DNA of 36,178 nucleotides from Nitrospira sp. (GTDB lineage Bacteria; Nitrospirota; Nitrospiria; Nitrospirales; Nitrospiraceae): positions 1-36,178 of the forward strand of contig JABFSU010000029.1 of NCBI GenBank assembly GCA_013140455.1, in the 5' to 3' direction. The notes under the pieces are model-generated. The model was not told the origin of the DNA and searched no databases. It saw only the letters and a program-made list of their open reading frames with translations. The position numbers and the translations under genes are program-made. Below are positions 1 through 36,178 of the stretch, piece by piece; the stretch's first letter is position 1; every line of letters begins with the position of its first letter.

Positions 1-44
1 GAATAGGATCGGCACTCAGCACTCTTGTATTGTTCTTCCAGCCG

Positions 45-275
45 TTACCGCGAGCGGTTGAGTGGGGCGAAGGGGGTGGTGGGGTTATAGCGATTGGCGG
101 GATAGAAGGGATTATCCGGCACAAAAGCCTGATCGGGATTCAGCGGATTGTCCGGCGCATACTGAACGGCCGAATTGAAGATATTGTAGCCGCGCTCGTA
201 TTGTTCGAGGAAGTTTTGCTCGGCAAAAGAGGGAGTGACAACAAGGAGCAAGGCGATCAGAACCATGATCCACAT
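45..275 (-). CDS. Small secreted PDNPxNPANR-repeat protein
   Basis: This 76-residue protein begins with a hydrophobic signal-peptide-like stretch (residues 1-18, ending SFA). A short charged linker (EQYERGYNIFN) and three proline/asparagine-rich units of about 12 residues follow, of the type YAPDNPLNP, FVPDNPFYPANR and YNPTTPFAP. The ATG at 275 is preceded by an AGGAGG ribosome-binding site, as in its longer paralogue at 1904-2257. The last units are also nearly duplicated in a relic at 1063-1143. The function is unknown; export to the periplasm or surface is inferred only from the signal peptide. Confidence 0.7.
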   Translation of the reverse strand: MWIMVLIALLLVVTPSFAEQNFLEQYERGYNIFNSAVQYAPDNPLNPDQAFVPDNPFYPANRYNPTTPFAPLNRSR

Positions 276-322
276 CGAGAGCCTCCTGGCTCAACCGTGA
301 CCTGTGTATCACTACTCAGATA

Positions 323-691
323 TTATGAAGATTCAGGATGTGATGTCGCCGGACGGACACGGATACGCCCTGGCTCAACGGTCACAATGGCCCCCGACTG
401 AAGTTCCGTCCCATAGCGACTGAGGGCCATCACGCAAGCGGCTGCTTGTTGAGAGGCCGACAAGATCACCAGCCGGATAATTCCAGCGTGGGCCTGGTCT
501 CGCACCACGGCCAATTCACCGAAATCCTTATCGAGGGTAATGAGAATACGACCTTCGTGAGAGGCACGCGCCAAGATTTCATCATCGCCAGGATCGGCAG
601 GCCAGTCCCCAGCCCAGATCACATCGTGGCTTGCGGCCTTCAGTGGAGCCACCACCCCACCGGAAAGGCAGCTATCTAACAGAAGTTTCAC
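323..691 (-). CDS. DUF5615-type PIN-like protein (putative toxin)
   Basis: This 122-residue protein starts MKLLLDSCLSGG, with the early Asp typical of PIN-like nucleases, and continues with DDEILARASHEGRILITLDKDFGEL, the acidic core seen in DUF5615 proteins. The GTG start at 691 overlaps the stop of the upstream DUF433 gene by four bases (GTGA), so the two are likely translationally coupled. DUF433/DUF5615 pairs are regarded as toxin-antitoxin-like modules, with the DUF5615 member as the probable RNase. A second, divergent pair lies at 10565-11178. Family assignment is strong; toxicity is inferred. Confidence 0.8.
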   Translation of the reverse strand: MKLLLDSCLSGGVVAPLKAASHDVIWAGDWPADPGDDEILARASHEGRILITLDKDFGELAVVRDQAHAGIIRLVILSASQQAAACVMALSRYGTELQSGAIVTVEPGRIRVRPATSHPESS

Positions 692-939
692 GAAGCAGTT
701 TCAAGAGGAAACGGCTCAATGCGCTCGTGCCCGACAATCCGATGCGCATAGGCGAGGCACGCCTGTATGTCTTCACGTTCCAGCCATGGATAACCATGAA
801 GAATCGTATCCGTCGTATCTCCGGCCGCCAGCATACCAAGCACATGTTCCACCGCGAGACGGCGACCCCGGATAATCGGCTTCCCGCCGAAAATCTTCGG
901 ATTGACCGTAATACGTTTGAGAAGAAGCTGCTCATCCAT
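688..939 (-). CDS. DUF433 family protein (putative antitoxin)
   Basis: This protein of about 83 residues has the diagnostic DUF433 pattern: ITVNPKIFGGKPIIRGRRLAVEHVLGMLAAGDT, then a HGYPWLEREDIQACLAYA helix. The family has a winged-helix/HTH-like fold and usually sits upstream of a DUF5615 toxin, as here. The ATG at 939 is preferred over an in-frame GTG at 951 because AGGTGAGGTGG sits just in front of it. It probably neutralises the downstream PIN-like protein and may autoregulate the pair; both roles are inferred from the family. Confidence 0.82.
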   Translation of the reverse strand: MDEQLLLKRITVNPKIFGGKPIIRGRRLAVEHVLGMLAAGDTTDTILHGYPWLEREDIQACLAYAHRIVGHERIEPFPLETAS

Positions 940-1062
940 AGGCCACCTCACCTGAGCGCATGATAGCGCACTTGCACGGAGAAGAAAACCAATGGAGCGA
1001 GGTCACGCAGAATACCCCTGCCTCCAAGCCCATTTCGGACAACCCGGCGCAAGGCTAGGCCG

Positions 1063-1143
1063 TTACCGCGAGCGGTTGAGTGGGGCGAAGGGAGTGTTGG
1101 GATTGTAGCGATTGGCGGGGTTCAGGGGATTGTCGGGCGCGTA
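1063..1143 (-). pseudogene. 3' relic of a PDNPxNPANR-repeat gene
   Basis: The reverse strand reads YAPDNPLNPANRYNPNTP followed by FAPLNRSR and a TAA stop, almost the same C-terminus as the protein at 45-275, and the DNA is clearly homologous to 45-125. No start codon, signal peptide or 5' part is present; sequence upstream of 1143 switches to the MazF-like gene. It looks like the leftover 3' end of a third family member, cut when the toxin-antitoxin cassette or a deletion arrived. Confidence 0.65.
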
Positions 1144-1162
1144 CGGTGCAGAGAAGCGTGGC

Positions 1163-1594
1163 TCAGCTCTTCCCCACACGTTTGATATTGTAAGCGCCAT
1201 TGCCCTCGGCGACGCTCACAAATAAGACTCCCGCTACATGTTCTTTTTCCCGCGGATCATTTGCGGGCATAGCCGACGACGGAGCAGAGTCCCTGCAGCA
1301 CGGCTTGGATGGTTTGGGCGATACGGCACCGAAGGTTTTGACGATGCTGCTTTCGGAAAGGGTAAAGACTTTGTCGAATCTGATCCAACAGGGTTTGGGA
1401 AGTGCCCCTTGCACCAAGTGCGTCGGCCCGATTTGGAGGGCGGTATTCTGTTGCTCGACCGAGGTGATGGCCAACCCGATGAAGTCGGCATGTCGATCTG
1501 GAGGGGTCAAGACCATGACGGGGCGTTTCTTGGCGGACTGGAGATCGGAGTAGGGAAACGGAATTAAGACCAGGTCGCCGGGCTTACACGCCAT
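1163..1594 (-). CDS. MazF/PemK-like toxin, probably frameshifted
   Basis: The N-terminal part (ACKPGDLVLIPFPYSDLQSAKKRPVMVL, then FIGLAITSV) is a typical MazF/PemK-type mRNA interferase core. The ATG at 1594 overlaps the end of the antitoxin-like gene by 11 bases. After IVKTFGAVS (about 1320) the open frame becomes an implausible Pro/Ser/Cys-rich tail running to 1163. Another frame gives AQTIQAVLQGLCSVVGYARK and a stop at 1257-1259, which is the expected MazF-type C-terminal helix and a normal length of about 112 residues. One base appears to be missing near 1318-1322, so the toxin is either inactivated or the base call is wrong. Confidence 0.72.
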   Translation of the reverse strand: MACKPGDLVLIPFPYSDLQSAKKRPVMVLTPPDRHADFIGLAITSVEQQNTALQIGPTHLVQGALPKPCWIRFDKVFTLSESSIVKTFGAVSPKPSKPCCRDSAPSSAMPANDPREKEHVAGVLFVSVAEGNGAYNIKRVGKS

Positions 1595-1784
1595 TCCAGA
1601 CCTCGTCGTCCTGGTTGTCCCACACATGGCGCATCGCCGGTTCCTGCGCCTGTTTCACTTCTTCCGTGAGCGGGTCTCTCAGACCATGCTTGATTTCAAT
1701 GTACTCAATGAAATCCAGCACTTCTTGCGCGAGTGTGTCCGGAAGCTTCTGCGCTTCTTTGAAAATTCGCTCAGCTGTCGACAT
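1584..1784 (-). CDS. DUF2281-like antitoxin partner of MazF-like gene
   Basis: This 66-residue protein begins STAERIFKEAQKLPDTLAQEVLDFIEYIEIKHG, a pattern common in small DUF2281-type antitoxins. The acidic, flexible C-terminus (VWDNQDDEVWNGV) is the kind of region that wraps a MazF dimer. A good ribosome-binding site (GGGGAGG) precedes the ATG at 1784. The stop overlaps the start of the MazF-like gene. It should bind and neutralise the toxin; as the toxin looks frameshifted, the module may be decaying. Confidence 0.72.
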   Translation of the reverse strand: MSTAERIFKEAQKLPDTLAQEVLDFIEYIEIKHGLRDPLTEEVKQAQEPAMRHVWDNQDDEVWNGV

Positions 1785-1903
1785 CGCGTCCTCCCCTATT
1801 AGGCCACCAGGGCCACCCTCAAGATCTCCATTATGGTCTGAAGGCCCTCTGGAAACAACTGATACACCGTTCCTGGTCCGCTTTCTTACACGTAGGGCGC
1901 AGG

Positions 1904-2257
1904 CTAAAGTTTGTTGCGTGAAGGTGTCAGGGGTTGGAATGGCATGTTGGGATTGTAGCTATTGGCAGGGTTAAGAGGATTGTCGGGATGGTATTGGTTG
2001 GCGGGATTGAACGGATTGTCGGGCGCGTAGCGATTCGCCGGATTGACGGGGTTGCCGGGATCAAAGCGATTGGCCGGGTTGAAGGGATTATCCGGTGCGA
2101 AGGCCTGCGCGGGATTCAGCGGATTGTCCGGCGCATACCGACTGGCCGGATTGAAGAGGTTGTAGTCGCGCTCGTATTTCTCGTCGAAGCCGGGGTCGGC
2201 CAACGCGAGAGTGGAGGAGAAAAGCAGCGGCAGGAGAAGGAAGAAGACACTCCACAT
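1904..2257 (-). CDS. Secreted protein with six 12-residue Pro/Asn repeats
   Basis: A signal peptide (WSVFFLLLPLLFSSTLALA) leads into GFDEKYERDYNLFNPAS. About six tandem 12-residue units follow on the plan [FY]-x-P-D-N-P-x-N-P-A-N-[RQS], which at DNA level is a 36-bp tandem repeat across roughly 1937-2150. The ATG at 2257 with an AGAGG site is preferred to the upstream TTG-initiated extension to 2272. It is a longer paralogue of the protein at 45-275. Function unknown; the repeat could form an extended, possibly metal- or surface-associated structure, but nothing here proves that. Confidence 0.7.
   Translation of the reverse strand: MWSVFFLLLPLLFSSTLALADPGFDEKYERDYNLFNPASRYAPDNPLNPAQAFAPDNPFNPANRFDPGNPVNPANRYAPDNPFNPANQYHPDNPLNPANSYNPNMPFQPLTPSRNKL
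1937..2150. repeat. 36-bp tandem repeats inside secreted protein gene
   Basis: Read on the plus strand, variants of GGATTGTCGGGCGCGTA and CGATTCGCCGGATTGACGG recur about every 36 bp. They encode the 12-residue PDNPxNPANR units on the minus strand. Copies differ by substitutions rather than length, so the array is old but still in frame. It is a likely site of unequal recombination with the relatives at 45-275 and 1063-1143. Confidence 0.7.
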
Positions 2258-2444
2258 AGAGAGCCTCTGCAAAGCTAAACAGCCGGCAGATTCAGTCTAC
2301 CCCCGCGCTCTAGATTGAAGCAATGTGGTCAGTGAGAACCGGAAAAGGAGAATGTCCCCGTTGATTGCTTTAATGACGTCCTAAACTTCGGCAACAGTCA
2401 CTCACACGGGCAGCGTTAGCTTCAGAAGGTTGTTAATAGATCGC

Positions 2445-3365
2445 TCAATCCACTCTGGCTTCAAGAGCCTTCTCCAACAACAGTTTCATCTTCGCGACGC
2501 TGAATGATGGACCCGTAGGTCTATAAACGGCTTGATTCCATAGGGACTCATACTTTGACTCGAAACCAGGAATCTTTGCACGACGCATCGCGGCTTCGGG
2601 GATTTTGAGGAATATACCGAAGCTCTTTCCGCTAATCCATTTGACGCCGAACACGATATAGTTACCGACTTTGAAACCACAGTAGTGCTTGTTGAACTTT
2701 CTCTCGACCGGCCAGTTGCGCTTCGTTGCGACACTTTGAAGGTCATCACAAACCTGTAGGAAAGCACGGACAGCCTCGGGTTTGTGGCGCTGCTCATACA
2801 CAGCCCGATCATAGATTATCAGCCCACTCACGGGACGTTTCTTTTTTATGGGAAGGGGCTCAAGCCGATTCACAAGAAGCCATGAGTCCCTCCCGGACAT
2901 CCATCGGGCGATCTCGATCAACTCGACCTGATAGTTGATCTTGTTAACGTGCTCAAGCGTTGCGCGGTCGATACTCGGCGCAACCACAAGAACCCTCACT
3001 TCAAGGTTGTCCCAGTCAATTGCACGATCCTCCGGACGATTCTGAGCCTCCAACCAAAGCGACTTGATCGAGTCCGGGTTGCTTTCAGCCCAAATAGCAT
3101 ATTCAAGAATCTGTGGGATAACTGCGGCATCTATTGGAGAGTTCTTCATCTCAATGATACAGACCTTGCCGTCCTCATCAATCCCGATAATGTCAGGTAT
3201 TCCCGACTTGCCACCGCCTCTGACCTGTCGTTTGAGCAGAAACACGTCTTCGAGAAGCTCAGGTGTCTGAAACACGTCCTGCTCGAACTCCTGTTCAGAA
3301 GAATACGGAGCCAACTCGACCGGCTTTACCCGACCCTTTCGTCTCCTCCAATACAAAGAAGCCAT
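2445..3365 (-). CDS. PD-(D/E)XK nuclease-like protein
   Basis: This 306-residue protein has a clear PD-(D/E)XK signature at about residues 57-76: GIPDIIGIDEDGKVCIIEMKN, where Asp59, Glu73 and Lys75 would be the catalytic triad. A helical region (SPIDAAVIPQILEYAIWAE) follows, as in NucS/RecB-like and restriction-enzyme folds. The C-terminal half (about 185-300) is basic and aromatic (KFNKHYCGFKVGNYIVFGVKW) and resembles the DNA- or partner-binding tails of such proteins. ATG at 3365 and GTG at 3368 are both possible. It lies 260 bp downstream of the helicase operon, so a defence role is plausible but membership is unproven. The substrate is unknown. Confidence 0.65.
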   Translation of the reverse strand: MASLYWRRRKGRVKPVELAPYSSEQEFEQDVFQTPELLEDVFLLKRQVRGGGKSGIPDIIGIDEDGKVCIIEMKNSPIDAAVIPQILEYAIWAESNPDSIKSLWLEAQNRPEDRAIDWDNLEVRVLVVAPSIDRATLEHVNKINYQVELIEIARWMSGRDSWLLVNRLEPLPIKKKRPVSGLIIYDRAVYEQRHKPEAVRAFLQVCDDLQSVATKRNWPVERKFNKHYCGFKVGNYIVFGVKWISGKSFGIFLKIPEAAMRRAKIPGFESKYESLWNQAVYRPTGPSFSVAKMKLLLEKALEARVD

Positions 3366-3629
3366 CACTCATACCCCCATTTACGCCCGGATAACTTTTG
3401 AGCCAATTGTTAATATCATGGGCACACACAAACTGCAGACTGGTATCCGAATCTAACAATAGCTTCTGACACTTTTTCCCCTGCGGCAGCGTGATGGGAG
3501 CGGAATCGCAGCGGCCGGGATGCGTGCGGCGACAAAACAGACGGTGAAGGCTTCCGGTTAAGTAGCATGCCCCCTTTTCATCCCCCTCAATAAATGAAGA
3601 ATAGGGCCCGAAAGCTTTCCTTTTGGCTC

Positions 3630-6167
3630 TTACTCCCTTGCCACAACGGTGTCGTAGAGGCCGAAATGGGTCAGCCCTGGGTGGCTCTCGATGCCGGTGT
3701 AGCGGAGCGAGGCGTCTTCGTAGCGGCGGAACGCGAAGACGGCTTGGTTCATCTGTACGGTGTTAAACACATTCAGGCGTACGAGCAGGTGGAAATCTTT
3801 CACCGTCAGACCGGTGACGGCCAGAAATAAGTCCGGTTCGAGCCTGGTGATGACATCTTGGAGCTTGTTCTCGCGGAAGTCGGTCAAGTACATGAATGCC
3901 GGAATGCGCGTGGCGAACTTAATCAGCTTCTCCTGGACGAGCTTGCGCTTGGACTTGTACTCTCTCTCCTCCTCGGTGAGCTCCTTCTTCTGCTTCGTCG
4001 TCAGGTCGCCGTCCTTGGCCTTATTCTTGAGTTCCTTGACCTTGTCGCTCTTGTTGATGATGGTCTCAATGATGTTGTCGCCAAGCTTGCGCCACCCCTC
4101 AATGCGCTCCACGGCAGCCATTGCTTCAGGATTGTCTAGGATGCGGCGTAGGCTGTCGTTGTCTACGTTCACCAACAACGCACTCTCCCACTTGCGGGCC
4201 AACAGCGTGGCCGAGGTGCCCGCCATCGCGATATCGAGAATCCCGCCCGCATCAATCTGCATCATATTGGCGCCGTTATAGGCCAGCACGGGCAAGAACG
4301 ATACGAGTTCCTTGACGGCATTCTCCGGATTCGGCTCGTTGGGCGATAGCCCGATCCCGTACTCGGACAGTTGCCGCAGCGCACGGGTGGGCGCAAAGTC
4401 GAACACGAAACAGACAGGCTTGAGGATCTCCTCTTCGTTGGGGTTGTCTCCGTCGGGATTTTTGATGGACCAGGGCGATTGCACGCGGAACGCAGCCTGA
4501 AAGTAAGTCTCGGGCGACTTGAGATTGCGCAGCATCAGAATGGAAGACCACTGTGGTACGGTTACACCGGTGGTGAGCTTGCCGCACGAGAGGGTGATCG
4601 TCTTCGTCTCAAAACCGCTCCCGATAGCCGAACGCACGGGCGGCAACGCATCAAGTCCGATGCCTGCCGACGCGCCGGCCACGACGACCACCTCGTAGTC
4701 ATGCCAGAAGATGTTGTGCTTCTCGGCAAGCAGGTTTGCCATCGCGTGGCAGGCGGCCACGTTGGGGAAAAACCAGAACGAGTGTTGGAGGTACGGCAGC
4801 AGTCGCACATCCGAATACGGAAACGGCGGCCGTGTACCGGTCTTCAAATGTTCGACTGACTTGGGCGCGTAGCCGCCGCGGATGATGTCCAGCCACTTTT
4901 GTACGTCGCTCTTGTGTTTGAATTTCGCTTTCGCGCCTGTTCCCGATGCCTCGAAGAATGCATTGAGATCAAACTCGTCGAACTCCCCAGCACTCGCGAT
5001 TGCCACGAGCTCGTCCGGCATCTGATAAGTGAGCAGGCGCATCTGCGGCAACGCGCCGTAGGGGTTCCACTTGCTGAGATTTCTGTTGGCGAATTCTTCC
5101 TTGGCGCGTTGTTCGTCGGTGTACGTCCAGTTGAAAATCTGTTCCTCGATAAACTCGCCCGTGGCCAGCGCCTTGAACGGTGTGCCGGAGAGATAGAGAT
5201 ACGCCTTGGTCGTGATGGGGAGAAACTCAAATTCCCTCTCCGAGAGCACAGTGAGGTCTTCATTCACCACCTCTAGGCCAACGGCATATTCAAGTCGAGC
5301 CTCTTTCACGGCGACTGCATCCTCCTCACCCTCAAAAAGCTCCTTCGCGGTCTCCCGCCACGCGCCGAAGTGATACTCATCGAACACCACGAGGTCCCAA
5401 TTCACCGTGTGCAACCACTCGTTCTTGGGCTTGATGTTTCCTACTTTGTCTCGGCCGAGCAGGTCCTGGAAGGAACCGAAATAGACGAGCGGCTTTCTGG
5501 TAGAGACTTTCGTCGGGTCGCTGTCGGAGTTGCGCGACATGTATTGCCAGCCGTCGAAATCCACGTGAGATTCAAGATCCGTCTGCCACGCATCCTCAAC
5601 GGCGGGCTTGAATGTGACCACGAGCACACGCTTGGCACCTAGCTTCTTGGCGAGCTGATAGGTGGTGAATGTCTTGCCGAAGCGCATCTTCGCGTTCCAC
5701 AAAAAGCGTGGAACCCTGTTCTGGTTCATGGCCCAGATCGACTGGTAATAGTCGAAGGTCTTGTCCACTGCCTCGGCTTGCTCGCGGCGCATCGGAAAGG
5801 TTTCGTGATGCGTGCCGGTGAAGCGCTGGCCGGTGCGCAGCTCGGTCAGCACGGTCTTCACGTCCTTGACCGTACAGCGCATCCATTCCAGCTCTGGGTT
5901 CGCGAACTTCTTTTTGACGAGCGCCGTGCGAACGTCGTGGTCCGTGAAGATCGTGCCGTCGTCGCGCTCGGCGGCCACATCCAACTCAATGCTGTAGTTC
6001 TTGATGGCGGCGGTCTTGAGCTGCTCGGCGACTCGTTGTTTTACGTCACGCGTGGTTTGTCCGACTTTGAGGAGACCCGCGTGCGCCTTATCGGCGATCG
6101 AGTAGGCGTAGATGCGCGGCCTGGCTTCCGGCCTCCGTGCGAGGATTTCCTCGATAGGTCTACTCAT
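3630..6167 (-). CDS. GIY-YIG domain fused to SF2 helicase (restriction-type)
   Basis: This 845-residue protein has two parts. Residues 18-90 resemble a T5orf172/GIY-YIG nuclease domain (RIYAYS, then LLKVGQTTRDVKQRVAEQ with Arg45). The usual downstream catalytic Glu is not obvious; the matching helix reads FTDHDVRTALVKK. Residues 125-600 form a superfamily 2 helicase: motif I AKMRFGKT (159-166), motif II DEYH (263-266), motif III SGTP (327-330), and a late QAAFRVQSP that fits motif VI. A charged helical region near 690-740 follows. The ATG overlaps the end of the adenine methylase gene by 8 bp. It probably translocates on DNA and provides the cleavage part of a restriction-like system; cleavage is inferred. 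Confidence 0.82.
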   Translation of the reverse strand: MSRPIEEILARRPEARPRIYAYSIADKAHAGLLKVGQTTRDVKQRVAEQLKTAAIKNYSIELDVAAERDDGTIFTDHDVRTALVKKKFANPELEWMRCTVKDVKTVLTELRTGQRFTGTHHETFPMRREQAEAVDKTFDYYQSIWAMNQNRVPRFLWNAKMRFGKTFTTYQLAKKLGAKRVLVVTFKPAVEDAWQTDLESHVDFDGWQYMSRNSDSDPTKVSTRKPLVYFGSFQDLLGRDKVGNIKPKNEWLHTVNWDLVVFDEYHFGAWRETAKELFEGEEDAVAVKEARLEYAVGLEVVNEDLTVLSEREFEFLPITTKAYLYLSGTPFKALATGEFIEEQIFNWTYTDEQRAKEEFANRNLSKWNPYGALPQMRLLTYQMPDELVAIASAGEFDEFDLNAFFEASGTGAKAKFKHKSDVQKWLDIIRGGYAPKSVEHLKTGTRPPFPYSDVRLLPYLQHSFWFFPNVAACHAMANLLAEKHNIFWHDYEVVVVAGASAGIGLDALPPVRSAIGSGFETKTITLSCGKLTTGVTVPQWSSILMLRNLKSPETYFQAAFRVQSPWSIKNPDGDNPNEEEILKPVCFVFDFAPTRALRQLSEYGIGLSPNEPNPENAVKELVSFLPVLAYNGANMMQIDAGGILDIAMAGTSATLLARKWESALLVNVDNDSLRRILDNPEAMAAVERIEGWRKLGDNIIETIINKSDKVKELKNKAKDGDLTTKQKKELTEEEREYKSKRKLVQEKLIKFATRIPAFMYLTDFRENKLQDVITRLEPDLFLAVTGLTVKDFHLLVRLNVFNTVQMNQAVFAFRRYEDASLRYTGIESHPGLTHFGLYDTVVARE

Positions 6168-7764
6168 CGTCGCCGTTGCTCACAGCTTCATCAGGCACCG
6201 CGTCGCTGTGCTCAGCGACCTGCGACTCAATGAAGGCGATCTCGTCCTGGGTTAGCCCGTACCGCTTGTAGAGCTTGGCGTCCGTCCACTCTTGGTTCAA
6301 CGGCAGGTCGGGGATGAAAGCATAGACATGCTTCGGCGCATCCTGGGTGGACTTACGGAGCGAAACAAGGAAGCGAACGAAACGTGTGCGCAGATATGTC
6401 GCATAGTTTATCGCTTCGGCTTCAGTGTCGAAGATGCCCGCGACGAGATAGCTCTCAGTACAAGCAGTGCCGGGCTCAGCGATGATCGGCTTGCTGAGAA
6501 ACTTTGTCTCAATCGCCGCACTCGTTCCTTGGACACGCGTCATGAGGACTTTCCACTTGTCGATCCACGCGGCGTTTGTCGGAATCTCTGAGCGCTCGAC
6601 GTAGCTGATCTTTTGAGATCCGAAGAGCTTCACAGGATTCTTAATGCGCTTGGAGTCCGGCTTGCCGTGGAAGAACGTGCGGAGACCAAATGGCTTCTGA
6701 CTGGAAACCCGAAGATCGAGCGTCGGCTCACCTTTCGCCCTGACCTTCTCCAAGATCGGAATAGCCTCGTTGCGTCGCACGAGGATGTCGTACGCATCAA
6801 GGTGGCGTGCAACGGCGGGACCGGTCTGCTGTCCGTCCCAGATGGTTTGCACGGTGCACGGCCCGTTGTGCTCGCGATCCCACAGGAAGTATGAGATGCC
6901 GCCCCGAATCTTCACCCCTGGAAAACCCTCGTAGAGCTTCGGATAGTCCACGATGCTCCGCATCCGTTTGTCCGAGAGCATTCGTTCGCGGTACTTGTCG
7001 AGGCCCTTGCCGCCAGCCATCCAGCGCGACGGCGTCACAAAGACCGCGTAGCGTGGGTCGAGGTCGAGCGCCTTCTCCACAAACAACTGGTAAATCGGCG
7101 CAGCGCTCGTGCCGTAGCCACCATCATCCAATTGATACGGCGGATTGCCAATAATCACGTCGAATTGCATATCGCCTCCAAACAACTCGGCCACGCGAGT
7201 CTTGATGTCGTCAGTGTGAATGAACGCATATGCGTGGGTTTCGCGCCCCTCGCCACGGTCCAGCGTCTTCTGGCTTGCCCCACAGTACCCGCACTTGCCA
7301 TCTGCCCACGTGTGCTCCATCCGTTCGAACCAGATGTTGCCCGCGTCGCGGGCGAATCCGTTTGCAATTGAGTGCTTGCCCTGGGCGTGCTTCGAGCAAT
7401 ACAAACTCCGACGCGCTAGTAGGCTCGTGAGAAACGTGATGCCAATGCCGAACACCTGCTTAGTCAGGATGTGATCGACTCGCTCATCGAGGTTCGGCAT
7501 TGCAGTCGCCAAGCCCTTAGTGAGGCGGCTGGTGATCTCGCGGAGAAATACTCCGGACTTCGTGCATGGATCCAAGAACCTTACCGAACTGTTCGCCCAG
7601 ATGTTCGCGCCATTGTTGTCGGCCGCCCACGCCTCGGCGAGGGTATCCAGCATTCGGTTGGCAAACTCCGGCGGCGTGAATACCTCGTCGTTGGAGAGAT
7701 TGGCGATGCAGGTCAGCACGTCCGGGTTGCGCCCACGCAGCGTGAAGCTGACTTGCTCGATCAT
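6160..7764 (-). CDS. Eco57I-type adenine-specific DNA methyltransferase
   Basis: This 534-residue protein contains the N6-adenine methylase signatures: a SAM-binding motif I variant FLDPCTKSGVFLRE (63-76) and the catalytic FDVIIGNPPYQLDD (NPPY at 207-210). Between them is a cysteine/histidine-rich insert (YCSKHAQGKH at 122-131 and CGYCG at 158-162) that could bind zinc. The C-terminal half (about 330-500) looks like a target-recognition region. The ATG at 7764 overlaps the PIN-like gene by 4 bp, and the 3' end overlaps the helicase by 8 bp. It probably methylates the host recognition site. The Lys-Ser in motif I replaces the usual Gly-x-Gly, which is unusual but seen in some relatives. Confidence 0.85.
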   Translation of the reverse strand: MIEQVSFTLRGRNPDVLTCIANLSNDEVFTPPEFANRMLDTLAEAWAADNNGANIWANSSVRFLDPCTKSGVFLREITSRLTKGLATAMPNLDERVDHILTKQVFGIGITFLTSLLARRSLYCSKHAQGKHSIANGFARDAGNIWFERMEHTWADGKCGYCGASQKTLDRGEGRETHAYAFIHTDDIKTRVAELFGGDMQFDVIIGNPPYQLDDGGYGTSAAPIYQLFVEKALDLDPRYAVFVTPSRWMAGGKGLDKYRERMLSDKRMRSIVDYPKLYEGFPGVKIRGGISYFLWDREHNGPCTVQTIWDGQQTGPAVARHLDAYDILVRRNEAIPILEKVRAKGEPTLDLRVSSQKPFGLRTFFHGKPDSKRIKNPVKLFGSQKISYVERSEIPTNAAWIDKWKVLMTRVQGTSAAIETKFLSKPIIAEPGTACTESYLVAGIFDTEAEAINYATYLRTRFVRFLVSLRKSTQDAPKHVYAFIPDLPLNQEWTDAKLYKRYGLTQDEIAFIESQVAEHSDAVPDEAVSNGDDE

Positions 7765-8255
7765 GCGTGTGCTCCCAGCACGAACCGCGCTCGTTCGATG
7801 CGTAGCATCTGGTAGGGCGTCATGAACCGCACGCCCAGGCCCACGCAGGCATCAGGTATCTTGATCCTGTTTGGCGAGTTGGACGGGTGTTCGTGGGTCA
7901 CGATTACATGATTGCCGGCCAGCGCATGCGCCAGCAGATAGAAATCCGCAGCCTGCAGAAACGTGTTGATGGCAGCCGGTGTGTATTGCTGCCCCGTGGC
8001 CCATGTGCTGACCTGGGTGAACTGCGGCGCCAGTGCCGGCGGCGTGCGCCGAAAGAGCACCTGGCCGTGGTTCCTGGCCCAATCCGACAACTCGTCCTGG
8101 CCTGCCTCGATTTCATCGGCCACCTTGTCGATGCTGAACACCGCGCCCGTATTGCCCCTGTGCGCCAGCCAATCCCAGAAGGCCGGACAGAAGTCCAGAC
8201 CGTAGTGCAGGTTCTTCGCGGACATGAACACATTGGCATCCAGCAGGTAGCTCAC
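7761..8255 (-). CDS. DUF4411 family PIN-like protein
   Basis: This 164-residue protein begins MSYLLDANVFMSAKNLHYGLDFCPAFWDWL, the hallmark of DUF4411. Conserved acidic positions are Asp7, the VADEIEAGQDEL helix and ADFYLLAHAL, followed by VIVTHE. DUF4411 proteins have a PIN-domain fold and are usually the nuclease-toxin partner of a COG2856/ImmA-IrrE protein, exactly as encoded upstream. The GTG start at 8255 overlaps the metallopeptidase stop as GTGA. Inside a restriction-type operon it may act as a suicide RNase if the system is damaged; that role is inference. Confidence 0.85.
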   Translation of the reverse strand: MSYLLDANVFMSAKNLHYGLDFCPAFWDWLAHRGNTGAVFSIDKVADEIEAGQDELSDWARNHGQVLFRRTPPALAPQFTQVSTWATGQQYTPAAINTFLQAADFYLLAHALAGNHVIVTHEHPSNSPNRIKIPDACVGLGVRFMTPYQMLRIERARFVLGAHA

Positions 8256-9403
8256 ACCGTGACTCCCAGCTCGCGCGCCGCTTCGTAGAACGTGGCCGTC
8301 TTGCGCATCCCCAGCATGCGGAAGGCATCTGGAAACGAGGTCAAACCCTCCAGCGTGCTGGAGACGATGGCGCGGGCAAAGCGCTTGCTGGTGCGCGCGC
8401 CCAGGCTATGATAGAAGTCACCGCCACTGCTGCTGCGTTCCTTCAGCTCGCTCAGCCGCTCCTGTTCCACTCGGTAGTGCTGCCACAGCGCAATCTGGGT
8501 CATGAAGCCTGCGTCGAACAAGCGGCGCAAGGCAACCAGCGTGCTGACCTTGAACTCGCGTGCCAACCGCTGGATTTCGTCCGGAATCGGCGCGTCGCGC
8601 TCGTGCACGGCTCGCAGCTCCGCCATGGGCATCAGCAGTTCTGCCGCGACCTGGTTGCACCAGCGCTCGGTTTGCTGCTCGGGCACCTGCCCCACCTGCG
8701 TGTCCGACACGCCCGTTGCACCCAGCCACACATGGGCCAGCTCGTGCGCCAGCGTGAACATCTGCGCGGCCTTGCTGTCAGCGCCGTTCAAGAAGACCAG
8801 CGGCGCAAGGCTGTCCGCCAGCGCGAAGCCGCGAAATTCACCCACGTCCAGCTTGCGGTGGCTGTTGCTGCCCACCACGGAACTCACCATCACCATCACC
8901 CCGGTGTCTTCGGCCTTGGCGATCAATTGGCGCAACGCATCCGCCCAGGTAGGCATTTGGCGACGCGCCTCAGTGGACAAACTCAGCGTCTCGCGCAGGC
9001 GTTGCGCGACCACCTCCGGCGCTTCCTGCAAGCTGGCACTGCCAACAAATGGCAAGGCCGGCAAGCCGTGCATACGGGCATGGTCGCGATACCACTCCTG
9101 CCGTTGCTGGCATAGGTACAGGGTGTCCAGCAGGTTGCTGCTGGGTTCGGCGAGTGCCTGGTCGCCCAGGATGCGAAAGTCCGGCACCGGCAGTGCCAGC
9201 GCGGGTGGCTGGGGCAGAAAAAAGTAGCCGATGGCGGTGTGCGTGAGGCGCGCGAAGTCTTCGAGTTGCTTGAGCGTGGGCTGAGCTTCGCCACTGAGCC
9301 ACAAGGGCCACTTGTGGAACCGCCCAGCCAAGTCGCCGTCGTCAAGGCGCGCACGTTTCGCCGCCCAGCGAAGCACGGGTACGGAAGCAGCCACGGTCGT
9401 CAT
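8252..9403 (-). CDS. ImmA/IrrE family metallopeptidase
   Basis: This 383-residue protein carries the zinc-protease motif FTLAHELAHVWLG (HELAH at 220-224), diagnostic of ImmA/IrrE (COG2856). The first 65 residues (LRWAAKRARL, then PTLKQLEDFARLTHTAIGYFFLP) look like the XRE-linked N-terminus of the family, with only a degenerate HTH. The ATG overlaps the upstream stop by 4 bp, with AGGGAGGAGG inside the preceding coding sequence as ribosome-binding site. Relatives cleave repressors in response to DNA damage or mobile elements, or serve as antitoxins to PIN-like partners. Here it is coupled to DUF4411 and two methylase-like proteins. Confidence 0.87.
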   Translation of the reverse strand: MTTVAASVPVLRWAAKRARLDDGDLAGRFHKWPLWLSGEAQPTLKQLEDFARLTHTAIGYFFLPQPPALALPVPDFRILGDQALAEPSSNLLDTLYLCQQRQEWYRDHARMHGLPALPFVGSASLQEAPEVVAQRLRETLSLSTEARRQMPTWADALRQLIAKAEDTGVMVMVSSVVGSNSHRKLDVGEFRGFALADSLAPLVFLNGADSKAAQMFTLAHELAHVWLGATGVSDTQVGQVPEQQTERWCNQVAAELLMPMAELRAVHERDAPIPDEIQRLAREFKVSTLVALRRLFDAGFMTQIALWQHYRVEQERLSELKERSSSGGDFYHSLGARTSKRFARAIVSSTLEGLTSFPDAFRMLGMRKTATFYEAARELGVTV

Positions 9404-10089
9404 GCCTCCTCCCTAAGCGATGGGGCAAGGGTTATGTGCTCAAACCCGGCAGCCAGATCGTGCACCGTCATCGGCGGGTAGTTCTTGGTCGGCATGAAGA
9501 TTTCATGCTTTCCGAGGCTGGCAAAGAGATCTCCCTCCGCACTATAGGCTGACGCCTGCGTGAGTATGTCCAAGCGAAAATCTCGCCGCTGAAACTTCCC
9601 CTTGCCCAGATAGCCCCATTCTGCAAAGGTGATCGGCTGGTCATCGCTGGTGCGCATCGACAAAGCGTCACCATGGATGAGGTTCTGCGAGAGCACATAG
9701 AAGGCAGCCTGATACAGATTATCCGACTCCTCGAGCTTCAGATAGTCAGCAAGGATCTCCAGCATATTAGAGCGGCACTCGGCGATGTTATCCGCCAAGA
9801 TCTCAATCCCGTAGGTGCACATCAGAGCAAGAAGGGCGTACTGCCGCTTTTCAAAGTCGGACTTTCCAAACTTCAGTTCGACGGCGGCGAGCTTCCGCTG
9901 CAAGATCCTCACGAGGAAATTCCCGCTCCCGCATGCTGGTTCCAAGAAGCGGGAGTCAATCCGCTCGGTCTCGCCCTTGACGAGGTCGAGCATGGCTTCG
10001 ACCATCCACGATGGCGTGAACACTTCCCCGTGGTCGGAGACGCGGTTTTTTGATTTGATCAGGCTCATGGCGAAAGAGACAGATGTCAC
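9400..10089 (-). CDS. SAM-methylase-like protein lacking NPPY (restriction subunit M-like)
   Basis: This 229-residue protein has HGEVFTPSWMVEAMLDLV and a well-formed SAM-binding motif I, FLEPACGSGNFLV (48-60), plus an acidic loop GIEILADNIAECRSNM. No NPPY/DPPY catalytic motif follows; the C-terminus instead has KNYPPMTVHDL (NYPP at 203-206). Short subunit-M proteins of this type are known beside restriction genes. The start is probably the GTG at 10089, with GGGAAAGG four bases upstream; an ATG at 10068 is the alternative. It is the first gene of the five-gene overlapping operon. It may bind SAM or DNA as a regulatory or structural subunit rather than methylate. Confidence 0.78.
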   Translation of the reverse strand: MTSVSFAMSLIKSKNRVSDHGEVFTPSWMVEAMLDLVKGETERIDSRFLEPACGSGNFLVRILQRKLAAVELKFGKSDFEKRQYALLALMCTYGIEILADNIAECRSNMLEILADYLKLEESDNLYQAAFYVLSQNLIHGDALSMRTSDDQPITFAEWGYLGKGKFQRRDFRLDILTQASAYSAEGDLFASLGKHEIFMPTKNYPPMTVHDLAAGFEHITLAPSLREEA

Positions 10090-10245
10090 GAACCTTTCCC
10101 TTATTTACTGCACCGCCCAAAGCTTACCCTTTTCCCCTCAATAATTCACCCAGCCTCTCAAACCACAACGACGGCATTTCTCGCCGCACACACACTCGCT
10201 TTCCCGTAGTGCTACCAGGTCCAAACGGACTTCCTCCGTGTAGTC

Positions 10246-10497
10246 TCACCAGACAGTCACATTCCCCCCTTCAATCCTCCACCCCTTCCCAAATGGATTG
10301 TTCGGCGAATCGGGCCTGAAGGGACTTCCTGCGCCAAATTGGTTATTGAGCGAGTCGGGCGAGAAGAGCGAGCCATAGCGGCCGAACTGGTTGCTGGTCG
10401 AGTTCGGCTCGAACGGATTGGCGCTGAGATTCTTCAGGTCTTCGGCTTTGAGATGCTCGAGACTTACGAGTTGGTCGTGACCAAGCAGGTCACACAT
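10246..10497 (-). CDS. Small protein with NPFG/SPDS repeats, possibly truncated
   Basis: The C-terminal 55 residues (ANPFEPNSTSNQFGRYGS, FSPDSLNNQFGAGS and FRPDSPNNPFGKG) match a widespread family of small proteins built on YGSxxSPDSxNNPxGAGS repeats. Such proteins usually have a signal peptide or longer leader. Here only a 28-residue, non-hydrophobic start (MCDLLGHDQLVSLEHLKAEDL) is available, and an in-frame stop lies just upstream. It may be 5'-truncated. Function unknown. Confidence 0.5.
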   Translation of the reverse strand: MCDLLGHDQLVSLEHLKAEDLKNLSANPFEPNSTSNQFGRYGSLFSPDSLNNQFGAGSPFRPDSPNNPFGKGWRIEGGNVTVW

Positions 10498-10564
10498 GAC
10501 AGAACCTGCCGGGTTAGCTGAACTGCTGGCTATTTAGGGGTAGGCGAAAACAGGTGGCAGGGGG

Positions 10565-10942
10565 TCACAGAGACGGATTGGATTGTGGAGGTCGCCTTAC
10601 TCGAATCTTCCGATCCGTCACAACGACAAAACACCCCTGCCATCCTTCAACATCTTCAGTTTGGAACGCGGCTTGGATTCTTTGGACGAGTGCGCGCCGG
10701 CTTGGATCTCGTAGACGCACGATCATCAATCCGCAATGGCGACCGGGCGCATACCGGCGGATATCCGAAAAGTCGAGGTCCTGTGTGATGAGAAAGCGCT
10801 GAGCCTGCTGAGCGGCGTCCCAGATGGTCTGATCGTCCCTGCCAGCCAACCCTTCCTGGGGCACTGTATCGACATCGTGAGACAGGTCCTTGAGGATCGC
10901 TTGCAATCGAGCGGGGATATTTTTATCTAATTTGATGTTCAC
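10565..10942 (-). CDS. DUF5615-type PIN-like protein (putative toxin), second copy
   Basis: This 125-residue protein begins MNIKLDKNIPARLQAILKDL. The DUF5615 core follows: HDVDTVPQEGLAGRDDQTIWDAAQQAQRFLITQDLDFSDI, with conserved Asp residues in DD and DLDF. The GTG start at 10942 overlaps the upstream DUF433 stop as GTGA, the same architecture as the pair at 323-939. Sequence identity between the two toxins is low outside the core, so they are separate acquisitions or an old duplication. Likely an RNase toxin by family. Confidence 0.82.
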   Translation of the reverse strand: MNIKLDKNIPARLQAILKDLSHDVDTVPQEGLAGRDDQTIWDAAQQAQRFLITQDLDFSDIRRYAPGRHCGLMIVRLRDPSRRALVQRIQAAFQTEDVEGWQGCFVVVTDRKIRVRRPPQSNPSL

Positions 10943-11178
10943 GCCACGTCCGGCACACTCTGAAGCGGAAGGTCTTCTTCCGCCGATGCCGCAGCAAATG
11001 CCACAATCGCGCGTATATCCTCTTCCTTGAGAGTCGGAAAGTCCTGCAACAGTTCCTGAACACTGTCTCCCTCAGCCAGGCTGGCCAGTATGGTACGGAC
11101 GGTCACCCGCGTGCCCTTCACCAGCGGCTCTCCCCCACATACCTTCGGATCGCGCACGATGTACTGGCGGTAATCCAT
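10939..11178 (-). CDS. DUF433 family protein (putative antitoxin), second copy
   Basis: This 79-residue protein reads MDYRQYIVRDPKVCGGEPLVKGTRVTVRTILASLAEGDSV, the standard DUF433 pattern, then LLQDFPTLKEEDIRAIVAFAAA. The ATG at 11178 is chosen because AGAGGAGGAG lies directly upstream, although the frame stays open to 11454. It is translationally coupled to the DUF5615 gene downstream. It is the probable antitoxin and operator-binding partner. Confidence 0.85.
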   Translation of the reverse strand: MDYRQYIVRDPKVCGGEPLVKGTRVTVRTILASLAEGDSVQELLQDFPTLKEEDIRAIVAFAAASAEEDLPLQSVPDVA

Positions 11179-11452
11179 GGCTCCTCCTCTGTCCTCTGGA
11201 CCATGCGAGTTCCCGAAAGTATAGCCAAGATACCCGGAGAAGTCATGCCTCGGTCTCCTGTGCCCATGCCGATCAATCAGGACTCCGGTGTTCTTGCCCA
11301 AGCTCAACCGATGTCGCGCGCCTCTTCCACAACCGCGCAGGGGAAGCCCGCCTCGCATCGCCGTAGTCCCCGCCCTTTGACCCGGCGCGATTGTTTCGTA
11401 TAGGCTGAGCCTGACCGTTGACAGTCCCATTGATGCTGCGCAGGAACCGCCC

Positions 11453-13150
11453 ATGAATCGTTCGACCAGACGGAAACAGGAATCGCGTCAGGCCAAGACT
11501 GGCTCCGGCTCCGATAGTTTCGCCGTTCACACTCTGCTCGATCAGGGGAAACGCCACCACCAGGCGGGCCAGTTGGCCGAAGCCGAGCGAAACTATCAGT
11601 TGGCCTTGAACATGGTTCCGGGCCACCCTGAAGCACTGCACTTGCTGGGATTGTTGGCCTACCGCGTCGGCAGCTACGATCACGCGATTGAACTCATTAC
11701 CCAGGCGATCGACGGCACACCCAACTCACCGTTGTATTGGTTCAACCTGGGCGTCGTCACTCAGCGAGCAGGAAAAGCCGAAGAGGCCATCCGCGCCTAC
11801 GAGCGGGCCATCGCGCTCAATCCCAAGTATGTGGATGCGCTCATCAATCTCGGCAACGTCCTCAAAGACCTGCATCGCCTTGATACCGCCATCGAAACCT
11901 ATCGCAAAGCCCTGGCCCTCAACCCGGCGCACGCCGACACCCACAACAACCTCGGGGTCGCGCTCAAAGAACAGAATGCGCACCGCGAGGCCATCGCCTC
12001 TTATCGGGAAGCCATCCGGCTGAAACCCGCACACTTCGAAGCCTGGAACAACCTCGGCCTGGCCCTGATGGAAACCGGCGCCATCGATGACGCCCTCGCC
12101 TCATTTCAGCAGGCCTTGGCTATTGTGCCGAATTCATCGAAGGCACTCTACAACCTGGGCATCGCAGCAATGTGGAACGGTGACCACATCGGCGCCATTG
12201 CCCGCTTCTCGCAAGTGGCCAAGGCGAAACACGATCATAGCGGGCCGGTTCAAGAGACCGTTCTCTATCGCTCGCGCCTCAAGCACGACGCCGAACAAAC
12301 CCGGCTACTCATCGAACGTGGCCGCCTCGATGTCTCGCACCGGAATTATGTCGATGCGTTGGAACGGTTGGAAATCACACTGGCCGCGGCCTATCCCGCG
12401 CGCAACCGATGTCCCGTCGATCCGGCTGCACTCACGGCGATTGCACCGTCCTTCACTCAATTTCTCTATCGCGCTCCCTGTGAGCGGCTGGCGGATGGCG
12501 CACTAAATCCGCAGCTCGATGTCCGGGCCATCGAAGCACGCTACCTGGGACAACAGCCGGAAGTGACATTTATCGATCACCTGCTCAAGCCGGAAGCCCT
12601 GGCGGCGCTGCGGACCTTTTGCCTGGAATCCACGATCTGGAAGAAAGACTACGAGAACGGCTATCTCGGCGCATTTCTGGGAGACGGCTTCGCCACGCCC
12701 CTGTTGTTGCAAATTGCCGAAGAACTGCGGCACGCCTTTCCCGGCATCTTCAAAGACCATCGGCTCACCCAGGCCTGGGCCTTCAAGCAAGACAGCGCCA
12801 GACGCGGCCTGTCTATCCACGCCGACGCGGCTGCCGTGAATGTGAATTTCTGGATTACCCCGGACGAGGCGAACCTGAATCCTGAAAAAGGCGGGCTCGT
12901 GGTCTACGATAAAGAAGCGCCGGCAGATTGGAACTTCGCGGCCTATAACAGCGAACAGAACAAACCGAAAATTCTCGAATGGCTCACGCAAGCCGGCGCG
13001 CAGACCATCCGGGTCCCCTATCGCGCCAACCGTGCGGTGGTCTTCAATTCAGATTTGTTTCACGAAACCGACGACGTGACCTTCCGCGACGACTACCTCA
13101 GCCGGCGCATCAACATCACGCTGCTCTACGGCTATCGCCATCAGGCCTGA
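11453..13150 (+). CDS. TPR protein with C-terminal 2OG-Fe(II) oxygenase domain
   Basis: This 565-residue protein has about six or seven tetratricopeptide repeats from residue 28 to 265 (for example AEAERNYQLALNMVPGHPEA and AIETYRKALALNPAHADT). The C-terminal domain (about 365-560) has a 2-oxoglutarate/iron dioxygenase signature: His456-x-Asp458 (SIHADAA), distal His537 (DLFHETDD) and Arg551/552 for the 2OG carboxylate. No signal peptide is seen. TPR-hydroxylase fusions often modify proteins or glycans; the substrate is unknown. It is convergent with the sensor gene, and the two coding regions overlap by 35 bp at the 3' ends. Confidence 0.85.
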   Translation: MNRSTRRKQESRQAKTGSGSDSFAVHTLLDQGKRHHQAGQLAEAERNYQLALNMVPGHPEALHLLGLLAYRVGSYDHAIELITQAIDGTPNSPLYWFNLGVVTQRAGKAEEAIRAYERAIALNPKYVDALINLGNVLKDLHRLDTAIETYRKALALNPAHADTHNNLGVALKEQNAHREAIASYREAIRLKPAHFEAWNNLGLALMETGAIDDALASFQQALAIVPNSSKALYNLGIAAMWNGDHIGAIARFSQVAKAKHDHSGPVQETVLYRSRLKHDAEQTRLLIERGRLDVSHRNYVDALERLEITLAAAYPARNRCPVDPAALTAIAPSFTQFLYRAPCERLADGALNPQLDVRAIEARYLGQQPEVTFIDHLLKPEALAALRTFCLESTIWKKDYENGYLGAFLGDGFATPLLLQIAEELRHAFPGIFKDHRLTQAWAFKQDSARRGLSIHADAAAVNVNFWITPDEANLNPEKGGLVVYDKEAPADWNFAAYNSEQNKPKILEWLTQAGAQTIRVPYRANRAVVFNSDLFHETDDVTFRDDYLSRRINITLLYGYRHQA

Positions 13151-13835
13151 CCGCACCATCCCCGAAAGAGATCTCATCATCCTGCGATGACGGCCGGTCG
13201 GTCATGGCCTCCGCCACCACCGACTGGATCCGTTGCTGCATGCGCGACGTGGCGAACCGCATCGCGATGCCGATCGCCGCCACCAGGAACACAAAGACCG
13301 GAACCATGATCCGGCCGACCTGTTCAAGGCGTTCTTGCGGGCTGCGCACGGCATCCTGTGGTATCGGCCGCACAAACGTGAGCCGGGCCCAGGCAATGGT
13401 AGACCCCTTGTCCTGAATCGGCTCAATGACGGTGATGCGCTCCTGACCGGGAGTCGGCTCGTCTCGAATCAACACTTCCCGATTCTGCGCACGAATGGCG
13501 GCCCAGTTCGGATCCTGAATCTGCTGTCCGACATAGCCGGCATTGGACGCGGCAAATACCCGATTGCCGTGGTCGATCACCATCGTATCGGCCAGACCGT
13601 TGGTCCGCCAGGCCCCGACGAGCGACTCCTGCACTTTGGCCACATCCACGACCAGCGCCACCGCACTCATTGAGGCAAACGCCCGGCTCACTGCCGCCGC
13701 TTCCTGCTGTGCAGCCTGACTTATCTGCGATTCACGCTGCTGGGCGTACACCACGTCGGACCGTTTGAGCGTGTAATAGAGCAGGCCCCCGATCAGGGCC
13801 GTCGCCAAAAGACTCACCATGAGTGCGCGAAGCAT
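13116..13835 (-). CDS. Orphan membrane sensor with periplasmic cache-like domain
   Basis: This 239-residue protein has a first transmembrane helix at about 4-24, an extracytoplasmic region of about 150 residues, a second helix at about 178-197 and a short cytoplasmic tail. The middle (MVIDHGNRVFAASNAGYVGQQIQDPNW, then ITVIEPIQDKGSTIAWARLTFVRP) resembles the single-cache or TlpA/CHASE-like sensor domains of chemoreceptors and kinases. No HAMP, kinase, GGDEF or methyl-accepting output domain follows. It probably acts through a partner, perhaps the neighbouring PilZ protein; that link rests on position only. Confidence 0.65.
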   Translation of the reverse strand: MLRALMVSLLATALIGGLLYYTLKRSDVVYAQQRESQISQAAQQEAAAVSRAFASMSAVALVVDVAKVQESLVGAWRTNGLADTMVIDHGNRVFAASNAGYVGQQIQDPNWAAIRAQNREVLIRDEPTPGQERITVIEPIQDKGSTIAWARLTFVRPIPQDAVRSPQERLEQVGRIMVPVFVFLVAAIGIAMRFATSRMQQRIQSVVAEAMTDRPSSQDDEISFGDGAVRPDGDSRRAA

Positions 13836-13836
13836 C

Positions 13837-13849
13837 GGAGGGTACCTCC
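13837..13849 (-). promoter_or_regulatory. Possible Shine-Dalgarno-sequestering hairpin
   Basis: Immediately upstream of the sensor start codon the transcript would read GGAGG-TAC-CCTCC, a 5-bp stem with a three-base loop that includes the only good ribosome-binding site. The hairpin ends one base before the ATG. It could reduce translation, but such short palindromes also occur by chance. Confidence 0.3.
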
Positions 13850-13918
13850 TCTGATAGTGGACTTACGAAGGGCCGACGGGAAAGGCACCCCCAGGGTACG
13901 CGTTGAGGAAAGAAGACC

Positions 13919-14269
13919 TCAGCCGGCCTTATCCGATGAGGCGACACGCTGATAGGGCTCCAGCTCGAGCTCTTTGACCACATGCTGAAGTCGCGCCCAT
14001 TCATCCGGAGTCAGACTGGCAAACTCCAATCCAAAGCTGCGGTCACGGCACCATCGGACCACCGCTTGCGTGACCTGAATCGGCGGCTCGTCGTCCGATA
14101 CGTCGACACGCAGCTGCAATGTGGTGCCGGGCTTCACCGCGGTTGCACTGGAGACACAACAGCCCCGGATCGAGAGATCGGTCAGGTTGCCTTCACCGGA
14201 GACAATGTTGGCGGAGCTAAAGGAACTGCGAAACTGGACGGGGAAACGAGGATGTTGCCGATGTTCCAC
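13919..14269 (-). CDS. PilZ domain protein
   Basis: This 116-residue protein starts with GTG and has both PilZ cyclic-di-GMP signature elements: the RxxxR-type box RQHPR at residues 4-8 and DLSIRGCC (DxSxxG) near residue 32. VVRWCRDRSFGLEFASLTPDEWARLQ then completes the fold. It is a stand-alone receptor with no other domain. It lies between the RtcB gene and the membrane sensor on the same strand. It should bind c-di-GMP and alter motility, surface or secretion functions; the target is not apparent. Confidence 0.85.
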   Translation of the reverse strand: MEHRQHPRFPVQFRSSFSSANIVSGEGNLTDLSIRGCCVSSATAVKPGTTLQLRVDVSDDEPPIQVTQAVVRWCRDRSFGLEFASLTPDEWARLQHVVKELELEPYQRVASSDKAG

Positions 14270-14303
14270 GGGGAGACCTCATAGCCTGATAGCCTGAAGG
14301 TGC

Positions 14304-15755
14304 CTACCCCTTAATATTGCCAATAGGCCGGAGTTCCGCTACCTTTTTTGTAATTCCCGCACGCTCCACCGACTCCACCACTTCCGAAATGTTTTTATAG
14401 GCGAATCCGGCCTCTTCTGCGAGCCCGGACATCGATACCGCCTTCACGAGAATGCCCCGCTGTTTCATCTGCTGCTGAAGCTGCTCGCCGCTGATCGATT
14501 TCTTGGCCTGCGTGCGCGACATCGTGCGTCCGGATCCGTGCATGGTCGAGCCGAAAGTATCCTCCGTCGCCCGTGTCGTGCCTACCAGCAGATAGGATCC
14601 CGTTTCCATCGAGCCGCCGCAGATCACGGGCTGCCCGACGGATCGATAGCAGGCCGGCAAGTCCTGACTGCCCGGGCCAAACGCGCGGGTCGCCCCTTTG
14701 CGGTGCACGACCAGCTCCCCCTCTGGGTATCGCTCGACTTTGGCAATGTTATGGGCCACGTCGTAGACCAGCTCCATGCCCAACTCTTCTCCCGAACGGC
14801 CGAAGACCGCAGCGAAGGCCTCCCGGATCTGATGCGTGATGACTTGCCGATTGGCAAACGCGGTATTGGCGGCACAGTTCATCGCCGCGAAATAGTCCTG
14901 GCCTTCCTCCGACAGAAACGGCGCGCAGGCCAGCTGCTGATCCTTCACTGTAATTCCGTAGCGCCGCATCGCCTTTTCGAAAACCTTGAGATAGTCGCTG
15001 GCCACTTGATGGCCGAATCCGCGCGACCCGCAATGCACCATAATGACAATCTGGTCCTGCCCGGTGATGCCGAAGGCCGCCGCCGTCTCCCGGTCGAAAA
15101 TCCGGTCGTTCGATACCACTTGGACTTCCAGGTAATGATTGCCCGAACCCAGCGTCCCCAGCTGGTTCATCCCCCGCGTCACCGCATGGTCGCTGACTTT
15201 GCCGGGGTCGGCGCCGGGCAGACACCCGCCCTGCTCCATCCGCTCCAAGTCGCGATGCCATCCATAGCCCTGTTCAATACACCATCGAGCCCCTTTGGTC
15301 ATCACCCGGTCGAAAGACGACCGATTCATCGACACAAATCCGCTCGCCCCGACACCAGCCGGCACTCTTCGAAACAATTCCGTCATCAACAGATCGAGCT
15401 TAGGCTGCACATCCGCCAACGTAAGATCCGACCGAATCAGCCGCATTCCGCAATTGACGTCGTAGCCCACCCCGCCGGGAGAAATGATCCCCGAGCGCAC
15501 ATCGAAAGCGGCCACCCCGCCGATCGGAAATCCATAGCCCCAATGGCCGTCCGGCATGCAGAGCGCATAGCGGCGGATGCCGGGCAGACAGGCCACATTC
15601 GTCACCTGCTCGAACACACCGGTATCCATGGCCCGGAGAATGGACTCGGTCCCATAGATGCGGGCCGGCACCAGCATGCCGGGTTTCTCCGTGACGGGAA
15701 TCTCCCACACCTCGTCGGAGATACGCACAACCTTCATGGCAGTATTACATTTCAT
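14304..15755 (-). CDS. rtcB: RNA-splicing ligase RtcB
   Basis: This 483-residue protein matches RtcB from end to end: CMPDGHWGYGFPIGGVAA, ISPGGVGYDVNCGMRLIRSDL (Asp and Cys metal ligands), GSGNHYLEVQ, VHCGSRGFGHQ, KGATRAF and a final HGSGRTMSR block near the guanylylated His. RtcB joins 2',3'-cyclic phosphate or 3'-phosphate RNA ends to 5'-OH ends with GTP and Mn2+. The ATG at 15755 is chosen because it gives an ATGA overlap with the upstream archease gene; the frame could begin at 15782 or 15737. The archease coupling supports the identification strongly. Confidence 0.96.
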   Translation of the reverse strand: MKCNTAMKVVRISDEVWEIPVTEKPGMLVPARIYGTESILRAMDTGVFEQVTNVACLPGIRRYALCMPDGHWGYGFPIGGVAAFDVRSGIISPGGVGYDVNCGMRLIRSDLTLADVQPKLDLLMTELFRRVPAGVGASGFVSMNRSSFDRVMTKGARWCIEQGYGWHRDLERMEQGGCLPGADPGKVSDHAVTRGMNQLGTLGSGNHYLEVQVVSNDRIFDRETAAAFGITGQDQIVIMVHCGSRGFGHQVASDYLKVFEKAMRRYGITVKDQQLACAPFLSEEGQDYFAAMNCAANTAFANRQVITHQIREAFAAVFGRSGEELGMELVYDVAHNIAKVERYPEGELVVHRKGATRAFGPGSQDLPACYRSVGQPVICGGSMETGSYLLVGTTRATEDTFGSTMHGSGRTMSRTQAKKSISGEQLQQQMKQRGILVKAVSMSGLAEEAGFAYKNISEVVESVERAGITKKVAELRPIGNIKG

Positions 15756-16186
15756 ACGTCGAGGACCACCCGCGCGCGCCAACGCCCGTTATCCTGATAC
15801 AGCCGGTACAAATGTTTGGTCACGCCCTTCACATCATTACGCAACACCTGCGTCGCCTGATTGACCGGTTCGCCGATCAACGTCGCCGCGAGTGTCCACT
15901 GACCACCCGCCTGGGTCACCGCAATCACGGCCCGGCTGAATACGACGCCTGCCGCATCTTTCCAATAGACGAAATCGGATAGCCAATCGAACAGCAGCTC
16001 GGCGAGATCGGCCCCCGTGTGCTCCACGCGGCGCTCCCAGGTTGCGCCGACCGTCTTGGGATCGGCCATGGCCTCCATGACGGCCTGTGACGCGGCCTCA
16101 AAGACCCCCTGAACGGAATCGCCCTCGGCGTCAAACGCCAGGTCCGCCAGAGCCACATCGTCGAGAAAGTGGAAGAATGCCGGCAT
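15752..16186 (-). CDS. Archease (RtcB activator)
   Basis: This 144-residue protein shows archease features: an N-terminal FFHFLDDVALADLAFDAEGDSV, in place of the common HTAD-like start, a WLSDFVYWKDAAGVVFSR block, and a C-terminal NDVKGVTKHLYRL followed by ARVVLDV. Archease speeds RtcB guanylylation and turnover. It overlaps rtcB by four bases and starts 10 bp after the SdhB-like gene. The usual His of the N-terminal HTAD element is not in its standard place, so this is a somewhat divergent archease. Confidence 0.88.
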   Translation of the reverse strand: MPAFFHFLDDVALADLAFDAEGDSVQGVFEAASQAVMEAMADPKTVGATWERRVEHTGADLAELLFDWLSDFVYWKDAAGVVFSRAVIAVTQAGGQWTLAATLIGEPVNQATQVLRNDVKGVTKHLYRLYQDNGRWRARVVLDV

Positions 16187-16195
16187 GGAATAGCC

Positions 16196-17167
16196 CTATA
16201 GGGCCGTTGGACGGCGGGCACGCCGAAAGATCGCCCGCACCTGCTCCAAACCCGGAATCCGGTGCGCCAATGGATTGGGCACCTTGCCCTTGAAGAACAT
16301 CCTGACGCCCAGAGGAAGAATCCTGAGGAAGCGCGACACATCAAACCCGACGACCTTAAGCGGCATGATGGCTTCGTTCAGCCGCCCCTGCTGTTCGATG
16401 ATCGACACAAATCCGGCAATATGCCGCGCGCCACCCGTCGAAGCCAGGCCTCGATCGAGCGACGCCCGGCGCAACCGGATGATGGCCTCCATCGGCTTCA
16501 CATCTTTCGGGCAGACTTCCACGCAGTAATTGCAGCGCGTGCAATCCCACATCCCATGCTCGCCTTGGAGAGCCGACAGTCTGGCGCGGATCGCCGAATG
16601 GGACTCGCGCGGGTCGGAGAGAAAGCGATCGGCCTTCGCCAGGGCTGCAGGCCCGGCAAACCCCTTCGAGACTTCATGCACGGTACAAGCCGCGACGCAG
16701 GCGCCGCACATGATGCAGGCATCCACATTATGAAACTGCGAATCCTTCGGAAGAATCGTCAGCTGCGCCGTCGGCCCATACCGTTGCTGTGGCTCGCGCG
16801 ACGCGGCAAGCCACGGCTGCACATCCAGCACTTTACTCCAAAAAGGCCTCATATCCACGACCAGATCTTTGATGACCGGGAGATGGTGGAGCGGAGCGAT
16901 GCGCAGCCGGCCGTGCCGTTCCAGTTCCTTCCGGACCGACGTCCGGCAGGCCAGCTTCTCGCCGCCGTTGATATTCATGGCGCACGATCCGCAAATCGCC
17001 GACCGGCAGGAATAGCGCAACGCCAAACTGCCGTCGAGCTCATTCTTGATCCGGATCAGCAGATCGAGGACCGTCGAACCGCGCCGCACGTCGAGGCGCA
17101 CCTCTTCATCATGCGGCGTCGCATCCTGTTCGGGATTGAATCGCTGGAGGGTAATGGAGAGACGCAT
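16196..17167 (-). CDS. sdhB: Succinate dehydrogenase/fumarate reductase iron-sulfur subunit-like protein
   Basis: This 323-residue protein has a plant-type [2Fe-2S] ferredoxin domain with YSCRSAICGSCAMNINGG and a later Cys (near residues 53-74). A C-terminal di-cluster domain carries CIMCGACVAAC and CTRCNYCVEVCPKDVKP. That is SdhB/FrdB architecture. Two oddities are visible. The second cysteine set has an extra Cys compared with the usual C-x5-C-x3-CP of [3Fe-4S] enzymes, so a [4Fe-4S] third cluster is possible. A tail of about 80 residues also extends beyond the typical 240-250. No flavoprotein or membrane-anchor subunit lies nearby, so it works with a complex encoded elsewhere. Confidence 0.85.
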   Translation of the reverse strand: MRLSITLQRFNPEQDATPHDEEVRLDVRRGSTVLDLLIRIKNELDGSLALRYSCRSAICGSCAMNINGGEKLACRTSVRKELERHGRLRIAPLHHLPVIKDLVVDMRPFWSKVLDVQPWLAASREPQQRYGPTAQLTILPKDSQFHNVDACIMCGACVAACTVHEVSKGFAGPAALAKADRFLSDPRESHSAIRARLSALQGEHGMWDCTRCNYCVEVCPKDVKPMEAIIRLRRASLDRGLASTGGARHIAGFVSIIEQQGRLNEAIMPLKVVGFDVSRFLRILPLGVRMFFKGKVPNPLAHRIPGLEQVRAIFRRARRPTAL

Positions 17168-17175
17168 CAGAAACC

Positions 17176-17264
17176 CGTGACCAGTGATGGGTGACGCGTG
17201 ACGCGTTTCGAAGGGAGGCCCAGGCCTACCGACTCAGCTTACTCGTTACCCGTTACTGATCACG
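17176..17264. repeat. Imperfect inverted repeat between two genes
   Basis: Two 21-base arms (17176-17196 and 17244-17264) are inverted copies matching at 17 of 21 positions. Three of the four differences would be G-U pairs in RNA, so a long stem could form around a 47-base loop. Short GTGACGCGT motifs repeat within it. No T-run follows. It lies in the 109-bp gap between the M24 peptidase and the SdhB-like gene and may be an intergenic repeat element or an mRNA-processing or stability hairpin. Confidence 0.5.
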
Positions 17265-17276
17265 CGTGACCGTAGA

Positions 17277-18425
17277 TCAGCCGAGTTCGAACGTCTTCGG
17301 GAAATCGGTCAGGTTGCGGCAACCGTCGCTCGTGACCAGCACCATATCTTCGATCCGCACCGCGCCCAATCCGGGATAGTAGAGCCCCGGTTCGACCGTC
17401 ACGACGTGGCCTTCCTGCAAGAGCGAGCCGGTCCGGCTGATGCGGGGCGCTTCGTGAATGTCCAACCCGACGCCATGACCGGTTCCGTGGAAGTAGCCCT
17501 GCATCCGGCCATCGACCAATCCGGTCTTATAGCCGGCTTTCTCGAACCGGTCGCAGATCCCTTGATGGATCTTCATTCCGTCGGCGCCGTCTTTGACCTT
17601 CGTAATGGCTTCTTCCTGCGCATCTTTCACAGTCTGATAGAGCCGCTTGAGTTCAGGACTGGCGGTACCGCGAATCACCGTGCGGGACATATCGGCAAAG
17701 TACCGGCTGTTGGCCGATCGGGGGAACACATCGAAAATAATGCTGCGGTTCGCGGGCAACGGACCCGTGCCTTCGTGATGCGGATCGCAGGCCTGCTCGC
17801 CGCCGGCCACGATGGTATGCTGCGCCACGCAATCCCGCTCCATCAGCTTGACGTTGATGAGCTTCTTAATCCGTTCCGAGGTCAGTACCTCACCGTCCAG
17901 CCAGAGCTCCCCGCCGCGAATCGTGGCCAGCTTGAGCGTGGCATGGGCCGCCGCCACCGCTTCTTCCGTCGCGCGCTGCGCCGCTTCGATGCAGCGCACT
18001 TCTTCGGCGGTCTTCACGACACGCCGCTCATAAAAGGGATCGCGCTTCGGCTTCATGCTGTAGCCCAGCTCTTGAAGCCGCGTGGCATGGATAAAGGGGA
18101 AATTCGCCGGGACCAGCAGCTGCCGGATTTTGGCTTCACGGAGAATGACATGGACGATATCGACCGTGCTCGGTTCCTTCGTGCCGTTCGACTTCGCCTT
18201 CTTTTCCAGCTCGGAATAGGACAGGACGCGGTCCACCGACGCCTGCGACTTGGCCCGATCCATTTCGAGATCGCTCATGACCAGCAGCCGCTCGCCTTTG
18301 ACCTCCATATAAATGAAGGGGTCGGGCGCGACAAACTTCGTCGCGTAATAGAGATTGGAATCGAGTTCGCTGGCGGCGATAAAGAGCGTCGCGACGTCAG
18401 GATGTGCGGCCGTAGTTCGTTTCAT
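17277..18425 (-). CDS. M24 family Xaa-Pro aminopeptidase-like protein
   Basis: This 382-residue protein has a creatinase-like N-terminal domain (about 1-140) and a pita-bread M24 catalytic domain. Metal ligands are visible in order: Asp in IIFDVFPRS, Asp in RYFADMSRTV, His in GTGHGVGLDIHE, Glu in VTVEPGLYYPG and Glu in VRIEDMVLV. Such enzymes remove N-terminal residues before proline or act as related dipeptidases. There is no signal peptide, so it is cytoplasmic. It follows the AsmA-family gene by 88 bp on the same strand. The exact peptide specificity cannot be told from sequence. Confidence 0.9.
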   Translation of the reverse strand: MKRTTAAHPDVATLFIAASELDSNLYYATKFVAPDPFIYMEVKGERLLVMSDLEMDRAKSQASVDRVLSYSELEKKAKSNGTKEPSTVDIVHVILREAKIRQLLVPANFPFIHATRLQELGYSMKPKRDPFYERRVVKTAEEVRCIEAAQRATEEAVAAAHATLKLATIRGGELWLDGEVLTSERIKKLINVKLMERDCVAQHTIVAGGEQACDPHHEGTGPLPANRSIIFDVFPRSANSRYFADMSRTVIRGTASPELKRLYQTVKDAQEEAITKVKDGADGMKIHQGICDRFEKAGYKTGLVDGRMQGYFHGTGHGVGLDIHEAPRISRTGSLLQEGHVVTVEPGLYYPGLGAVRIEDMVLVTSDGCRNLTDFPKTFELG

Positions 18426-18513
18426 GGGTGGGTAAGACGAGAGATCTTGGACCGGCTTGAGATGATGGTTCGGCGCATGAATGGGCTGATGCTAACATGG
18501 GGTCTGATGACGG

Positions 18514-21500
18514 TCAAGGCGTCGCCGGCACAGATTCAGGCAGGAACTCAAGCTCCGGCGTCGCCGGCTTCTCCTCATTCGGCGTCATGAGATCCATCGG
18601 CAATGTCAGGGTGTTCTTCAAGACATCGACGGCCAGTTGCGCCAGACCCGACAATCCCGCCGTGAACGATTTCATCGGCAGATACGTCACCTCGGGATCT
18701 TCCACGGCGCCCTTGATCGAAAAAATCGCCGTGGCCATTCCTTTGCGGTCACCCGCGAAGATACGGCCGAACAAGGGAATCGTCTTGAGAAACGTGGCAT
18801 AGGACCCGAAGGGACTGACCGCCACCACCAGATCCAGCTGATCGGTGGGCAAATCGTAGTTGCCCGCCGCGGTGATCTTGAGGATCGGACTGTCGACGAC
18901 CAGATTCTCGGTCTGGAACGATCCGTTTTGAATCGCCACCGTGGCGGAGATGCGGTTATAGGGCAACCCCTCTTTTTCCAGATCCACTTTTCCCTGCAGC
19001 ACGGCGGGAAGATTCAGGATACTCAGAATTTTCCAAATCGCGCGCTCTTTCGCTTTCAAGATTCGCCCATTCTCCAACAGCACCTCGGTTTTCCCGTTCA
19101 GCGAGGGATAGACCCCATGAGGGTTGCGCCCATGCCCGCGGATGGTTCCGTTCAGCCGCACCTGGCCCGAGACGCCCTGGATGTCCGCATGCGTCAGCCG
19201 CAGGAGATCCTCCACCGCGACTCCGGTGGCCCGCAGGGAGACCTCTGTTTCGGCCGGCGCTTTGGCAGGGAGCTGCACGACCACCCGGCCGGCCACCTGG
19301 CCGTTGGTCGAGTCTCCGCCGATCCGATCGATATCCAGCACGCCGTCCTGAATCGTGATCCGCGCCGTCAGCCCGCCGAACTTGAGATGCCGGTAGTGCG
19401 CCCGCGCCGCCGCCGCCGTCATCGTCACCTGGCTGGAAGAGGCTAAGGTTTCCAACAGCTCCCGCATCGGCGAACGCTCGCCTTTGGGAATCACCAGGTC
19501 AAGGTCCAGCTGATTCGACTCGATCTTGCCGGTGATCACGGGTTTGGAAGGCCAGTTCCGCACCGTCGCTTCCAACGCCAGATCGCTGTCCTGCACCTTG
19601 AAGGACAGCCGCTTCACCTCCGCTCCGTTCCGCACCAATTTCACCCGGGCATACAGATCGTCGATATGCCCGGCGCCCTTGACCAGCACCAGGCCGTTCG
19701 TCAGCGCCATCCACCCCGTGGTCTTCCAGGTTTTCCAATCCGTGTCTTTCCCCTTCACATCGAGCGACACCTCAACATTGCCGGCTTCGAACCCGCCCTT
19801 CGCAATCCATTCAGGCAGACCGGACAGGGACAGTTCGCCCGTCGCCAGCGTCGCATCGATGGAGAACTTCTCTCCGAGTTGAATCGCACCCTTCACCGGG
19901 ATCCGCACGGAGGGCAACAGCAACTCAACCCGTGTAATCGTCGCGGTATTCGCCCGCGTCAGATGGCCTTCAAATTCCAGGACCGCCGGCGCGCCGACCG
20001 GCTTCTCGATCGCGTTCGGCACCACTACTTTGGCCTCCGTCAACACCAGATTGCCGCGCACCTGCGGCGCCGTCGTGGCGCCGCTCAGCTGTACGGCCCC
20101 GCTGAGCAGCCCTTCAAACATTCCGACGGGGACCGCCTTGGAGGGAACAAATCTGACGATATGTCCGGCATCCCCGTTCGCTCGAATGATGAACTCTTGA
20201 AACACGCTCTCCGACCCGCCTGAGATGCCGCCCTGGGCCTGAATGATCGTATCGCCCAGGTGGCCGGCGACCTGCTCCAAGCGCGTCCCGCCATCGGCCA
20301 GCACAAACTTTCCCTGCAGCGCGGTCAGACGTTCCGGCAGAGACGGATGTGTGAGACTGATATACCGGGCCGTGATCTCTCCGCCGGCAAAGGTCACTCC
20401 GCCGGGTTCGTTCAGCGGCCCGACCAGGCGAAACGTCGGCAACGCCGTCCCTTCGACATCACGAAGGCCGGCAAGCAGATGTGCAAACCGCTCGGCCTTG
20501 ACCGTCTTGGCAAGCAGCTGCACCAAATCGGCGGCCGCCATGCTGCCGGTGATTTCCAATTCCAGCCACGGTCCGGCTTCAAGAAAAGACACCGTCGCCT
20601 TGCCTTCAGTGATCTGAATCGCGCCATACCTGCCGGTGAAATTTGCGGCCCGCACACGGCCGGCCTCCACGACGACGATCCCGGCCAGGTCTTTCGTGAG
20701 CACGTGATCCTCTCCCAGCAAGGCTTGTCCCTCTTGGATACGGAATTCTCCCGTCACCGACAATTGCGGTCCCGAAGTCGCCGATCCGGTGAGGGTGGCA
20801 TTCACCACCTGCACGTTTCCGTCGATCTGCCGCTCCGCCAGCACCGCCGGAAGTTGAGGATGAATCCATTGAGCCGGAATGGTATTGAGCAATTCCTTCA
20901 GCGTGACCAGCGACGAATTGAACGTGACGGCAAAGGTCGGCTGCGCCGTGAGTAATCCCGCGAGATTGGCCTTGCCGGTCAACGTGAGCTGATTCAGGCG
21001 CGCCGTCATGCTCGACAACACCGCATCGTATCCGGCAAGCCCCGGCATGATCCGCACCTGCCCTTGCACATTCATCATCCCGTCCAATTGTGCAGGGACC
21101 GGCCTCGGGCCGAAGAAATCCGCCACGTCTCGCAGCACAACATTCGCGGCATCCACCTGCCCCTCGAACTGAAACACCGATGTGGGTGCCGACACAGGCG
21201 GCGGTTCTGCCGATGCCGGCGCCGCAGGCTCTTCAGCGGTCAACGCCGCAGACCGCTCGACGCGCTTGATTTGCCCCACAAGCGACACGGCTGACAGACC
21301 ATCCCGGCCGGTTTGCGCCACCGACAGATGCACGTCGGCCATCGCGCGCTCCGGGCGAATCATCATCCCGCCTTCGACCCGTTCCAGCTTGAGCGTTCTG
21401 GCCCCGCCGGGCCGTCCCTCATCGATGACCGTAATACTCCCGTTCACCACCGTGGCCTGACGGATCATGAAGACGCGCGTCATCATGTCCAGCGTGCGCT

Positions 21501-21906
21501 GATCCGTCGCCGCCTGATTGGTGTTATCCAGAATATTCCAGTGGCCGGCTTCATTCCGGTGAATCGTGAGCACCGGCTCTTCAACCAGGAGCCGCTTCCC
21601 CACCACCTGTTTGCGCAGGAGCGGAAGCAGACGAAGCACGAGATCGATCCGTTTCGCGGAGAGCACGACTTCCTCGGAATTGGGATTGTGAATGGCGACC
21701 TGGGTGAGTTCAACGCGGATGCGCGGGAAGATGACAAACTTGGCGCGATGCACTTCAATTTTTCGCCCGAGGCTCTCCTCAAGCTGCTGCAAGACGAACT
21801 CTTTCAGGTAATCTTCGCCGATGAGCGTATTGGAAAAGAGCAGGAAGGTACCGACACCCACCGCGAGTGCCAGCACAATGACCAGAAACAGCCGAAGACG
21901 CGACAC
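18514..21906 (-). CDS. AsmA family large envelope protein
   Basis: This protein of about 1130 residues has a single N-terminal membrane helix (LRLFLVIVLALAVGVGTFLLF) and then LIGEDYLKEFVLQQLEESLGRKIEV, the AsmA N-terminal signature. Long beta-rich repeats follow, and a C-terminal AsmA_2-like domain (LRLTHADIQGVSGQVRLNGTI, ILSILNLPAVLQGKVDLEKEG and YDLPTDQLDLVVAVSPFGSY). Large AsmA-like proteins are bridge-like lipid-transport or outer-membrane assembly factors. The GTG at 21906 is preferred because GAGGGAGGGAG precedes it; an ATG at 21933 extends it by nine residues. A poly-Ala/Pro linker lies near residues 225-245. Confidence 0.88.
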   Translation of the reverse strand: MSRLRLFLVIVLALAVGVGTFLLFSNTLIGEDYLKEFVLQQLEESLGRKIEVHRAKFVIFPRIRVELTQVAIHNPNSEEVVLSAKRIDLVLRLLPLLRKQVVGKRLLVEEPVLTIHRNEAGHWNILDNTNQAATDQRTLDMMTRVFMIRQATVVNGSITVIDEGRPGGARTLKLERVEGGMMIRPERAMADVHLSVAQTGRDGLSAVSLVGQIKRVERSAALTAEEPAAPASAEPPPVSAPTSVFQFEGQVDAANVVLRDVADFFGPRPVPAQLDGMMNVQGQVRIMPGLAGYDAVLSSMTARLNQLTLTGKANLAGLLTAQPTFAVTFNSSLVTLKELLNTIPAQWIHPQLPAVLAERQIDGNVQVVNATLTGSATSGPQLSVTGEFRIQEGQALLGEDHVLTKDLAGIVVVEAGRVRAANFTGRYGAIQITEGKATVSFLEAGPWLELEITGSMAAADLVQLLAKTVKAERFAHLLAGLRDVEGTALPTFRLVGPLNEPGGVTFAGGEITARYISLTHPSLPERLTALQGKFVLADGGTRLEQVAGHLGDTIIQAQGGISGGSESVFQEFIIRANGDAGHIVRFVPSKAVPVGMFEGLLSGAVQLSGATTAPQVRGNLVLTEAKVVVPNAIEKPVGAPAVLEFEGHLTRANTATITRVELLLPSVRIPVKGAIQLGEKFSIDATLATGELSLSGLPEWIAKGGFEAGNVEVSLDVKGKDTDWKTWKTTGWMALTNGLVLVKGAGHIDDLYARVKLVRNGAEVKRLSFKVQDSDLALEATVRNWPSKPVITGKIESNQLDLDLVIPKGERSPMRELLETLASSSQVTMTAAAARAHYRHLKFGGLTARITIQDGVLDIDRIGGDSTNGQVAGRVVVQLPAKAPAETEVSLRATGVAVEDLLRLTHADIQGVSGQVRLNGTIRGHGRNPHGVYPSLNGKTEVLLENGRILKAKERAIWKILSILNLPAVLQGKVDLEKEGLPYNRISATVAIQNGSFQTENLVVDSPILKITAAGNYDLPTDQLDLVVAVSPFGSYATFLKTIPLFGRIFAGDRKGMATAIFSIKGAVEDPEVTYLPMKSFTAGLSGLAQLAVDVLKNTLTLPMDLMTPNEEKPATPELEFLPESVPATP

Positions 21907-21933
21907 TCTCCCTCCCTCGCACCATACGTACAA

Positions 21934-22452
21934 TTGCCATTCGGATCTTACCGGAAGCCTCTAGTTAAATCCACCAACCCTGCGGGAGACAAGGGAATTT
22001 CTTACTAAGAGCCCCTCAGCTGCACGGTACGAGTCCGACCGGGCGACAGAAGTATGACGCGCAACGACATCATCCTTCACCAGTCTCACCAGGACTTGAA
22101 ACCGCCCGGTTGTTTCGAGTCCCTCACCTCCCAAGCCGGGATGATTTCCCAACCGGCAGCGGGTGATGGGCCCGCGTCGGTGACGATGGATCCCTCGGGC
22201 CGCTTTGCCTATACGGGCGTCACTTGCCTATGCTACCCTCCCTGCAAATCCATCGGTGTTTCGGCTGTCTCACTCGCGCGGAGGCAGTGTGTGAGAATCA
22301 GACCAGCAAGTGACCCGCCATCCTTTCTTTTCGATCCACCTGTATTCCTGTTGAACCTTTTCCCGGTTCACCCCGACAGATTTCACAGAGACGGCCGATT
22401 CCAGAGCCGCGTGGGTCATCGCGCGTGAGTCATCGATAGAGAAGGAGGAATC
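21934..22452. other. 519-bp intergenic region with a possible beta-propeller gene relic
   Basis: The gap separates the divergent AsmA and di-haem protein genes and should hold both promoters, though no convincing -35/-10 pair was found. On the plus strand at about 22160-22224 the frame reads AAGDGPASVTMDPSGRFAYTG, very like one blade of YncE/lactonase-type beta-propeller proteins. No further blades are seen on either side. The 124-codon frame around it is otherwise low-quality and is not called as a gene. Confidence 0.4.
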
Positions 22453-23793
22453 ATGAAATCATCGCTGGCCGTTGTAATTGTCTCGGGTGCTCTGATTGCA
22501 TTGATTGCCGGAGCATCATCAGCCTTTGCTCAGGCCAATCTCGCGCCTCCGACCATCGTCCGTCCGGTGTGGAACGGTCCTCCTCAGTTTCATTCCGCAT
22601 GGGTCGGCGATTTCACTCAAGTCGTTATTAGACCAGTCGCCAATGTTTCCAGATTCCAACTGATCCTATTTCGTGATGGGGCGGGAATTGCCTACTCCAC
22701 AAGAATTTTCAGTCAATCCGAAGGAGCGACCGAGGGCACCGGGACAAACAGGACGATACGGTTTACCGTTCAGATTCCATCGAGCGAGCAGGGATTCATC
22801 AACAGGCTCGTGGTGAAGTCCTGCAACAACAACAATCAATGCGGAAATGCTGCGAGTAGCGAGCGATTTATTGTCCTGCCCACGGCCCCGGCACTCTTTG
22901 GGCCCGCCCATCCCACCACTGTGGCAGCCAACCGTGTCGTCACGTTTTCCTGGCAACACAACACTCTGAACCTGCAACTGGGGGGAGGCCAGACCTCCTT
23001 CCCCGGCGACTACCAGCTGACGCTCATCACGAGGGAGCCGGAAGACATTGGGTACCCATGGGTTAACCCGGATGCGATCCAATATCCAAGCATCAGTGCT
23101 CGCCTGGGCACCGGTTCCACCTGCCCCGTTGTTCCCGGTCAGTCAAACCTGAATCGCCGATGCCACACCATGACGCTTCCTCCTGGAGTCACAGCCTATA
23201 AGTGGACGATTGCAAATTGCGCCATCTTTCCTGAAAAGGGCCGCCGCTGCGGTCCGAGCGCGTTTAGATCCCTGGCCGCTCCGCAGCCTTTTGCAGTCTC
23301 TTTCAGTGCGAATCTGGCCCCGACCCTTCGGCATGCGCGCTGCGTGAACTGTCATGCCGTGCGAATGGATAATTACCAACAGGATTCTCCGAGCAACCCG
23401 GCCGGAGGCTTGCCGAGTAACCACCCCCATCCCGAGAATAACCCTAACTTTACCTGGACTGCGGCGCGGGAGAGCAGCGGGCAATGCGCGATCTGTCACA
23501 CGGATAATCTCTTGTCCTCCGAGGGCAATATCAATCCAGGGTGGCACACGCCCGCCAGCACCAGGGATTTCCGCAACAAAACCAATGCCGATCTTTGTCA
23601 ACTGGCTCGGACATTCGCCCCTCCGGCTACTTCTGCACAGGAGCACTTGTCGGAGGACAAATTAATTCTGTGGGCCGTCGGTGACGGGCGAGTGCCGGAC
23701 GGAACGAGGAGGCTCACAGCGCCTCCTCACAGTATTCAAGGCTGGAAGCTCATCGTGGCTGTGTGGGAAAACGCTGGCAGGCCTTGCAACTAA
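22453..23793 (+). CDS. Exported di-haem (CxxCH) protein
   Basis: This 446-residue protein has a strong AGAAGGAGGA ribosome-binding site and a signal peptide (residues 1-26, ending SSAFAQA). The middle (about 30-280) is beta-rich, with fibronectin-like strands such as VVTFSWQHNTL and YKWTIANCAI. Two c-type haem motifs are visible: CVNCH at 297-301 and CAICH at 345-349. The spacing between them and the flanking HPHPENNPNF resemble small multihaem modules. It is probably periplasmic or surface-located and redox-active, but the partner is unknown. It is a single-gene unit followed by a strong hairpin. Confidence 0.75.
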   Translation: MKSSLAVVIVSGALIALIAGASSAFAQANLAPPTIVRPVWNGPPQFHSAWVGDFTQVVIRPVANVSRFQLILFRDGAGIAYSTRIFSQSEGATEGTGTNRTIRFTVQIPSSEQGFINRLVVKSCNNNNQCGNAASSERFIVLPTAPALFGPAHPTTVAANRVVTFSWQHNTLNLQLGGGQTSFPGDYQLTLITREPEDIGYPWVNPDAIQYPSISARLGTGSTCPVVPGQSNLNRRCHTMTLPPGVTAYKWTIANCAIFPEKGRRCGPSAFRSLAAPQPFAVSFSANLAPTLRHARCVNCHAVRMDNYQQDSPSNPAGGLPSNHPHPENNPNFTWTAARESSGQCAICHTDNLLSSEGNINPGWHTPASTRDFRNKTNADLCQLARTFAPPATSAQEHLSEDKLILWAVGDGRVPDGTRRLTAPPHSIQGWKLIVAVWENAGRPCN

Positions 23794-23804
23794 ACGGTCC
23801 GAAA

Positions 23805-23832
23805 GGGCCCGCTAGATTGCTCTAGCGGGCCC
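23805..23832 (+). terminator. Strong hairpin after di-haem gene (terminator candidate)
   Basis: A perfect 12-bp inverted repeat, GGGCCCGCTAGA and TCTAGCGGGCCC with a TTGC loop, begins 11 bases after the stop codon. The stem is GC-rich, but no T-tract follows (CCGTCCCAT), so it is not a textbook intrinsic terminator. It may still stop polymerase or protect the 3' end. Confidence 0.6.
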
Positions 23833-24029
23833 CGTCCCATACAAGCCATCAGTGGGGCCATTCATGCCGCGCAGGGCAAAGAAAAGGCACCGGGAGTCTT
23901 TTTCAGCCGCGAAAGACTCAGGCCATGTGCCAACAAGCTGCTAACTTTCGTACCATTCAAGTCCCCTCCTTTTGTCGCATAGTGAGAATCATGCAACTGC
24001 ACTAGAGTCACCCTCGACAAGCCGTTATA

Positions 24030-25367
24030 ATGCCGACCTCCACTGGATCGACAGGACCGTTGCACCCACACGCTTCTTCTGATCACAACTCCCCGCCTCT
24101 CACGCGCATCCGCTGGGTGATTCTCGGGCTGCTCTTTGCCATCAGCGTCGTCACCTACATCGATCGCGTCAATATCTCCGTGACGGCCCGGCACATGATG
24201 CCGGCGCTGGGCCTCACCGATCAGCAGATGGGGTTTGTCTTTTCGGCCTTCGTCATCGGCTATGCCCTGTTCCAGATTCCCGGCGGCTGGCTCGGCGACC
24301 GCTGGGGCGCGCGGATCATTCTGACTCTGGCGCTGCTCTGGTGGTCCGTCTTCACGGCCTGGACGGCCATGGCTCCGGCCTCTCCGCTGGCCGGATGGCT
24401 GGGCATCATGGGAGCGCTCGCGCTTGCGCGCTTTCTATTGGGCGTCGGCGAAGCGGTGGCCCTGCCGAATTTCAATCGGGTTGTGACCGACTGGCTTCCC
24501 GCGGGAGAACGCGGCCTTGGCATCGGCATCGCGATCGGGGGCATCGGCGTCGGCGCCGCGATCACCCCGCCCATCACCGCCTGGATCATGGTGAACTTCG
24601 GCTGGCAGACGGCCTTCTATCTGTCGGCCGTGCTCGGCTTAGGCCTCGCCGTCATCTGGTGGTTCATCGCGCGCAATCATCCGCGCGACCATCCCTGGGT
24701 ATCCAATCGCGGAACCGGCGCCATAGCCACAACCGGCCAGGCTCCATCCCCTTCCATTCCCTGGGCGGCTTTGCGGCAAACCCCGACGGTCTGGTGGCTC
24801 GTCCTGAGTTACAGCTGCCTCGGCTATGTGGCCTATGTCTACATGTCGTGGTTCTATCTCTATCTCGTCAATGTGCGCGGCTTCGATATCCTGCGCGGCG
24901 GATTCTTCGCGTCTGCCCCTTTTCTCGCGATCCTGATTTTTTGTCCGATCGGAGGCTGGGTCACGGATCGATTGGCCGTCCGCCACGGACTTACGGCCGG
25001 TCGTCGGCAGGCAGGGATGGCAGGGATGCTCTTCGCAGGCGCGGCCATCGGCCTCGGGGCATGGATCGATTCGCCCTATCCCGCCATCGCCAGCCTATCG
25101 CTAGGCGCAGGCTGGCTCTACTTCAGCGTCGGCGCCTATTGGTCCTCCACCAGCGACTTATCCAAAGCGCACGCCGGCAGTCTGTCGGGCTTGATGAACA
25201 TGGGCGCCAATATCGGAGGGGCTATTTCACCCACCGTCACACCCTGGATTGCCGAACAATGGGGCTGGCCTCTCTCACTCGGCGCCGCCGCGTTGGTCGC
25301 GGTTCTCGGTGGACTGCTCTGGCTCTGGATCGATCCTGAAAAAGGACTCGCGGGAAAACCGCACTGA
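24030..25367 (+). CDS. MFS transporter, anion:cation symporter type
   Basis: This 445-residue protein has about 12 membrane segments after a 30-residue polar N-terminus. Its signatures fit the ACS family of the major facilitator superfamily: VVTYIDRVNISVTARHMMPALGLTDQQMGFVFSAF, then IPGGWLGDRWGARIIL (the loop 2-3 MFS motif) and FNRVVTDWLPAGERG. ACS members import organic anions such as glucarate, hexuronates or phthalate-like acids, usually with protons. The substrate cannot be read here. It stands alone, and a homologous 3' tail lies 32 bp downstream. Confidence 0.87.
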   Translation: MPTSTGSTGPLHPHASSDHNSPPLTRIRWVILGLLFAISVVTYIDRVNISVTARHMMPALGLTDQQMGFVFSAFVIGYALFQIPGGWLGDRWGARIILTLALLWWSVFTAWTAMAPASPLAGWLGIMGALALARFLLGVGEAVALPNFNRVVTDWLPAGERGLGIGIAIGGIGVGAAITPPITAWIMVNFGWQTAFYLSAVLGLGLAVIWWFIARNHPRDHPWVSNRGTGAIATTGQAPSPSIPWAALRQTPTVWWLVLSYSCLGYVAYVYMSWFYLYLVNVRGFDILRGGFFASAPFLAILIFCPIGGWVTDRLAVRHGLTAGRRQAGMAGMLFAGAAIGLGAWIDSPYPAIASLSLGAGWLYFSVGAYWSSTSDLSKAHAGSLSGLMNMGANIGGAISPTVTPWIAEQWGWPLSLGAAALVAVLGGLLWLWIDPEKGLAGKPH

Positions 25368-25398
25368 GCACTACGCCGGGGCTAGCTCCAATCACACC

Positions 25399-25482
25399 GC
25401 CGCCGCACTGATTGCGATCATCGGTGGACTGCTCTGGCTCTGGATCGATCCCGGGAAAGGGCTCCTGCAAGAAAAGTCCTGA
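25399..25482 (+). pseudogene. Duplicated 3' tail of an MFS transporter gene
   Basis: These 84 bases align without gaps to the final 84 bases of the MFS gene (25284-25367). They read AAALIAIIGGLLWLWIDPGK and then GLLQEKS and stop, against AAALVAVLGGLLWLWIDPEK and GLAGKPH. No transporter sequence precedes it. It is best explained as the surviving 3' end of a tandem paralogue removed by recombination, because the copies have diverged in both silent and coding positions. Confidence 0.65.
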
Positions 25483-25571
25483 GTCCCGGGTGCCGCGTCC
25501 TGAATCGAGCCTACTCAGCACTTCTTCGAGGCCTTGCCTCGAAAGCCGCGCCCCTGCTACATTGCGCGGCT

Positions 25572-26093
25572 ATGACTATGCAATTTCAAAAGAAGGATCC
25601 GCGCGCGACGATCGTCACCAAATTCGGCGAGATCAAGATCCGTTTCTATCCAGACGATGCTCCGCGCCACGTCGAGAATTTCATCAATCTGGCGAAGATG
25701 GGTTTCTTCGACGGCACCACCTTCCATCGCGTGGTCCCCGGTTTTCTCATTCAAGGCGGCGACCCCTTCAGCAAGAACGCCGACCGGACGACTCACGGCA
25801 CCGGCGGACCCGGCTACTTTCTCACGCCCGAGCCGAGCGACCGCCCGCACAAACGCGGCGCCGTCTCCATGGCGAAGATGCCGCGCGAGAGCAACAGCAC
25901 GCGCGACTTCAACGACAACGGCTCGCAGTTCTTCATTTGCGTGGGAGATAACAGCGGACTGGACCGGCGCTACACCGTGTTCGGGGAAATCTTTCGCGGC
26001 ATCGAAGTCCTGGATAAGATCGTCGCCGCCGCCCGCGACGCCGCCGACAATCCGCTCGAACCGATCACGATGACCGTGACAGTGAAAGAGTAG
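25572..26093 (+). CDS. Cyclophilin-type peptidyl-prolyl cis-trans isomerase
   Basis: This 173-residue single-domain cyclophilin has the active-site elements FFDGTTFHRVVPGFLIQGGDP (Arg and Phe of the catalytic face) and DNGSQFFICVGDN. The C-terminus reads YTVFGEIFRGIEVLDKIVAA. It lacks a signal peptide and so is cytoplasmic, catalysing proline isomerisation in folding. A second possible start (MQFQ) lies two codons in. The 3' end is only 15 bp from the convergent regulator gene. Confidence 0.94.
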   Translation: MTMQFQKKDPRATIVTKFGEIKIRFYPDDAPRHVENFINLAKMGFFDGTTFHRVVPGFLIQGGDPFSKNADRTTHGTGGPGYFLTPEPSDRPHKRGAVSMAKMPRESNSTRDFNDNGSQFFICVGDNSGLDRRYTVFGEIFRGIEVLDKIVAAARDAADNPLEPITMTVTVKE

Positions 26094-26108
26094 GACCGGC
26101 GGCAGGCG

Positions 26109-27497
26109 CTACTCGTCGTGAGTCTTTTTGAGCCGCCGGTCCAAAGCGAAGCGGGTCATCCCGAGATGCTTGGCCGCCAGCGTCTTGTTGTAGTCGGCCA
26201 GCCGCAAGACTTCTTCCACGATCGCTCCCTCCACATCGGCGAGCGACTGCTGACCCAGCTTCATCTCGACCCGAACGACCGGCTCCGGTCCCGGCGCCGT
26301 GGTGACAGCCACATGTCTGCCTTCCTCGCGCAGCTCCGCCGGCAAACAACTCGGCGCCAGCGTCCGGCCCTGACAGAAGATCATGGCCCGTTCGAGAATA
26401 TTCTGGAGCTCGCGGATATTTCCCGGATAGTGATAGCGCTCCAGCAACGTGCGGGCCTCCGGGTCCAGCTCAGGCACCGGCTTCCCGAACTCCTGAGCGA
26501 ACCGGACCAGAGCGCGCTGACAGAGCGGAAAGATGTCTTCCACTCGACTCCTCAGCGGCGGCAACTCGAACGCGACCACGTTGAGTCTGAAATAGAGATC
26601 CTCGCGAAACGCCCCGCGCCCTACCTCTTTTTTGAGGTCGCGATTCGTGGCCGTGATCAGGCGGAAATCCACACCGATATCATCGGTCCCTCCCAGGCGC
26701 CGGAAGGAACGCTCCTGGATGACGCGCAGCAATTTGGCCTGCATCGAAAGATCGAGATCCCCGATTTCATCGAGAAACAGGGTCCCCCCCTCCGCTTTTT
26801 CAAGCAGCCCGAGCTTGCGCTGGTTCGCACCGGTAAAGGCGCCGCGCTCGAACCCAAACAATTCGCTCTCGAACAGCTCCTTGGGAATCGCCGTGCAGTT
26901 GACCCCGATAAACGGCTCCGACGCCCGGGCGCCGTTGTGATGAATCACGCGCGCCAGAAATTCCTTCCCCGTTCCGGTTTCACCCAGCAGCATCACCGAC
27001 GACTTGGGATTCTCGGCCACCTCGCGGACCTGCTCGAGCAACTGCTTCATCACGTGGCTCTGCGCGACCAGATGGCTCAACTGGTATTGACTGTCCCGGT
27101 GCTCGAGTTCGGATTCGAGGCGACGGCGGAGACTCACCACGTCCAGCACCCGGACGACCACCGGATCGATCCCTTCCAGATCCACCGACTTGATCAGAAA
27201 ATCGTAGGCCCCCAGCTTCATCGCCTCCACGGCATCCTGCACCGTCCCATAGGCCGTCAGCATGATTACCATGGCGGACGGGGCCAACTGCCGCAGACTC
27301 TTCAACGTGTCGAGACCGTTGAGACCGGGCATCTTCAGATCGAGCAAGACAAGATCGGGCAGCTCGTGCCGGAGCGCCTCCAGCAGCGCTTCACCGGATT
27401 CATACCCGACGGCACGATGCCCCTGCCGGGTCAGCCGCTTGACGATCGCGGCGCGAATCGCCTGTTCATCATCCGTGACAAATACCACTGCGCGCAT
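26109..27497 (-). CDS. NtrC-class sigma-54 response regulator
   Basis: This 462-residue protein has three domains. The receiver (1-120) carries acidic DDE, phospho-acceptor Asp in LVLLDLKMPG and Lys in FLIKSVD; the usual Pro after that Lys is Ser. The AAA+ domain (about 145-375) has Walker A GETGTGKE, the sigma-54 contact loop GAFTGA, Walker B TLFLDEIGD and an arginine-finger region. A Fis-type HTH is at the C-terminus (VEEVLRLADYNKTLAAKHLGMTRFALDRRL). It is read three bases after the kinase gene. It should activate sigma-54 promoters; the best candidates are the two predicted in this window at 29604 and 35367. Confidence 0.95.
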   Translation of the reverse strand: MRAVVFVTDDEQAIRAAIVKRLTRQGHRAVGYESGEALLEALRHELPDLVLLDLKMPGLNGLDTLKSLRQLAPSAMVIMLTAYGTVQDAVEAMKLGAYDFLIKSVDLEGIDPVVVRVLDVVSLRRRLESELEHRDSQYQLSHLVAQSHVMKQLLEQVREVAENPKSSVMLLGETGTGKEFLARVIHHNGARASEPFIGVNCTAIPKELFESELFGFERGAFTGANQRKLGLLEKAEGGTLFLDEIGDLDLSMQAKLLRVIQERSFRRLGGTDDIGVDFRLITATNRDLKKEVGRGAFREDLYFRLNVVAFELPPLRSRVEDIFPLCQRALVRFAQEFGKPVPELDPEARTLLERYHYPGNIRELQNILERAMIFCQGRTLAPSCLPAELREEGRHVAVTTAPGPEPVVRVEMKLGQQSLADVEGAIVEEVLRLADYNKTLAAKHLGMTRFALDRRLKKTHDE

Positions 27498-27500
27498 CGG

Positions 27501-29429
27501 TCAGCCTTTCGCTATCTGAGAACGTTGACTCAACGGGAACCAAATTCTCACAGAAGTTCCTTTGCCCGGCTCGCTCGTCATATGAATATCTCCGCCGTGG
27601 CTTTCAACGATATTTCTGCAGATGGCCAACCCTAATCCCGTCCCATGCCGTTTCCCCGTCGTATAAAACGGTTCAAACACATGGGGCAACACCTCCGAGG
27701 AAATCCCGATGCCGGTGTCTTTGACGAGCACCACGATGCCCGGCCGATCCTGGCTGGACAATTCGTACGCCGTGACGTCGATAGCCGCGCCGTTCATCGG
27801 AGAGGCATCGATGGCATTGTGAATGACATTCAGGAGCACCTGTTTGATCTGGTCTCGATCGGCATGCACCTGAGCGGCCGTCGGAGACAGCGACGTCTGA
27901 ATGGCCAGACGTTTGGCCTGCAACGGCACATCGAGCGTTTTGACGACTTCGGCGATCAATCCGGAGAGGTCGAACAGCACCGGCGCCAGCTCCCGAGGCC
28001 TCGCATATTCGACGATTTGATTGACGATGCGATCCAGTCGTTTCGCTTCTTTCAAAATCACATCGATGTCGATCCGTCGCGGATCGTCGCTTGAGAAATC
28101 ATCCAGCAGGAGCGAGGCGGTCGACCCGATCCCGACCAGCGGATTCCTGAGCTCATGGGCAATACCGGCCGCCACTTGGCCCAGCATCGCCAGATGCTCC
28201 GCCCGGCTCAATCGGGACTGCAAATTCTCCAGCGCCGTAATATCGACGTTGAATCCCACATACACCTGCTCGACACCGCCGCCACCCGCGATGGGCAACC
28301 GGCGGCTCAACACTTTTCGCACCCCGCCGTCCTTGTGCAAAAAGCGGAATACCGTTTCGCACGGTTGTCCCTGCGTGACCGCCTGCCCAAACTCTGACAG
28401 CACTCGATCCCGATCCTCGGGATGGATGCATTCCCTGAAAGCATCAGGATCCACCAGATCATCAGGATCGAGCCCCGCCAGTTCCTGATTGTAGCGATTG
28501 CTGAACGTGATCAACATTCCCTTTGTGGTAAAAATCCCGAACGGCGCATGATCGACAAGGCCCCGGTATTTCGCCTCCGACGTCACGAGGTGTTCGTTCA
28601 GCTGGCGCAGCGCGGCCTCGGATTTCTCCATCTCGTTGAGATGCCCGCGAATCTGGGTGCTCATGTCATGCATCACTCTCGTGAGATCTCCGATCTCGTC
28701 TGTGCGCGCCAGCACGGCGATCGCCGGGACGAGACCTGCGGGCGAAGAACCGACCGTCGTGGCCAGATTGAGCAGCGGAGCCGCGATCGAGCGGGCGATC
28801 AGATACAGCGCGCCGACCGTCAACCCGAACGTAAAGACGCCGCCGACCAGAACGACGAACAGCGTGGAGGTGCGATCCTGACTCAATTGCGCCAGCTTTT
28901 CAGCGACGCTCTGCTGCTCAAACCGGTCAAAGATCCCCATCTGCCGCCGAATCTCGACCATCAGTTCCCGCCCGCGCCCTTCTTCGATGTAATGAAAGGC
29001 TTCCTGCTTGTGGCCGTCTTTGATCGCACGGATCAAGGCCTCTTTCTCCGTCACCAACTGGACGACGAGGGTCTGAATGTCGCTGAAGCGATCCGACTGC
29101 TCACCTGAAATGCGCCCTGCAAGATCACGACCGATGGCATCGATCCCTTCCTGCGCGACGCGATAGGGACGCAGATACCGGTATTGTTCGGTCAGCACAT
29201 AGCCCCGGAACCCGGTCTCCAGATCGACGACCAGCCGCATGTACTCGGCCGCATTTTTTTGCGTCACATAGAGACTGTCCAACTGCTCTTCGTCCTGCGA
29301 AAACGTTTGCACGCTCTGGTAGGTCATCACGCTCAAGACGATGAGCGCGACCAGCGGAATGAACGACGCAAGCAGCAGCTTGCGATGAATCGGAAAATTG
29401 TTGAACAGGCGGGCGGCGCGCTCTCGCAT
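27501..29429 (-). CDS. CHASE3-HAMP-PAS sensor histidine kinase
   Basis: This protein of about 642 residues has a first membrane helix (LLLASFIPLVALIVLSVMTY) and a periplasmic CHASE3 domain (AEYMRLVVDLETGFRGYVLT). A second helix (LFVVLVGGVFTFGLTVGALYLIA) leads to a HAMP region, a PAS domain (YRGLVDHAPFGIFTTKGMLITF), a HisKA dimerisation helix with phospho-acceptor His in GIAHELRNPL, and an HATPase_c domain (NVIHNAIDAS, DTGIGI, GTGLGLAI). The ATG at 29429 has GGAG five bases upstream; the ATG at 29453 adds eight residues. It forms a two-gene unit with the sigma-54 regulator and is divergent from the channel/efflux operon. The signal is unknown. Confidence 0.93.
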   Translation of the reverse strand: MRERAARLFNNFPIHRKLLLASFIPLVALIVLSVMTYQSVQTFSQDEEQLDSLYVTQKNAAEYMRLVVDLETGFRGYVLTEQYRYLRPYRVAQEGIDAIGRDLAGRISGEQSDRFSDIQTLVVQLVTEKEALIRAIKDGHKQEAFHYIEEGRGRELMVEIRRQMGIFDRFEQQSVAEKLAQLSQDRTSTLFVVLVGGVFTFGLTVGALYLIARSIAAPLLNLATTVGSSPAGLVPAIAVLARTDEIGDLTRVMHDMSTQIRGHLNEMEKSEAALRQLNEHLVTSEAKYRGLVDHAPFGIFTTKGMLITFSNRYNQELAGLDPDDLVDPDAFRECIHPEDRDRVLSEFGQAVTQGQPCETVFRFLHKDGGVRKVLSRRLPIAGGGGVEQVYVGFNVDITALENLQSRLSRAEHLAMLGQVAAGIAHELRNPLVGIGSTASLLLDDFSSDDPRRIDIDVILKEAKRLDRIVNQIVEYARPRELAPVLFDLSGLIAEVVKTLDVPLQAKRLAIQTSLSPTAAQVHADRDQIKQVLLNVIHNAIDASPMNGAAIDVTAYELSSQDRPGIVVLVKDTGIGISSEVLPHVFEPFYTTGKRHGTGLGLAICRNIVESHGGDIHMTSEPGKGTSVRIWFPLSQRSQIAKG

Positions 29430-29513
29430 GGACTCTCCATGAAGCTGTGTCATCCTATGAGTGAGATCCCTGCCCTGTCAAATGCCCGCCGGCTCGTTAT
29501 CCGTGTCTCTCAA

Positions 29514-29544
29514 TCGCACCGTGCGATCCGTGCGAAACCGCTCG
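29514..29544 (+). promoter_or_regulatory. Candidate enhancer (upstream activating) site 1
   Basis: A perfect palindrome TCGCAC-C-GTGCGA (centre 29520) is followed by a GTGCGAA half-site at 29530 and by CGCTC. The same 31-base arrangement, with 24 matching positions and identical spacing, occurs at 35287-35317. It lies 86 bp upstream of a sigma-54 promoter, in the divergent gap next to the histidine kinase gene, a normal place for an NtrC-class activator site. It could also serve for autoregulation. Confidence 0.65.
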
Positions 29545-29603
29545 ATACGACTTCAATGCGAACCGGGGCCGGGACAATTGCTCCGTTTCTACGGATGGCG
29601 CCA

Positions 29604-29621
29604 TTGGCACCGACGTTGCTT
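29604..29621 (+). promoter_or_regulatory. Sigma-54 (-24/-12) promoter for the FNT/efflux operon
   Basis: The sequence TTGGCACCGACGTTGCTT carries the -24 GG and -12 GC with exact spacing and nearly the whole sigma-54 consensus (TTGGCAC-N5-TTGCT). Transcription would start near 29631, about 60 bp before the channel ATG at 29691. A divergent sigma-54 activator gene and an upstream palindrome support the call. Confidence 0.8.
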
Positions 29622-29690
29622 AGTTGCTCCTCAGCCCCCAAAGCGAGCGACGAACCGGACCGCAACAATAGGAACAGAAGGAGGACCGTG

Positions 29691-30560
29691 ATGGACTACG
29701 TCAAACCTCTCGGCGTTGTAGAAAGCATGCTGGCCGGCGGCGCCATCAAGCTGAACGTCCCTCCTCGACATCTGGTCATTCGAGGCATGTTGGCCGGCGC
29801 CTATCTGGGAATTGCGACCAGCATGGCCGTGACGGTCGCCGTCGAGACCGGATCCTGGATTGCCGGCAGCCTCCTGTTTCCCTTCGGACTGGCGCTGGCG
29901 ATCCTCCTGGGAACGGAAATCATCACCGGCAGCTTCGCGCTGCTGCCCTGTGCCGCCGTCGCGAGCCGCGGACAGGTCGGGATGAGTCGCGTGCTGGCCA
30001 ACTGGGGCTGGGTTTTTCTCGGCAATCTCCTGGGCGCGACGCTCTACGCGGGACTCTTCGCGCTCTGCTTGACAACCGCATGGGACAACGCGGTTCCCCC
30101 GGTCGGTGCGAAGCTGATGGCGATTGCCGAAGCCAAAACGAACTACTACGCGGCCCATGGCTCCGCCGGTCTGCTCACGGTCTTCACCAAAGCCGTCCTC
30201 TGCAATTGGATGGTGAGTCTGGCCGTCGTCGCGTCATTTGCCTCCAACTCCTTCGGAGGAAAATTACTCGCCATCTGGGGACCGACGGTCCTCTTCTTCT
30301 CCCAGGGGTTTGAACATGCGGTCGTCAACATGTTCGTGATCCCGGTCGGCATGCTGCTCGGCGCCAACGTCACGGCATCCTCCTGGTGGCTCTGGAATCA
30401 AATCCCGGTGACGTTAGGCAATCTGGTCGGGGGCATGCTGTTTACCGGCATGGCCATCTATCTGACTCACCGGCCCGCCGTGCCGGCCGTGAGTCAGCCC
30501 GTTCCAACGATCCAACCAACCCCGGCCTCCGCACAGCAAGGCTATTCCCCGTCTTTCTAG
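29691..30560 (+). CDS. Formate/nitrite transporter (FNT) family channel
   Basis: This 289-residue protein starts at the ATG behind GAAGGAGGA. It has six membrane segments and the FNT hallmarks: an early GGAIKLNVPPRHLVIRGMLAGAYLGI, AILLGTEIITGSFALLP, the central-pore His in FFSQGFEHAVVNMFVIP, and a repeated half-channel structure. FNT channels pass formate, nitrite or hydrosulfide as anions. In a nitrite-oxidising bacterium nitrite uptake would be the obvious role, but the substrate is not fixed by sequence. The short Pro/Gln-rich C-terminus is likely cytoplasmic. It heads a four-gene operon under the predicted sigma-54 promoter. Confidence 0.92.
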   Translation: MDYVKPLGVVESMLAGGAIKLNVPPRHLVIRGMLAGAYLGIATSMAVTVAVETGSWIAGSLLFPFGLALAILLGTEIITGSFALLPCAAVASRGQVGMSRVLANWGWVFLGNLLGATLYAGLFALCLTTAWDNAVPPVGAKLMAIAEAKTNYYAAHGSAGLLTVFTKAVLCNWMVSLAVVASFASNSFGGKLLAIWGPTVLFFSQGFEHAVVNMFVIPVGMLLGANVTASSWWLWNQIPVTLGNLVGGMLFTGMAIYLTHRPAVPAVSQPVPTIQPTPASAQQGYSPSF

Positions 30561-30572
30561 ATTAGGAGCACG

Positions 30573-32171
30573 ATGGCAGCGGTGTTTCTCAGAAGATTGC
30601 GGGGCTGGCGGTTCGTGCTCTTCAACGCCGTCCTCGGCCTGGCGCACATCGTGGTCCTGTTCAATGCCGGTTCGTATATCGCACTGTTGCCGCACGTCTC
30701 CGGCGACCTCGGCGGCGTCCTGCCGAGTTTTCTCACCTGGGCGCAAACCGATTTTATGGTCGGGCTGGCGCTCGGGTTTCCCCTGGCGCGCTATCTCTCC
30801 GGCCGTGTCGGCGACTATCGTCTGCTGATCGGCGCGTTCCTCGTCTACAGCATCGCCTCTTATCTGTGCGGCGCCAGCGAAACCCTCTCGCAATTTCTCC
30901 CGGCCCGGATCGCGCAAGGCATTGCCGGCGGCATCACCTTGCCGATCGCCCAATCGATGTTGCTGAATGAGTATCCGAAACGGTTGAAAGCGGTGGCCCT
31001 GAGCATCTGGGGCTTGTTCAGCATCACGCCCTTTACCATCGGCATGCCGGTCGGCGGCTACCTGGCCTACCTGTTCGGCTGGCGATCCCTCTTCTACCTG
31101 GATTTTGTCCTGACCATGATTATCGTCGGGACACTTGGAGCACTCCTCTACGGACGCGGGTTCCGCCGACGATACGGGCGCTTCGACCTCGTAGGCTTTC
31201 TGCTGCTTCTGATCCTGCTGCTGGGCATGCAGACCTTCCTCAACATGGGCAATGATTTCGACTGGCTGGATTCTCCCCTGCTCCAAGCGATCGCTGTCGT
31301 CCTGTTGATCGCCCTGCCCTGTTTCGTGATCTGGGAACTCGGCGAGCGGCACCCCACGCTGGATCTTCGATTGTTTCAACATCGGAATTTCGTCATCGGC
31401 GTCACGTGCCTGACCATCGGATTCTTTTCCATCCAGGGCCTGCTCTCGCTCCTGATCGTGCAAATCCAGCTGATCCTGGGCTATTCGTCGAAACTCGCCG
31501 GGCTGGCGCTGCTCCCGCTGGTTCTCCTCGGCGCCCCTGCCATTGCCGTCATGCACCTGCTCTGCAAATACATCGATGCGCGCTGGCTGATCTGTCTCAA
31601 CAGTCTCGGATTTGCCGCAACCTTTTACTGGATCGGCTTGTTCGACGATCCCCACTCATATGACCAGCTCTTCTGGCCCATGGTCGTCGAAGGCATCTTC
31701 CTGGGATCGTTCTTTACGCCGTTGACGGTGCTGATCCTGCACGGCCTGTCCGGTCCTCTGGTCATGCGCGCGGCCGAAGTCGCTAATCTGTTGCGCGTCG
31801 CAGCCGGCGCGTTCGGCATCACGTTCCAAAGCATCGTCCTCTTTCGGCGGACGCACTTTCATCAACTCAATTTGGCCGATCACTTCGGCGGGCGGCTGTC
31901 GATCTCGTACGATCCCTTGAGTCAATTGACGGCCAAACTGATTGAAGCGGGACTCGCGCCGTCGCAGGTCAATGCCAAGCTCGGCGCATTGATCAAACAG
32001 GAAGCGGCCATCCTGAGCCTGAACGATGCATTCCTGGTGGCCAGCGGCTTGTTCCTCGGCATCGGCGCGCTGGTCTGGTTCGCGCATCCGACCCATGTGC
32101 CCCTCTCGCCGACTCCGGCGGATGAGCTGCGGGAGCTCCGCGCGGAAGCCTTGATCGAGGAGGTGCCATGA
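30573..32171 (+). CDS. DHA2-family (EmrB-like) MFS efflux transporter
   Basis: This 532-residue protein has about 14 hydrophobic segments, as in the DHA2 drug:proton antiporters. Conserved parts include FNAGSYIALLPHVSGDLG, the motif ARYLSGRVGDYRLLIG, FLPARIAQGIAGGITLPIAQSMLLN and IGMPVGGYLAYLFGWRSLFYL. It starts 12 bp after the FNT gene. Its last codons overlap the outer-membrane factor gene by four bases. With the next two gene products it should form a tripartite EmrAB-TolC-like pump. The exported compound is unknown; the link with an anion channel suggests toxic metabolites or anions. Confidence 0.9.
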   Translation: MAAVFLRRLRGWRFVLFNAVLGLAHIVVLFNAGSYIALLPHVSGDLGGVLPSFLTWAQTDFMVGLALGFPLARYLSGRVGDYRLLIGAFLVYSIASYLCGASETLSQFLPARIAQGIAGGITLPIAQSMLLNEYPKRLKAVALSIWGLFSITPFTIGMPVGGYLAYLFGWRSLFYLDFVLTMIIVGTLGALLYGRGFRRRYGRFDLVGFLLLLILLLGMQTFLNMGNDFDWLDSPLLQAIAVVLLIALPCFVIWELGERHPTLDLRLFQHRNFVIGVTCLTIGFFSIQGLLSLLIVQIQLILGYSSKLAGLALLPLVLLGAPAIAVMHLLCKYIDARWLICLNSLGFAATFYWIGLFDDPHSYDQLFWPMVVEGIFLGSFFTPLTVLILHGLSGPLVMRAAEVANLLRVAAGAFGITFQSIVLFRRTHFHQLNLADHFGGRLSISYDPLSQLTAKLIEAGLAPSQVNAKLGALIKQEAAILSLNDAFLVASGLFLGIGALVWFAHPTHVPLSPTPADELRELRAEALIEEVP

Positions 32172-33682
32172 CATCCCGCTTCATCACGGCACCACGCCTG
32201 CGGGTCAGCGTCGGCATCGGCTGCGCGCTGTTCTTCGGCAGTTGCGCCTGGATTCCACCGGGAAATCCTCCGGCCGAGCTTCTCGAACCACCGGAAATGC
32301 AAGAGACTCTGGCCGAGGTCACGAGCCGGCTGCAACAGTGGCCGGAAGATCGCTGGTGGGCGCAATTCGGCAATCCGGAATTGAACGAGCTCATCGACGC
32401 GGCCCTCAAGGATAACCCCAGCCTCAAGCGCGCATCCGCGCGGCTGCGGGAAGCGGAAGCGCTGGTGAAAGTGGAAGGGGCGCGGCTGCTGCCGTTTCTG
32501 GAGGCCGATGCCTCGCTGACCCACGAACGCATTTCGCAGCACGGCGTGTTTGCAGTCCTGAACCCGAAAGTGGCGGGAGACAAGATTCTGCTGGGGATCG
32601 TCAACCCGCTGAGCTTCCGGTACGAGTTCGATTTCTGGGGGAAGAACCGGGCCACGGTCGAAGCGGCGCTGGGACAGGCGGCCGCGGAGGAAGCTGAAAA
32701 GGCCGAAGTGCGCCTGCGGCTGACCGCCGCCATTGCACGGTCCTACTTCAAAGGACAAGCGCTTCAGCAGCAGCTCGACATCGTGAAAACCCTGGTCGGC
32801 ATCCGCCGGAATCTGCGTACGCTTGCAGAAACCCGCTTCCGTCTCGGCCTGGACAACGAACAGCCGGTGAAAATCGCCGTCGCGGACTATGAAGCGGCCT
32901 TCAAACGGCAAGCCGGCCTCCGCGATCAACTGGACGTCCAGCGCCATGTGCTTGCGCGGCTGGCCGGTCAAGGCCCGGATCACGCGCTGCATCTGTTTAC
33001 GAAGCCGGTTGTCGTGATTCCCGAGCAGATTGCCGCTCCCGACCATCTCTCCATCGGGCTGCTGGTCCGCCGTCCCGATCTGGCCGCGGCTCTCTACCGG
33101 GCCGACGCCGCTGCACGATTGGTCAAAGTTGCCAAGACGCAGTTTTATCCCACAATCGATCTCACCGCCTTCGTGGGCTTCAACGCGCTGACGCTGATGC
33201 GACACGCCGATAAATTGTCCAATCTGCTGTTCAGCGGCCAAAGCAACTCGTATGGCTTTGCGCCGGGCCTGCGCATGCCCTGGTTTGAGGGCGGACGGCT
33301 GCGGGGAGAACTGGCGGCGCAACGGGCCGAATACGACTCCGCCGTAGAGCTCTACAATGAAACGCTGCTCGATGCGATGCGCGACGTGGCGGACAGTCTC
33401 AGCGCCTGGCAATCGACGCGCGAGATGATTGAGTCGCACAAGCGCCTGATGGCGTCGCTTGGCGAAGACGTGCAATTGGCGAAAGTGCGGCTGGTGACCG
33501 GCCTGGACGACGACCGCGAGGTCTTGCGGCATCGCCAGCCGGTGCTGGAACAGGAATATGCCTTGCGCGTGCTGGAAAGCGACCAGTTGGTGGCGGCCGT
33601 CGATCTCATCGAGGCACTGGGCGGGGGCTATAAGAATCAGGACATCGAAAAGAGACCACAACACAACCCGAGTACACCATGA
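32168..33682 (+). CDS. NodT/TolC-type outer-membrane efflux lipoprotein
   Basis: This 504-residue protein has a signal sequence with lipobox FFGSC (Cys26), followed by the family pattern RWWAQFGNPELNELIDAALKDNPSLKRASARLREAEA. A second internal repeat carries LLVRRPDLAAALYRADAAARLVKVAKTQFYPTIDL, the usual OEP motif. It is expected to form the trimeric outer-membrane channel. ATGA overlaps join it to the pump gene before and the fusion-protein gene after, supporting one transcript and stoichiometric production. Confidence 0.92.
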   Translation: MTSRFITAPRLRVSVGIGCALFFGSCAWIPPGNPPAELLEPPEMQETLAEVTSRLQQWPEDRWWAQFGNPELNELIDAALKDNPSLKRASARLREAEALVKVEGARLLPFLEADASLTHERISQHGVFAVLNPKVAGDKILLGIVNPLSFRYEFDFWGKNRATVEAALGQAAAEEAEKAEVRLRLTAAIARSYFKGQALQQQLDIVKTLVGIRRNLRTLAETRFRLGLDNEQPVKIAVADYEAAFKRQAGLRDQLDVQRHVLARLAGQGPDHALHLFTKPVVVIPEQIAAPDHLSIGLLVRRPDLAAALYRADAAARLVKVAKTQFYPTIDLTAFVGFNALTLMRHADKLSNLLFSGQSNSYGFAPGLRMPWFEGGRLRGELAAQRAEYDSAVELYNETLLDAMRDVADSLSAWQSTREMIESHKRLMASLGEDVQLAKVRLVTGLDDDREVLRHRQPVLEQEYALRVLESDQLVAAVDLIEALGGGYKNQDIEKRPQHNPSTP

Positions 33683-35211
33683 CAACAACACCGCCGCTAT
33701 CCAATACGGCCACGACTTCGCCGGCGCCGGGCTCTTCCCGGATCCATCCCAAGGCTATCCGTGCCCGCCGGAACCGGCGGCTGTTGATTGTGGCCGGACT
33801 CGTGCTGATCGCCACCGTCGGCTATCTCAACTACTGGTGGACGCACGACCGGTTCTGGGTCCGCACCGACAACGCCTATGTGACCGGCAACCTCGTCCCG
33901 GTCGCGGCACAGGCTTCAGGAATTGTCACGCAGGTGCTGGCCGAGGAAACACAATTTGTGAATCGGGGCGACTTGATGATCCGTCTCGACGAACATCAGG
34001 CCTACGCGGCATTGGGCCGCGCGCGCGGACATCTCGGAGAAGAAGTCCGGCGCATTGCGGCGCTGTTCATGACCAGAAAACAGCTGGCGGAACAATTGAC
34101 CTCACGGTCTGCCCGCGTGAATCTGGCGCTCCACGACATGGCGCGCTATCGGGCGGCGGCGGCGAGCGGCGCTGTGTCCAAGCAAATCCTCCAAAATACG
34201 TCCGACAAAATCCTGTCACTGGAAGCGGACGTGCGGGAAACCCAGGCGGAACTCGATACGCTCGATGCGCAGGTGGGCGGCACGACCGTCATGGCGCACC
34301 CGGCCGTCGAGTTGGCCAAACACCAGCTCATTGAGGCCTATCTGGAATACACCCGCCAACAGATCAAAGCCCCGATATCCGGCTATGTGGCCAAACGAAA
34401 GGCGCAGGTCGGCGATCGCGTGCATCCCGGCGCGCCGCTCATGACGATCGTGCCGCTGGATCATTTGTGGGTTGAGGCGAATCTGCGTGAAACCGAGTTG
34501 CAGCATATCCGGCCGGGACAGACGGCGCTGGTCAACGTCGGCCTGTACGGATCGCAATACACGTTTCACGGCACGGTCGAAGGGCTCGTGCCCGGCAGCG
34601 GAAGCGCCTTCGCCTTGTTGCCGCCGGACAATGCTACGGGAAACTTCATCCATATCGTCGAACGGGTTCCGGTCCGTATCGCGTTGCCGGAACAGGAAAT
34701 CCGTGAGCATCCGATCAGGCCGGGCCTCTCCACCGTCACCAAGATCAATATCGGAGAATCCGGTCAGTCCCTGTGGTCGTCTTCCGCCTCGTCTTCAACG
34801 GCGGAATATTCCACCGATGTCTATGCCGACGAGCTTCCCACCGCAGAAGCGATGGCGAAAGAAGTGATGACCAATAATCTCGTGATCGCAAACCGTGACG
34901 AATCGAGCGACGTGCTGCTCGCGCGCGAAGGCGGGAGCGATCGACCGGCGGACATGGAACAAGGCACCTGGCGAAAATCCTCCAAAGCCATGCCCCCTGT
35001 CGATCCAGCTGTGAGGCCCGAGCGCTTCGACCATACTCCCCGCTCTTATGTTCCACGACACAGTCCCGATATGGGAGACTCAACCTCTCCGCTGACTCCC
35101 TCCATCGGTCCAGGCTCCGGATTACTGGGTCCGGAAGGGGGACGCAGCCCATCCCGACTCCGCCTGGATTTCGATCTGGAGCACGGAAGGCAATCCTTCG
35201 AGTCCAGATAA
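33679..35211 (+). CDS. EmrA/HlyD-type membrane fusion protein with long C-terminal tail
   Basis: This 510-residue protein has one membrane helix (LLIVAGLVLIATVGYLNYWW). The EmrA pattern follows: RTDNAYVTGNLVPVAAQASGIVTQVLAEE, a coiled-coil hairpin (about 110-215), a second lipoyl half (IKAPISGYVAKRKAQVGDRVHPG) and WVEANLRETELQHIRPGQTALV. EmrA homologues normally end near residue 360-390. This one carries about 140 further residues rich in Ser, Pro and Asp (TAEYSTDVYADELPTAEAMA and onward) that look disordered. It bridges the DHA2 pump and the outer-membrane factor. The tail's role is unknown. Confidence 0.9.
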   Translation: MTTTPPLSNTATTSPAPGSSRIHPKAIRARRNRRLLIVAGLVLIATVGYLNYWWTHDRFWVRTDNAYVTGNLVPVAAQASGIVTQVLAEETQFVNRGDLMIRLDEHQAYAALGRARGHLGEEVRRIAALFMTRKQLAEQLTSRSARVNLALHDMARYRAAAASGAVSKQILQNTSDKILSLEADVRETQAELDTLDAQVGGTTVMAHPAVELAKHQLIEAYLEYTRQQIKAPISGYVAKRKAQVGDRVHPGAPLMTIVPLDHLWVEANLRETELQHIRPGQTALVNVGLYGSQYTFHGTVEGLVPGSGSAFALLPPDNATGNFIHIVERVPVRIALPEQEIREHPIRPGLSTVTKINIGESGQSLWSSSASSSTAEYSTDVYADELPTAEAMAKEVMTNNLVIANRDESSDVLLAREGGSDRPADMEQGTWRKSSKAMPPVDPAVRPERFDHTPRSYVPRHSPDMGDSTSPLTPSIGPGSGLLGPEGGRSPSRLRLDFDLEHGRQSFESR

Positions 35212-35286
35212 CAGACGCCGATCCGCCTGTCAGCACTCCCGCTTTACTGGGTAAACTTCAGCATCACCCCTATCCCCACACCACAG

Positions 35287-35317
35287 CCGCACAGTGCGAC
35301 CTGTGCGAATTCGCTCA
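35287..35317 (+). promoter_or_regulatory. Candidate enhancer (upstream activating) site 2
   Basis: The palindrome CGCAC-A-GTGCG (centre 35293) with a GTGCGAA half-site at 35303 and CGCTC at 35312 repeats the arrangement at 29514-29544 with the same internal spacing. It lies 76 bp upstream of the -24 GG of a second sigma-54-like promoter, ten bases (about one helical turn) closer than site 1. Confidence 0.62.
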
Positions 35318-35366
35318 GTTTCATTGAGATCCAAGGTTGAAATGGCCGAAATTCAACCCTTCTGTG

Positions 35367-35384
35367 CAGGCACTAGCTTTGCTA
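35367..35384 (+). promoter_or_regulatory. Sigma-54-like promoter for the 34-residue membrane peptide
   Basis: The sequence CAGGCACTAGCTTTGCTA has GG and GC with the exact 10-bp sigma-54 spacing and keeps GGCAC and TTTGCT. The two T residues before the GG are replaced by CA, so it is weaker than the promoter at 29604. Transcription would start near 35394, about 32 bp before the ATG at 35426. Confidence 0.65.
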
Positions 35385-35425
35385 GCCCTAACAGTAGATT
35401 TGATTTCTGCTCACAAAGGAGACAG

Positions 35426-35530
35426 ATGATGAAGGATCTGGTGAAGTCATTCGGTGATAGAGAGTTGGCGTGGGTCATGCTTGCCATCGCCGGAATACTA
35501 GCGTGGAGCACCTGGGGACTGATTCCGTAG
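35426..35530 (+). CDS. 34-residue single-span membrane peptide
   Basis: The frame MMKDLVKSFGDRELAWVMLA continues with IAGILAWSTWGLIP, forming one hydrophobic helix after a charged N-terminus. An AAAGGAGA ribosome-binding site stands five bases before the first of two adjacent ATGs. The frame is open upstream to 35294, but that part lies within the promoter region and lacks coding character. The sigma-54-like promoter and enhancer site in front suggest it belongs to the same regulon as the FNT/efflux operon. Function unknown; small membrane proteins often modulate transporters or kinases. Confidence 0.62.
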   Translation: MMKDLVKSFGDRELAWVMLAIAGILAWSTWGLIP

Positions 35531-35938
35531 GTTGATCCGCCACCCATTTTCGGCTCCCCTCCCGTATCACTTTGTCGGCTTTGGCCGCTCCGCTCAACTG
35601 AACGCTGGACACATTCTCACGTACCTCATTTTCATCGATTTCGTTTCCCCCTCACCATGATCCAGAACCGCATCGATCCGCCTGTTTCAGCATGATCTAT
35701 TGATGGCGAATTTGAGCGCCTCCCTGTAATGCAGCTGCGAACGAAATGCATCGCGACAGGCCAAGCTCCGAGGCTGCTCAAACAGGCTATCCAGCAAGGC
35801 CGCAGCCGAAGAACAGGCCGGAGGCGTTGCTTTCATCACCCACCCAACCCCGAGCTGCCAAAGCAGCTCTTCCCCAGTGGGGTACGTTGAGGATCTGTTC
35901 AAGGCGAGAACGCAGCTGGGAGACTGTTTCAGCAGCCG
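35531..35938. other. 408-bp stretch with no supported gene
   Basis: A 71-codon minus-strand frame (35687-35902) exists but has no ribosome-binding site or recognisable domain and is not called. The motif CTGTTTCAGCA appears twice (near 35682 and 35924), flanking the stretch, which might mark a small intergenic repeat element. No terminator, RNA gene or promoter was recognised. Confidence 0.4.
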
Positions 35939-36166
35939 TTAGAAGAATGCCATGCTGGCGTAAGTGACCGTCGAGTTGTATTGGTCGGTGATCCCGCGGT
36001 CGTAGCGGAGAACCTGGCCTGATTCGGCTTCGATAAGGCGCAAGAGAGAATAGATGGGCGCGAATCCGGAAATCCGGCGCTTGTCGTTTTCAGTGATGAT
36101 GTACTTGGTAAATTCTTCCGGCTTCCGCTCTTCCACCGGCTTCAACATTTCCAAGTCGTGCTGCAT
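35939..36166 (-). CDS. C-terminal part of an uncharacterised protein, cut by window edge
   Basis: The frame ends SMAFF and stop at 35939 and is open to the right edge, with an internal ATG at 36166 but no clear ribosome-binding site there. The visible sequence (EEFTKYIITENDKRRISGFA, then PIYSLLRLIEAESGQVLRYD) looks like real protein, with a mixed alpha/beta pattern and no membrane segment. I do not recognise the family. The true start probably lies beyond the window. Confidence 0.5.
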   Translation of the reverse strand: MQHDLEMLKPVEERKPEEFTKYIITENDKRRISGFAPIYSLLRLIEAESGQVLRYDRGITDQYNSTVTYASMAFF

Positions 36167-36178
36167 CGATCGATGGAA

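Follow-up and report, generated by a model that had tools for sequence, protein, structure and literature searches.

Regulons of the NtrC, AtoC and ZraR type combine a sensor histidine kinase (HK) and a response regulator (RR) containing a receiver, an AAA+ domain with GAFTGA and a Fis-type helix-turn-helix (HTH) with a palindromic upstream operator and a sigma-54 -24/-12 promoter, and the regulator gene lies near its targets. The Nitrospira locus described here resembles them in all of these respects, its operator and promoter being predicted, but differs in its putative operator (GWGCG-N4-CGCWC), in its candidate targets, which include an anion channel, permeases, pumps and a micro-membrane protein, and in its RR, which scores below the NCBIfam equivalog cut-offs of all three (AtoC: 424/714 bits, NtrC: 389.1/558.6 bits, ZraR: 341.3/760 bits).

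Nitrospira are major nitrite oxidisers, including complete ammonia oxidisers. The predicted channel of this locus belongs to the FNT family, and its nearest solved relative (110 bits; next 73.6) is the low-CO2-inducible FNT channel LCIA, a chloroplast protein of Chlamydomonas. Clusters of BicA (SulP) and Na+/H+ antiporter genes were reported in Nitrospira marina and Ca. N. alkalitolerans (PMC8115632, PMC7784846); no regulation of these genes is described in the excerpts of those papers. Similarly, SulP with CitMHS-family or NhaB proteins adjoins the HK-RR pair studied here in two relatives (G024 and G036), whereas the linked operon of our locus has FNT instead of SulP. NifA-like and sigma-54-dependent regulators were reported beside nxr in Nitrospira (PMC6606698, PMC7522533), with no operator sequence given in the excerpts. 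In G113 and G133, a GAF-type activator and this HK-RR also lie near nxrA, but the operator was not found at nxrA in the stretches read here. In one open-access library, we found no description of this regulon, and no paper on nxrB with a sigma-54 promoter or on a small membrane protein under sigma-54 control; gene regulation in Nitrospira appears to be little described.

Paired elements and their recurrence in Nitrospirales

The window, a stretch of 36,178 nucleotides from Nitrospira sp. (contig JABFSU010000029.1), contains two exact matches to the full element, both on the + strand (Table 1). An earlier note had described this 31-base element at two places with 24 of 31 matches, each followed by a GG-N10-GC promoter. 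Our pattern search and direct comparison returned exactly these positions and the same 24/31 identities, and confirmed the promoter coordinates and their distances (palindrome centre to promoter GG: 86 bp at element 1, 76 bp at element 2). Both promoters have the GG-N10-GC spacing, with zero and one mismatches to TGGCAC-N5-TTGCW.

Table 1 Positions of the regulatory features and genes in the window
Feature	Position	Strand	Description
NtrC-class RR, proposed activator	26109..27497	-	PF00072 receiver, PF00158 sigma-54 AAA+ with GAFTGA, PF02954 Fis-type HTH
Sensor HK	27501..29453	-	CHASE3-HAMP-PAS-HisKA-HATPase (Pfam; HAMP under its cut-off)
Element 1, 31-mer	29514-29544	+	CGCAC-N-GTGCG-N4-GTGCG-N4-CGCTC; full-element match begins 29515
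Upstream part of element 1, CGCAC-N-GTGCG	29515..29525	+	Palindrome centre 29520
Core operator 1, GTGCGAAACCGCTC	29530..29543	+	GWGCG-N4-CGCWC (sequence pattern)
Sigma-54-type -24/-12 promoter, GGCACCGACGTTGC	29606-29619	+	GG-N10-GC; ahead of FNT-efflux operon
FNT-family anion channel	29691..30560	+	PF01226 202.1 bits, cut-off 34.6
DHA2/EmrB-type MFS transporter	30573..32171	+	Pfam, NCBIfam
Outer membrane efflux protein (OEP)	32168..33682	+	Pfam
HlyD-type membrane fusion protein	33679..35211	+	Pfam
Element 2, 31-mer	35287-35317	+	CGCAC-N-GTGCG-N4-GTGCG-N4-CGCTC; full-element match begins 35288
Upstream part of element 2, CGCAC-N-GTGCG	35288..35298	+	Palindrome centre 35293
Core operator 2, GTGCGAATTCGCTC	35303..35316	+	GWGCG-N4-CGCWC (sequence pattern)
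Sigma-54-type -24/-12 promoter, GGCACTAGCTTTGC	35369-35382	+	GG-N10-GC; ahead of small ORF
33-residue protein	35429..35530	+	ATG 35429; one hydrophobic span, signature GDRELAW

The putative core operator shared by these sites is a 14-bp palindrome, GWGCG-N4-CGCWC. From relatives L087 and L089, which carry two full palindromes 24 bp apart, and from the window itself, we infer that the upstream CGCAC-N-GTGCG consists of what is left, one half, of another operator copy located distally, together with an extra half-site. As a core motif in its own right, CGCAC-N-GTGCG was rejected: allowing two mismatches, it occurs in the window at chance level (27 found, 35 expected), and it is absent before the listed 51-residue genes.

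That level would fit a chance likeness among GC-rich intergenic DNA as the source of the pairs, as would the promoter consensus alone, which at one mismatch did not exceed its control in the own genome (45+47 vs. 51+69). What carries the signal is the combination of full element and promoter. When 40 copies of the window generated by a first-order Markov model were searched on both strands, there was no match to the full element or to the composite, and in the own genome (3.79 Mb) the 22-base core was found without mismatches only at the two window places (with three mismatches, at 3 further places; reversed control: 2 matches).

A composite pattern scanned across the genus matched 11 of 79 genomes (reversed control: 0), with paired sites in eight; in seven of the 79, including the own genome, the two sites of the pair stand before the same FNT-efflux operon and the same small ORF. 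The motif is thus conserved before the orthologous operons, the outcome on which the earlier note had staked its proposal, and element, promoter and spacing recur together in the six relatives (spacing one base shorter in G084). Order-level scans were positive in 56/235, 12/235 and 35/235 genomes (the last pattern differing from the other two by a GAGCG start and KTGC), and an additional genus scan in 4/79, with no reversed-control matches in any of them. Core operator plus promoter was present in 86 of the 235 genomes of the order (control matches: 0). Likewise, the 47 named HK loci contained the palindrome 62 times (reversed control: 3), and 35 of them had it in an intergenic position (reversed control: 1).

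Promoters of the small-ORF family were largely uniform in spacing. Among 31 distinct contexts, the operator-to-GG gap was exactly 52 nt in 27, where 44–75 was permitted. Column information reached 1.84 bits in the operator, 1.61 in the promoter and 0.66 in the gap, a contrast that is partly built in by the operator and promoter letters of the search pattern; the small-ORF case therefore rests on the spacing and the upstream half. The latter was exact in 18 of 19 gap-52 contexts (loci from the first order scan, 56/235, onward), although that scan's pattern did not require it. Since the composite matches many genomes and the reversed patterns none in five composite scans, the two element-promoter pairs are not attributed to chance, an origin that we regard as extremely improbable given also the fixed spacing and the retention of an unselected upstream half. 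The regulatory system appears to be order-wide, with other targets in relatives, and the compact operator can be scanned for in any related genome to obtain a candidate regulator and target set.

The proposal that the ten-base difference between the two arrangements keeps the activator on one helical face was borne out only in part. The window's operator-to-GG gaps of 52 and 62 nt fit it, but strict phasing is only partly consistent with the gaps at other promoters, which are about 117–119 nt before RND and 51-residue genes and 125–154 nt before SulP where both features are present.

The kinase–regulator pair as candidate activator

The earlier note took the divergent NtrC-class regulator to be the binder of the elements. 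Its domain content agrees with that class, including all three domains listed in Table 1, and the HK-RR pair is also indicated by its co-occurrence with the sites and its closeness to them. The gene directly divergent from the FNT operon, however, encodes the kinase, with the RR second on that strand. An RR ortholog was found in 81 of the 86 composite-positive genomes vs. 44 of the 149 others (Fisher p 3e-24, kinship ignored), at an orthology threshold of E<1e-180 that scored 25 genomes with weaker matches as negative. Under the patterns used, the composite was absent from 44 of 125 RR-positive genomes. The genus scan with 4/79 positives, one of which (G006) is without an RR ortholog, was kept out of this comparison. 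Based on physical linkage, 52 of the 62 sites sharing a contig with the RR lie within 35 kb of it and 10 lie far away (of 113 sites, 47 on other contigs and four in RR-less genomes were set aside).

A different activator could bind these sigma-54 enhancers and leave the HK-RR linkage incidental, given that a search for RR-like activators at E<=1e-60 gave 23 matches in one genome (G000) alone. The GAF-type sigma-54 activator that G113 carries between nxrA and its efflux operon, the five of 86 composite-positive genomes in which no RR ortholog was detected, and the sites distant from the RR point the same way. Against this, the RR ortholog is present in nearly all composite-positive genomes and close to most same-contig sites, and the sequence RF[AS]LDRRLK ends the HTH in 15 of 15 compared RR orthologs with an intact C-terminus, including those of operator-sharing families. 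We therefore consider another NtrC-type binder improbable.

Taken together, the HK-RR pair very probably activates RpoN-dependent promoters through the putative operator, and the outputs in the window would be the FNT-efflux operon and the gene for the 33-residue protein. A signal would be sensed at the CHASE3/PAS regions of the HK, which would autophosphorylate and pass the phosphate to the RR; an RR oligomer could then assemble on GWGCG-N4-CGCWC, and DNA looping would bring it to the sigma-54 holoenzyme at -24/-12. RpoN is encoded in the own genome (PF04552, E 3.4e-57). The genome comparison shows that operator and promoter recur, that the small-ORF spacing is fixed, that the sites are linked to the RR and co-occur with it, and that the small protein is under selection. 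Hence the local regulon of the earlier note, joining kinase signal, anion channel, efflux pump and a tiny membrane protein, is supported as predicted wiring and would extend beyond the window in relatives.

Targets and physiological role

In relatives, operators also precede genes for SulP permeases, RND pumps, a solute-binding protein, a CBS-like protein and a 51-residue protein. Of 87 distinct sites read, classed by short sequence patterns in a selected subset of loci, the 33-residue protein family was the commonest target (33 sites), and the target class was unrecognised in 25. Among 36 SulP genes picked by sequence pattern, with some genomes counted twice, the operator was found within 700 nt upstream in 22 and not in 14. 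ORFs in the surveyed loci are greedy longest ORFs and uncurated. The target genes of L037, L043 and L080 gave a porin-like impression, and Pfam yielded no porin family for them. The solute-binding protein target at L160 may be a chance match.

The most likely role of the regulon is to control anion supply across the cell envelope, and the favoured, still tentative reading of that supply is uptake of inorganic carbon as bicarbonate. It is suggested by the closeness of the window FNT to LCIA, by one SulP (listed under G024 and L044), whose nearest solved structure is 6ki1 (BicA), and by the SulP-antiporter-type clusters beside HK-RR. LCIA and 6ki1 are nearest solved relatives only, with NCBIfam cut-offs left unreached by the window FNT (fnt: 143/232.3 bits, NirC: 58/293, FocA: 111.6/290.1) and by the SulP of L202 (BicA: 129.3/880 bits). 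The efflux pumps and the CBS-like protein are not an obvious fit. Extended to the order, bicarbonate uptake by autotrophic Nitrospirales might be governed by one HK-RR and one sigma-54 operator that control a BicA-like SulP or an LCIA-like FNT depending on lineage, the commonest target being a micro-protein of about 33 residues that perhaps helps, as a subunit, to assemble or gate the transporter; we put this forward as speculative. The regulon suggests a way in which Nitrospira, as autotrophs, may regulate the uptake of anions, perhaps of bicarbonate.

With the same wiring, the regulon could instead handle nitrite, through import, export or protection. The FNT family includes nitrite channels, the own genome encodes two NxrA homologs, nxrA in G113 and G133 is flanked by the small ORF on one side and by the FNT operon with HK-RR on the other, and an NxrB-like Fe-S protein (recognised by eye) adjoins HK-RR in G036. 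However, the nxrA upstream stretches that were read (L198, L199 and L217) contained no operator with fewer than two mismatches and gave only two-mismatch palindromes and one-mismatch promoter-like matches, so NXR is not claimed as a regulon member; stretches from L216 and L049 fell inside the gene and outside this comparison. The operator also precedes SulP in other lineages, and we view a nitrite regulon as rather unlikely.

No greater weight is given to a third reading of the same wiring, a response to stress from weak acids or at the envelope in which efflux pumps would be the chief output. EmrAB-TolC-like and RND pumps do sit behind operator sites, and the best NCBIfam model of the RR is AtoC, with ZraR also listed (both below cut-off), but many sites target the small, 51-residue or CBS-like protein and no pump, and some target SulP.

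The 33-residue membrane protein

The small ORF can also be read from an alternative ATG at 35426, giving a 34-residue protein. Its product matches no Pfam or NCBIfam family, and PADLOC found no defence system for it or for the MFS protein. In 30 of the 31 promoter contexts (L204, in which the exact GDRELAW is absent, was omitted), pS was 0.619 and pN 0.147 (pN/pS 0.24), with pS exceeding pN in all 435 pairs. The protein is under purifying selection, and the ORF has an upstream ribosome-binding site, both of which mark it as protein-coding. It is possibly the membrane partner of a transporter, and this conserved micro-protein, for which neither Pfam nor NCBIfam has a model, is nominated as a regulated membrane component.

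Paired elements in the window and the genus

Re-reading the window bore out the positions of the two elements and two promoters given in the earlier note, which had taken them for a local regulon of the divergent NtrC-class response regulator (RR). The two 31-mers are identical at 24 of 31 positions, and both have a GG-N10-GC promoter downstream, its GG being 86 and 76 bp, respectively, from the centre of the palindrome. Nowhere else in the window is there a copy of the full element (CGCAC-N-GTGCG-N4-GTGCG-N4-CGCTC), and 40 first-order Markov copies of the window contained none. In the 3.79 Mb genome (G000), which encodes RpoN, the 22-base core was found without mismatches only at the two window places, and with three mismatches at three more (versus two control matches). 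Neither the 11-base palindrome by itself (two mismatches allowed) nor the promoter consensus by itself (one mismatch allowed) was enriched.

Across the genus, 11 of 79 genomes contain a composite of two GTGCG half-sites and the promoter (reversed control: 0). Paired composites, of about 100 and 90 bp, exist in eight genomes, and the FNT operon and small ORF lie behind the pair in seven of these, counting the window; the G014 pair precedes the small ORF and a gene without a family assignment. Extra sites that resemble the full element less are located between the RND pump and the solute-binding protein gene (Pfam for G022) in G022, G040, G064, G072, and G086.

Positions of features in the window and in fetched loci (L)
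Feature	Sequence	Position	Strand	Remarks
Full element	window	29514
Full element	window	35287
NtrC-class response regulator	window	26109-27497	-	behind kinase
Sensor kinase	window	27501-29453	-	CHASE3-HAMP-PAS-HisKA-HATPase
FNT channel	window	from 29691	+	first in plus-strand order
EmrB-type MFS protein	window		+	second
Outer membrane efflux protein	window		+	third
HlyD protein	window		+	fourth
33-residue ORF	window	35429-35530	+	fifth
Operator + promoter	G006:C50	117846		genome without RR ortholog
RR gene	L046 (G002:C154)	7776-9097		split across two frames in this assembly
Second receiver-AAA+ protein	L038	10805-11992
Second receiver-AAA+ protein	L046	4570-5739
Second receiver-AAA+ protein	L080	9694-10890		without Fis HTH (only copy scanned)
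nxrA + adjoining GAF-AAA+ sigma-54 activator	L199	4391-9795		between small ORF and FNT operon
nxrA + adjoining GAF-AAA+ sigma-54 activator	L198	3177-8590		between small ORF and FNT operon
NxrB-like Fe-S protein + NxrA-like 745-residue ORF	L049 (family f3)	15663-19347		both by eye; adjoining kinase and RR
Tll0287-like protein (PF11845)	L044	8506-9081		divergent from kinase
Tll0287-like protein (PF11845)	L205	18725-19300
CBS protein (PF00571)	L082	1560-2009

Core operator and its distribution in the order

The part common to the window and f3, a more distant family, is GTGCG-N4-CGCWC, which in f3 precedes the gene of a 51-residue protein adjoining SulP. Because SulP in L087 and L089 is preceded by two core palindromes at a distance of 24 bp from each other, the window's CGCAC-N-GTGCG may be read as what is left of a second, distal operator copy (one half of it) plus an extra half-site. 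The 47 named loci with relatives of the kinase N-terminus are all labelled Nitrospirota, from which the order is taken to be Nitrospirales; they contain 62 palindromes (reversed control: 3), and 35 loci have an intergenic one (control: 1). Of 36 SulP-like ORFs in fetched loci, where some genomes appear twice, 22 are preceded by the palindrome at no more than 700 nt; it is missing there for the other 14, several of them in f3 loci that have the palindrome behind SulP instead.

Operator and promoter were found at gaps (operator to GG) of 44-74 nt in 56 of 235 order genomes, at 95-125 in 12, and, as a variant with a GAGCG start and a KTGC promoter end, at 135-165 in 35; each control gave 0, and 86 genomes were positive in the three scans combined. 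By raw counts that ignore relatedness, an RR ortholog (E<1e-180) is encoded in 81 of these 86 and in 44 of the 149 negative genomes. The first two scans yielded 113 sites: 62 on the RR's contig (52 within 35 kb, 10 beyond), 47 on other contigs, and four in genomes without the RR. The finding holds and reaches far past the window. About 9 kb from the G006 site lies an RR paralog (51% identical) with the HTH end WMLDRRRK.

Target genes and the small protein

At 87 distinct sites in fetched loci having sequence behind them, the target was a GDRELAW-type small ORF (33 sites), a 51-residue gene (11), FNT (8), a 141-residue CBS-like gene (8), a solute-binding-protein pattern (2, one perhaps by chance), or none of these (25). 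The commonest of these targets, the small ORF, encodes a micro-protein without a family model, which matched nothing in Pfam or NCBIfam. Its gap is exactly 52 in 27 of 31 distinct promoter contexts, although 44-75 was permitted. In loci fetched from the gap 44-74 order scan onward, the upstream CGCAC-N-GTGCG, not included in that scan's pattern, is exact in 18 of 19 gap-52 contexts. Thirty coding sequences gave pS 0.619 and pN 0.147 (pS>pN in 435/435 pairs), and each of two family proteins tested has one hydrophobic span.

A conserved 51-55-residue protein (MSEFSILYKSLHCEQK...NPFRALIAKIF) follows the same operator and promoter in L162-L171 (gap about 117). The 141-residue protein, CBS-like by resemblance to the L082 protein, is under the same operator in L135, L142, L144, L146, and L148; in L135, L144, L146, and L148 its gene lies on the opposite strand near the small ORF.

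Proposed mechanism and role

Sequence comparison supports the operator, the promoter, their linkage to the RR, and the co-occurrence with it. The further steps of the most likely reading are inferred from how NtrC-class proteins are known to work: a signal would reach the kinase and pass by phosphorelay to the RR, oligomers of which would bind GWGCG-N4-CGCWC and activate sigma-54 polymerase at -24/-12. A second receiver-AAA+ protein (about 389-398 residues, 55-63% identity to the RR) adjoins SulP and the kinase-RR pair in several Nitrospira, and is possibly an activator acting without DNA binding.

The nearest solved structure is LCIA for the window FNT (110 bits versus 73.6) and 6ki1, which we take to be BicA, for the G024 SulP. 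Beside the kinase and RR, SulP is accompanied by a CitMHS-family protein in G024 and by NhaB in G036. For N. marina and Ca. N. alkalitolerans, two reports (PMC8115632, PMC7784846) describe a BicA-like SulP together with NhaB. On these grounds we tentatively favour bicarbonate as what the regulon serves, a possible rather than a probable reading. That it serves nitrite seems somewhat less likely to us, though in G113 and G133 the presence of nxrA between the FNT operon and the small ORF points that way; the G113 copy (L199) matches 7b04_B (E 0) and is 95% identical to the L198 copy, and G000, probably a nitrite-oxidising Nitrospira, encodes two NxrA homologs. In L049, Pfam gave only 4Fe-4S domains for the NxrB-like protein and no match for the 745-residue ORF. 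The pumps could equally mean a response to envelope stress, which we regard as about as likely as nitrite. Tll0287-like proteins are encoded in two of the fetched loci.
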